The position numbers and the translations under genes are program-made. Positions 1 through 64,000 of a stretch of DNA of 64,000 nucleotides are shown here, piece after piece (position 1 is the stretch's first letter; the number at the start of each line of letters is the position of its first letter). Source of the DNA: Odiellus spinosus. Taxonomy: Eukaryota; Arthropoda; Arachnida; Opiliones; Phalangiidae. The notes beneath the pieces are model-generated. The model did no database searches, was not told the origin of the DNA, and saw nothing but the letters and a program-made list of their open reading frames with translations. Location: contig OY987227.1 in NCBI GenBank assembly GCA_963920705.1, positions 15,587,434 to 15,651,433 on the forward strand, in the 5' to 3' direction.

Positions 1-660
1 TATTAATTAATGAAGCTTTTCTAAAATTAATAGATATCATTATTGGGATAAAAAAGAAAATTTATCTTAGTTATCAGATTAACTAAATTTAGGAAGCTAC
101 TATGCTAACTGTTCCAAATATTTAAGTTGTTAATTTGAATTTTTTCAAACATGTATGTAATTAACTAACCATAGCTAAGATTAAGAGCTATCTGTAAATT
201 GGGAGTTTAATTTTATATAAGCTTATATATATTGATTGCTAATAAATCCTTCCAACGAAAAACAAAAAAAAAAAAAAAAAAACAAAAAAAAAATTGTTTT
301 AACCTATCACGTAAGAAGTTTATAAATCTTATGTCAAATATGATTTTGTTGAATAAAAATTATTTAACCTCATTATACGCTGTTTTTGATTTCTTAGTTT
401 TTAGGAATAGAAATAGAATACACAAAGCTTTTAATTTTTGGGATTTATTGAAAATATATCTTTTGTTGGTCGATATCATATAGATACTGATGTCAAGATT
501 CGTCCAATAAAGACAGGGTTCGTACAAGATTTCGAAAATCAATTTATCTGTTATTTTCCCGTTTTTCAGACTACTTTTGTTAAATTTCCTTGAGTACATT
601 TTTACATTCTTCCCTGAGTTTTTGACTTAAAATGATTTTCCATAATGTTTCCTGTTTTCC
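1..660. other. AT-rich non-genic stretch
   Basis: No coding exon, RNA gene or clear repeat was seen. It includes an A-rich run near 263-293. Short open stretches here have no coding character. Confidence 0.5.
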
Positions 661-679
661 ATGTTTGTACAAACCCTTC

Positions 680-943
680 TGACTGATATCAATCAAGATT
701 CAACCGATACTGATATCAATCAAGGTTCAACCGATACTGATATCAATCAAGGTTCAACCGATACTGATATCAATCAAGGTTCAACCGATACTGATATCAA
801 TCAAGGTTCAACCGATACTGATATCAATCAAGGTTCAACCGATACTGATATCAATCAAGGTTCAACCGACACTCTGATATCAATTAGGTTCAACCGACAC
901 TCTGAAATCAATTAGGTTCAACCGATACTGATTTCAAGCTTCA
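680..943 (+). repeat. 27-bp tandem repeat, about 8 copies
   Basis: The unit is about 27 bp, built from GATACTGATATCAATCA followed by AGGTTCAACC. Because 27 is a multiple of three, one plus frame stays open and reads a 9-residue period (TDTDINQGS). That is a by-product of the repeat and not good evidence for a protein. The last two copies diverge (GACACTCTGA variants). Confidence 0.85.
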
Positions 944-1165
944 ACCGATACCGATATCAAGGTCAAACAATATCAAGGTTCAACCGATATCAAGGTTCAA
1001 CCGATATCAAGGTTCAACCGATATCAAGGTTCAACCGATATCAAGGTTCAACCGATATCAAGGTTCAACCGATATCAAGGTTCAACCGATATCAAGATTC
1101 AACCGATATCAAGGTTCAACCGTTACTGATATCCAGGTTCAACCGATACTGATATTTTGGTTTTG
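944..1165 (+). repeat. 17-bp tandem repeat, about 10 copies, derived from the 27-bp unit
   Basis: The unit GATATCAAGGTTCAACC (17 bp) follows the 27-bp array directly. It equals that unit minus an internal ATACTGATATCA-like segment, so the two arrays look like successive amplifications of one sequence. The last units regain the longer GTTACTGATATC form. Confidence 0.85.
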
Positions 1166-1633
1166 CCTTCACTTTCTATTGAATTTTGGAGACAAAAACA
1201 AAATTTTTGACAAGAAATTTAAAATATTCACACTGAAAATTTTACATTATGACTCAGCTACAGCCTACATCTCATGATATCAGTTATTTAGAAGCAAAAC
1301 TGATACAGTGTACATCGATTAAATCAAGATCGTATCAGTTTGGATCCATCACCACAAATATAATAAATTAATGATAATTGTTCAAAGACTACAATTAATT
1401 TGCATTGTAGAAGATCACAGCAGCAAACAGTTAAGAGGAATAAATTTTTAGTTTTGAAAGATTTTTTGGCACAATTTTCACAAACAGTTTTCTAAAACTA
1501 AGAAAAAAACTTATTTGTAAAAAAGTAAAAAAAAATGAGGAGAAAACTCAAAGAAATTTACACCGAAGTTGACACGGATTGCTCTGTTGAATATAGACAC
1601 TAGAAATAAGTCTAGAATTTTTAATTTGATATA

Positions 1634-1639
1634 TTTATT
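1634..1639 (-). terminator. Poly(A) signal of the SEC20 gene
   Basis: AATAAA on the minus strand, 60 bp past the SEC20 stop codon. It is the nearest canonical signal downstream. Confidence 0.6.
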
Positions 1640-1698
1640 GCTTTTAGACGAATTCAAAAGTGGAGAAATAAAAAACTTTTTTAAAATGCATAGAGTTG

Positions 1699-2734
1699 TT
1701 AAAATAATCTATCACGAATGACATAAAGGACTGAGCAAAAGAAGAAAAGGAATGCCACAATAATTAGTACTCGGTCAGTACATTCTCTACGGCCATATTT
1801 CGTGAGCAATTGCTTGGATTGGCTAATGACGCTTCCCATGGCCTTATACTCCTCATGAGTATCCTCTATAGCGCCAGAAGAACCAACTAAAGACAAACGT
1901 AAGTTTGTAATGAATAAGGCTTCAGAGCGAGAAGCGGGTAATTTAATTACCCAAAGATTCTAGAGTTTTTTCACTCTGTTGTACTTGATTAGCCAGCTGG
2001 TGGCTAATTGATAACAAATTATCGGTTATAGAAGATGTTGTTTGGACCAAGCTTTCCTTCCCAGCTTTTGGACTTTTCATGTAAATAAGAATATTAATTG
2101 ATCAAGAATTTAGAAAAGTAAGCCTAGATTATAAGGATGTACCGTTGTCTAAGTTCGGATGAGCTACTAGAAAATAGATCTTCCCTTGTCTTTTGGCCGA
2201 TAACAGTGTTACTGGCAAGATTTGCTTTCCTCAGAGACCCGATATTGCTTCAAATTTAAAAGGTTTACATAAAGTATAGAAAAAAAGGACGCAAGAACGT
2301 ACTTTGAAAGCTCCTTCCGATTGATTTCAACTTCTTGCAATAAGTTTTGCCTTTCATCACTTTTGTCCTGCTCATTAGCTATCCTTTCTAGTTCCTTAAT
2401 ACATATATAAATAGTAAATAATCAACCAAACTCTGGACAGGGAGTTACACAAAATGAGCTAATTACATCAATGGACTCTTTTAACTTTTTCAAATTCTCA
2501 CCCACACGTAAGTTTAGAGTATTTAACACTTCTCTGGGGCCAGAGCATTCTCTAATGTCCTACAATTCATGATTATATAGTATCATAAAAACTAATTTCA
2601 ATTGTTTCAATATTGCTTACTTGGATGAAAGCTTTTACTCTTAGATCGTATTTGGTTAGTTCTTGCTGACATATTTTTATGGCAGTTTGGTGACTTAGAG
2701 CATTGTTCGCGGGTCTTTTCTTTTCCGGTGGCAT
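1699..2734 (-). CDS. BNIP1: SEC20/BNIP1-like vesicle-transport SNARE (6 exons)
   Basis: SEC20 (BNIP1) is an ER-anchored SNARE that acts with syntaxin 18, USE1 and SEC22 in Golgi-to-ER retrograde transport. Exons on the minus strand: 2621-2734, 2467-2559, 2303-2394, 2143-2247, 1951-2072 and 1699-1886, joined by GT-AG introns of 55-72 bp. The phases agree and give 237 aa (human is about 228). The N-terminal part matches the family (CQQELTKYDLRVKAFIQDIRE and GSLRKANL segments). The SNARE region is about residues 142-205, including the EEYKAMG and LLTKYGRRE stretches. One C-terminal transmembrane segment (about 215-232) precedes a short RDRLF tail, so this is a tail-anchored protein. The ATG at 2734 starts MPPEKKRP and is the only in-frame start close to the conserved region. 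The BH3-like motif reported for mammalian BNIP1 is not obvious here. Identification is by family knowledge of the whole protein pattern; exon ends are inferred by eye. Confidence 0.93.
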
Positions 2735-2889
2735 GATTCAAACTTACATTAACTTACTTTTAATAAATTTAAATTAAATTAACTTTTAAAAACCTTAAAC
2801 CATCTAGCAATATGCTAGATCTCACCATAAGGCTTTCATAAGCAGACTACAAGAGTCACCCAGTAGTAGTAGTAGAATACGCTTATTGC

Positions 2890-2932
2890 CACGTGATCTG
2901 CCAAGAACCAATCAGTAACATACATATATAAG
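2890..2932 (+). promoter_or_regulatory. E-box / CCAAT / TATA core promoter between SEC20 and a small ORF
   Basis: CACGTG (2890-2895), CCAAT (2908-2912) and TATATAAG (2925-2932) lie in promoter-like order on the plus strand. They predict a start site near 2955-2960. The elements sit 156-198 bp upstream of the SEC20 start codon on the other strand, so this may be a divergent promoter region. The motifs are visible; the function is inferred. Confidence 0.5.
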
Positions 2933-3002
2933 ACCCGAAATTCAAAAATTCAACTACATTCTTGGTTTTTTTATTTTATCACAAGATTTAATATTTTAAA
3001 TA

Positions 3003-3071
3003 ATGGGCCAAGTTTTATTTACTTCCCTGATTTTTCTACTTTTAATCATATTGAAAATCTTGAATCAATAG
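3003..3071 (+). CDS. Candidate 22-aa hydrophobic micropeptide
   Basis: An ATG lies about 45 nt downstream of the start site predicted from the TATA box at 2925. It opens 22 codons ending in TAG. The peptide begins MGQVLF and is dominated by a Leu/Ile-rich stretch (about residues 5-18) with a Lys near the end, so it could span a membrane or act as a leader. AATAAA follows at 3298-3303, giving a predicted mRNA of roughly 350 nt. No family is recognised. Short membrane micropeptides of this shape exist in animals (for example SERCA regulators), but I cannot assign it to one. A short ORF can arise by chance in AT-rich DNA; the support is the ordered promoter, ORF and poly(A) arrangement. Confidence 0.35.
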   Translation: MGQVLFTSLIFLLLIILKILNQ

Positions 3072-3303
3072 TCAAGCGTGGATTCAAGCTAGGGAGCCTG
3101 AAGCAAAAATCAAAAGCCTTATTTTGTGTTAATTTAAACAGTAATAAAGTAATGGAAAAGTCTATCCCTCGAGGCATTTTTTTTTTTGTTTTAATTAAGT
3201 TAATTACGACAAAATTTAGTCGGTGTTTACCCCCAATGTAAAAGATTCTAGAGTATAAACTCGTTCTTTGCCTCATTACAATATTTTTCGAAGGAGAAAT
3301 AAA

Positions 3304-3891
3304 GGGCGTTTAAAATGTGACTGTCATCATTTATTTTTAGTTTTTTCATATTAATAAAAAGCCTTATTGAAAATTTTATACCTATCGGTATATGTGTTTA
3401 TAACAAAATTCCATGTAACAAGAATTACAGGATAGTTCGTGGGGTCACGGTAGTTACGCAACGTGACGACTTGTTTTCGAGGGCCAAAGCTACAAGCTGC
3501 AAAATGTTGATGACATCCCTAATCCATGATTTTACGTCTGGCCCTCTCTTTATTCCAGCTTTTTTAGCTCTGCAGCCTACTGTCTCGAGACTCGTCGTAC
3601 TACTATTGCAATAACTTTCTCTGTTTTTACTTTATTTAGTGAAATTTGATATCTTTATTCAAAAATCATCTAAAAAGATTAATAGTTAATCTTTGGGCTA
3701 CATCTTAAAAAAATATATTCATTCTTTCTTTATTTTAAAAATGTAAATCTAAAGTTAATCAGGCTTTCTCTGATCCAAGGGGGGGCATAAACGGAATCCT
3801 CCATAAAACGGTGGTTTAGAATAGTTCAGTTATGTTAGTTCACTGATACGCATTCCACAATTCAAAGTTTTTAGTATAAAATAAACTAATA
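3304..3891. other. Intergenic stretch upstream of the SLC5A gene
   Basis: No coding exon was seen. There is a short hairpin-capable pair, GTCACG...CGTGAC (about 3443-3466), and a GC-richer patch at 3430-3600 that could hold the SLC5A promoter or 5' UTR. No TATA box is evident close to the start codon. Confidence 0.35.
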
Positions 3892-6800
3892 ATGACACAA
3901 GACGTTTCCGATTTCTCGATTTTGGATTTAGTCATTCTGGTCGTATATTTTATCGTTATTCTTGTCTTTGGAATTTGGGTAAGTTCAACTTTAAAGATAT
4001 TTTTACAGAAAAGTAAACCTTACTGCAACCAAAAGTGCATATGATATATTAAAATAATTACGATACATATTACTAAATAAATGTCACAGAATTATGAAAT
4101 AATAAATTTATGTAAAATTTATGCCCTGTGAATAAAAAATTACAACTCAAAAAACTAATTTCAAGTTAAAATTAATTCTTTTAACAATTTTAATTGATTA
4201 TAAACATTATACTGTACTAGACTATATCATTAAAAACAGTTAAAGTTAAGACAGTTAACAGGCTCGAAAAGGAACTGCAGATCAAACTTGGTAGCAAGAT
4301 ATACAGCTTTGGTTGTTTACCATTTACGAAAGTTCACTTCCTCCTTCGTCTTTGAATTTTCGCGCTGGTTAAAGGCCCTATCTGCTCTGAAATGTGCCCC
4401 TTTAAAATGCTCTTCCGTTACGCATACAGCCAGGCATTCAATGAACAATTTCCTATGATCAACATCGTCTGCTAAACTAGAAAAGAATGCGACTTTAAAG
4501 AGGATTTAAAAACGTAAATATTCCCTTATAAGAGACTAGCTGTGATTATTAGAGCCCCTTTAAAGCTATCTTCTTTTCGTGCGTAGCGGATAACGTTGGC
4601 CATAAAACTACAGGGAAGATTATTTTCAAGGGCAAATTTTAGAACAGATATAGCCGTTAAGGTTCGCTTATAGTTATGGGGTCCTTCCTAAACTTATAAG
4701 GAATCTACAAAAAGCCATACATGTTCTCTGTTACATTTAAAAGAGATACTGAAATAGTTAGACAGTAATACCAATGTATACACAGGCTGCGAGAAAGGGT
4801 AGTAACGACAATATACGTGGGTTTTTCCTGGCTGGAAGGAACATGAATTGGATACTGGTAAGCGCATAAACATCTTACGCAAGTATCTTTAAAGGGAATA
4901 TAACATCTATCCTTTTGAGGAGCCCACGGTTGGTTTTAAACTTTGCCAACAGGTTAATTCGTGATAGTGAATTTTAACTCTAACAAGTATCTTGTTATGA
5001 TTGTTTTGCACAAAATTATGAGGATCTTCCGTTATGAAAGTTTCGTAGGTTATATTCCATTTTAAGTCATAATCGTACACAATTAACACTAGGCTATTTA
5101 ATACTACACCTTCCCTTTAATTTTAGGTGGGCTGTAGTCTCTTCGCGACGAATATCGGAAGCACCCACTTCATCGGTTTAACGGGGTCAGGAGCAAAATC
5201 AGGAATTAGTATAGCCGGATTTGAACTAAATGTAATTTAATGGTTAAAAAATTGGGTACTCGACACTGTCTATGACGTCACATCCAAAAGGCAAAGGCAC
5301 TTTAAAATGGAAAAAAGTCTTCTCAGACGTACGTAATTACCTACCGAGTTGCTAAACAGTGACCATTCTCGTAATCTGGACATCGAGAATAAATTATAAT
5401 AATAACGGTCACATTATCAGTTTATATTTCGTTCACAAACCTAATCAGGTGTACCGCGAGTCTATGAAAACCGTCCTTCGGGGGACGTTACTAACTACCT
5501 ATTTTCATTATGTTAAAAACGTGAAACATTGAAGTCTGTAATTTTTAAATCCCCTTTAAAGTCGCCTTCTTCTCTATAGCTTAATGGATGTTTGCATGTT
5601 TCAAGAATGATTAGTTCCTTAAATCTTAATTTTTTTTAATATTTTGTCGTATCAAATGGGTGACGTCATACTTTTGTGCCTCGATAGATATAGTCCATCC
5701 TATAATTAATGTCTAGATGCTTATCCTTTCAATTTCAGGCTATGTTTGTACTTTTACTACTGGGATGGTTCTTCGTTCCCGTTTACTTGGCTAGTCAAGT
5801 ACGTTGTAATTGTTAGATTAGGTATTAAAGAGATAGTTCATAGAACACATCCAAGGTTGAGAAGCAAAGGGAGCGCTAGTTATAGCAGGAAAGTTTAGTA
5901 GAGGTCATGGCGAAAGCGCTTGGGCAAATGTAAACTATTTTCAAGGGGAGGTAAAGCATTCCGCCCGAGTGCAATATTTATTTTCAAGAGCTGCTGCTCA
6001 TCCTTCTACACAAAGGGTTTTAGACGTAGTTAATAAAAAAAATGGTATATATAAAATGTACTTAGGTATACACCATGCCAGAATATCTTCGTAAACGATT
6101 CGGTGGTCAAAGGATACAAATCTACTTGTCGGTTTTGGCATTGATAATGTCTATTTTTATGAGAATATCGGTGAGAAATATATGGTATATTGTATTATCA
6201 TTGTGAAAAAAAATATTAAAGTATATAAATAAAATGTCCAAGACGGATTTGTACGCCGGAGCGACATTCATAGAGCAAACTATGAAATGGAATACTTATC
6301 CAGCCATTTGCGCTCTCTTGGCTGTCTCCGCGATATTCACTGTAGGGGGTATGTATTAAATACTCTGAATTGATAAGGTTAAAGCGTATAAGTATTAACC
6401 AAGATTCTTCGCACAGGAGGATTGGTGGCGGTTATGTACACGGACATGGTACGTCCCATTAAACTTTTGCCACGGCTCTCGCCTTGTCTAATTTAAATTC
6501 GATCCGTTAGCTTCAAACCATTCAAATAATTATCGGCGCGTCTATTATGGCTGTATTTACGCAACTGGAAGTCGGAAGCTACGCTGACATAAAGACAAAG
6601 TTCCCTTTCGCCGAACCATTGAACGAAACCTTCGTCGGTCGCGACTTCTTCAACCAGTCATGCAGTAAACCCACTGAATACTATTTCAACCTCTTACGTC
6701 CCATGACGGATAGTCAATTGCCGTGGACTGGTATGACATTCGGTTTAACTATTTCTGCCGTATGGGGTTGGTGTTCCGATCAAGTTCAAGTACAGAGGAC

Positions 6801-8455
6801 CCTAAGCGCCAAGAACGTCATTCACGCCAAAGGAGGCTGCGTTTTGGCCGGCTTTTTGAAAATCTTGCCACTCTTTTTGTTTGTCTTCCCTGGAATGGCC
6901 GCTAGAATATTATTTCCGAGTACGTTCGGCGATTCCTTAAATTTAAATTTGAAGCTAAGCCTAATTAATGACTCAAACTTCGATTTGTTTCGTAGATGAG
7001 ATGTCTTGCTCGGCTCCCGAAGCTTGCAGACAATTATGTGGAAGTCCATATGGTTGTAACGATATAGCTTATCCTTTACTGGTCACTAAACTGATGCCCG
7101 CCGGTTAATGGTTTATTCACCAAACTTTTATATTTTAAAAAGTTAAAATTTGCAATCTTTTAATTCACAAAGGGGCGAAAGGTTTCATTATGTCGGTCAT
7201 CTTGGCGGCCGTTATGAGTTCCTTGACTTCCGTCTTCAATAGCAGCTCCACGCTTTTCACAGTGGATATTTGGACAAGAATACGAAAAGACGCGTCCGAA
7301 ATTGAACTTATCATCGTTGGAAAGTGAGTTTAATTCCCATAAAAATATAAAATATCCGACTGGTATTCGTTGCAGGTTATTCATCGTATTGATGGTAGCT
7401 ATCAGTGTGGCTTGGGTGCCATTCATTAAACTAGCCCAGGGTAGCCAACTGTATCATTACACTCAAAGTATCATCAGTTATTTAGCCCCTCCAATTTGCG
7501 CCGTTTACGTTTTGGCCGTCTTCTGGCATCGCGTCAACGAAAAGGTTTCTATCCCAATTCGCTGATTGAACATCTTCAAGCGCTTTACAATGTGTTTATT
7601 CGTAAACAGGGCGCATTTTGGGGTTTAATGGTCGGTTTAGTTGTCGGTATCATCAGATTCATCTTGGAATTTACATTTCCTCCGCCTACTTGCGATTCCG
7701 GACTACCCGATGATAGACCACTCATTCTGGCCAAAGTTCACTACCTCCATTTTGGATGTCTACTTTTCTTAATTGTCTCGTTTGTTACCATCATTGTTAG
7801 TCTTCTAACGAAACCCATTGATGCGAAACACGTATGAATGCATCTTTCGTACTTTTATTTGGGAAGTTTTACGTAATCTCAAACTTTTTAAAGTATAGAT
7901 TCAACGGCTGACCTTTTGGACGCGTCATAGTAGGGAAGTCAATACGGAAATATCTCGCAACGAACGCGAGGCTGAAGTAATTGGTTCAACATCTCACGTA
8001 ACCATCAATGATAACGAGAAATCAGATGTCGTTTATTTTAACAAGCAAAAGGTGGAGTTGGGAATCACGCGGTTAAGTAACAGTGGGGGTAAGCTTATTA
8101 ATCTATGAGAGAGCTAAGTTGCCAGGTAAAAACTCGAAATCGTGTATGATAATCACGAATATAATTCAGGCTATACATTAATTTCAGTCCGTAATTTGAT
8201 TTAAATTCTATTATAATTTTAATTCCAGCCAAACGAGCACCTAAATGGAAAAGTTTACTATATTTTCTATGCGGTTTTGGTTCCGTTTTGAATGACGAAA
8301 AGAGCAGGCCTCCAAAAGTAATAATTACCGTGGAAGAAACCATTAAAACTTCAATTGAATTACTACACGAGCCTACGAAATGCAAAATAATTTGCAATAT
8401 CTTCGGAATTATTTTGCTGGCTGTGGCGTTATTTATATGGATCTATTTTGCGTAG
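3892..8455 (+). CDS. SLC5A-family (SGLT-type) sodium/solute cotransporter, 14 exons
   Basis: This is a plasma-membrane Na+-coupled symporter of the SLC5 family, closest in pattern to the SGLT/SMIT branch. Exons: 3892-3978, 4786-4857, 5127-5231, 5739-5798, 6066-6170, 6243-6348, 6420-6448, 6511-6919, 6996-7103, 7173-7323, 7376-7544, 7610-7831, 7899-8088 and 8229-8455. Phases are consistent and give 679 aa. Visible family signatures: [10 protein letters not shown] (about 37-46), NIGSTHF with N62 and H67, GFELN with E86, [11 protein letters not shown] (about 112-122), DQVQVQR (278-284), FLKILP with K305, [12 protein letters not shown] (376-387) near the second sodium site, and TQSIISYL with Q441. 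The C-terminus ends in a final hydrophobic helix, as in SGLTs. The Tyr of the usual W-Y-W-C motif is Gly (G274), which may change substrate choice. Substrate is not assignable. Most introns are 52-76 bp, but intron 1 (807 bp) and intron 3 (507 bp) carry dispersed repeats. Confidence 0.95.
4372..4510 (+). repeat. Dispersed CCCCTTTAAA repeat, copy in SLC5A intron 1
   Basis: It resembles 10087-10222: GGCC-TATCTGCT-TGAAAT-TGCCCCTTTAAAA, then a diverged middle, then CATCGTCTGCTAA-CTAGAAAAGAA and GCGACTTTAAAG. The ends are built on complementary CCCCTTTAAA / TTTAAAGGGG, so it may be a MITE. Confidence 0.6.
4554..4610 (-). repeat. CCCCTTTAAA repeat fragment, inverted, SLC5A intron 1
   Basis: GCCCCTTTAAAG, CTTCTTTTC and GATAACGTTGGCC resemble the reverse complement of the right half of the copy at 10087-10222. 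It is a partial, diverged copy. Confidence 0.4.
5543..5592 (-). repeat. CCCCTTTAAA repeat fragment, inverted, SLC5A intron 3
   Basis: CCCCTTTAAAGTCGCCTTCT matches the reverse complement of the right end of the 10087-10222 copy almost exactly, then diverges. Confidence 0.55.
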
Positions 8456-8556
8456 ACAAAGTAGGCCTACATATAACAATTCTCAAATGTATCGTTTAAA
8501 ATTAATATTAATATTAATTAACCATTTTTTGTTACCATATAATTACTAAAATATAA

Positions 8557-8562
8557 AATAAA
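8557..8562 (+). terminator. Poly(A) signal of the SLC5A gene
   Basis: AATAAA, 102 bp after the stop codon and before the TM2D2 upstream region. Confidence 0.6.
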
Positions 8563-8649
8563 TTGCTACCAATCAAGGTGAAATGTCCTGAATTACTTGT
8601 CAGCACCAGAGATCTTACGTAAACAAAACATTCATCGAAAAACTCCGTT

Positions 8650-8796
8650 CGAAAAAAGGCGGGATAATTTAGATCGCGCCTAAGTCGCTAGGTACCGCCA
8701 GTTGTCAAGAAACAAACGCTGTAAAAGTAGCAGACGATTATTATAATGTATCGGTATCTTGTCGGGATTCCTGAAGGAGCGAGGCCTAAGATATAA
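8650..8796 (+). promoter_or_regulatory. TM2D2 promoter/5' UTR with a small upstream ORF
   Basis: A GC-richer patch with an E2F-like GGCGGGAT near 8658 precedes TM2D2. An upstream ATG at 8746 opens 16 codons and stops at 8796, 43 nt before the TM2D2 start codon. Whether the uORF is in the mRNA is unknown. Confidence 0.35.
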
Positions 8797-8839
8797 GTTA
8801 ATTCTGACTTTAATTATAGCAGATTTAAATCAATTTTCC

Positions 8840-9626
8840 ATGAATTTAGTGATATTTACATGTCTAATATGTTTGCTAAAAGCTATCGCTGGTTCGTGGC
8901 CCGAATCTGGAGAGAATCAATGCTCGGCTAGCAGTTGTGATTGTAATCCTTCCAGTAAATACGAACCTCACGCGCCCTTGGTTCGATGCGATTATTTGTA
9001 AGTTGTTAAATATTTAATTATTGGTAATTAATGACTTTTAACAGTTACTCGTCTTATCATTTAGACCAAATGAGTTTATTAGCTGCGAAGATCCATTAGA
9101 TTTGCAGGGAAATGAAACGGCTCGTGATGAACTCAAAGGATTTGGGTGTACCAAGGTAAATTGTGATGAACAAAATTTAATTAATTTTACATTAACTTTA
9201 ATAAACTAATTATGGTATAGTGGGGAGGTCAAAAGTACGAGGAAGTGCAATTTACTTCAGTCAACTGCACAGTTTTACCAGGAATCGAATGCTACGGGAA
9301 TCGAACATTTTTTAAGGGTGATGTTCCGTGTATAAAGTAAGCTTATATTCAAAGTTCTCTCAAATTTAGATTATTTAAAAAGTAATTGGCATTATTAATC
9401 TATTTTTGACAGATATACCGGCCATTATTTCGTCACAACATTGTTGTATTCACTCTTACTGGGCTTCTTGGGCATGGATAGATTTTGTTTAGGCCATACT
9501 GGGACGGCAGTGGGGAAACTACTAACTCTAGGTGGTATAGGAATATGGTGGATTGTGGACATTGTTTTGTTAGTTACTGGTAACTTATTGCCAGAAGATG
9601 GAAGTAATTGGATGCCTAATGTCTGA
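8840..9626 (+). CDS. TM2D2: TM2 domain-containing protein 2 (4 exons)
   Basis: TM2D2 is a conserved animal membrane protein. Its fly relative (amaretto) is linked with Notch signalling together with TM2D1 and TM2D3; the molecular role is unclear. Exons: 8840-8997, 9065-9155, 9221-9336 and 9413-9626, with introns of 65-76 bp; phases agree and give 192 aa. The start at 8840 gives a signal peptide (residues 1-18, ICLLKAIAG end). A Cys-rich ectodomain follows with possible N-glycosylation at N69, N98 and N110. The C-terminal TM2 domain (about 123-180) has two membrane helices separated by the family's Asp-Arg-Phe motif (D144-R145-F146) in [20 protein letters not shown]. The DGSNW ending is also typical. 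The open frame extends upstream of 8840 but without another ATG. Confidence 0.96.
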
Positions 9627-9669
9627 TTTTAGTCTCTGATGTAATTATGATATAATTGTAAATAATGTT

Positions 9670-9675
9670 AATAAA
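9670..9675 (+). terminator. Poly(A) signal of TM2D2
   Basis: AATAAA, 44 bp after the stop codon. Confidence 0.7.
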
Positions 9676-9919
9676 AATTAAATCGTTTGTAATATAATTT
9701 GGTTTGCTATTTCTTTCATTTTAGCTAATTTAACTTATTTTCAATGTAGTGGTCATTCATTACATTTTAAAGCAAAAATTTCTCTTATTATAAAAAATAT
9801 ATTTTGAATGTTATAAAAAAAACTGGTGGCTATTCATTGTGGTAGACTACTTAATAAGTTTATTATAATTATTTCAAAAACTATTTTTAAGAGGGTGCCA
9901 AAGTGGTATTTTAATATTT

Positions 9920-9943
9920 ATTATTTACCATGTGGTAAATAAT
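9920..9943. repeat. Perfect 11-bp-arm palindrome
   Basis: ATTATTTACCA, TG, TGGTAAATAAT: two 11-bp arms around a 2-bp centre in otherwise AT-rich DNA. No function can be assigned. Confidence 0.7.
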
Positions 9944-10086
9944 GTTAATAACATTAATTTATTCAAATTTTCGTTAATTATTATTAGCAGAACTTTTAAT
10001 TAAATTCAATTTTATTAATAATTTGTCATAAATATTAAATTTAACGAAATTTAAAAGTTAATTTGAAATATTTTTTCATTGCCTTG

Positions 10087-10222
10087 AAGGGCCTATCTGC
10101 TTTGAAATTTGCCCCTTTAAAAGGCTCTTAACTTATGCCCACAGCCTACCTTTGACTGTATAGTTTGTGATGGTCAACATCGTCTGCTAAGCTAGAAAAG
10201 AAGGCGACTTTAAAGGGGCTTT
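10087..10222 (+). repeat. Dispersed CCCCTTTAAA repeat, fullest copy
   Basis: GCCCCTTTAAAA on the left and GACTTTAAAGGGGC on the right form inverted ends, with GGTCAACATCGTCTGCTAAG inside. Related copies lie in the SLC5A introns. It is probably a small non-autonomous element. Confidence 0.6.
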
Positions 10223-11925
10223 AAAAATCGCAGGTAGTCCCTTTAAAACGTGTGTAGGGATAGAGTTTATAGGTAACTTATAATATTATTATTATTGTTT
10301 TGGGATTATGTGGTAATTTAGCTCTTTTTTCCATTTTTTAACAATGGTATGTACAATTTTTGCCGTTTTCCAAGTGTCAAATTAGGCCAAAAATCTTGGA
10401 GGAGGGACTGTTATGGACTGAAAAGATAAATATATCTTTGTCATGTCTCCCCAATTAATTGGACTAATTATGGCCAAAAATTTGGCCAAATAGAAAAGGC
10501 TTAAGTTTAAACATTTGTGTATTATTATTTGTGTATACTTTGCAAACTGCTTATGAATGTAGGCCAGTAGAATTAAAATTTATTGATTTTCTTCTATCTA
10601 GCAAGAAAATGTTTGGTTATTTCCTATATAGGGTAAATAGGACTAATTTCAATTTAGATCTTGTTAAAATTTCTAATGTTTCATTTAAAATATCACCCTA
10701 TTGTTAGTATATCCTTGACCAAAATAAAATTTGGGTGTGGATAAATCAATTTGCGTAAAAACATTACGATTACTCGCGAAATAAGAAACTAAAATGGTTA
10801 ATTTTTCCCCGTTATTTACAAATTGTTTACCTCCCTTCTCGGTTGCAAATAAACCTTTTAGAGAAGGAAATGAGAGAAAACTGCGCGAACAACAAATAGT
10901 TTGACCTTTATAGTGAAAATATTCCAGAAGCTCCATCAAGAAGAAAAAAAAAGAAAAAAAAAAAAATAAGTTAGATATTTCTCCGGAAATCGGAAAACGG
11001 GGGAAAGGTTACAGGGAAAACGCAAAATTCCAAGGAATGGGGATAAGGCGCGTGGCTTCTTTGATAAGGTCAAAGTTGAGGACGCTTGACGCTTTTGCCT
11101 TGTTACAGTCAACAGGTGGCAAGTTTTTTTTTTAACAAGAGGTTTTCAAAAGGCTACAAAAATAACTATAAAATTCAAGAGAAAAGCCTGAAAAGGAGCA
11201 GGGGGAAAAGCAGTTTTCACGATGGGTCGGACATTTCCCATTACTCAAAAAGATTCAATCGTTTTCTCGTAAAGAGGATTAGAAACTCGCGTTTCTTGTG
11301 ACTAGGCAGACAAGCACGTGGTTTTGCTAGTTACTACTTTCGTCACAGTTTTCCGATAAACGACCCTTGTGATCATGAGTGAATGGATTCTAACGTAAGA
11401 ACGATCTAATTTGGTCAAAAATTGTCCAGATTGAAAAATTACAGAGAATTCGGCCAAAAAATAACCTGAATATAAAAAAGTGAAAGAAAAATAAATCCTT
11501 TGGTCCATTTTTTTTTTTTTTTTTATTTGGTCGAATTCTGTCAGTATTCTCCAATTCGGACAATATTTCACCAAAGTTGAAGGTTTTTCCTAATCGGATA
11601 AACCGATTTCTTCCGTTATTCTATGAAAAACTTTAAATCCATCGAAAACCCTAAATTCATTCAAATATCAAACTTTATATTCGAGTTACATAAATCTTTG
11701 TGTTCTGATGGTTATTCGTGTTAAATAAACAATTTATCATTTTATTCGTAATTTTATCTACTGGCCAATATTCATAATTGATGAAATAAGGGAACCCAAA
11801 CAAAATAACTTATTTTTAGCCGAACGAGTGATTTGAAAATCTATATACGATTTTATATATTTTTCAATCGAAACTAGAAAGATATTTTTAGATTATTTTA
11901 TCCCGTGTGTAATTTCGTAAAACAT
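10223..11925. other. Non-genic stretch
   Basis: No recognisable gene was seen. There are purine-rich patches (10933-10967) and a T-run (11508-11525). Open frames here lack coding character. Confidence 0.45.
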
Positions 11926-11929
11926 ATAG

Positions 11930-12520
11930 GATGTTTATCAGCCATGATAAGTCATTCGCGCGAATAAAAACAAATAAGCCCGAAATAGTTTTTGATATTG
12001 TTTTAATCAAAAGACGCGTGTACGTAGGTAACTACGTCATGATTTTAGGTAGACGAGAAACGTGTTCAAATACTAAAACGAACGAGCGTATGAAAGTAGG
12101 CCTAGTGAGAGAGAGGAGACTAGTCTTCACTGCAGTGCACGAGGCGAGGGATAAAAATCCAGATCGCTCTAGAAACTGCTAGAAAAGAGCGACCTCACAT
12201 TAAAACAGTTCTTCCCCCCTTAGAGACCGTTGCTACGGGTTACCCGCTCTAGCTCCGATTCTCGGAAAAAGAGTCCCGTTACTATGGAAACTTCTCTTTC
12301 TCTACGGCCGAAAATCTTTTCTCTTTTTGGCGCCAAAATGGAAGGATCAATTGGGAGAAAAGCGCGCCGAGCTTTTCGTGAATGGATTTAGGACCGGGTA
12401 CGTGTAGTGGTGTACTATACTACGATGGAGTAAAGTGGGTGGTAGAGAGATGGGAGAAAGAGGGGAGGGTAGAATTCGCTGGAAAACTACCGAAAATGTT
12501 AGACGGTCACGGTTAAAAAT
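11930..12520. promoter_or_regulatory. CpG-rich promoter-like patch with two X-box-like sites and an E2F palindrome
   Basis: This patch is richer in CG dinucleotides than its surroundings. GTTGCTACGGGTTAC (12229-12243) and GTTACTATGGAAAC (12278-12291) resemble RFX X-boxes. The second, read on the minus strand, is GTTTCC-AT-AGTAAC and fits the consensus fully; the first has one mismatch. TTTTGGCGCCAAAA (12325-12338) is a 14-bp perfect palindrome containing the E2F core. No gene downstream could be recognised on either strand. A short start, MDLGPG, followed by GTACGT at 12382-12398 is a possible but weak first exon. Confidence 0.35.
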
Positions 12521-12763
12521 GGAAACTTGACATCGGGGAATAAAACGGTTACACTGATTTGTTCGGATTTATATATATATGTCAAAGTTCAAGAATTGGT
12601 AAAAGGAATCTAGGGTAGTAATTTTTTACCGATTGATATTTAATTATTAAATTAGTCGTGAAACTTTAGTTATCCGATAATTAGGATATTAGCGGGTTTA
12701 TATTTTGAAAAATCACTATTTTAAGCCTATTTTACGGAATATTTATTGGGGAATTGGGAGCTA

Positions 12764-12868
12764 GGAGCTGATCACTTCATGTATTCGGTGTACAAGCCTG
12801 TAGCTTTAATTGAACATTAACAAAGGCTGTAATTAGTGTACACATTTTCCGGAAGTGTTTAACCCCTC
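12764..12868 (+). mobile_element. MITE-like element, GGTTGATCAC family, copy 1
   Basis: The left end GGAGCTGATCACTTCATG... and the reverse complement of the right end GAGGGGTTAAACACTTCCGG... are imperfect inverted repeats of about 30 bp ending at TGTACA. AGCTTTAATTG and AAGGCTGTAAT inside are shared with 25191-25342. Confidence 0.55.
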
Positions 12869-13041
12869 TGACCCTCTGTTGGAAATACTATTGTTCCCCA
12901 TAGTCTAATTTAATGAAAGTTTTTAAAAATTTGTTCATTTTGTTAAAAATGTCTTAATTGTCTCGTGAACGAAAAATAACTATTTACCCATCAGAAACCT
13001 TTTTGAGTTTTCAAGAATATAGCTTATAACGTATTCCTTAA

Positions 13042-13390
13042 AGGGAGAATGAAACCCCAGTGATTTTTATCGATTTTTAAATAGGCCTAATCCACCAGTA
13101 ATTTTTTTACAAACAAATATTAAACTAGAAATCAATTTAAAACTTACCCGTAAAATAGGCTTAGCTGTATTCAAAGAATTTCTTCGAATTGAAGGGTCAT
13201 CGACCAATGAGCAAAGTACCGTCGTTAAGGGGAGATCTCCTTGAGACTTCATATAACATTCGATTGGTCGCTGATATTTCAATGTGAAAAAATGCCGGAT
13301 CTCCATGAATTCAGCTAAGCCTATGTTCAGGGTAAGTTTTAAATTTATTCCTAGTTTAATATTCGTTTGTAATTTTTTTATTGGTTACTG
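13042..13390 (+). mobile_element. TTAA-flanked MITE (AGGGAGAATG family), right end truncated
   Basis: TTAA (13038-13041) precedes AGGGAGAATGAAACC. The element is a long palindrome: AATAGGCTTAGCTG and GGATCTCCATGAATTCAGCT arms with ACCAATGAGCAAAG between them. The right arm loses similarity after TTGTAATTTTTTTATTGGT, so the terminal AGGG repeat is missing. Confidence 0.65.
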
Positions 13391-14017
13391 GTTTTTGATC
13401 AAAATGACGGCATTGTCTTGTCCTTACTATTAAAAATCTGACAATCCATTTTTCTCAATAACGTTCGTGAAATTCTTCTAACATTATTATATCCAAGGAG
13501 AATTATAACTTATATTCCGTGGTATACAACTTAGATGTAATATCTCATAAAGGAACAATGTACAAATCATTTCGTGATATTAGAAACCTTTTCCTTCATT
13601 TTTTTTTTTTTAAGAGGGGGAAGAAAAAAGAAAAATAAAACCTTGAAAGGTTCGCCGAGAGAGATACATTCATCCCAACATTACTTTATCTTTTTCTTTC
13701 TTTTTCATTTTCTAGAATTTTCTTGAAGATCAAAGATTATTGTTTTTCTCACGAGCTCTGGGAGCTCCGAGTCAAAATTCAATCCTTAACCCCTCCTCCC
13801 TTCTCTCTCGCCTACGAAAAGAATTGTACTAGTAAAAATTCGAGGTATGAAATTTTTGTCGGTGTATAGTCTCTTTTTCAAAAACAAGCTAAGCCTAACT
13901 CAGTACTTTGCACTAGATGAAAACAGTATGTGAAAAAATGTGATGTAAAACAATTTTATTTTACACGCGAAGTCTACTTAGAGACTCAGACAAAAAGTCA
14001 GCGTACATTATTCTCTA

Positions 14018-14075
14018 AAGAGAGAATGAAATGTATTTGTTTTATTTCAACCGATTAAATAGGCCTAAAACTAAG
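14018..14075 (+). mobile_element. Fragment of the AGGGAGAATG MITE family
   Basis: AGAGAGAATGAAATG followed by CGATTAAATAGGCCTAA matches the left tip of the family; the remainder is absent. Confidence 0.4.
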
Positions 14076-14398
14076 TACGTAGAACTTTTTTTAAGGCTTA
14101 TCATGGTCAGATTTTCGAACGTTTCAAATGTGGGGATTTCAAAAACTCTCATAGCTAAGAATATTGAACCAACTTTACTAATAAGATCGATACTTCACGG
14201 ATCAGTTTCATTAATAAAGTGGTTTCCATATCTATTTCGCTATGAAAAATAAATTTAATATAAAATATTTTCATAGCTAAGGGCCTTAAGAATGGTTTTC
14301 ATAGCAAATCTTGAGAAATTAATTAGGCTTAAGAATGGTTTTTCATTGTAAATCTTGAAATTAGCCTTAATTAAGGTTTAACAAAAATATATTTGAAA

Positions 14399-14830
14399 AA
14401 CCTTGGAATTAGGTTTAGTGAAATTTGCTTCATAAATGTTGTAATTAGGCTTAGTGAAATTTAGTTAATAAATGTTGTAATTAGGCTTAGTGAAATTTAG
14501 TTAATAAATGTTGTAATTAGGCTTAGTGAAATTTACTTTTTAAATGTTGTACTTAGGCTTATGAAATTTACTTCATAAATGTTGTAATTAGGCTTAGTGA
14601 AATTATCTCCATAAATGTTGTAATTAGGCTTAGTGAAATTTACTTCATAAATGTTGTAATTAGGCTTTGTGAAATTTACTTTTTAAATGTTGTAATTAGG
14701 CTTAGTGAAATTTACTTCGTAAATGCTGTAATTATGCTTTGTGAAATTTACTTTTTAAATGTTGTAATTAGGCTTAGTGAAATTTACTTCATAAAGGTTG
14801 TAATTAGGCTTAGTCAAATTTAACTCATTA
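14399..14830 (+). repeat. 36-bp tandem repeat, about 12 copies
   Basis: The unit is about 36 bp: GTAATTAGGCTTAGTGAAAT followed by TTACTTCATAAATGTT. Copies vary by point changes (CTTCATAA or CTTTTTAA variants) and one unit is short. It is AT-rich with no open frame of note. Confidence 0.85.
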
Positions 14831-17746
14831 ATTTTGTAATAGGCTTAAGAAAAGTTTAGCAAAATATAAATAAAATATAAATAAAAATTACATTGGAAGT
14901 CATGTTATTTATTTAGTTAAAAACCTGCTTTGAAATCGCCACTGCAGATTATAACTTCTGTTAGAAACTTTGAAATCGCTATTGATGATAAAATTAGGCT
15001 TAGTAAAAGTGTTATTTCATCGTCCCTTTATAAAAATTACGAGGAATTTTGAGAAAGGAAACCAAAAAGATACAATATAATAGTATACGAGCAAGCATAA
15101 GGGGCGTGTAACCGTCCGTGTCTAGTTCCCACCATTGTTACGTTACTCTTATATAAGATCTACAAACTTGATATAGATAGGTATATATATCACTACTTTA
15201 ACGGTTTTTGTTACTTCATATACACCCTCCCCGTTTCTTCCCCCTTTTCTATAAAGTTACAAAGTAATAGATGAAAAGATTAAACAATATCCTTTAAAAT
15301 GTCGTGATTTTCAGAAAGAAATAAATCTTGAAGAAAGTTCACGAACAGACTCTCTTTGAACCCTAAGCTTTTGTCTCGTTAAAATATCTTATTTAAAAAT
15401 TGAAATGGAACCTGAAAAGTTCAAAATAGCGTAAATGTTTAAAAGTTAAATATAAACACAAATGAATAAATGATCCTTCATGTAACTGACATTGAGCTCA
15501 TCAGTTGTTATTTTTTGTTAACTAAACTTTTTAAGGAATGGATTAGAATTAACTCGATTTACCTTTTCAATTCACCTTGAATAAATTTAAATTTTCTCGA
15601 GACCACCCTCTAACTAAAAGGTTTTCCGCGCGTGCGTTGTTATTACGTAAAAAATAAAATGCGTTTTCGCTACTGTATAAATACTCATTATCAAAAAACT
15701 CTTTAAATTCGTAAAACGAACAAAAGCCGAATGCAGAAATGTTATCGAAGGAAAAAGATATAACTTTTATGTGGGCGATTATTAATTCACCCACTCGAAG
15801 CCTTCTATTTAATTCAATCTTGTACCCTGGATAGATTATCTGTAAGTTGAACTACCGTGTACTTCGTGTCGGTGCCATTAGACTCGTAAAGAGTCCACAC
15901 ACAAAATTTGAAATCAGATAAAAATGTTTTTAAAACCAGCTTTAAAGTTATAGGGAGAGCTTTAAGCGAACAATGTATAAAATCCGAGCTTTATCTATAA
16001 TTTCTTCATTTGGGACTAATTTATAGATTAAACGATACCTAATTTACAACATTTTGCAAATATGGAACTTCCAAGCTTACTCAAAATATTTATTTTTCGA
16101 ATTTACGTGATTTTACGCATATTTTGGGTTAAAATATCCTATGATTAAAATTCCCGGAATTTTCCCAATAGATTTCCATGTTTTCGCGCCGTTTTTCATA
16201 ATGTTTTTCCAAATATTTCACAAAAATTCTTTGTTATTTCGTCCAAAAAAGAATCGAAATTTTCCTAATTTTTTCTCAAATATTTCTTAATTTTATTTTT
16301 GGCCCCAAAATAAATATTTTTCTCATATTTTAGGTATACTTCACAGTATAAGTATAAATTTTAATTAAATATAATTAAAATACAAATTAAAATACACTAG
16401 CATAGTCTCCTAAATCTTTTACAAAAAAAAAATATTTGAACGCTAAATATTTTAAAATATCCTCTGATTAATATAAAAATGGGTTTTCTCCCATTTACCG
16501 AAATTTCCCTATAGATTTTCCAGTGTTTTCCAAGCGTTTTTCCGATTTATTTCCAAACATTCAATATCTTTCACAAATTCGTTGTTATTTCCTCGTAATT
16601 TCCCAATTTTTTCCTAAACTTTCCCCAAAATATCTCCCCGTGACCCCGTCTAAATCTGAATTAAATATAATTAAAATACAAATTAATAACTAGATCTTTA
16701 TTATAGTTATATACGTTTTTCAAAGCTATAATTGAACGCTATCTATATGTATATTTTAGCACAAAGTTAATTAGGGCATGGGCCTATCTCGTTTCTTGAT
16801 AAAGACTTTTTTTTTCTTATACTTGGCAAAAATATATCGTATTTTGCAGGTGGGCGAATGCCTATCCCGTTCACAACGAAAACATCGTGGGCTGCCTTTC
16901 GTTTTAAAAGTGTGGGATTAAAGGCGATGATCGTTTCAGACACTGACACTTTTACCTGACAATACTTAACTAAGCATTTTTAAACAAGATATTTAACTAG
17001 CAAATAATGGCAAGTTAAAGTGTCGGTTTGATGTTCGAAGAGTGGGCCATCGACCGCAACCGCGTAATAAACTTGGGAAAAATTTGGGGCCCATTTCAAT
17101 TTGAAAATGCAACGCCTATATGAAGGTGGACGACCGTTATCAATCACGGTTACGCGTAACGTCTAAACATTACTGGACTTAACTTACCGCTTATTGCATT
17201 CCGCTTATGTAGATTTAGAAGGGTCATCATTTGCCGGATGGATGGAACTGATGGTCATTTTTACCGGTTGTATATAGTTTAAAGTTTTACAAGAAAAAAT
17301 ATTCGGTAAAAGGATTTTGAACTTATAATGCGGGGGCTTTAAAACTTCATTTCTTCCCGGTCAAAAATCTCCAAAAATCTCTTTTAATTAATCTTTTCCT
17401 AAATATTTATCATCGCGGCGCCTTCTTTTCTATAACCTTCGTATATATGTAAAAAGACCTACGCGAAATTCAACTCCAAGTTCATTTCTATAAAGTTGTT
17501 GAAAGATTATTATAAGCAAAACTACTTTTAAACTTTAAGAGGCTAAACATTACGCGTTAATCCGCCTTCGATTAGCTTTATTATAAACCACTCTTGAATT
17601 AAAAAAAATATTTGGGGCAATAACACCAAATTATTTGTTGTAAACTTTAAAATTTGGGTGTTTGTTTTGGTTTCCTCGGGATTATTTTCTCACGATTTAA
17701 TTTCGAAGTTTACCGGGTTTACAAAATATTTTTTGGTATATTTTTA
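14831..17746. other. AT-rich non-genic stretch
   Basis: No gene is recognised. It contains TATA-like stretches (about 15150 and 15180) with no credible ORF after them, and runs of short TTTTCC/AATTTT words at 16080-16630. Confidence 0.45.
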
Positions 17747-17905
17747 AGCTACGTTCACACTTGACACTTTGAAACCGTTTTCAAACCAATTCGAATGTTC
17801 AAATCGACTTTCCAAGATATATATTTGGTTTGATCTTAAAATTTTATAATTTGATCTTTCCAAAACGTTTACAAATCTTTTCAAAGTCATAGTGTGAAAG
17901 CAGCT
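17747..17905 (+). mobile_element. MITE with AGCT-ACGTTCACAC ends
   Basis: The left end AGCTACGTTCACACTT and right end GTGTGAAAGCAGCT are inverted, with TTTGAAACCGTTTTCAAA and CTTTTCAAAGTCATAG nested inside. The same ends recur at 29454-29708 and, diverged, at 18655-18807, 40690-40905 and 42111-42290. The ends resemble hAT-type non-autonomous elements, but the target duplication was not resolved. Confidence 0.6.
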
Positions 17906-18019
17906 ATAGAGGATTGTTGGTTGCGGTTTAAGTAAAGGTATTACGCTTGAAACTCATAACCTCCATAAGGAGTTCAAGTCAAAGCGAGTCATTGTTTTTT
18001 TTTTTTTTTTTAAATATAA

Positions 18020-18174
18020 TACATCAAGCGAAGATTTTATTACCAATACCAAGTTTTAAAATGATTTCTAGTTTAATATTTGTTTGTAATGTTTTTAGTG
18101 GATTAGGCCTATTTAAACAACACGGCATCGATAAAATAAAAAAACCCTTGTTGTTAGATTTGCATTTTCCTTTT
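18020..18174 (+). mobile_element. Right half of the AGGGAGAATG MITE family
   Basis: TTCTAGTTTAATATTTGTTT, GGATTAGGCCTATTTAAAC and the terminal GCATTTTCCTTTTAA match the right arm of 58437-58856; the left arm is absent. Confidence 0.55.
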
Positions 18175-18654
18175 AAAGAATCCTCGTTAATTAAAATAAT
18201 TAAAATACTCTGCTTTAGAGAATAAAAATATAGTATTGCGTAATATATTGAGTAATATTTTGTTTTAAATTTTTGGTCAAATTCTTTGTGACTTTTTTCA
18301 AAGTATATATACTTCAAAAACTGAAGCAGGGTTAAATTACGGTTACTACCAAAGTTTGATAAGATATAAAGATATTTCGGGTAAAAATCGTGGGAGAAAT
18401 ATATAAAAAAATCTCCTTTGCCAAAACATCGTGATTTTCAAAAACATTTGATAAGAATCACCCTTTTCAACCGAAAAAAAAAAAATCTTTAGAAAATCAT
18501 AAGAGTTTCATAACGATGGCTTACGACGCAGGGCTGAGGGTCATTAGGTCAAGCTTCTTGTTAAGGTCAATCGATTGTTTGGGGCGTTCTTCAAAATTGA
18601 AAATTATAATCGAAAAATATAGTTATAATTCCGAAAGATAGAAATTCAGAATAA

Positions 18655-18807
18655 AGGGGTCAAAAGGTGAATTTCAAATATTCAAATCGTCTTTTCAAGA
18701 TATTATTTTTGTTTAAATTAAAGATTACACGTATGAATCAATTTTTTTTAATTTGACCTTTCCAAAAAGGTACAAAACGGATTCAAAGTCTCTAGTGCGA
18801 ACGCGGC
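18655..18807 (+). mobile_element. Diverged copy of the ACGTTCACAC MITE, left end eroded
   Basis: TTCAAATCGTCTTTTCAAGA, TTTGACCTTTCCAAAA and the end AGTGCGAACGCGGCT follow the order seen at 17747-17905. Confidence 0.5.
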
Positions 18808-18886
18808 TAATAAGTCAGACTCAAACTGTAACTGAAACTTCACCAATGTTCTCGAACAGGTAAAAATACAAGCTACAATTTTGACT

Positions 18887-19640
18887 AGCCCCTAAACGAT
18901 TCTCTTCCAAAAGTCCCGATGTGCGTGGAAAAGCACGCTTACAGAGGTCAAAGGGTAAATTTATAGAAATATGTTCCTATTAGCAAATATTTCAGAAACA
19001 AATCTAAAATATAGAGTTATGTCGAATTTTAATAGAAATTGAGAAATTTTACCCTCAAAGACAATTTTACTAAACTAAATAATAATTAATATATATTAAA
19101 TAATATTTTCTAAAATAGTTTCGCGGCATATTTATCTAATTACCATATTTAATTAAATTCGAATTCGTTGAATTTATTTTTCGAAATATATTCATATTTA
19201 TTTATTATTGTAAAATATTCAAAACTATTCTAATATAAATTCTTCAACAAAACCAAAATTATAAGCCCCTAAACGAGATATTATCTCAAAGCCAAATTAT
19301 AGAAGTCAAAGGTTAATATTTATAAAATAATCTTAAATTACAATTTCAGGCACAAGGAAAAATCATAATTCTAAAATTCTTAACAAAATTCTAAAATAAA
19401 ATCCAAATGAATCAGCCCCTGTACGATGCTCTCCCAAAAGTCCTGATGTGCAAGGAGAAGCATACATACAGGGGGTCACGGGCAAAAAAATATTTATGTA
19501 ATCTAATATAACCTTGCATCCATTATTCCTAAATTTAAATATTATTTTAAATAAAAGTCAATAAGCCCCCGAAGGATACAGTCCCTATGTTCAAAGGAAA
19601 GCAGTCACACAGGCGTCGACAAGTAATTAAAAGGGTCAGA
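18887..19640 (+). repeat. Four dispersed copies of an AGCCCCTAAACGAT block
   Basis: Similar blocks of about 60-75 bp start at 18887, 19264, 19413 and 19564. The best-conserved order is AGCCCCT-AACGAT, CTCTCCCAAAAGTCC, GATGTGC, GGAGAAGCA and a closing GGTCA-GGGTAA. Spacing is irregular (150-380 bp) and the filler is AT-rich. Confidence 0.5.
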
Positions 19641-20394
19641 CTTAAGTTCTTTCGAAACTGCTTTATAATTTTAATTTGAAGAAATATATATATATATATA
19701 TATATATTTTTTATCATATCGTCAGAGTTGACTTTATATAGACATTAGATCGCGCGAAAAAGGTCTCGAGACGTAGAAAGGGGAGGAAGAGAAAACCGCG
19801 ACTAATGCACATTACGTGACGTAGTAGAAAAACTGGTTTTAATTTATAATAAAAACCTCTAGCTTGTCAAATACGAAATATAACGACTGAAAGAAAAATA
19901 AAAAATAAATATTTGAGGGGATTTAAGACTAGAAATAAAATAATAAAATTAAAAACCGGTGTTTCAAGCAGCACGAGCCTTTCTTCCGATTGAAATTCCG
20001 GTTGAAAGGGTTGAAATTAAATGAATATAATATAAATATATATATTTTTTTATTTTTAAACTGGAATGATGAAAGCTTTTAATCAATAAAATTTGTAAAA
20101 TATTTAAATTGAGATGTTTGTCAATATCTAGTTTCTGATTTCAAGGTAATAATGAATATAAAGAGAAATTCATGTAAGAGATTAATTTCTGATAAGCAGC
20201 TGGCCTTCGAAATTGGGGAGGATTTAATTCCAAAATTACGATGATTTTATGTTTTTTGATAAAAGGTTTTTCTCATTTTTTTTATGGTATTGAAATATAT
20301 TTCAAAATACGTTTACGAAAATAAATTCAAAAGCTGTTCCATTTTTAGCTTCAAGTTTCCCTTTAAGGTATAAATTACAAATTTTAGATTTTTA

Positions 20395-20990
20395 CCTCCC
20401 CGACTGAACTTTAGTTCAGGGGGAGGTGTTACACTGATCGTGTCTGTGTGTCTGTCTGTCTGTGTGTCTGTCTGTGTGTCTGTCTGTCTGTGTGTGTAAG
20501 CGGATATCCTGTGTAAACGGAAGTCACGTGACCTAGCTCGTGGAGCCAAAAGTCTAGAGACGTAATCATACCAGCTTATCGTTCAATTCCGGGGAATTAC
20601 CTCCTTTAAGCGTGGCTGCCACATTGAGTTTCAAGTGTCGTGCAAAGACATAACAACAGGACGTCTCCCATTGCACATCATCGCATTCCACCATCCACTT
20701 TACGGTCGAACCTCGATGCTGAACAGCCGAAGGCGATTACAAGCAATGGGACGTCTCCCACTGTCATAATCACCTCCGACCATCCCCGCACCAAGGTCCA
20801 ACCTCCAGTTTCCGATCTCAGCGTTCCATACTAGCGAGGCGTCCCCCACTAGTACAGTTCACATCAACCTTCCACTGACTCCAAACATCGCCCCACCAAT
20901 GGGTAAATTGCGTCGCCAAGCGCCTAGAGATCAAGAATCAGCAAGACATTGAAAGGGGGGGGTTTTCCCCCTAACTTCATGGCCATCACG
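20395..20990. repeat. GC-rich composite repeat with CTGT/GTGT microsatellite
   Basis: An inverted pair CCTCCCC..ACTTTAGTTC..GGGGGAGG (20396-20426) precedes a GTCTGT/GTGTCTGT microsatellite (about 20440-20497). Then come three loosely similar blocks beginning GGACGTCTCCCA (about 20659, 20748) and AGGCGTCCCCCA (about 20837). Composition is unlike the flanks, so a mobile element is likely; class unknown. Confidence 0.4.
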
Positions 20991-21906
20991 CACGGTTACT
21001 TCGATTAATATAGCCCTTCGAAAGGTTTATATAGTATCTTTTTGGAACGTATGCAAATTAGCCTCATGGGGTGATTTTGTTTGATATTGTTTAGGGAAAT
21101 GAAACGCAATATTAATTTATATTATAATTAAAAATATTAAAATGGTTCATCTTAATCTAATTAATTAGAAAGTCGAAAAATTAATTTAAAATTCGAGATA
21201 GTTTAGAAGTTATTTGAGAATTTATGCAAAAATTTAAAGAAATTTGACCGATTAATGGCAGTTTTAGTTGGCAGCATGCGCCTAAGCTATTTTCCATATA
21301 TATCATTTACTCGAAAAAGCAAAGGTATAACGGGCAGTATAGGCTTATCTCTGGTGCAAACTTGGGGTGGATTGAAGAACTTAAATAAAGGTGCGTTTAC
21401 ACGGGTATGGAAGATTGAAACAACATAATTTAGATAAGAGATAAGACAATAATAACTTCGATTATACTCGGTGAATTTTTAACCAGTTCAAGGGGAATTG
21501 GTGTATAAGATTTGAAGCTGAGGCGGATTTATGCATAATGTTAAACCACTTAAGAAAAATGATAGTCGTGAAAACTATCCTCGAACAGAAGTAGAGTAGG
21601 TTTCCAGTGTATTTGTGACACGTGTAAAATCGAGTTCGCCAGCACGCGAGTATGAGTAGACCACTAAATTTGAAGTCGGAAACCTCTTTACGCATGGAAA
21701 ATATCAATGTGATTTTTTTTGATATTCTTGGGAGAATCAGCTTCATGTATGGGGAAATATCGTAATCTTCTGGCAAACTTGCAAACAGTGGCGTATTTGG
21801 TTTTAATTACTGGCACGGATTTTCAAATTAATTTTTTTATCATTTTCGCGCGTTTCGCAAATGTATTTCGTGCGAAATTGTGTACATGCGCAGAGCGAAC
21901 CAGGTT

Positions 21907-22437
21907 AACGCGGATACACACAGACCTGTTTTTACGCGTTTCACGCTCGTGAACTCATAGAAGTACCATTAGCACGCGCGAGCGAGGTGCAAACCACTCT
22001 AGAAAAATTTTGTACACCTGATTCCAGATTCATTTGATTGTCAGTGATTCCGAATCAATTCGCGTGATTCCGAATTGATTCGTGATTCGCGTGATTCCGA
22101 ATCGATTCTCGTGATTCCGAATCGATTCTCGTGATTCCGAATCGATTCGCGTGATTCCGTATCGATTCGCGTGATTCCGTATCGATTCTCGTGATTCCGA
22201 ATCGATTCGCGTGATTCCGAATCGATTCGCGTGATTCCGTATCGATTCTCCTGATTCCGAATCGATTCGCGTGATTCCGAATCGATTCGCGTGATTCCGT
22301 ATCGATTCTCCTGATTCCGAATCGATTCGCGTGATTCCATTTAGTTTGTACACCTGATTCCAAGAGTGGTTTGCCCATTGCCCCTCGCGCGTGACCGTGA
22401 AAAGCGTGAAAATAGGTCTGTGTGAATCCGGCTTTAG
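21907..22437. mobile_element. Foldback element enclosing a 20-bp minisatellite
   Basis: The left flank (CGGATACACACAGACCTG, TTTTACGCGTTTCACGCTCG, GTGCAAACCACTCT) and right flank (AGAGTGGTTTGC, CCGTGAAAAGCGTG, AGGTCTGTGTGAATCCG) are inverted copies of roughly 80-120 bp. Between them (22041-22340) lie about 15 units of CGTGATTCCGAATCGATTCG with CTCGTG and CCGTATCG variants. Open minus frames across the repeat are artefacts. Confidence 0.65.
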
Positions 22438-22668
22438 TCATGCCACAATTAACAATTGACGAACTTTCTTAAACCGGATTGACATTGAAATTTCTCGTGT
22501 TTTAATAGTCATGTATGATATGGTTGACCCAAGAGTGAAATGTAGACAGAGTGAGGAAAAGAATCACGTGATTGGATCTCGTGATGACTGCTAGTTTTAG
22601 TTTCACACTTTTTCATACATGAATTTAATGTTAATCCCAATTAAGTATAATAGAACCAGGCTTTTAAT

Positions 22669-23065
22669 GCCTACTGTCGTGTATTTCCGGTAACATTTTA
22701 GCTAGTGTGGAGTCACGTAAAATGACGTTTGTTTCACAACTTGGTATATTTTTACTCAGGCCTGCCCTGTCAGAAAAAAAAAATATAAAAAATTTATGGT
22801 AGGGCCAAAAGAGAAACATCTATTCTTTACTCACAGCATTATCACCAAAAAACGTGTTTTTAGACGTAGGCTTATAAGGTATCTGTAGGTCGTGTAGCAC
22901 CAAAAAGCGAAATTGTACGTCACAGTTCGTAGTTTAGCGTGTTATGCGGAAAGCTTATTCGTTAATTGTTTATTGAATATGTTTATTAATGCCTACTGTC
23001 GTTTATTTTCGGTGACGTTTTAGCTAGTGTGTAGTCACGTAAAATAACGTTTGTTTCACAACTTG
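22669..23065 (+). repeat. Direct duplication of about 75 bp, 320 bp apart
   Basis: TGCCTACTGTCGTGTATTTC ... TTTGTTTCACAACTTG at 22669-22743 recurs at 22989-23065 with few changes. Confidence 0.7.
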
Positions 23066-23830
23066 TGTTGTATACTGAAGCCATGTATAGGTTCAATGTG
23101 ATATAACATTTTGCCTTTTCACGTTACTTGGTCTACAAATACTCTACAACCGTCAAAATTCTGATATGGTTTTAAAAGAAGAACCTTGACCTTGTGTATT
23201 TAATCTCATATCGAGATTAAATGTTTTTCGCATCTAATTTTAATTGGTTTATCAATATGTTATTTGTATATATATTTTTTTAAGATTTTATATTTTTTAG
23301 ATTAAAATAAATTTATTATTCCAGAAGATTTTGTAGAATCTAGTTCTCAGGATTACCGGTGTTGAAAATTTATTTTGCTAATGTTATCTTGATGTCTGTG
23401 TTTTCTGCCCGTTATTTGGTAGTGGTAAGATTAATATTTTTAATTTTAATTAATTGACTTATTTGGCGTTTGTTTGATAATTTGCTTTACTTAAATTGTT
23501 CGTGTAAGGGCTATTTTACATATTACCAAAGATTGCTAATTTCAGTTGTCTTAATTCTGATTTTTTTGTTTTAATACTGAATTATGGACTGGATTATTTA
23601 TCTTGAAATCTATGTGGTTATATCTTATTTATTTTCCTTTTTTTCTCTAGTTAGGTTTGGTTTTAAGTAGAGAATTATTTAGGGTTGTGTTGGTATACTG
23701 AAGAAATGCATATAGGTTCAATGTGATATTATATTTTGCCTATTGGCGTTACTTGGTCTGCAAATACTCTAGAGCCTTCAAAATTATTATATGGTTTTAA
23801 AAGAAGAACCTTGACCTTGCTTATTTTACT
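23066..23830 (+). repeat. Direct duplication of about 125 bp, 620 bp apart
   Basis: The segment from TATACTGAAG through TAGGTTCAATGTGATAT, CGTTACTTGGTCT and AAAAGAAGAACCTTGACCTT occurs at about 23070-23200 and again at about 23692-23825. It follows directly on the pair at 22669/22989, so the whole 22.7-23.8 kb stretch looks like nested duplication. Confidence 0.65.
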
Positions 23831-25190
23831 CGATACGCATTTATATTAAAATTAATTCATTATTCAGCAAAAATTTTTCTGACTCTGGTTCTCAAAATTT
23901 TATTTTGAATTAAGTTTGATTCTTTTGCATTCAAATTTATCTTGATAAGAAGTATATTTTTGACCTGAATTATTGGTTTAATATATTTAGTGTTTAATTG
24001 AGATATTATTTTTTTTTGCTTTCAATCTTCGTCTTCCACAAATGCCATAAATTTTAATATTTTAGGTAAGGTTAGGTTAGTTAACATCACGTGGTTGTCG
24101 GGGAGGTATTATTTTGGTTTCCCAACTTGTTCTAACTTACGTAGTTTAACTGTTAATGTTTTAAAAGAATTGAAACGATTAATGCTAGTGCAAAAGAATG
24201 ATTAAAAAGAAATTAAAAATAAAAATTATATTGACCCGACTGGGTTTCAGGAGAACAACCAATAAAATATAGTTTCAAATATTTCAATAAATTAAAAATG
24301 AATTAACTCATTTATTTGAAAGCTATATTGACATTATTTAAATGTAAATGTTTAGATTGGAGATTTTATCTCATCATTCATATTTATTTATGAATATATT
24401 TTATATAATGTCAAATATATATTTTTGGGTTTTCAAAAAATATTAGAAACATATTATGCTTACATTTAAAAATAATGTCGATTAATTTATTCAAAACCTA
24501 TTATATCACCCACATTATAGAAAAATTCCCGATTTATTTTTGGTAAGAAAAAAAAAAAATATTACTAATACTTTTAATTAGATAAGCTATTACCGGACCA
24601 CCGAAGTTTTTATTACAACTTTTCTCTACCTCTCCCTTTTCCCATTTCTGCTGACACCCTCACTATTTTCGCGCGTTTATAGAAATTCTAATATTAGCCA
24701 CTCGATAAAAAGAACTCTAAAGAGAACCCGCTGCTAAAAGAGTGGGGCATTCAAAGCGATTCTCAAAATAGAAATGGCGAATATAGAAATGCCACAGTTA
24801 AAACCTGCTGCACACCGGTAAATATTAACAAATAAATACTATTCTAAAAAAATATACTTTTAAAATTTAAACTTAGATTAAAATTAGTGGCATACAAAGT
24901 AACAAGTAGCAGCCTTAGAAGAGACCTTAATTTAAATTGTATTTCCCTTTACTTGAGTAAAACATGACTGTTTATATTTTATCATTAATGTTTTTTTTAG
25001 ATTTCCGTTTCAATATTAGGGTAAATATACTTGAATAATTATATATTTAATGTGCGAGACATTACTTTATCTTCCCCTGATTTCGAGCAACCACTGAACA
25101 CACGATAAATGTGTAATCAAAATTAAGAACAACGTAAACATTCATTCCTCAAATTTTAAATATACCTTAGTAATAATTTTTAATATAGAC
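23831..25190. other. AT-rich non-genic stretch
   Basis: No gene is recognised. GGTAAGGTTAGGTTAGTTAA at about 24065 matches the motif of the tandem repeat at 54232-54680. Confidence 0.4.
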
Positions 25191-25342
25191 GAGGGGTTGA
25201 TCACTCCACGAAATTGGTGTACAGTTAAGTCTCTAGCTTTAATTGTATAAAGTCCATACGATTACGTAACTGAGCAGGTATTTAGCATTACTAAGGCTGT
25301 AATAAATTATATGCACAAGTTTTACGGAAGTGGTCAACCCTC
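25191..25342 (+). mobile_element. MITE-like element, GGTTGATCAC family, copy 2
   Basis: The left end GAGGGGTTGATCACTCCACG and the reverse complement of the right end GAGGGTTGACCACTTCCGTA are imperfect inverted repeats of about 33 bp. Internal AGCTTTAATTG and AAGGCTGTAAT match 12764-12868. Confidence 0.6.
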
Positions 25343-25554
25343 GAAAATAACGAAAGCTAAAGCGTAACGATACACAAATGTTAAAATTAATTGAGATAAA
25401 AGTAGTTTTGGAAACTTGAAGGAAAGTTTAGCTCATTTTGATGGCGCTGCTGTTAGTTTTATGGTCTATTTCGATTATATTTTAATCATATTAAAGTCAA
25501 ATTTAATCGTAATTAAGTTCAAATTGTGATGAATAATGAGTAGTGATGCGCGAC

Positions 25555-25990
25555 GTTCCTAGGAATTCCTCGCGAAAATAACGCGTGCGAGTAAGCAATT
25601 CTGATTGAAATACTTTGTACATAGACTGCATGCTCGCCTATTATACCCTTATAGTCGGGCTACTCCCGTTAACTCGTTTTCTATTCTGGGATCCTGCCTT
25701 CTCTCTTTCTCCTTCCTTCTAGCTGTATACGAGCGTGACGTCACGCGACCCTCGACGTCACTGAAAAGCTCCCCTACCCCTACCCTCTGCCTTGTTGATC
25801 CTTCTCTTTCTCTCAATCTCTCTCCCTCTCTCTTTCTCTCTCAATGTGACGTAGAATGATAATTTTTCTTTCTCGCCCACGCTTTTCGCACCCTCCCGGT
25901 TTTACAACCCTCCCTTCATTGATGATAGCCCCTCTATTTCCCCCAATTGCGCGCGCCTAGCTTCCGAAAAGGGGAGATTTTTTTTCTTCT
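25555..25990. promoter_or_regulatory. GC-richer patch with CT microsatellite and CRE-like sites
   Basis: GTGACGTCACG (about 25735) and CGACGTCACTG (about 25753) sit ahead of a CTCTCTCTTTCTCTC run (about 25800-25845). It is promoter-like in composition, but no coding exon is recognised beside it. Confidence 0.25.
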
Positions 25991-27560
25991 CTTAAAGAAA
26001 ATAGGGTGGTTTTAAGACACGGCCAAGGTGGTACCACTTTTATTAAGCCTAACTTTACAGAGATGGAGGGATGAAGAAAAAAGGGGAAAAAAATCTAAAA
26101 CTTACTGTCATTAAACAACTTGATAATTATAACTTATATATATTATAGTTTCAAGGGAGGGTGAAACTAATGTAATGACTGATGTTTATTTCAATTTACC
26201 TTAAGCTTTTAGTTACTAAGCCTAAATCAATGTTTTGATCTTTCAGTTAATACTTAAGTATAACTCAATGTTTTTATTAACGAGATTGTACCATTGATTG
26301 TACATTAAAGTTAAAACTTAAAATCGATAAGGTTTTTACTTATAGTTCATCTTCTTAAAAGCCAAACCACGTCAAGAACATTTATACAAAAAAATGGGTT
26401 TATTTTCAAAAATCAAATTACTAAGCCTAATTATAATCAATACCTTAAAAGTTTCTAAGTCAAGTAATTCTTTAAAAAAATATTTCGATATTAAAAGTAA
26501 CTAAGCCTAAACCAAGGAAAAAGCTAAGCCTTAACAAGTTCATAGTTACAATAAGGACTTGATAATTCTAAATTAACTCTCTCCTTATTTTGAACTTAAA
26601 AGTAACTAAGCCTAACTCTAGGAAATACCTAAGCCTAATCTAGTTCATGGTTAAAATATGTACTTAAGTAATTCTGAATTAACCCGTCCCCGTCACTAAA
26701 CTGTTGAAGCGATTCACCTCATTGTTACCCAAGAATCTAATGGTGACCCAACCCATACTGTAATTTCGTCAAATCCCTAATATGTCAAGAAAATAATTAA
26801 TTCGTGTCATCTCCCCTTTACGATTATGAGTTCCTGTGTAGTAAATCGTAAGATTTAGTCAAAACATATTTCTTGTAATGATATCAAAAATAAGAATTAC
26901 GACGAAAAATTATTTCTATCCGGTTCCTTCTTGAAATAAATAAAAAATATGACATAATGGACGAGCTAAAAGGGATGAGTCACAATATTTTTAACCTTCC
27001 GATAAGGAAATAAACTGATAATTTTAGTTCTCTTTAACGACACGTTAAACTAAGTATCATTTTAAGTATATAGAAGGGGGAGGAGATTATTCTGGAAAAA
27101 AACGGAAACGTACATTTACCTTAAAATGTAAGAGATTACGAGCTAATCGTGTTAACCTTGTTATATTGAGAAAATCAAATATTTCCGTTCTAGAAAATAT
27201 AAGATATAGTATCTTGAAATTCTTTGATAAGACTTTTACAATTGGATTAGCTAAATTTCTAGCATACCAAGTATATCCTTGATGAGTAAGTCTAACATTA
27301 AATCCACGCATACGAGCAGGTGACAAACTAATTTTAATAGATTTGAATTTAACCTCAAACTTCAAAAAGATTATTTTAATTATTTTTACTTGATTAAAAT
27401 GAACACTTCCATTCAACTTTATGTACACTGTCTCAAAACTACACGTTATTACATAAGCAGATGTGTTTAATTAGTAAAATAACCTCCACGTGACGAAGGA
27501 TGTATCAAAACAAGGTTACAGGTACACGTAGGCGTTTGTAGAAAGATTTCGAAAGAACTC
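25991..27560. other. Non-genic stretch with scattered AAGCCTAA words
   Basis: No gene is recognised. AACTAAGCCTAA-type words recur at about 26400-26660 without a clear period. A 113-codon minus-strand open frame (27087-27428) has no recognisable domain. Confidence 0.4.
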
Positions 27561-27564
27561 TTAA

Positions 27565-27975
27565 AGGGAGAATGCATCCCGAGAACAAGATTTTTTTTTA
27601 TCGATTCCTAATTATCGTGGGAAAATTACAAACGAATAACGAGCTAGAAATCAATTTTTAACTTACTAGAAAAGTAGGCTTAACAGGGATCCATGATGGG
27701 GAGTTTGAAATTTCGTCGTTAACGAGTCTCAGCCCAACGAGGAAAAGCGTGTGCCTCTTAAGCATATAGTCTGAACGTTTTAATATTAAAATGAAGTGTG
27801 CTCGTTAAAGGAGAGATATTAAACTCTATATGGATCCTTGTTAAGCCTATATTCCGAATAAGTTAAACATTGATTTCTATAGCTTAATAAAGTTTTGTAA
27901 TATTTTACTAGTGACTAATCCCTATCTGAACCATATGGAATCGAAAACATTAGAAGTCGGGGTTGCATTATTCCT
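27565..27975 (+). mobile_element. TTAA-flanked MITE (AGGGAGAATG family)
   Basis: TTAA (27561-27564) then AGGGAGAATGCATCCC; the right end reads GGGGTTGCATTATTCCT followed by TTAC. Internal arms GGCTTAACAGGGATCCATGA and ATGGATCCTTGTTAAGCC are inverted. It is diverged but nearly full length (411 bp). Confidence 0.6.
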
Positions 27976-28559
27976 TTACAATAACAATTAAATGGATTCC
28001 ATAATTACTAGTAAATTGGGAAATCATGTGGAAAATTGTTTACTGTTACGCGAAACTAACATGCACGGAACTAATATCATCACGTGACCAAAACACACTG
28101 CAGAAGTTATAGCTTCACGTAAACCTACGCGTTCTAAAAGATATTTCTCAACTTATCTGCTTAAGCAAGAGTGATTGGTGGAAATAAACCATTTTAACTA
28201 TAGTATTGAACTCGTATGATACTTTGAACATGGTAAAGGTGTATTAATAATGTGGCCTTCATGTAGGTATACTCGAACTTATACGATATTTACCAAATTC
28301 GCAATCCTTCTACATATACTTCGGTTAATCATGAGCAGTTTGAAAGAACTACCTTCTCTTCTATAAGGTTTAATATTCTGTATTAATTCGCGCCAGTTTT
28401 TCCTACATTTTAACTCTGTTCTTGATTAAAAAGGATATACTATACCAGCAATAAGACCAAACGTTGCCCGAAGACAAATACCTATGTTAACAATTTCCAT
28501 AATTTTACGGTAAATCAAAACGTGTCTTGCGTGTGACGTCACGTTGTTCAAATCAAGTA

Positions 28560-28990
28560 CATTTTAGGGAGCGGGCCGAGTTTGTAAGCCTCAGGGGTTT
28601 AAGGATAATAAAAAAAACAAAAAAACACGAACGACGCCACGCCGGCCGTACTTTTTAATTCGTCTATTTTTTATCATTTTTTTTTTCTATTTTTTTTTTC
28701 ACTCGAGCCACCTGCCATGAATGAAACAAATTAAAAGTTATCAGTGCTCGGGTCAGGGCGAACGAAAGGTCACCAAATTGGTTGGGATTAAACGTCGAAT
28801 ATTAAGGGTCAATATGGCGTTGTCCCGGATGACCTAAGGTCATTGGAAGGTCTCTGAGAGAAGGTCCGAGTAACAGGTGGTCTGGGACCTGTCGCGGCCG
28901 GGGTGGAGACGGATACGTCTCTTATACACTAGAGGAGAAATGAGAGAAAGAGAGAGAGAGAGAGAGATAGGGGAACGAAAAACACCTTAC
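28560..28990. other. GC-richer patch with GA microsatellite
   Basis: It contains higher CG content (GACGCCACGCCGGCCG near 28635, CGCGGCCGGGG near 28893) and a GAGAGAGA run (about 28943-28968). It may be regulatory; no exon is recognised. Confidence 0.25.
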
Positions 28991-29453
28991 TCTAACTTCC
29001 CTCCCTATAGAATCTTTTCAAGGAGAAATTTAGGGACCGTCTATTGAAAATTTTACGTAAGATTAAAAAAATTATAATAATAATAATAATAATAGTAATA
29101 TAAAACAGGTGAAAAGAAATGGCTCTATCCATGGAATTTACAATTTATACCATACAATACATTGTTAAAGAGTGTTTGTAATGTTATTTTTGTATGAACG
29201 AGTCTTATATGACCGTAATGTTATTAAAGTCGATAATAAAATATAATTTGACAAACTACAAGTTAATTTTACGTTATAAAACATTAAATATAACTAATTT
29301 AATAGTAGGGGGGTTTAAAATAATTTTGTTTTATCCAAATATAGATCTTAAATGGATAATGTGTTATTTTTAATCGATTATTAAGAGTTAAATAATCATA
29401 AAAATATTAAAAATCGACAAATGTTAATTAGCAGTTAGTTTACTGTTAAAAAA

Positions 29454-29708
29454 AGCTACGGTTACACTAACATTTCTTTATCGATTTGAAACGTCATGTG
29501 TTGTTCACACACTATCGTTATAAATCGATTTACTGTTGCTTCAGCCTATCGGTTGTTGAAACCGAATCGGCATGGAACTGGTTCCCGAAGCAGTTTTGAG
29601 AAATCGAATCAAATCGATTCGAGATAATACGGTTTCCCGTTCACACGACGCTAGCGAAACGTTTTGAAACGGTTAAAATCGATTCCAAGGCCTAGTATGA
29701 ACGTAGCT
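29454..29708 (+). mobile_element. MITE with AGCTACG ends, longer relative of 17747-17905
   Basis: AGCTACGGTTACACTAAC at the left and CTAGTATGAACGTAGCT at the right are inverted. The interior has AAATCGATTT and AATCGAATCAAATCGATTCG palindromic words. The first 180 bp recur inverted at 40690-40905. Confidence 0.65.
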
Positions 29709-30449
29709 AAAAATGCTAAGTCGAATTCCATTTGAATATGAATATAGCTCTGTATATTTTATGCAATGTTTACCATTGGCTCAATTTGCTACTATGCATT
29801 GATTAACTATAAATTAACGAGACACCCTTAATATTAATTAAGGGTTGAAAACTCTTCCGTTAATTTTGTTTTAAATTAGTAACTCCAGGCAAGTTTAATA
29901 TTTACTATTGTTTAAGCTAACTTAATTATAATGGAATTACATATAAACCGTTGTTAGGTAAAAACAAAACCAAATCTTACGAAAAACGTTTGTCGACAAA
30001 ATTAAAACGGTGAGAGAATTAAAAATATAAAATTAATGTGAAATGAATTAAAAGCTCATTATCTTTCAATTAAAAATATAAATCGAAAGCAAAGAGTAGC
30101 AAAACATGGTTTCGAAAAGATGTGGTCGCTATATGAAAGGTAATTTTGTAAAGAGGAATTTCAATAATTATAATAATGATTATGTCACGTAACTAATTAA
30201 TATAAAAAGTTCTTCATTTTTTAATCTCGTTCGTTAGGTAAATTAGGAGAAATAGATCGCGTCTCCATTTTATCTTCATAATCTTTTTCCACGTGTTTTC
30301 CCACGAATACGGGTTGTTTTAACTCCCAATTCTCCTGACGATACTATTAAATAATATCTTACGACACACCATAATTCGACATAATATTATAATCTTTTTG
30401 CCGAATGCAGAGGATATATTTCTGTTCGATAGTAGTCAATACACTAACT

Positions 30450-30650
30450 GAGAAAAATAGGGCGGATTGATACGTAACGTTGAACCGCGTAAAGAAAAGA
30501 AAAGAAAAAAAAAAAAAGGTCTTTTCAGCTCCGTTTGTAAACGAATAATAGTATGTTGAAACAACTTCGTATATATTTTCATTTCTATTCCAATCGAGTT
30601 GGTAATTTGGGAAAAGTAGACGCGGATTGATACGAAATGCTAAGCCGCGT
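30450..30650. repeat. Pair of 30-bp direct repeats
   Basis: GCGGATTGATACGTAACG..GAACCGCGT (about 30461) and GCGGATTGATACGAAATG..AAGCCGCGTT (about 30621) are about 160 bp apart. A 128-codon minus-strand open frame (30359-30745) spans them but shows no domain, and is poor in coding character. Confidence 0.4.
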
Positions 30651-31469
30651 TGGAAAAAGTAGTCGTTGTCCAGTAGTCTTGAAAACGGGTATTTACCGCC
30701 ACGTTCTGTACAAATTGGCATAATGAGAAATCGGAAGCTTCCCAACCCCTAGGAAGTTTGTCATTTTCCTATTCGCCGTTTTCGGTAAGCGGAAAAATTC
30801 AAGTTTTCCGCGACGTAAATCGCTTATTTCCAACACGTTTTACGACGAAAAACGCTAACTTTTCAGTTTAGTGAAATCCGATAGGTTTATTTCGACTGGT
30901 TTCCTATGTCATCCTCATCATTTCTCCGCGTGTCCCGTGATTTTCATCTAGACTTTCGCAACTACGATTTCCGCGCGCAAATTGGCTGTTGAAATATATT
31001 ATCCAAATCCCCTAGGTTTCCATTTTCTTTTCCTTTTTTTTATATTAAAAAAATATATATAATTGCCCGCGGGAATTAATCCTCTGTTTACAGACCTCGT
31101 CCTTTCTTCCGTAATATTTCTACGACTCACTATATATTGCGGGATTATTGCCTATATGGCTTTATAGTAATTGCTGTATATAGAGACTATAAGTTTCCAA
31201 ATTCAGATCCCGCACGTTTAATTATTACCCAATCGGTATTTAATAAAACGTGATTTTTCAACCGCGATTGGTTTTATTTCCACATTTTAAAACATCGACC
31301 CATTCAAAATAATATATACATACTCCGATTCAATTCATATAACTTGGCAAGAACTAATATAAGCAAGATTAAAACATCGTGTATTAATCCTCCTCATTTT
31401 TAGTTTGAAAGGTATATCTTGAAATTCTTTTAAATTAATTTATCTAAGTTCTCGATGGTATATAAGGTT

Positions 31470-31722
31470 AAATTCCTATAATTTCTTAAATTTTTCTGTA
31501 ATTTCTTACATTTTTCTATCATTTCTTACTTTTTTCTATAACTTCTTATATTTTTCTATAATTTCTTATATTTTTCTATAATTTCTTATATTTTTCTATA
31601 ATTTCTTATATTTTTCTATAATTTCTCATATTTTTCTACAATTTCTTATATTTTTCTACAATTTCTTATATTTTTCTATAATTTCTTATATTTTTCTATA
31701 ATTTATATTTTTCTATGGTGTC
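31470..31722 (+). repeat. 20-bp tandem repeat, about 12 copies
   Basis: The unit is ATTTCTTATATTTTTCTATA with ACATTTTT and TTTCTACA variants; it is pyrimidine/AT-rich on the plus strand. Confidence 0.85.
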
Positions 31723-33240
31723 TCATATTTTAAATTGCTTCTTTATTTCTATAGTTTCTGATATTTTAAAGAATTTTCTTATATTTTTCAATAATTTTTA
31801 TGAATAATCTCCATAATATATGTCTCCCATAATATATGTTAAAAATAAACTTTAATATCATTTAAAACAATTTAATTTTGATGGTCATTCAGACTTATAA
31901 AATATTTTAGATTGTTTTAATCTTCATGGCCGGTCCCTTTTTTGGGTTTCGAGTAGCATCTAGCCAAAAATTGACTTTAGAAAGCTTTCTCCCTTAATAA
32001 ATCCTCCCTTTTTCTCTCGTACATATAGAAGCGGGTAAAGGGGGTTCATTTTGGGCATAAAAAACCAAGGAGACAACAATTCGGGAAGGGGGGGCAGAAG
32101 AAGATTATTATGGAAGAGGAACATCGTAACATCAGCCTGCTAGAGCCAGTGACCCTTTGAAGTAATCTTTCTCGGAGGGGCAATAATACAGACTTCATTC
32201 AAACCACTTTAGTTTTCAGCAGGAAAGAAACTAGACCTATATGCCATTAACTTATTATTATGATCAAAATCTACTGAAAAAAAACCTTTGTACGTACTCT
32301 AAAAGTTGTTAATTTCCCGGAAAAAGTAAAATGAGGAAAAATTTCCAGAAATTTCTACTTCGAAGATTTTTAAAAGCTCTATAATAATTTAAAAGTACTG
32401 TAAATTACAGCTCCCTGATTTTTTGACAACACACTCCCATAGCTCATAAGCAAATTCCTATCAAACTCTAATTTGAAGTGTTGTTAATTATTAGAATTAA
32501 TTAAGGACTAAAATAAGATATTTATAAAAAAGGTTAAACTTAAAATCATAAATTGTTCTTGAATAATGTATGACAATAAATATTGAAGGAGTTATAGTAG
32601 CCATGATGGGTAGTAAATGACGCAAATAAATTATTAATGAAAGGAAGAAATAAGGTTTTTAACGTGCCACGCAGTAACACCAATCATTAAGATTAATTCG
32701 TATAATAAACTCATTGTATAATGAAAACAAAATAATTTATTTAATGTTTGTAAAAAAATAATAAAATACCGTATTTTATTTTCATTTATAGGCCTATAAA
32801 ACCAGGCATTTTTTCCTTTCAGTGATAATATATAACCAATTTAATTTATTAGTTATCTTTAATTACTAAAGTCAAATATATTTGTTAAGACACGAATGAG
32901 ATTAAACTTAATAGAAGGGAGATCTCCTCTGCTTAAATTTATTACACATAACCATTTTATCATTTTAAATATTTGCTTTACTTTATTTCGACTATGCATA
33001 GTCCAAAAAAGAGCTCCACCCTTCAACGCCTAACAAAACTTTCTAAACATCTTATTGGCTGTCGATGTTGCTGGCGGGAGTGGTAAAAACATATATTTGG
33101 TTGCCCTGCACCATAACAACATTATCACAACAGTAAAAAATAATAATAATCGGCATATTCGAAAGTTTTGTAAACAAAAAATTAGAAAAACTACGTCATA
33201 AAGTTTAAAAAATATATATTTGGAATTATAATTATGGAAA
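31723..33240. other. AT-rich non-genic stretch
   Basis: No gene, RNA gene or structured repeat was recognised. Confidence 0.4.
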
Positions 33241-33245
33241 TTTCT

Positions 33246-33282
33246 TAAAAACGCGTCAAGCCAGAGCTGTAAAACTTTAAAT
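33246..33282 (+). repeat. Dispersed AAAACGCGTCAACCCAGAG repeat, copy 1
   Basis: AAAACGCGTCAAGCCAGAG then TGTAAAACTTTAAA. Related stretches lie at 34045-34150 (inverted) and 60908-60960. Confidence 0.5.
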
Positions 33283-33575
33283 ACCTCAAAATCAAACCAT
33301 ATGATGATAGCTTAATTTTAAAATGAAAATTTAACAGTAAAATATGCCTCTATAATTTTACATACTGGGTTTCCTAGAAATTGTGTTGATCTTACAGTTT
33401 TGTACAATACTGAAACCTCTAACTGTTTCAAACTTTTTATCCGTATACGAAGTTCATCTTCTTTCCTAAAACTTATGTTTTTTGGGCGTCGTTGTCCAAA
33501 AAAAAAAAAAAAAAAAAATAAGAAAAAAAAATATTTTGGGCCAAAAAAGGGAGTCTTCGAAGGAGCAACGGTGGG

Positions 33576-33655
33576 TGACGTCAAGATATTTCATTCTACA
33601 TATCGGATACGAGTTTAAAAGGGGGCCCGCTTTCCTAGTTACGTACATCTCGCGA
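33576..33655 (+). promoter_or_regulatory. CRE and TCTCGCGA motifs ahead of a candidate first exon
   Basis: TGACGTCA (33576-33583) is a complete CRE palindrome. TCTCGCGA (33648-33655) is half of the TCTCGCGAGA promoter motif known in animals. Both sit within 90 bp upstream of the ATG at 33663. There is no TATA box. Confidence 0.35.
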
Positions 33656-33662
33656 TAACGGG

Positions 33663-33741
33663 ATGAGCGACCAAAATTCATCGTCACCTTATGACATTGC
33701 AGGTGTTTCTATCAACGAGTTTAAATTTCGCCCCTTATATG
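33663..33741 (+). CDS. Candidate first coding exon, unknown protein
   Basis: ATG opens 26 codons (starting MSDQNSSSPYDIAG, ending NEFKFRPLY) plus one base. It then meets GTAATT, the donor form also used in the SEC20 and SLC5A genes here. Codon composition looks better than the AT-rich surroundings, and promoter-type motifs precede it. No domain or family is recognised. The next exon was not found with confidence. An in-phase join to the open stretch before 36371 is possible on paper, but its acceptor is weak. It could also be a chance ORF. Confidence 0.3.
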
Positions 33742-34044
33742 GTAATTATTATACAGTCAATAAGTTAAACTGCAGATTTATGCCAAAATTTCATAATATT
33801 ATATTAGAATCATTTATAATAATAATAAATAATTTATAATAAATAAATTTTTGCAAATATACATTTCATACGTTTATATCTAAGCTACCTTCCAGGGGTA
33901 AATGTTCAATGCATTTTCTATGGGCGCCTGTAGAAATGTTTTACCTGCAATACAACACTACTAAAAAAATTATAATTTTGACAAAATTAAAGTGAGGTTG
34001 TAACTATTTTTATCAAAGACTATGCCAATTTTTTTTAGTCTTTT

Positions 34045-34150
34045 TGCAATCAAAATTTTACACCTCTGGGTTGACGCGTTTTTAATCATACCACGTGACA
34101 GAACGCAAGAGAATCATATGTAGGCTCTATAATAGCCACGTCACAGTATT
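34045..34150 (-). repeat. Dispersed repeat carrying GGTTGACGCGTTTTT and TAGGCTCTATAATAGCC
   Basis: TTTTACACCTCTGGGTTGAC / GCGTTTTT is the reverse complement of the sequence at 60908-60945. TGTAGGCTCTATAATAGCC with flanking CACGTCAC matches 56835-56862 inverted. This is probably a fragmented MITE family. Confidence 0.5.
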
Positions 34151-35245
34151 AATGACCTTGAATTACGGATAATGTTTCAATTTTGGAACTCATGAAAAAT
34201 CCGTGGCATCAACACTTTAAGTTCCTCTTTACTTTTGCTAAAAAAATTCTAAATCACAACAAGAAATAATATAATTCTTATAGTTTAGAGAGAATTAATA
34301 GTAACGTAAAGTGAGCGAACCAATAAGATACCGAGTGGTAGATCATAATAATGGAAGGATAATAACTTTCTAAATATAATAATTCTCTTAAAATTAAATT
34401 AAAGCTTGATAATAATTAGAATTCCCTAAAGTATAAGTGAATAATTTAATTTCAGATAGAATGGCTAGCTTTGATAGTTTTTAACCTATCTTCCAGTAAT
34501 TCCACCTCTAAAGAAGACATAAATTATGTCGAAGGGTTCTATTTAGCCCACTTTTTCGTTAATAAGATTTTCAGTATAATTATCGTCATCATTTCGATTT
34601 TTCATATTTTTAAACCAACTTAATCCTAATCCCTATTTTCCATCAAGTTGCACGTATATCCAAAATATATATAATTCCCCACAAAAATAATAAAAAACAA
34701 AAATAGATCCTAAATTATAAACCATTAGGCAATCCCGGATAATGATTACATCACAATTATATAATCAGATATAATATATAGATTAATAATAATCCTTCTT
34801 TCGTTTTGTAGAACGTAATCAAAATATTTATAGATTTGTGGGACAACGATTGCGTGCGAGCGGGGATCGAAAATTTCCCAATCTTATCAAATCATCGGAT
34901 TAACTTCTCCGATAATCAGAACTTAAAGGGGTGTGTGGGAAAAAGAAACTTTCAATGACGTCATACATCTTTTATAATTAGTCACACGATTGTTTCCGGT
35001 AAAATAAAGCGAAAGACAAGCAGACTGAAATTGAAGCCAAGAATATATAGGAAGCAAAATGTACAGCGCCACCTCCGCAGTAAAATATTAAGCCGCGTTT
35101 TCATGTACATTTAAATATTTTGAAGCTTAATTCATTTACCAGAAAATTACAGTTTATGTAATTATTTTATTTAAAGCTTTTCCTTTTATTCAAATGGGAC
35201 GAGATTTGAGTAGTAAAAAAGGCAAATTATCATCAAATCCACCTA

Positions 35246-35348
35246 GAGTTGGCAGCACGAGAAAAGCCAGGCTACCCGTTATCTTTATTATTTGTTGATT
35301 TGAATATAAAGGGAGCATAGCTTTGCGTGGGCTGCCAACTCGAAGTGG
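35246..35348. mobile_element. Short element with GAGTTGGCAGC inverted ends
   Basis: GAGTTGGCAGC (about 35249) and GCTGCCAACTC (about 35331) are exact inverted 11-mers. Weaker matching continues inwards through AAAGC and GCT-CCC, making a roughly 100-bp MITE-like unit. Confidence 0.45.
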
Positions 35349-36305
35349 AAATAACTTTAAGAATAAATTAAAATTCACGTGTTTTTACTAGTCGCGACAA
35401 ACGGCCTTGACGCACCCCAAAATACAGTAGCCCTAAAAGAAAAATTTTCCTTGCTCCGCGTTTTTTACGTTGTTGCCCGTAGTGTTAAGGTTATAGGGCA
35501 ATCCACTGGACTCAAGTGTTCCGAAACTCACTGAAAACTTAATTTATCTTTTATTTATTCATTTAATCCCTTTGCTAAGGTCCTGGACTCCTTCGAATCT
35601 AGTGTTTTAGTTTTATGTTTCAATATGGAATATGGAAACGCGTCTTAAATAGACCTAAAATCGTTCTTTTATAATAACATAACAAACGTAATCTAACGGA
35701 GGAAAAGAGGAGTGAAAAGCGTGTAGGAGAAAAGATCAAAACATACACACACACACATACAAAACGGAAAGCGAGAGAGCAAGGAGAGAATGATTAATGA
35801 CCGACTATTCCTATATCATCTTTGTCGAGCTTTTTTTCTTCTCGTTACGTCACGATTTTAGATCAAAATACGTCACGAGCACGCGACTACATGTATGTTT
35901 TAAAAAAGGACGAGGGTTTTCTCCGAGGTTTTTAAAAAAATTTCAAGCACTACTGTATTATCTATAGGGTTTGGCGATGCCGTGTTAAGATATACGCTAT
36001 ATAACCTCGCGCCCACATATTTTAAAATGATGTAGAAAACCGAAAATTTTGGCGAACTTTTAAAAAGGGGGAAATGGCAGATAATTTTCCTTCAAAGGGA
36101 TTGCGAAATTAAAAAAAAAAAAAAATACAAGGATTGTCGTTTATATTCTTCGTCAATTACCTTTTTATAATTGATAATATGTTAGTAAAAACATATCTAA
36201 ATTCCATAAAAGTAAACAACGTCCCGTAGCATAATACTATCAGAAATGGCCCAGGTAAATGTACCGGCAGATTCTGATTCGAGACACTCTAGCGGACGCA
36301 TTCGG

Positions 36306-36313
36306 TATAAATA
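36306..36313 (+). promoter_or_regulatory. TATA box ahead of a 34-codon ORF
   Basis: TATAAATA in a GC-richer patch predicts a start near 36335, 35 nt before the ATG at 36371. Confidence 0.3.
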
Positions 36314-36370
36314 TTGAACGGAGGAAGCGCTACTCTGTGGAGAAGTTTCTGAGTTGGGATCGAAGACAAT

Positions 36371-36475
36371 ATGGCCAAGCGCGGCCCGCCTAAATTTCGT
36401 CCTCTCTCGACTCAAAATATCCAGGAAGACTCCAAATCACTCGAGCTAGACTGGGGCGAGAAATTAACTGTTTAG
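36371..36475 (+). CDS. Candidate 34-aa small protein, unknown
   Basis: The ORF runs 34 codons to TAG. It starts MAKRGPPKFRPLSTQN and ends ELDWGEKLTV: a basic N-terminus followed by an acidic stretch, with no membrane segment. The local base composition is unlike the AT-rich flanks. A TATA box lies 58-65 nt upstream and AATAAA at 36582-36587 downstream, so a complete transcription unit of about 260 nt is possible. A minus-strand frame of 72 codons overlaps (36197-36415) and is an alternative reading. No family is recognised. Confidence 0.3.
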   Translation: MAKRGPPKFRPLSTQNIQEDSKSLELDWGEKLTV

Positions 36476-36589
36476 ATACCAACTTAATTTAGTTGCGTCA
36501 TCTTCCCTTTTAAAAAAAGTTTTATTTTTTTAAAATCTGTCCATAGAAGGCAAATTTTTCTTCCCAAAAAACGTGCGATTAAATAAAAG

Positions 36590-38080
36590 CACGTTTAAAA
36601 ACAGCCCGGGAGAGCCGACGTCGAGGGAGGAGAGTTAAACACGTTTAAACGACGTCATAATTACAATTAACGCGTGGGTTTCGAGAAGAAAAAAAAAAGA
36701 GTCTTATTCGCATTTTACGCTCGCCATGGTAATCCATTACCGGTAGCTCCTAAAGATGCCTAAAGATAGCTCAAACTTATGACAGGTGGAAATTCGCCGC
36801 CAAAATTATCGATTATTATAATTTTACGGGTTCATATTCTGTTTTTTTTTTTTAATACATTTTTATAAAAGCCCATCATCTCGATTTATGATGGTTTTTA
36901 TTACGAGAGAAAACGCCGATATCACGATATAAATTTTTGGGCGCGTTTTTTTTGGCGGGAAAAGTATTCGGAGCGGCTAGCGTTTAAGGGAAGATGCATT
37001 AAGACCAAAATTACGTCAGGATTCGTACAAAATTTTAAAAGTTAATTTCCCTTACTTTTCCAGGTTTTCCCTGACCATTTCTTGATAATTTCCCTGACCA
37101 ATTTTAATATTGGCAATTCCCACTTTTTATTTGACATAGTTTAATCAGAATATGAGAAAAAATGATGTTTAGGCAAATATTTTCAGTTTATAATAATTAT
37201 GTTACAATTAACTGGTCACCCAAACGTTTTAATTTTTCTGAGCATTTGGGCTCATTTTCAAATTCGCTAACTTTTTCCTGACCTTTTAAGGCCAATTTTC
37301 AAATTCCCTGACTTCCCTTAACTTTTGGGCCAATTTCTAAAATACCTCACTTTTCCAGGTTTTCGCACGTTATTTCACCAAAGTTTGGGACGAATTTCCC
37401 GTAGAAGCGGTCAAAAATAACAACTGGTTATTTATTATTTTAAAAAAGGTGCTCCATGATTGGTAAGACGTTAATTCTTTCAAATTCTGATACAGAAACC
37501 CACGATAAAAACCACTTTGTTTGCTATTTCAATTTCCCTTTAAGAACTGTAAGAAAAACGCGGGAAAAACTATCGCGGCGTGCGCATTTTCGCTCCAAAA
37601 TGTTTTGGTTTTCTTTATTTCAAGCCGATCTAAAATCGTGACGACGATTATGTAATTTAAAACCATGTTTTAAACGTTGTTGTATATAACTCTATATATA
37701 TTTTTTTCTCTCTGAATCACAATGTAACTCTTATTTGAGTGAATAGTTTCGAAACTGAATGGGATAGTTTTTTACGAAAGAATGTCTACCGCAATTTCTC
37801 CTTCCCCGATATCACTCTATCGCCTCGAATACGTTGAACTAACCGCCTGTATTATTATTTTAGCGAAAGGGGATTAAATTGATAACGGATTGAAATTAAA
37901 AGTGGATAAAACCGATGATCGCTTTATACGAGAACTGATGGAGGCTTTTTAAAATTGACGTTATCTGAGAGATAAATGATTTACACGATGTGTATTTGAT
38001 CACGGGGCTAAAATATCACTTTGTAGAAAAGCCGACTAAAGGGAGGTTGTATAAAAGTATTCCTATGTTCAAATTAAATG
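36590..38080. other. Non-genic stretch
   Basis: No gene is recognised. The section 37040-37390 has many near-repeats of a CCCTGACCATTT / TTCCCTGACTTTCC-type phrase, which looks like a decayed simple repeat. Confidence 0.35.
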
Positions 38081-38139
38081 TAAAATACTATTATTTCTAT
38101 AAACAATAAAAATAGAACCATATTAAAATTACCTGGTAG

Positions 38140-38580
38140 CTATTTAGACAAATTATCTAATTCCCAAACTTGTTAGATAAATATTTAAGGTACAATTATA
38201 AAATTTGTCTAATTAAACTAATATTTTAGGCAAAATGTCAAATTAATCAACTTGTTGCACCAATATCTATACAAATTACCAATTAAGTCAACTTATTAGA
38301 TCAATATTTAAACAAATTTTCAATTTAGTCAACTTACAGGATCAATATTTAAACTAATTTTCAATTTAGTCAACTTTAGTTAGTTCAATTGTTACGATAC
38401 ATTTTAAAATTAATAATTTTAGACAAATTGTCAAATTTATCAACTTGTTAGGACAATATTTTAGATCAATTTCCAATTAATCAACTTGCTAGACCGATAT
38501 TTTAAATCAATTTTCCAATTAATCAACATGCTAGACCAATATTTAGACAATTTATAAAATTTCCAGACCAATATTTTGAC
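38140..38580 (+). repeat. Decayed tandem repeat of about 40-45 bp
   Basis: AGATCAATATTTAAAC, AATTTTCAATTTAGTC and AACTTGTTAGA-type words recur in the same order about ten times with drift in length and sequence. Confidence 0.6.
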
Positions 38581-39815
38581 ATTGTCATACCAAATTTTAA
38601 ATAACCTATTCAAGTTCAAGGTTTTCGTAAACTCGTGATTAAAAACTTCATTAATATTGATGAATATTAAGGTTAGACCTTGAACCCTAGCTGTTCCAAC
38701 TAGATTATTTCAAATTTTCACGTTATTTTTAAGCTATACCAAACTCTAAACTCTTTTCGAAATAAATTACAAATAAGTGCTTTATTATTCAATTTTTATC
38801 TAGTACAATCAACTTTAAAAGTCACAAACGCTAACATATGGTGGAAAATTTGTGACTCTATGGCCTTGGCTCTATGACTCTCCATAAAAAATCAAAAAAA
38901 TACATTAGGCCTGGAATAAAAATCAGAATCTTCCCGAAAATGGTCTGGCTTAAGAAAGCCGACGAGAAAAAGAGCTAAGAAATATATACGGCGGTAATTA
39001 AAGTTTCATAATCATATCTCGTATTATTCGGCCCCTGCTTCGAAGCGTGGGTGGTCTCAAACCCCCTAAAGGTCGGGAACGTTATTATCTCCCATTAATA
39101 CACGAAAAATTCCTGCTTTTTTAACCCCAAGCTTCCGAAAATTTAACTTTTAGGCTTAGCAAACCATCAATCCAGAATTGAAAGCAAAAAGTGAATATGT
39201 CAAGTTACAGTACAGTATGTGTAACCTCTTTATGATCTTTTAATTACAAGCTCAAATGGCATATCTAGCATAAAAAGCAAGTAATTATTAAAATATTTAA
39301 ATTATATAATAATTAGTTTATATAATTATGTTCAAATTTAAATTAAACTGTATTTTTATTCATCTAAAATATTAAAATTAATTCCAAATTAAGTTGAACC
39401 ACGAATAAGTTTGCTATTATAAAACACGCAGACATACGGAAAATATCATCTTTAAAGAAAAATTTAGAATCGCGAAGAGAGCCAAAATTTTCCATTCATT
39501 TGCATAATTCGAAGAAAAACTGAAATATTGGTGCGTAACATCAATATTAGAATTATTGACTCGTTTCACGAGCTATATGTTAAAAATGAATATATAATAT
39601 TTATTATTTCTGGTTCTGTGATTCAAGAGAATTAACTTTTTCTTAATTTCTGGTTTATAGAAGAGATTTGACACAAAGCCAACTTTATCCATCGAATGAA
39701 CACAACCGATTTTTTATGATCAATTATTTATCGTTATTCGTTAAAGTGTGAGTATCACAGACTTTTTCTTGAGCTCCAAATAAAATTTAAGTACCATTTT
39801 CGGAAATATCGTTAA

Positions 39816-40591
39816 AGGGTAAATGAAAACTGCTATATCACTTTCTTGCTTTTACGTTTTTCTGAATCTACGTTATCGAAAACCTAAGAAAAATATCAAC
39901 TCTTATTTTTAAACATCTCCAAAATATGATAAAAAAGGTTTTAAAGATCGGACTTAGTTGTCTGCTACAAAAAAGCATGGAGCCCCTGTGTTTCAATTTA
40001 CGAGGTAAGTACCCGACCAATAGGCGCTCTCGCGAAATCCCGCGTGCTCGTGTATAGTATAGTTTATATTACCATAGCCTCCTAGAAACGCGAGCGCCGC
40101 CTCCAAAGCGCGTGATATAGAACTTTAAATTGAATAAAGGCGCGTGAGTTTGAAATTCATTTACGTTTTAGGTTTGATTTAGGCTTAGCATTTTTAAGAG
40201 ATTATTCATTTTTACTACGCTTAAGCGGGCGTTGCGACTTAAATAAATTTATTTAGATGAATTAATGCTTTTTAAATAAAGTAAAACACAATTTCGAGCA
40301 GTTATTTCACTATCAAAGGTATTTAGCCTGATTATATATATGATATATATGGTTTCTCTGGGGTCACGTGTTTTAAACGGCCCCTATTGGTCGGGTACTT
40401 ACCTCGGAAATTGAAACACAGGGGCTCTATGCTTTTTTGTAGCAGACAACTAAGTCCGATCTTTAAAACCTTTTATTTCATATTTAGGAGATTCTTAAAA
40501 ATAAGAGTTGATATTTTTCTTAGATTTTCGATAACGTAGATTCAGAAAAACGTAAAATCAAGAAAGTGATATAGCAGTTTTCATTTACCCT
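39816..40591. mobile_element. 776-bp foldback element with 209-bp inverted ends and TTAA flanks
   Basis: TTAA flanks both ends (39812-39815 and 40592-40595). The terminal repeats start AGGGTAAATGAAAACTGC (left) and end GCAGTTTTCATTTACCCT (right). They stay about 95% complementary for roughly 209 bp (39816-40024 and 40383-40591). The interior (about 358 bp) is unique and GC-richer (AAACGCGAGCGCCGCCTCC near 40084). There is no transposase. TTAA duplication is typical of piggyBac-type transposition, so I infer a non-autonomous piggyBac-like element. Low divergence between the arms suggests recent activity or arm-to-arm conversion. Confidence 0.75.
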
Positions 40592-40689
40592 TTAAAATTT
40601 TCAAAATATTTATAGGCATACCGAAATAAAAAATAAAATAAAAAAATCAGGAACAGTATATATATAGATATATTGTCATGAAAATAAGT

Positions 40690-40905
40690 CGCATGAACGG
40701 AAACTGTCTTTTCTCGAATCGATTTGATTCGATTTCTCGAAACTACTTCAGGAACCACTTTTGTACCGATTCGATTTCAACAACCGATAGATGAAGCTAC
40801 AATAAATCGATTTATAAAGATAATTCGTGAACGCGTGACGAATTCGAATATCGCTTTGATTTTATCGTTTCATATCGATTAAGAAATGACAGTGTGATCG
40901 TAGCT
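40690..40905 (-). mobile_element. Inverted copy of the AGCTACG MITE
   Basis: TCGAATCGATTTGATTCGAT, TTCAACAACCGATAG and GTGTGATCGTAGCT match the reverse complement of 29454-29630. Confidence 0.6.
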
Positions 40906-41869
40906 ATTCTCAAGCTTCATTCTCCCTTTAATAATTCAAGAACTTTCGTATTTACGAGCTCTTATTTTACTAGAGGTAGAAGGAGTGTACAACTTCGTAC
41001 ACTAGTGAAAACTCTGACTGATAGAAATAGACAGGAAGAAGATTTTGTCGAGTCCCTTTTATGAATTTTATACAAGCGAGACGTCGAGGCCTTCTAAGTC
41101 TTATAGCAATTAAAGGCAGTTTATTTTATATTAAGAAGATAACTTTTTTCTCTTCTCTCAGCGCTGGCCGCCGCCGCGTAAGATAAGAAAGAATAGACGT
41201 GACATAAGAAGGCAAATATTCTCCCCGACTTCTCAAGTTATATCACCGTTTTTATTTCTTTTCCTCGTTTGATATTTATGGCCAACATCGACTACACGCT
41301 ATAGACACGTCCCTTTGCCAAAAAACATATTCAATAAAGTGTTTATAAAAAGAATTACGTCAGACACTTCGCGATATGATATTTGATCGCTAATTACATA
41401 CAAAATAATGATATAAAACTATATAATTTAAACATATATGATATCATTATATTCAAAATATGGCCGTATACAGCCCTTCCCTTAATCAAATTTACCAATT
41501 TTCCATTTTATTTAAGATATCAGACATCAAAGGCCAGTTTTTGTAAAGAATTTAAAGATTTCGTAGATATTTTAAGAATTTAACCGAAGTAAAGATATGA
41601 TTCCCTATTTTAAGATTTCGTTTTTGATCTCCGATATTTTTGAGAAACGTTTCTGGGTTTTAAATGTTTATTCATGCGGGAATGTTGTACACATCTACGA
41701 TTTGAATATAATATTTTCTTAGAATACCTAAATTCCATAATTAATTGAGTGAAAGGGGTTGGGCGAAAATCTTTTTTATCCATATATATATGTTATTTAA
41801 CTTATTTTCACTAATAGTAATAGAACTTTTTTTTAAGAATATTCTCAATCTTCCTCTATAATAATTTAC

Positions 41870-41927
41870 CTCCCTTAATCCGTCAAGATTCGAGACTAAC
41901 TTTTCCCCATTGCCATCAGATGAACGA
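41870..41927 (-). CDS. Weak internal exon candidate
   Basis: On the minus strand an AG acceptor after a pyrimidine-rich run is followed by 19 open codons (RSSDGNGEKLVSNLDGLRE) and a GTAAAT donor. The wider open frame runs 41741-42046. No family or neighbour exon is recognised. Confidence 0.2.
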
Positions 41928-42110
41928 CTCCAGTCAAATAGATTAATATAAAAAATAAAGGAATAGAAATCATCTATATCACGGACGAAATCCGGGATTG
42001 AATTGAATATAAATAATTGTAGGAAAACTTTTCGGGAGAAAACCAAACCAGCGCGTTACCAATCACTCAACAAAGATGTGTCCGATTTATACATTTTCTC
42101 ATCCAAAATC

Positions 42111-42290
42111 GTTCATACTATAGAGACTTTGAAAAAGTTTTTCACCCTTTTGGAAAGGTCAAATGGTAAATTTTTAAGTTAAAATGTAAAGATCCAGGGT
42201 TAAAATATTAAATTTATTAGCTTTAAAAGTTGATTTTAACATTCGAAACAGTTTGAAAACGGTTTCAGTCTCTTTAATGAGTCTCTATAA
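42111..42290 (+). mobile_element. Diverged ACGTTCACAC-family MITE
   Basis: CGTTCATACTATAGAGACTT at the left and TGAGTCTCTATAATGAG at the right are imperfect inverted ends. GAAAGGTCAAATGG and GTTTGAAAACGGTTTC are internal words of the family. Confidence 0.45.
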
Positions 42291-42817
42291 TGAGAAAACA
42301 AGCCCTTCACACGCAGCTCTTGATCTATTTGCAGTTAAATTCAATTAAAAACCTCTTACAAATTTATAATTTTCGGGGTTTCGTTCATACACGATACTAA
42401 TTCACCATTCGCTTACTAGAAATAGCACAGGCAAAATTTAACTACTATGTTACATATTTTGTATCAATTGATCGTCGATTGCATACTATGCATTTAATTT
42501 TTGTATATTGTGTATTTTATACCGGCAACCTCATAGTATGGGCTATACCTCCGTGATTGCCTGTAACGTAGTTGCGAAATAAATATTACTATCATTATTA
42601 ATAGTTAATTAAAATTATTTATCAATAATTTATACGTTTATTTATTATTATTTTTTTGTAGACGTTTTAAAATTCATAGGGCATACTCTTCGGTTAATTG
42701 ATGGGGGCTGTTTTTTTTAATAGACCCCGCCCTATAAAATATTCAGTTTTATATATTATAGGGTTTTCGGATCGGAGAAGGCATGCGCAAACTACACGAC
42801 ATATGAAAAGCTTATTA

Positions 42818-42841
42818 GGATAAACACGTTCGTGTTTATCC
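42818..42841. repeat. Perfect 11-bp hairpin (GGATAAACACG / CGTGTTTATCC)
   Basis: Two perfect 11-bp arms around a TT centre. On the minus strand it begins 6 nt after the stop codon of the candidate exon 42848-42966. Confidence 0.75.
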
Positions 42842-42847
42842 CTTTAT

Positions 42848-42915
42848 CTAAACTCGAATTTCATCAGAAACCGTAATGTCTTTTCCAATGGACCCGCGGC
42901 GCTTGATAACTGAAA

Positions 42916-42946
<31 letters not shown>

Positions 42947-42966
42947 TTCCCTCTTCCCACCGTCCA
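42848..42966 (-). CDS. Candidate terminal exon with Thr repeat
   Basis: On the minus strand, AATTCAG is followed by 38 open codons and TAG (2 leading bases). The peptide has VDGGKRE, a run of 10 Thr codons from an ACG microsatellite, then KRRGSIGKDITVSDEIRV at the end. RRGS would suit a basophilic kinase, and the C-terminal I-R-V resembles a class II PDZ ligand; both are inference from short motifs. The open frame extends to 43033 without a clear start. No upstream exon or family was found, so this may be a microsatellite artefact. Confidence 0.3.
42918..42950 (+). repeat. (GTC)n microsatellite, about 10-11 units
   Basis: An uninterrupted CGT/GTC run; it reads as poly-Thr in the minus-strand exon candidate. 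Confidence 0.85.
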
Positions 42967-43033
42967 CTGAATTCGAATTAATACAGACAAAGGTACTTTT
43001 GAAAAAATTTGATAAGACTTCGTTCGGGTACAA

Positions 43034-43480
43034 GAGTATCTCTAGTTAAACACAGATTTCAATAATGAAATGTTGATTAAGTATATGAAGTAATAGAAAG
43101 TAAGGTGCCTGAATGGGTTACAAAAGGGTGAGATCTTAAGCTTAGCCGAGCTTTACTAATTGCTTCAAAATGATAAACAAAATTTTATTTCTTAAACAGT
43201 AGAATGATAATGAATATCCATAGAATTCGAGTTAATAGAGAGACAGATGGCTGTATGGGTGACGAAAAGGGTAAAACATATAACTAGCCGAGCTTTATTA
43301 ATTGGCTTTAAATTGATAAACAAAAATTGATTTTATTAAACAGTTGATAAGCTTTTTTTAATGGCATTTTTTATCGTTAACGGAAAATTGCATTTATTGG
43401 GTTCTTTTACTAGGGTAGACCTCTTCAGCCGTCTAATTTTGACTATTATGTCATATCATGAGTATCCCATGATATTCACC
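43034..43480. other. Non-genic stretch with a short duplication
   Basis: TTAGCCGAGCTTTACTAATTG (about 43141) and CTAGCCGAGCTTTATTAATTG (about 43283), with following TTGATAAACAAAA, form a diverged direct pair about 140 bp apart. No gene is recognised. Confidence 0.4.
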
Positions 43481-44025
43481 CTAATTCACCGTAATTAAAA
43501 AATCATTTGATTTTTTAACTTTAATAATACATCTCTTCTCGGCCTATATAAACGAGATTAGCATATTCAGTACTCAAAGATGCACCGTCTTTGATTGTTT
43601 AGGCAATCGTTTCTCACCTATATTTCGGTGATAAGAGACCTATTTCTCACGATCTTTTGGGTAGAGTACTCGAATAAAGCGAGGCGATTGAATGTAAATC
43701 GCATTTAATTTAATATATTAAGTCACTGTAAAAACATTTCACAATGAGAGTTCTAGGGATTAAATATCACTTGAGTTGGACTTCATATCCTGCCAAGTGC
43801 TCGATTACACATGAAATTTATAGTTTAACGTTTTCAATCTCTACTCTATTTCTTAAAATACTTGAGTTTTGCGACTAGGATGTGCTTTAGATCCAATAGC
43901 TTCGTCATTACTACTACGTAATAATGTTGCTATTGAGTAGTTGGCCAATTATTGAAGTCTGTATCTAAAGCACGTCTAACTTAAGTATAATAAAAAATAA
44001 AGATTTAGAATGTTAAATAGGATAT
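43481..44025 (+). repeat. Segment U copy 1 (promoter present, ORF deleted)
   Basis: This is the first copy of the segment that alternates with the 16-bp arrays. It keeps the TATA box (TATATAAA, 43545-43552) and the 3' part with AATAAA. Compared with copy 2 it lacks 67 nt after ATGCACCGT, so its ORF reads only four codons. It also lacks about 17 nt near 43496 and about 16 nt after CGCATT. Confidence 0.85.
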
Positions 44026-45936
44026 ACACTTGAAACCAACGACACTTGAAACAAACGACACTTGAAATCAACGACACTTGAGACAAACGACACTTGAAAC
44101 AAACGACAGTTGAAACAAACGACACTTGAAACAAACGACACTAAAACCAACGACACTTGAAACCAACGACACTTGAAACCAACGACACTTGAAACCAACG
44201 ACACTTGAAACCAACGACACTTGAAACCAACGACACTTGAAACCAACGACACTTGAAACCAACGACACTTGAAACCAACGACACTTGAAACCAACGACAC
44301 TTGAAACAAAAGACACTTGAAACCCACGACACTTGAAACCAACGACACTTGAAACCAACGACACTAGAAACCAACGACACTAGAAACCAACGACACTTGA
44401 AACCAACGACACTTGAAACCAACGACACTTGAAACCAAGGACACTTGAAACCAAGGACACTTGAAACCAAGGACACTTGAAACCAAGGACACTTGAAACC
44501 AAGGACACTTGAAACCAACGACATTTGAAACCAACGACATTTGAAACCAACGACACTTGAAACCAACGACACTTGAAACCAACGACACTTGAAGCAAACG
44601 ACACTTGAAACCAACGACACTTGAAACAAACGACACTTGAAACCAACGACAGTTCAAACAAACGACACTTGAAACAAACGACACTTGAAACCTACGACAC
44701 TTGAAACCAACGACACTTGTAACCAACGACACTTGTAACCAACGACACTTGAAACCAACGACACTTGAAACCAACGACACTTGAAACCAACGACACTTGA
44801 AACAAACGACACTTGAAACAAACGACACTTGAAACAAACGACACTTGAAACAAACGACACTTGAAACCAACGACACTTGAAACCAACGACTCTTGAAACC
44901 AACGACACTTGAAACTAACGACACTTGAAGCCAACGACACTTGAAACCAACGACACTTGAAACCAACGACACTTGAAACCAACGACACTTGAAACCAACG
45001 ACACTTGAAACCAACGACTCTTGAAACCAACGACACTTGAAACCAACGACACTTGAAGCCAACGACACTTGAAACCAACGACACTTGAAACCAACGACAC
45101 TTGAAACCAACGACACTTGAAACCAACGACACTTGAAACCAACGACACTTGAAACCAACGACACTTGAAACCAACGACACTTGAAACCAACGACACTTGA
45201 AACAAAAGACACTTGAAACCCACGACACTTGAAACCAACGACACTTGAAACCAACGACACTAGAAACCAACGACACTAGAAACCAACGACACTTGAAACC
45301 AACGACACTTGAAACCAACGACACTTGAAACCAAGGACACTTGAAACCAAGGACACTTGAAACCAAGGACACTTGAAACCAAGGACACTTGAAACCAACG
45401 ACATTTGAAACCAACGACATTTGAAACCAACGACACTTGAAACCAACGACACTTGAAACCAACGACACTTGAAGCAAACGACACTTGAAACCAACGACAC
45501 TTGAAACAAACGACACTTGAAACCAACGACAGTTCAAACAAACGACACTTGAAACAAACGACACTTGAAACCTACGACACTTGAAACCAACGACACTTGT
45601 AACCAACGACACTTGTAACCAACGACACTTGAAACCAACGACACTTGAAACCAACGACACTTGAAACCAACGACACTTGAAACCAACGACACTTGAAACC
45701 AACGACACTTGAAACAAACGACACTTGAAACAAACGACACTTGAAACAAACGACACTTGAAACAAACGACACTTGAAACCAACGACACTTGAAACCAACG
45801 ACTCTTGAAACCAACGACACTTGAAACTAACGACACTTGAAACCAACGACACTTGAAACAAACGACACTTGAAACAAACGACACTTGAAACAAACGACAC
45901 TTGAAACCTACGACACTTGAAACCAACGACACTTTA
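44026..45936. repeat. 16-bp minisatellite array A, about 119 units, variant-rich
   Basis: The unit is ACACTTGAAACCAACG. Array A is the most diverged of the three, with AAACAAACG, CCAAGG, TTGTAACC, GAAGCC and GACTC variants. An internal higher-order repeat is visible: the AAACAAAAGACACTTGAAAC stretch at 44304 returns at 45200 (896 bp, 56 units), and AGTTCAAACAAACG at 44651 returns at 45531 (880 bp, 55 units). The one-unit difference lies in the CCAAGG cluster (5 versus 4). Long minus-strand open frames across it are by-products. Confidence 0.95.
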
Positions 45937-46021
45937 AACCCTAATTCACCGTAATTAAAAAGTTGGCATGATTTTCTTATCATTTGATTTTTTAACTTTA
46001 ATAATACATCTCTTCTCGGCC

Positions 46022-46049
46022 TATATAAACGAGATTTGCAGGTTCAGTA
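46022..46049 (+). promoter_or_regulatory. TATA box and initiator of segment U copy 2
   Basis: TATATAAA at 46022-46029 and TTCAGTA at 46043-46049. The initiator A is about 24 bp from the TATA start, slightly short of the usual 28-32 bp. Copy 1 has the same TATA at 43545; copies 3 and 4 lack this part. Confidence 0.45.
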
Positions 46050-46056
46050 CTCAAAG

Positions 46057-46146
46057 ATGCACCGTACCAATAAGTGGTTTACGTTAGCTTTTAAAATTGT
46101 GGCGAACCCTCTCGTTTGTGCAATGGTGACGTCTTTGATTGTTTAG
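46057..46146 (+). CDS. Candidate 29-aa hydrophobic peptide in segment U
   Basis: ATG is the first start codon after the initiator. The ORF has 29 codons and ends at TAG. The peptide starts MHRTNKWFTLAFKIVA and continues NPLVCAMVTSLIV: a short basic head then a mostly hydrophobic stretch, like a leader or single membrane segment. Copies 3 and 4 (49500-49589 and 53561-53650) keep the ORF intact with a single residue change (Lys6 to Gly, AAG to GGG). Copy 1 has lost most of it. No family is recognised. Preservation of the frame in three of four copies may reflect recent duplication only. Confidence 0.35.
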   Translation: MHRTNKWFTLAFKIVANPLVCAMVTSLIV

Positions 46147-46584
46147 GCAATCGTTTCTCACCTATATTTCGGTGATAAGAGACCTATTTCTCACGATCTT
46201 TTGGGTAGAGTACTCGAATAAAGCGAGGCGATTGAATGTAAATCGCATTACCTAGAAATGTGGCCAATTTAATATATTAAGTCACTGTAAAAACATTTCA
46301 CAATGAGAGTTCTAGGGATTAAATATCACTTGAGTTGGACTTCATATCCCGCCAAGTGCTCGATTACACATGAAATTTATAGTTTAACGTTCTCAATCCC
46401 TACTCTATTTCTTAAAATACTTGAGTTTTGCGACTAGGATGTGCTTTAGATCCAATAGCTTCGTCATTACTACTACGTAATAATGTTGCTATTAAGTAGT
46501 TGGCCAATTATTGAATTCTGTATCTAAAGCACGTCTAACTTAAGTATAATAAAAAATAAAGATTTAGAATGTTAAATAGGATAT

Positions 46585-49492
46585 ACACTTGAAACCAACG
46601 ACACTTGAAACCAACGACACTTGAAACCAACGACACTTGAGACAAACGACACTTGAAACCAACGACACTTGAAACCAACGACACTTGAAACCAACGACAC
46701 TTGAAACCAACGACACTTGAAACAAACGACACTTGAAACCAACGACACTTGAAACCAACGACACTTGAAATCAACGCCCTTGAAACCAACGACACTTGAA
46801 ACCAACGACACTTGAAACCAACGACACTTGAAATCAACGCCCTTGAAACCAACGACACTTGAAACCAACGACACTTGAAACCAACGACACTTGAAACCAA
46901 CGACACTTGAAGCCAACGACACTTGAAACCAACGACACTTGAAACCAACGACACTTGAAACCAACGACACTTGAAACCAACGACACTTGAAACCAACGAC
47001 ACTTGAAACCAACGACACTTGAAACCAACGACACTTGAAACCAACGACACTTGAAACCAACGACACTTGAAACCAACGACACTTGAAGCCAACGACACTT
47101 GAAACCAACGACACTTGAAACCAACGACACTTGAAACCAACGACACTTGAAACCAACGACACTTGAAACCAACGACACTTGAAACCAACGACACTTGAAA
47201 CCAACGACACTTGAAACCAACGACACTTGAAACCAACGACACTTGAAACCAACGACACTTGAAACCAACGACACTTGAAACCAACGACACTTGAAACCAA
47301 CGACACTTGAAACCAACGACACTTGAAACCAACGACACTTGAAACCAACGACACTTGAAACCAACGACACTTGAAACCAACGACACTTGAAACCAACGAC
47401 ACTTGAAACCAACGACACTTGAAACCAACGACACTTGAAACCAACGACACTTGAAGCCAACGACACTTGAAACCAACGACACTTGAAACCAACGACACTT
47501 GAAACCAACGACACTTGAAACCAACGACACTTGAAACCAACGACACTTGAAACCAACGACACTTGAAACCAACGACACTTGAAACCAACGACACTTGAAA
47601 CCAACGACACTTGAAACCAACGACACTTGAAACCAACGACACTTGAAACCAACGACACTTGAAACCAACGACACTTGAAACCAACGACACTTGAAGCCAA
47701 CGACACTTGAAACCAACGACACTTGAAACCAACGACACTTGAAACCAACGACACTTGAAACCAACGACACTTGAAACCAACGACACTTGAAACCAACGAC
47801 ACTTGAAACCAACGACACTTGAAACCAACGACACTTGAAACCAACGACACTTGAAACCAACGACACTTGAAACCAACGACACTTGAAGCCAACGACACTT
47901 GAAACCAACGACACTTGAAACCAACGACACTTGAAACCAACGACACTTGAAACCAACGACACTTGAAACCAACGACACTTGAAACCAACGACACTTGAAA
48001 CCAACGACACTTGAAACCAACGACACTTGAAACCAACGACACTTGAAACCAACGACACTTGAAACCAACGACACTTGAAACCAACGACACTTGAAACCAA
48101 CGACACTTGAAGCCAACGACACTTGAAACCAACGACACTTGAAACCAACGACACTTGAAACCAACGACACTTGAAACCAACGACACTTGAAACCAACGAC
48201 ACTTGAAACCAACGACACTTGAAACCAACGACACTTGAAACCAACGACACTTGAAACCAACGACACTTGAAGCCAACGACACTTGAAACCAACGACACTT
48301 GAAACCAACGACACTTGAAACCAACGACACTTGAAACCAACGACACTTGAAACCAACGACACTTGAAACCAACGACACTTGAAACCAACGACACTTGAAA
48401 CCAACGACACTTGAAACCAACGACACTTGAAACCAACGACACTTGAAACCAACGACACTTGAAACCAACGACACTTGAAACCAACGACACTTGAAACCAA
48501 CGACACTTGAAACCAACGACACTTGAAACCAACGACACTTGAAACCAACGACACTTGAAACCAACGACACTTGAAACCAACGACACTTGAAACCAACGAC
48601 ACTTGAAACCAACGACACTTGAAACCAACGACACTTGAAACCAACGACACTTGAAACCAACGACACTTGAAGCCAACGACACTTGAAACCAACGACACTT
48701 GAAACCAACGACACTTGAAACCAACGACACTTGAAACCAACGACACTTGAAACCAACGACACTTGAAACCAACGACACTTGAAACCAACGACACTTGAAA
48801 CCAACGACACTTGAAACCAACGACACTTGAAACCAACGACACTTGAAACCAACGACACTTGAAACCAACGACACTTGAAACCAACGACACTTGAAACCAA
48901 CGACACTTGAAGCCAACGACACTTGAAACCAACGACACTTGAAACCAACGACACTTGAAACCAACGACACTTGAAACCAACGACACTTGAAACCAACGAC
49001 ACTTGAAACCAACGACACTTGAAACCAACGACACTTGAAACCAACGACACTTGAAGCCAACGACACTTGAAACCAACGACACTTGAAACCAACGACACTT
49101 GAAACCAACGACACTTGAAACCAACGACACTTGAAACCAACGACACTTGAAACCAACGACACTTGAAACCAACGACACTTGAAACCAACGACACTTGAAA
49201 CCAACGACACTTGAAACCAACGACACTTGAAACCAACGACACTTGAAACCAACGACACTTGAAGCCAACGACACTTGAAACCAACGACACTTGAAACCAA
49301 CGACACTTGAAACCAACGACACTTGAAACCAACGACACTTGAAACCAACGACACTTGAAACCAACGACACTTGAAGCCAACGACACTTGAAACCAACGAC
49401 ACTTGAAACCAACGACACTTGAAACCAACGACACTTGAAACCAACGACACTTGAAACCAACGACACTTGAAACCAACGACACTTGAAACAAA
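46585..49492. repeat. 16-bp minisatellite array B, about 182 units, highly homogeneous
   Basis: Nearly all units are identical ACACTTGAAACCAACG. Variants are mostly single GAAGCC units at scattered positions, some about 240 bp (15 units) apart. Two shortened AATCAACGCCC units near the left edge shift the frame. The right junction is AAACAAACTCAC. Minus-strand frames of 887-992 codons cross it; they all read the same 16-residue cycle and are not credible genes. Confidence 0.97.
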
Positions 49493-49861
49493 CTCACAGA
49501 TGCACCGTACCAATGGGTGGTTTACGTTAGCTTTTAAAATTGTGGCGAACCCTCTCGTTTGTGCAATGGTGACGTCTTTGATTGTTTAGGCAATCGTTTC
49601 TCACCTATATTTCGGTGATAAGAGACCTATTTCTCACGATCTTTTGGGTAGAGTACTCGAATAAAGCGAGGCGATTGAATGTAAATCGCATTACCTAGAA
49701 ATGTGGCCAATTTAATATATTAAGTCACTGTAAAAACATTTCACAATGAGAGTTCTAGGGATTAAATATCACTTGAGTTGGACTTCATATCCTGCCAAGT
49801 GCTCGATTACACATGAAATTTATAGTTTAACGTTCTCAATCTCTACTTTATTTTTTAAAAT
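49493..49861 (+). repeat. Segment U copy 3 (promoterless and 3'-truncated)
   Basis: It begins at CTCACAGATGCACCG, so the TATA part is missing and array B takes its place. The ORF (49500-49589) is intact. The copy stops at TTTTTTAAAATACTTGA, where its own TACTTGAG merges with the array unit ACACTTGAAA. The poly(A) part is missing. Confidence 0.85.
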
Positions 49862-52800
49862 ACTTGAAACCAACGACACTTGAAACCAACGACACTTGAA
49901 GCCAACGACACTTGAAACCAACGACACTTGAAACCAACGACACTTGAAGCCAACGACACTTGAAACCAACGACACTTGAAACCAACGACACTTGAAACCA
50001 ACGACACTTGAAACCAACGACACTTGAAACCAACGACACTTGAAACCAACGACACTTGAAACCAACGACACTTGAAACCAACGACACTTGAAACCAACGA
50101 CACTTGAAACCAACGACACTTGAAACCAACGACACTTGAAACCAACGACACTTGAAACCAACGACACTTGAAACCAACGACACTTGAAACCAACGACACT
50201 TGAAACCAACGACACTTGAAACCAACGACACTTGAAACCAACGACACTTGAAACCAACGACACTTGAAACCAACGACACTTGAAACCAACGACACTTGAA
50301 ACCAACGACACTTGAAACCAACGACACTTGAAACCAACGACACTTGAAACCAACGACACTTGAAACCAACGACACTTGAAACCAACGACACTTGAAACCA
50401 ACGACACTTGAAACCAACGACACTTGAAACCAACGACACTTGAAACCAACGACACTTGAAACCAACGACACTTGAAACCAACGACACTTGAAACCAACGA
50501 CACTTGAAACCAACGACACTTGAAACCAACGACACTTGAAACCAACGACACTTGAAGCCAACGACACTTGAAGCCAACGACACTTGAAGCCAACGACACT
50601 TGAAGCCAACGACACTTGAAACCAACGACACTTGAAACCAACGACACTTGAAACCAACGACACTTGAAGCCAACGACACTTGAAGCCAACGACACTTGAA
50701 ACCAACGACACTTGAAACCAACGACACTTGAAACCAACGACACTTGAAACCAACGACACTTGAAACCAACGACACTTGAAACCAACGACACTTGAAACCA
50801 ACGACACTTGAAACCAACGACACTTGAAACCAACGACACTTGAAACCAACGACACTTGAAACCAACGACACTTGAAACCAACGACACTTGAAACCAACGA
50901 CACTTGAAACCAACGACACTTGAAACCAACGACACTTGAAACCAACGACACTTGAAACCAACGACACTTGAAACCAACGACACTTGAAACCAACGACACT
51001 TGAAACCAACGACACTTGAAACCAACGACACTTGAAACCAACGACACTTGAAACCAACGACACTTGAAACCAACGACACTTGAAACCAACGACACTTGAA
51101 ACCAACGACACTTGAAACCAACGACACTTGAAACCAACGACACTTGAAACCAACGACACTTGAAACCAACGACACTTGAAACCAACGACACTTGAAACCA
51201 ACGACACTTGAAACCAACGACACTTGAAACCAACGACACTTGAAACCAACGACACTTGAAACCAACGACACTTGAAACCAACGACACTTGAAACCAACGA
51301 CACTTGAAACCAACGACACTTGAAACCAACGACACTTGAAACCAACGACACTTGAAACCAACGACACTTGAAACCAACGACACTTGAAACCAACGACACT
51401 TGAAACCAACGACACTTGAAACCAACGACACTTGAAACCAACGACACTTGAAACCAACGACACTTGAAACCAACGACACTTGAAACCAACGACACTTGAA
51501 ACCAACGACACTTGAAACCAACGACACTTGAAACCAACGACACTTGAAACCAACGACACTTGAAACCAACGACACTTGAAACCAACGACACTTGAAACCA
51601 ACGACACTTGAAACCAACGACACTTGAAACCAACGACACTTGAAACCAACGACACTTGAAACCAACGACACTTGAAACCAACGACACTTGAAACCAACGA
51701 CACTTGAAACCAACGACACTTGAAACCAACGACACTTGAAACCAACGACACTTGAAACCAACGACACTTGAAACCAACGACACTTGAAACCAACGACACT
51801 TGAAACCAACGACACTTGAAACCAACGACACTTGAAACCAACGACACTTGAAACCAACGACACTTGAAACCAACGACACTTGAAACCAACGACACTTGAA
51901 ACCAACGACACTTGAAACCAACGACACTTGAAACCAACGACACTTGAAACCAACGACACTTGAAACCAACGACACTTGAAACCAACGACACTTGAAACCA
52001 ACGACACTTGAAACCAACGACACTTGAAACCAACGACACTTGAAACCAACGACACTTGAAACCAACGACACTTGAAACCAACGACACTTGAAACCAACGA
52101 CACTTGAAACCAACGACACTTGAAACCAACGACACTTGAAACCAACGACACTTGAAACCAACGACACTTGAAACCAACGACACTTGAAACCAACGACACT
52201 TGAAACCAACGACACTTGAAACCAACGACACTTGAAACCAACGACACTTGAAACCAACGACACTTGAAACCAACGACACTTGAAACCAACGACACTTGAA
52301 ACCAACGACACTTGAAACCAAGGACACTTGAAACCAAGGACACTTGAAACCAAGGACACTTGAAACCAAGGACACTTGAAACCAAGGACACTTGAAACCA
52401 AGGACACTTGAAACCAACGACACTTGAAACCAACGACACTTGAAACCAACGACACTTGAAACCAACGACACTTGAAACCAACGACACTTGAAACCAACGA
52501 CACTTGAAACCAACGACACTTGAAACCAACGACACTTGAAACCAACGACACTTGAAACCAACGACACTTGAAACCAACGACACTTGAAACCAACGACACT
52601 TGAAACCAACGACACTTGAAACCAACGACACTTGAAACCAACGACACTTGAAACCAACGACACTTGAAACCAACGACACTTGAAACCAACGACACTTGAA
52701 ACCAACGACACTTGAAACCAACGACACTTGAAACCAACGACACTTGAAACCAACGACACTTGAAACCAACGACACTTGAAACCAACGACACTTGAAACCA

Positions 52801-53552
52801 ACGACACTTGAAACCAACGACACTTGAAACCAACGACACTTGAAACCAACGACACTTGAAACCAACGACACTTGAAACCAACGACACTTGAAACCAACGA
52901 CACTTGAAACCAACGACACTTGAAACCAACGACACTTGAAACCAACGACACTTGAAACCAACGACACTTGAAACCAACGACACTTGAAACCAACGACACT
53001 TGAAACCAACGACACTTGAAACCAACGACACTTGAAACCAACGACACTTGAAACCAACGACACTTGAAACCAACGACACTTGAAACCAACGACACTTGAA
53101 ACCAACGACACTTGAAACCAACGACACTTGAAACCAACGACACTTGAAACCAACGACACTTGAAACCAACGACACTTGAAACCAACGACACTTGAAACCA
53201 ACGACACTTGAAACCAACGACACTTGAAACCAACGACACTTGAAACCAACGACACTTGAAACCAACGACACTTGAAACCAACGACACTTGAAACCAACGA
53301 CACTTGAAGCCAACGACACTTGAAGCCAACGACACTTGAAACCAACGACACTTGAAACCAACGACACTTGAAACCAACGACACTTGAAACCAACGACACT
53401 TGAAACCAACGACACTTGAAACCAACGACACTTGAAACCAACGACACTTGAAACCAACGACACTTGAAACCAACGACACTTGAAACCAACGACACTTGAA
53501 ACCAACGACACTTGAAACCAACGACACTTGAAACCAACGACACTTGAAACAA
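49862..53552. repeat. 16-bp minisatellite array C, about 230 units, highly homogeneous
   Basis: This is the largest array. Units are identical except for clusters of GAAGCC (about 50550-50690 and 53307-53327) and one run of six CCAAGG units (about 52318-52405). It ends with the same AAACAAACTCAC junction as array B. The minus strand is open in all three frames for over 1,230 codons because the unit has no stop in any minus frame. Confidence 0.97.
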
Positions 53553-54086
53553 ACTCACAGATGCACCGTACCAATGGGTGGTTTACGTTAGCTTTTAAAA
53601 TTGTGGCGAACCCTCTCGTTTGTGCAATGGTGACGTCTTTGATTGTTTAGGCAATCGTTTCTCACCTATATTTCGGTGATAAGAGACCTATTTCTCACGA
53701 TCTTTTGGGTAGAGTACTCGAATAAAGCGAGGCGATTGAATGTAAATCGCATTACCTAGAAATGTGGCCAATTTAATATATTAAGTCACTGTAAAAACAT
53801 TTCACAATGAGAGTTCTAGGGATTAAATATCACTTGAGTTGGACTTCATATCCTGCCAAGTGCTCGATTACACATGAAATTTATAGTTTAACGTTCTCAA
53901 TCTCTACTTTATTTTTTAAAATACTTGAGTTTTGCGACTAGGATGTGCTTTAGATCCAATAGCTTCGTCATTACTACTACGTAATAATGTTGCTATTAAG
54001 TAGTTGGCCAATTATTGAAGTCTGTATCTAAAGCACGTCTAACTTAAGTATAATAAAAAATAAAGATTTAGAATGTTAAATAAGAC
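53553..54086 (+). repeat. Segment U copy 4 (promoterless, 3' end complete)
   Basis: It starts at the same CTCACAGATGCACCG junction as copy 3. It holds the intact 29-codon ORF (53561-53650) and the full 3' part, including the GTGCTTTAGAT / ATCTAAAGCAC pair and AATAAA near 54050. After TGTTAAATA it passes into unique DNA where copies 1 and 2 pass into array. Confidence 0.85.
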
Positions 54087-54231
54087 ATACGAAACGGAAA
54101 TTGATGTCGGCGAGTTAAATAAACGGCCACATACTTCTGGTCTCCATAATTATGTTCTCTTGCTTTAAAGAATTGTTTCGCTTTCCATTCTGATTTTTTG
54201 TCGATGCGATTCAATATTATAAATTTAATCT

Positions 54232-54680
54232 CTAGTTCGGTCTAGCCCGTCCCTCTTGTAATATTTTAGGTAAGGCTAGGTTAGTTAATCCCTCGACCTC
54301 CCCCGTCCATCTGGTAATCTTTAAGGTGAGGTTAGGTTAGTTAATCCCTCTAATTAGCCAATCCCTCCAACTAGTTAATCCTTAGCTCGGGCTATTTGTA
54401 ATATTTTAGGTAAGGCTAGGTTAGGTTAGTTAATTCCTCGAATTAGCCCATCGTTCCAACTAGTTAATCCCTCGGGTTCCCCATTCCATCAAGTAATCTT
54501 TAAGGTTAAATTAGGTTAATTAAACCCTGGAAATAGCCCATCCCTCCAACTAGGTAATCCCTATAACTCGGGCTAACCCGTTCCTCTTGTAATATTTTAG
54601 GTAAGATTAGTTTAGGTTAGTTAATCAATTGAACTAGCCCATCTCTGTTTTACAACTTAGGTAAGGTTAGTTCTCTGCCT
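54232..54680 (+). repeat. TAGGTTAG-rich tandem repeat, units about 140-190 bp
   Basis: GTAATATTTTAGGTAAGG recurs at about 54258, 54398 and 54585. Each is followed by TAGGTTAGTTAAT and CATCC-TCCAACTAG-TAATCC phrases. Shorter GTAATCTTTAAGGT half-units lie between. Confidence 0.7.
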
Positions 54681-54839
54681 TTCGAAATTTGTACCAGGGT
54701 CTCAATTACGAATAGATTGAAGCCTCAATTAAACGCTTTAATTTTTATTCAGCATTAGTAAGAATTAAGGTTCATAAACCTATAAAGCAAAATAGTGAAA
54801 TGTGGAAAAGGTGTATATTTTTGGTGAAAAAAGGACAGA

Positions 54840-55350
54840 AATTATACAAAAAAGAGGTTGCTTCGCACCCTTAAAAAAACTCTTTATCTAACTCGAATCA
54901 AACCCGTGAAGGGACAGAAATTATTTGTTAGAGAAAGAGCAATTTCATATCTTTAAAATTATAGTTAGTAGATTTAGTCTACTACTTCAAAGATTTTATT
55001 ACTATTATATATTTTCCAAAAAACGGATAAAGACGACCTAGTTAACCTTCCTCTCCCAATGATGTTAATTTTAAATTCTATCAGTATCACTAATAAAATT
55101 AGCTAAAGATGGAGTTCCTTTAATGTATATATATATTTATCATTAGTCCTAGGTCGTCTTTATCCGTTTTTTAGAAAATATATAATAGTAATAAAATCTT
55201 TGAAGTAATAGACTAAATCTACTAACTATAATTTTAAAGATATGAAATTGCTCTTTCTCTAACAAATAATTTCTGTCCCTTCACGGGTTTGATTCGAGTT
55301 AGATAAAGAGTTTTTTTAAGGGTGCGAAGCAACCTCTTTTTTGTATAATT
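54840..55350. repeat. Near-perfect inverted repeat, 202-bp arms, 107-bp spacer
   Basis: Left arm 54840-55041 and right arm 55149-55350 are complementary with about two mismatches. The spacer (55042-55148) is AT-rich. A 15-bp phrase AGGACAGAAATTAT/AGGGACAGAAATTAT lies just outside and also inside the left arm. There are no target duplications or known transposon tips. The transcript would form a long hairpin. Confidence 0.9.
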
Positions 55351-58300
55351 ATCATTTAGAGGGAACAAACAATTTTAAAACTGGCCCACTGGGGTGTCAT
55401 TTTATTAAACTTGAACAGCTGTGAGGTTGGATTTTTATCAAAACCCAAATATCATACAAAATCCAACGTGATAACCGAATTCACGAAACAAACTCCACTA
55501 GAAATCATGAAATATCAATAAAAATAACAAAATCTCACATGAATTTATTTACGCCCACTTGTTGTTCGGGAATTTGTGGTTACTGTGGTACTTTGTAAAA
55601 ATGGACAAAGCCAAATTTGCAGTTAAATTTTAATTTTTTAATTGAAATGATAAATATTCTCCCAATTACGAAAGTGAGGGAAATTTTCAGCCTTGCAATG
55701 GCTTGATAGAAATCACGAAATCTCACTAGAAATGCACTTACATAAAATCTATACACCTACTTTAAAATACTTAGTAACTGATTCCAGCCTTAATTAGTAA
55801 TTATGTATTCACTTTAGTACAGAAAAAGCTACATATTTTTACACGGATTGCGTATAATGAAAGATCCCACTAGAAATCACAGAATCACTTGAAATAATGA
55901 AAAATCACTTCAAAACTCATGAAAAATTCCATAGATTTACTTGAAATAAAGAAAAATATTTGAGAGAAATTGAACGAAGTTCGGTTTGATTTATAAATCA
56001 CTTAGAATTTTTTTGATAAATATCCTCCAACCCCACGATTGAATCAAGTGTATAGAGGCGACAAAGGGAGTGTATAATAGCTTTCCTGACGCTAAATCCT
56101 CTGCCTTAAAATTTTGGACAGTATATTTATCTCTATCTCTTCGTGGTCTAGCTCTCTGATGGAAATAATTCACCGCCGGGTGATTAAATATGGGAGGGTT
56201 AAATGCTTTTTTTAAAAAGATAGAAAACTATAAGGGGCGATCTCTATAAAACGTCAAATGAGTTCCGAAATTTCCCGTCTATTTCATTTAGAGATAACAC
56301 GACCAATCTTTATTAAGAAGACTTCTAAAACACTTGAAATATCCGTTATTGTTAGAGAGTAATCTACCTTTGTATTTACTGATATTCCCGAGTGGTAGAG
56401 CTTCCAATTCTCCTATATCTTAGGAGATCCCTTCGTGTCTGACCACACCCTATGGTGATATAGCCTTATACACGATCGAATATTTCCACGCGTCCGGATA
56501 AGTATTAGAACCTTTATTGGTCAAATATAAATAATATAGTATAACATGCCACCAGGAGATATGTTTTAAAAATAAAATGACAGTTTAGTTAAATTATTTT
56601 GGTATTGATCATTATCGTCGGATAATCGTGGGATTATTGTGAAAACTGATATGAAAGGTACTTGGCTAAGCTGGTTTCATTAATGTCTGGGATTCTCACG
56701 AGTCACAAATGGAAAAAAACTTTAAACAACGATACATATGGCAAAGAAAAATTACCTGAACAGAAAAAAATAATCGCTCTTTTCGAAATTTTTTAAAATG
56801 AAAATTCTCCGCAATATTACGTCATCAAAATGGTCGCGTGGCTATTATAGAGCCTACAGTGAATTCTCGCCCATTTTTCCATTTTGATATGGTTGCTTGG
56901 TGCGGTCTTTTTCGTGAAAGTACTTCAAAACTTATCTTTAATTACTCGATCGGGTGATTAAATATAGACCCTTGCTCGCTTAAATCATGATTAAATTGTT
57001 TTTAAAATGATTACCGTACCTAATTCAAGAAAGCATTGATTATTTTTGATTTGACCCGATTAAATAAGATTAAATTTACATTCATGGACGAATTAAATGA
57101 TCTGCCCCTCGATTTTAAGTTGATTTCGAAATAATTGTATTTCCAATTTTAATGGGTTAACTCCCACAAACAAATTTTTTTTTTCTAATTATTTCTCAAG
57201 CATCTAATTATTATCCAATTAAGCTGTGTATACCATTTAATAATTTGGCCAACTATAAATATTTAAAAAAATTAGATAAGACACATCACCGATATTTTAA
57301 AAAACCAGACGATTAAAAACTACTTAAATTATGAAATAAAAATATTACTGTATTACTAATAAAATTTATATACGGATCATTAATACACCCTAAAACGAAC
57401 AATGAGGTAATCAACCAATAAAAATATACGCCAGCGACTCTCAAATAAGGAACTCCATCGGATATCTACGTCATGCCAATTTTCCAATCAAACTATAGCT
57501 ATATAGAAGTATTTAAATTACTAAAAGACTTAGAACTGGCCTCGCTTTAAAAATAAAAAAATAAAAATAAGAAAGAGAAAAAGACAAAACACACAGGATG
57601 AATGAATTAAAAACCTGCCTTGAAATAAACTAAACTTAAAAGGGGTGGAGACCCGTATATTCTTTTCAACAAAAAGGGAATTGGTTATATACAGGAACGT
57701 ATTTTAAAATCAGAAGAAAGAGAGCTCTTGAATATATCAGCATACGTAAATACTAAATAGTGATTTGAAAAAAAAAAAAAAAAAAGAACTTGGGGTGTGT
57801 GTGTGTAAATTCGAACGAAACGAGCCATTCTCTCGCGATGCCTAAATGCAAATCGAAAACCATTGTTAAGAGCGTTTCTGATTCGTTAATATTTATCGTT
57901 ACCAAGAATTGTTCTTATTTCAAAACCAAAGATATACATAGAAACCTGACTTACAATTTTTAACAGGTGTGTGCAGCTTAGGTTCTTTCATTTGTTAAAA
58001 GTTTATAGGCCTCTTAATCGTTATTTGATTTTACTGACAGCTATCTAGATTTTAGAGTTCAAAAACATGTAGTGTAGAAGGGTGTAATTCACCTGCTAGA
58101 TGAAAACTGATTTAAATGTTTTAGTAAAAAAGTGTTCGTGTAAATTTTTCCGTTCAAAACTATCTGACGATATCATGTTTTCCATGAACATGATTAACTA
58201 TATTTACAGTTTCTCCATGCTATCATTTATCGTATGATATGTTAAACAGAAACACCAAATATCATGGTACAATTCCCACACCATACTAATTATTAGTTTG

Positions 58301-58436
58301 CACTACTTTTCTAAACCAATTACGTTAAAGTAGACACGCAACCCTGACTTATTTCGGGCCTCGTTAAATTGAACTAGCGCAAAAAACGTGAATTTCCTAG
58401 TCTAGTATTGTTTTTAACTAATTTATTAACCACAAA
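55351..58436. other. AT-rich non-genic stretch
   Basis: No gene is recognised. A minus-strand open stretch at 55991-56173 has a few coding-like runs but no splice sites or domain that support it. GTGGCTATTATAGAGCCTAC (about 56837-56856) is the inverted partner of the repeat at 34120-34140. Confidence 0.4.
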
Positions 58437-58856
58437 AGGGAGAATGAAACCTAATAATCGATTCCTTATCTTTTAAATAAGCCTAATAAACCAGTAAAAA
58501 AATGACAAACCAATATTAAACTAAAAATAAATTTGAAACTTAACCGGAAAATAGGCTTAGCTGGATTCATGGAGATCCTGAATTTCATGGCATTGATGGG
58601 TAGTCAACCAATGAGTAAAGGCCCGTCGTTAAGGTTATGAGACTTCCATTAACAATCGATTGGTCGATGAGCCTTCAATTCGAAGAAATTCAGGATCCGC
58701 ATGAATCCAGCTAAGCCTATTTTCCGGGCAAGTTTTAAATTTATTTCTAGTTTATTTTTTGTTGATTGTAATTTCTTTTACTGGTGGATTAGGCCTATTT
58801 AAACGATAATGGATCGATAAAAAATCACTTGTTGTTAGGTTGCATTCTCAATCCCT
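58437..58856 (+). mobile_element. AGGGAGAATG-family MITE, most complete copy (420 bp)
   Basis: The left tip AGGGAGAATGAAACC and right tip GGTTGCATTCTCAATCCCT are inverted. Long arms continue through AATAAGCCTAATAAACCAGT and ACTGGTGGATTAGGCCTATT, ATAGGCTTAGCTGGATTCAT and ATGAATCCAGCTAAGCCTAT. The centre has CAACCAATGAGTAAAGG. The flanking TTAA is no longer recognisable. No coding capacity. Confidence 0.75.
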
Positions 58857-60900
58857 AAGTGTCAGGCTCGTTAATTAAAATAATTAAAATATATCACGAT
58901 CATTAATAAATTTTATGTAAAAGTTTTTCTTGTGTTTGTTGGCTAAAATGTATTTAATTGTGGTCACATTTTGAAGCATTCATTGGTGGATTCATTTTTC
59001 AATATATTGCTTTAGAGAAAAACTTGAATTTCCACTAGACTTGTAATTTACGCTTGTTATTACACATTAACATCAGAGGTGCTAAAAAATTCATCTGCAT
59101 GGAAATTCACCAAAAATACGAATTTCAGAAGCTATAAAGCCGAAACCATTTCCTTTTCTTTTTAGCAGAAAAACATTTTAAGTATAGAAGAAAAGCTCAA
59201 TTATTTCTTTCAACAAAAGGACTTTCAACGAACAACGGTGCCGAGTCGTGTTCAGGGTAGAAAATATTCAAATCATCTTAAATGAAAGGGAAATAAGGTC
59301 AACGAGGTCAACAACGAGCCTTAATTCCAAGCGCTGTGTTTTTAAAAAAAATGAAAATGTTCTTCGATATAGCCCAAATCAACGTTTTCAATTCGAGGCA
59401 CGCGCTACGATCGCTCTTGCCTTAAACAGAACAGAATGACAGAACGAAACATTATTAGCACTTACGTAATATACCGCGGAATTAAATGGCGAAACTCGAG
59501 AGCTAATTTTTCAATCGAAATGGTTATAGGACTTAAGTTTCCCGTTTAGTTTTACGAGAAACGGATGTCTGTAAATGAACCCATCCCTACTTCGAGTAAA
59601 CGTATAAGAAAATATATATATATTTTTTTCTCAAATATATGTAATAAAAAAAAACTGGTACGTTTAGTAAAACAAGTCCAAAGGGCAAGTATTTTTACGA
59701 TTTCTTCATAATAGCTCGACTATTTTGATGGATTTTCACTTTTCAAAGATCAGACGTTATGGGGCCATCTACGTTTCAACCGAAATTGAAAATGTTTTAT
59801 GGTTAATTTTCGACAGCGCTGGAAAATTGTTTAGATAGCTTCTATACGGCAGAGTATCTTGGAGTAATAATTTTTCGTATTTGCTTTTCGCTGCAAAAAA
59901 TGCTTACGTGAAAATTTGCCTTTACAGATAATGAAAACCTTTCGGGGTTTGTGATACAGTTCATTTGATATTAGGTCTACATTCTATACAACGAATAAAA
60001 TAATCAGTCCAATCAAATCCAAGGACAAAACTATCACCGAACGTAATAAGCATATAATCAATAATTACGTGAATTAAGAGCCTAATTATAAACCATGATG
60101 CACTCTCAACCGATTTAAGTTTCTGTTTGTGGAATAACAGAGAGCGAAAGAAAGGATGATGATCTCAATATAGGACATAGAGCTTTAGGAGATATAGTTT
60201 TAAATTTTTGAGAAATTAATTCTTATTAAGAGCACTTACTGAAGTTATAGTAGAGTACGTTCATAGACAAAGAGGGGGGAATGAAATAGCAAAGGCTTAA
60301 AGTGGTTTTGAAGTTAAGAAAACTCTTTTAAATACATCTACTCTTTCAATTAAAGCATATATGATATACGATAACTGGCCGCGCCACAAAAAGAAAACTT
60401 CCAGATGTACCGCGATGATTTCTTACAACCCATCCAAGTTTGCCGAAGAATTTCTATCATAAAATCCCTTCAATGTTAAACTAACCTTAAAGGAAATGTT
60501 TATGATCTAATACAAAAAGTATATGAATTTGGAACTAAAAAATTAAAGCATTGACAGCCAAAATGAATTTGTCAGAATCATTCCATTCGAATAACGGCAA
60601 TATAAAGTTTCCCCTTGAAAGGTATAGGCATACTAATATATAATTTGCCTTTCAAAAAGCTGTTCGAATAGAAAGTTTGCCTTTGAAAAGTAGCCATTAG
60701 AAAGTTTCCTTTGAAAAAGCAGCCAATAAAAACTTAGGAGACTGCAGACAAAGACCAAATACGTCTTAAAACCTCGCTTAAAACAGCCTGTCAAACATTT
60801 TGAATGGGATCTAAATGGAATTGGAGTAATATTTCCGGAAAGATCGTTAAAAACGATTCAAAATATATATATAAACGCCACAGAAAACATTTCCGGCATT
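58857..60900. other. Non-genic stretch
   Basis: No gene is recognised. A 63-codon plus-strand open frame (59248-59439) has no supporting splice sites or domain. Confidence 0.4.
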
Positions 60901-60907
60901 GTAATTT

Positions 60908-60960
60908 TGAAGTACTTCTTAAAAACGCGTCAACCCAGAGGTGTAAAATTTTGAATATGG
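60908..60960 (+). repeat. Dispersed AAAACGCGTCAACCCAGAG repeat, copy 2
   Basis: TTAAAAACGCGTCAACCCAG followed by GGTGTAAAATTTTGAATATGG; see 33246-33282 and 34045-34150. Confidence 0.5.
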
Positions 60961-62897
60961 CTTTGAAAAAACTAAATTCATAATCCAAATGAATTCGAAA
61001 AAATGGTAACAGCCTCGCTTTAAAATTAATCACTTCTTCGATTGTATACCAAAAACGGAGGCCGTTGTAAATATTGCGCCAAAATTAATTCACTTAAACC
61101 ATTCCTTTAAGAATGTTTCCGAAAACATTTCGGTTTAGTGCAAACTACGACAGATCCATAAGTAACTTTTTCCCATATTGAAGTAGTTAAAAATCATATA
61201 AGTAAAACGATGACGTAACCATCCGAGTCTCCCTTATTTATCCTCGCACGCGCGTCTTGTTAAGACAAAAGGCGGGAAGAAAGTTTTGTCATCTTCTTGA
61301 CAAAAAGGGATGGGGACGGATATTTCTAGTTTGTACGTAGACAAATGCTTAATGAAGGGAAGCCAAGAAAAGGAGAAAAATATCATAAAGTGGTCACTTA
61401 AAAGGGAGCGTGAAAGATTTTTTTCAGGCTGACATACGGAATCAATAAAAAAATATTTTAGAGATTTCATTCAGCCTTTAAATTAAACTCGGATAGTTGG
61501 TTTTACTTCGCGGCATATCGGAAATTCAGATCACGTATTTATAATATCAAATTAAGCTAAGTCTAGCTTTTGTTTCAAACCAACGTGAATTTACCGTAGT
61601 TTTGACAAAAAAGCTAAAATCGTGGTTAAATAAATCTTGATTGAAAACGCACCTTAACTCTCGGGTACTTGTTTATCTTTTAATCTAATGAACTAGAATA
61701 TTCAACTGAAAACTTATTATGGTCCAGCAAAGCACTGAATAAATATAAATATTTAAACAGGTCCTCGTGTAGATTTATTTTAAAACGTTAATTATATCCG
61801 AAGATTGTTAGCAGTTTTTACACAGTCATCGCGGGCCTAATTTTAGATGAAAAATCTATTATAACAACAACCCTATTTTCTTTTAACCCACCCTTTAATT
61901 GAAGCCTTCCGACTCTATTAATGGGGTTCTCATCGAATGTTTAAGCCTTTATGGGATGACATATTCTGTCGGAATAAGGGCTTTCATCATTTTTTGACAA
62001 GCGCGCTTCAAGTAGCGGTCCTTTCTTCGCAAATCATATATAACTCCTGCTTATATAGAAACACGGCAACCCGTGTTATTCAACAATAGTCCGTAATATT
62101 ATCAAACCCAATGAGCTGCCAACACTCGTTTTTAAAAACAAAGGGGGTAACGCGAGGAATTATCGGTTCTTATTAAAAACACATTCTTTCATTCTTGCCT
62201 CTTTTTTCCGAGTACGGATTTTACCAAATATTAAAGCTATATGGAGTAGATTTAAACACGGTTTAAAATGCAATGCTCAGCCTTTCATTCTGGTGAAAAT
62301 TGATGGTGAAAAATAACAAAATTCGCAATTGAAGTCGAGTGAATGTTTACTAAGGCACGAAGGGTAAATATTAATGTAAACTAAGTTACGATTGAATCAG
62401 TATTACTTTAGCCTTTAGTTCTGGAAGAGTCTTAACACTGAAATTTTTCAAAATAAGTTTTTTTAAATCTTTTATCATCCGTATTTGAGTAGCGCATTCC
62501 AGATGGAATTTTAGAGACATATTTCTTGTAAGTATAATTTTTATATTTTGATTTTATAAGATAACGATTAAATTACTTGAGTTTTTCTTCCAAAGTCTCC
62601 GAGACATGTCAAATTAAATATTGATAAACTAATAGTAGTAACGTTTCGGGGGCAATGGTTAACCAAATAGGACTGTTAGTCAATACATTTCAAGTTCAGA
62701 AGAATATGGCAACTATATACGTTGTGACAAAGATGTTGGTGGCTTTTGTCTACACAGATAAGATATTTTGTATCATTGATTTGCACAGAATTCTATGCAA
62801 TGTGTCTTTACTTTATAATGCTAAGATCAGCTTTTAGGTGGGAGCAATGATAAAGAACACTTAGGGCCAATTGAAAATGGGTCACATAATGGTCAAT
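60961..62897. other. Non-genic stretch
   Basis: No gene, RNA gene or structured repeat was recognised. Confidence 0.4.
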
Positions 62898-63728
62898 CTA
62901 TAGCCGATTATTCCAAGTCAAAGGGGATGGAATGGGGGCCACGAGAAAGAACTTGGGCACTAGTTTTGGCGGTGGTGTAGAATTTAAGTCACTTAGAAGA
63001 GTGGACGAAATGCTTTTCATGACTATTTAAAGTTGAATAAGAGGCATGTGCCTTAATTTCTTTGCAATGTTTGTGAGGTAGTTGTCGATCCCTAATTTTT
63101 TGGGGTTTTTGATAATTTTTGGAATTTTCTTACACTAAATTATTTCGATTGTAAACATAAAATACTATTGGACACAAGTTTAAACTGATTGAGTTTGTCA
63201 TCGACACTTTGCGACCAAACTTGGCGTAAAACAATTCAAAACTGTAAAGAGCACTCACTGCGATTTTTAGCTTCTCTCCTTACACTCCTGTAGTTGATGC
63301 TATCGTCTAAGCCTCGTTTCGTGCTCCAAGAGGCCATCATTTTCGAGGATAAGTTACGATTCCGAGTCATTGATATTAATCTTCTATTAAGTTCATCTTC
63401 GTTTAGGCCTAACAGCAACCTGTTTCGAGAAAAAATAAAAAAGAGGGTTTCAATTTAAGATTTTCCTTAAGTTTTGTGTCAATTAGGTTTTGAATTAGGC
63501 TTAAGTTTTGAAATGTACAACTGATCAAATTATAGATCTCCCAGAATATTTCAGCTTCGCGTTAAGTGCAAAATTAGCTAGAGGGAAAGATTATAATCAT
63601 ACTGTTCTTTTTCTTTACATGATACTATAAGTAAGATTTTCACTCGATTTAAAATCACGCGTGACTTTTAATTTACCATTTTTAAAATGAAGAGTACAAT
63701 CAAAATGGCGCGGCCCTTTGATGGCCAT
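62898..63728 (-). CDS. Unrecognised three-exon gene, 108 aa in the proposed model
   Basis: The middle exon is the strongest: on the minus strand a pyrimidine-rich acceptor region leads into 63259-63408 (or 63259-63419 if the CAG 11 nt upstream is used), ending at GTGAGT. It reads NEDELNRRLISMTRNR..., then MASWSTKRGLDDSINYRSVR: basic, Ser-rich and clearly coding-like. An ATG exon at 63677-63728 (MAIKGPRHFDCTLHF start) ends at GTAAAT. A last exon at 62898-63022 starts after AATAG and ends TWNNRL-stop, with a Pro-rich core (STPPPKLVPKF). With the TTAG acceptor at 63409 all three join in phase (327 nt). There is no signal peptide or obvious membrane segment, and no family is recognised. A TATAAATA at 63745-63752 is too close to the ATG to drive it. 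Confidence 0.5.
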
Positions 63729-64000
63729 GGTCTTAGGCGTCTATTATTTATAAGACTGTCTATTGATATAATTAAATTCCCTTCGCAATATTGTGTCTAA
63801 CTTAAGTTTTTTAAAAACCTAATTATAATTAATATTCATCAATCTATAAAATTCAGCATATTATTACAACCCCTTAAGCATAAATAGCCCAACACTGACT
63901 AGACTCGTCTCGGGACGTTAATCATCGTCAAACGACAATTATCTCCCCCTTTAAAATGTTTCTGAATTAAATTTAAAACGTTAATTTCTTTTCACCAAAG
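63729..64000. other. Window edge, upstream of the unrecognised gene
   Basis: AT-rich; TATAAATA on the minus strand at 63745-63752. No exon was recognised. Confidence 0.3.

Follow-up and report, generated by a model that had tools for sequence, protein, structure and literature searches.

A 12.5-kb copy of a probably Helitron-like interspersed element swollen by 16-bp minisatellite arrays in Odiellus spinosus

Positions 43481–54086 of the window (the whole 64,000-nucleotide stretch that was analyzed) are the interior of one 12.5-kb copy of an interspersed element, here called E, that is swollen by minisatellite arrays and partial internal duplications. The best explanation, which we regard as probable, is that this locus is a minisatellite-stuffed copy of a high-copy, non-coding, Helitron-like element, that the arrayed form arose once and then spread, and that the repeated segment U is its passenger. 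The layout had been described from the sequence alone as unlike that of a standard satellite or transposon. It is a transposon layout, namely that of an element with internal tandem repeats, and the locus is ordinary in kind and unusual in size and layout.

Layout of the locus and identity of element E

The segment order U1, array A, U2, array B, U3, array C, U4 that the sequence-only reading had given was upheld by repeat calling, by reading of the segments, and by their alignment. All features are on the plus strand. Tandem Repeats Finder called the 16-mer ACACTTGAAACCAACG over 44026–53554 in a single row spanning U2 and U3, and the repeat itself is far beyond chance. Arrays A (44026–45938), B (46585–49492), and C (49867–53553) hold about 120, 182, and 230 units of 16 bp, as calculated from their lengths, so that about 530 copies of the 16-mer lie between four partial copies of U. 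U1 (43481–44025) carries the TATA/initiator stretch and has lost 64 bp (E883–946) comprising most of a 29-codon open reading frame (ORF), in agreement with its earlier description as promoter-bearing and without the ORF. U2 (45939–46584) starts with CCCTAATTCACCG, corresponds to E761–1403, and is the fullest copy; the ORF lies at 46057–46146 and was judged non-functional. U3 (49493–49866; E866 to about E1240) is joined to an array at both ends. Its right join falls at ACTTGA, which is common to U and the 16-mer, and U3 is cut at ATACTTGA. U4 (53554–55348) is continuous with the entire right half of E (E866–2670), and 53553–55350 matched positions 2748–4554 of an array-free locus, L010, at 97.5%. 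As had been stated, U3 and U4 both start with CTCACAGATGCACCG directly after an array. The limits formerly given to U1 and U4 did not hold because both segments extend into the larger element, which ends at 42815 and 55348.

The array-bearing copy of E at 42815–55348 (12,534 bp) is complete, and homology to array-free copies stops at both of its ends. It reads TTAGG...GTATAA, with a host A before it and a host T after it, and its ends are those of other copies. At the 5' end, a hairpin, GGATAAACAC-GTTC-GTGTTTATCC (42818–42841), was present in 22 head rows (duplicates included), in some of them with base changes or small insertions. It is followed by an asymmetric subterminal inverted repeat, CTTTATCTAAACTCGAAT (42842–42859), and by the left part of E (42860–43480), which includes a TCG microsatellite (42916–42946). 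The 3' end region (54840–55348) contains inverted arms of about 203 bp (54840–55041 and 55149–55350), the 3' subterminal inverted repeat ATTCGAGTTAGATAAAG (55292–55308; 40 nt from the 3' end, as against 41 nt in the reference copy), and a subterminal hairpin, AGGGTGCGAAGCAACCT (55319–55335), that lies 13 nt before the 3' end.

When U2 (46022–46584) was used to query the genome (443 Mb, 286 contigs), 1,106 first-look candidates were obtained. All 40 scored candidates matched with expect values below 1e-267 and 97–100% identity over most of the query. Of the 28 loci fetched, four were duplicates: L001 was the window itself, and L006, L007, and L008 repeated L009, L010, and L011. At array-free loci, U was embedded in an element of ~2.67 kb with constant ends. 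Coordinates of E are those of L010:1883–4553 (2,671 bases, with host DNA making up 3 at the left and 1 at the right). U is thus part of the interior of this non-coding interspersed element and in array-free copies forms a single stretch with no boundary at its ends. E also contains a 143-bp direct repeat in its left part, the TCG microsatellite, imperfect repeats around E1543–1995, and the 203-bp inverted arms at the right end. No stop-to-stop frame reached 80 codons in L046, which has a full copy of E, or in L047. The tail motif of E, with up to 2 mismatches, occurred 1,326 times genome-wide and its reversed control 0 times; because many copies hold the motif twice in opposite directions, this corresponds to roughly 700 to 1,300 copies of E. 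Segment U was found elsewhere without the 16-mer: the exact 32-base dimer was missing from 22/22 other distinct places, which were taken from the hit list with visibly clustered hits left out. The TATA, initiator, and AATAAA signals of U are LTR-like, and an LTR/TRIM reading was rejected on the grounds that array-free E holds one U without flanking U repeats.

Segment U as a candidate gene

U had been proposed to be a small peptide or ncRNA gene amplified together with the minisatellite. We consider this very improbable, since U is a piece of a non-coding element, the changes in its ORF look neutral, and the family searches were negative. The proposed TATA/initiator and ORF of U2 were indeed present, and three AATAAA signals were counted where two had been claimed. 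The spacing of TATA and TCAGT found in U, a pattern chosen after it had been seen, arose in 13 of 1000 shuffles of U and speaks for a gene, as does the low diversity of the 31-bp TATA-to-initiator stretch (0.004 compared with 0.019 for U). Against this, a diversity as low was found in 124 of 2637 31-bp windows, 67 of 611 within U, and the stretch is therefore not exceptional. Two or more AATAAA occurred in 161/1000 shuffles, an ATG ORF 29 or more codons long in 770/1000 (both strands) or 535/1000 (plus strand), and U itself has a longer ATG ORF of 44 codons.

Among 27 distinct full-length copies, the 29-codon stretch was open in 25 (or in 29 of the 31 full-length rows before the repeats L001, L006, L007, and L008 were removed; two partial rows were left out), and at about 2% divergence this would be expected without selection. 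Distinct changes in the ORF, counted in 26 of the 27 copies (L016 has a gap), comprised 5 synonymous and 19 others, one of them a stop, with 23% synonymous expected by chance. Diversity was 0.024 for the ORF, 0.019 for U, and 0.027 for all of E, as measured in 16 of 19 copies (the head or tail of the other three was not found by the script), and 66% of windows of the same size in E were no more variable than the ORF. The ORF behaves as neutral sequence without sign of coding constraint, and neither the changes nor the diversity windows gave a convincing signal of selection on ORF or promoter. The ORF had no Pfam match at an expect value of up to 1, and in Rfam no family reached its gathering score for 42000–56000 at the same limit; a minus-strand snR76 candidate was rejected (23.6 bits compared with a gathering score of 55). 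Membership of U in E corrects the misleading impression of a mini-gene; a promoter role of the TATA-to-initiator stretch within E would be conceivable. The other part of the proposal, a rearrangement linked to the minisatellite with fixed junctions, stood up, as the same junctions recur at other loci.

Class of element E

In its terminal architecture, E looks like a non-autonomous Helitron-type element. The 5' hairpin folded with -8.3 kcal/mol (DNA parameters, reference copy). The 3' subterminal hairpin expected of a Helitron-type element is present, with six pairs, one mismatch, and a fold of -4.3 kcal/mol. The subterminal repeats of the reference copy match as reverse complements in 17 of 18 aligned columns, and their score of 29 was reached by none of 2000 shuffles (best shuffle, 28). 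Head rows are preceded by A and tail rows succeeded by T, pointing to insertion between A and T. L024 lies within a 30-bp tandem array, inserted at TTTGATA/TTATTT, and no duplication is needed there, with 3 bp (ATT) ambiguous. Copies of E were also found head to tail with a period of 2315: the first is cut at E2328 and directly joins the next head, and unrelated DNA comes after the second. This arrangement was read at L046 and L047, which share 99.9% identity across 2,697 bp and, being near-identical and perhaps one event, were counted once; the 2315 spacing was also seen at four same-strand tail pairs on contig C1. Tandem Helitron copies have been explained by rolling-circle amplification and, like those of E, are described as head to tail with the inner copy cut at its 3' end (PMC7492417, PMC5148889). 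The alternation of U and arrays differs from the tandem arrangement described there in that it is internal and without element ends.

The label was kept at Helitron-like, without a subgroup, because E departs from every named Helitron subgroup in at least one terminal feature and the compared part (contig C1) revealed no RepHel copy with the ends of E. The genome gave 150 scored Helitron_like_N (PF14214) matches; among the tail motifs listed, none lay within 20 kb of any of the 13 matches on C1. For Helitron1, the insertion between A and T agrees, subject to the 3-bp ambiguity at L024, and the ends TTAGG/GTATAA are not 5' TC/3' CTRR. Helitron2 as described in PMC3627910 resembles E in its hairpins at both ends, its asymmetric terminal inverted repeats, and a 3' repeat upstream of the 3' hairpin. 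E differs from that description in that its 5' repeat starts 27 nt in, after the hairpin, rather than 0–2 nt from the 5' end, in its target between A and T rather than after TTTT, and in having no RepHel partner in the compared part. The 3' spacing in the reference copy (inverted repeat at 41 nt, palindrome at 13 nt) agrees with Helentron/HINE elements, for which the mite HINE values in PMC4067079 (38–60 nt and 8–35 nt from the 3' end) served as a yardstick; the 5' repeat at 27 nt instead of 2–4 nt and the A/T instead of TT target do not. The Proto-Helentron of Phytophthora, as presented in PMC4067079, has 5' TT and an A/T insertion site in common with E and differs in being coding and ending with 3' CTAG, whereas E is non-coding and ends with ATAA.

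E might instead be a foldback or TIR-type element that makes a 2-bp AT duplication and is no relative of Helitrons, an alternative that would leave the history of the arrays unchanged and that we regard as unlikely. It could draw on the 203-bp inverted arms at the 3' end and on the ambiguity at L024, which at this one site leaves room for such a duplication. However, the two extreme ends of E do not form an inverted pair; the repeats that do match lie subterminally, at different distances from the ends and inside the hairpins, and the head-to-tail copies with a truncated first copy also argue against this alternative.

A close likeness to a Helitron-like E with arrays was offered by Cg_HINE of the Pacific oyster (HINE/DINE-1), which is described in PMC7492417 as non-coding, with subterminal inverted repeats, a palindrome at the 3' end, a left module that includes a microsatellite (a TCG run in E), and internal tandem repeats whose arrays spread with the element. 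In that description, its units measure about 140–180 bp and mostly number up to 5 per array, with 29.3 in the longest. The arrays in the window, by contrast, consist of 16-bp units at about 120–230 per array, and in arrayed E up to six arrays (on C6) alternate with partial copies of the element's own interior. Helitron relatives are known to bear short satellite-like arrays, and PMC7492417 quotes a model in which more repeats mean less mobility. Titles and abstract openings retrieved from an open-licence library contained nothing like the present layout, and we make no claim that it is unpublished.

Array-bearing copies and their origin

A genome search for the array-to-E866 junction, GAAACAAA followed directly by CTCACAGATGCACC, gave 14 occurrences at six loci, all without mismatch: one on C2, two in the window (on C3), six on C6, one at 11.43 Mb of C11 (C11a), three at 13.44 Mb of C11 (C11b), and one on C13. 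The E1403-to-array junction, TAGGATATAC followed by ACTTG, occurred 20 times at nine loci; the three further ones are C3:21.13 Mb, C7:12.02 Mb, and C14:10.76 Mb, and the C14 match has one mismatch. The copy on C2 (about 7 kb) consists of the left end, an array, E761–1403, a second array, and E866–2671, and C11a follows the same plan in 21.5 kb. On C6 (22 kb), the left end precedes six arrays enclosing five E866–1403 pieces, and E866–2671 closes the copy. From junction positions, C11b spans at least 25 kb and C13 at least 21 kb. That the alternation of U and arrays is an artefact of assembly, as might be suspected where long near-identical arrays are hard to assemble, is scarcely credible given identical junctions at six loci with differing copy numbers and, where compared, differing flanks.

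Several lines of evidence argue for a single origin of the arrayed form. The E883–946 deletion was common to all seven readable left sides (window, C2, C6, C11a, C14, C3:21.13 Mb, and C7). The variant GAGACAAACG was present within the next 90 bases at 13 of 16 readable E1403 junctions, and the last 64 array bases were identical at 11 of 14 array-to-E866 junctions. In FastTree analyses (26 rows each), the left arms of five array-bearing loci formed a clade (0.956), as did the right arms of six (0.998). The window, C2, and C11a, the three loci at which the E761 piece was seen, grouped together in both trees (0.768 left, 0.922 right). Rows with coverage under 85% were left out (L023 and L025 on the left; L014, L017, and L025 on the right), and the left ends of C11b and C13 and the right ends of C3:21.13 Mb and C7 lay outside the view. 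Within 3 mismatches, the right-arm marker GACATACGAAACGGAAATTGATG was found at seven places among the matches listed, all of them array-bearing loci; these came from a query with a different string, by which more distant forms would be missed. We deduced from the common deletion, the monophyly of both outer arms, and the differing compared flanks that the arrayed form arose once. In midpoint-rooted trees, the composite left arm nested in the L010 group (0.998) and the right arm lay outside it (0.948), which could mean that the founder combined two E copies as a chimera; this idea gains no weight from mean distances, since on that measure L013 and L020, both members of the L010 group, are the nearest to the right arms.

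The 16-bp minisatellite would have arisen at E1403 in one lineage of E, and internal pieces starting at E761 or E866 would then have been copied to a position beyond the array. Arrays and U pieces could afterwards have multiplied by slippage, unequal exchange, or re-replication. The composite with its arrays would have used the ends of E to spread to at least six unlinked sites, presumably with a RepHel protein supplied from elsewhere acting in trans, and U would have been carried along as a passenger. For a founder in which the array leads directly into E1404, no exact match was found, and the best of 16 rows (3 of them control rows) was C8:11137576 with 2 mismatches.

Transposition is the most likely route by which the arrayed form spread, and movement of the composite would be the simplest account. 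At the six right and four left ends whose flanks were compared (C14, C3:21.13 Mb, and C7 excluded), no common sequence was found at the junctions. The right flanks of C11b and C6 gave one match, in inverted orientation, at 84–87% identity, and hundreds of bases from the junction, which was therefore taken to be a shared repeat. The joined flanks of the window matched only themselves in a genome search, which revealed no empty site. Alternatively, array-free copies of E might already have occupied these sites and received their arrays from one donor by ectopic gene conversion or recombination, the composite itself not moving. The differing length and content of the arrays between loci would fit such a history, and the placement of the left arm inside one set of copies and the right arm outside it hints at recombination at least once, a hint tempered by the distances to L013 and L020. 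Nevertheless, each outer arm of the array-bearing loci forms a single clade, both recover the subclade of window, C2, and C11a, and conversion would need to have overwritten almost all of the element at every site; we therefore hold it to be quite unlikely and retain transposition of the composite. Arrays were also compared (22 pairs in all). Pairs from different loci with at least 6 variant bases shared only short informative tracts, of at most 247 bp, and owing to later turnover in the arrays the comparison gave no estimate of how large they were when the composite moved.

The array-bearing copies are close relatives (outer arms 0–1.1% apart) with kilobase arrays at several sites, and their breakpoints are sharp enough for step-by-step tracing. 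If their movement is confirmed, they would provide a usable case to test how mobile elements seed satellites. A bolder form of the preferred reading, which we put forward only tentatively and think rather unlikely, is that a rolling-circle element moved units of about 7 to at least 25 kb, largely minisatellite, in one step, and that its replication makes the alternation of U and arrays by template jumps at ACTTGA-type matches, which would make E a self-amplifying satellite maker. On C14, an array and a second, short one are separated by about 1.8 kb of other DNA, and E resumes after the short array at E1144, a point at which U itself has CACTTGAG. The short 16-mer matches at this join and at the right join of U3 suggest template switching.

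Head-to-tail copies of E

Copies of E, the ~2.67-kb non-coding interspersed Helitron-like element, were found head-to-tail with a period of 2315 at two fetched loci, L046 (L046:1-3103, corresponding to C1:28592400-28595502) and L047, which were 99.9% identical to each other. At both loci the first copy stopped at E2328 (numbering of the reference copy, L010), and the head of the next copy directly adjoined it. As judged from the positions of the 3'-end tail motif, the same spacing was also present in four same-strand tail pairs on C1.

Arrays and intervening DNA on other contigs

Diverged unit variants made up a large share of the ~15-kb 16-mer array at C11:11427509-11442478 (loci L034, L035 and L036). 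The exact 32-base dimer of two canonical units was absent from L034 and L035. In the array-bearing copy of E on C14, two arrays flanked a ~1.8-kb stretch of other DNA (L045:65-1890), which included a run of ~40 A.

Antisense frames and other features of the window

Antisense frames without a stop reached 1,263 codons in the arrays (window 49855-53646, minus strand). Because the 16-nt unit contains no stop on this strand, these frames are a mechanical effect of the unit sequence, by which a gene caller could be misled. A weak match to the snoRNA family snR76 (window 46322-46421, minus strand), which scored 23.6 bits where the family's gathering score is 55, is likely due to chance.

Further tandem arrays, whose repeat units measure 17-36 bp, were located at window 682-1155, 14403-14847, 22044-22338 and 31476-31801. 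An exon-like open frame at 6511-6999 on the plus strand matched PF00474, the family of sodium:solute symporters, at E 2.1e-14.
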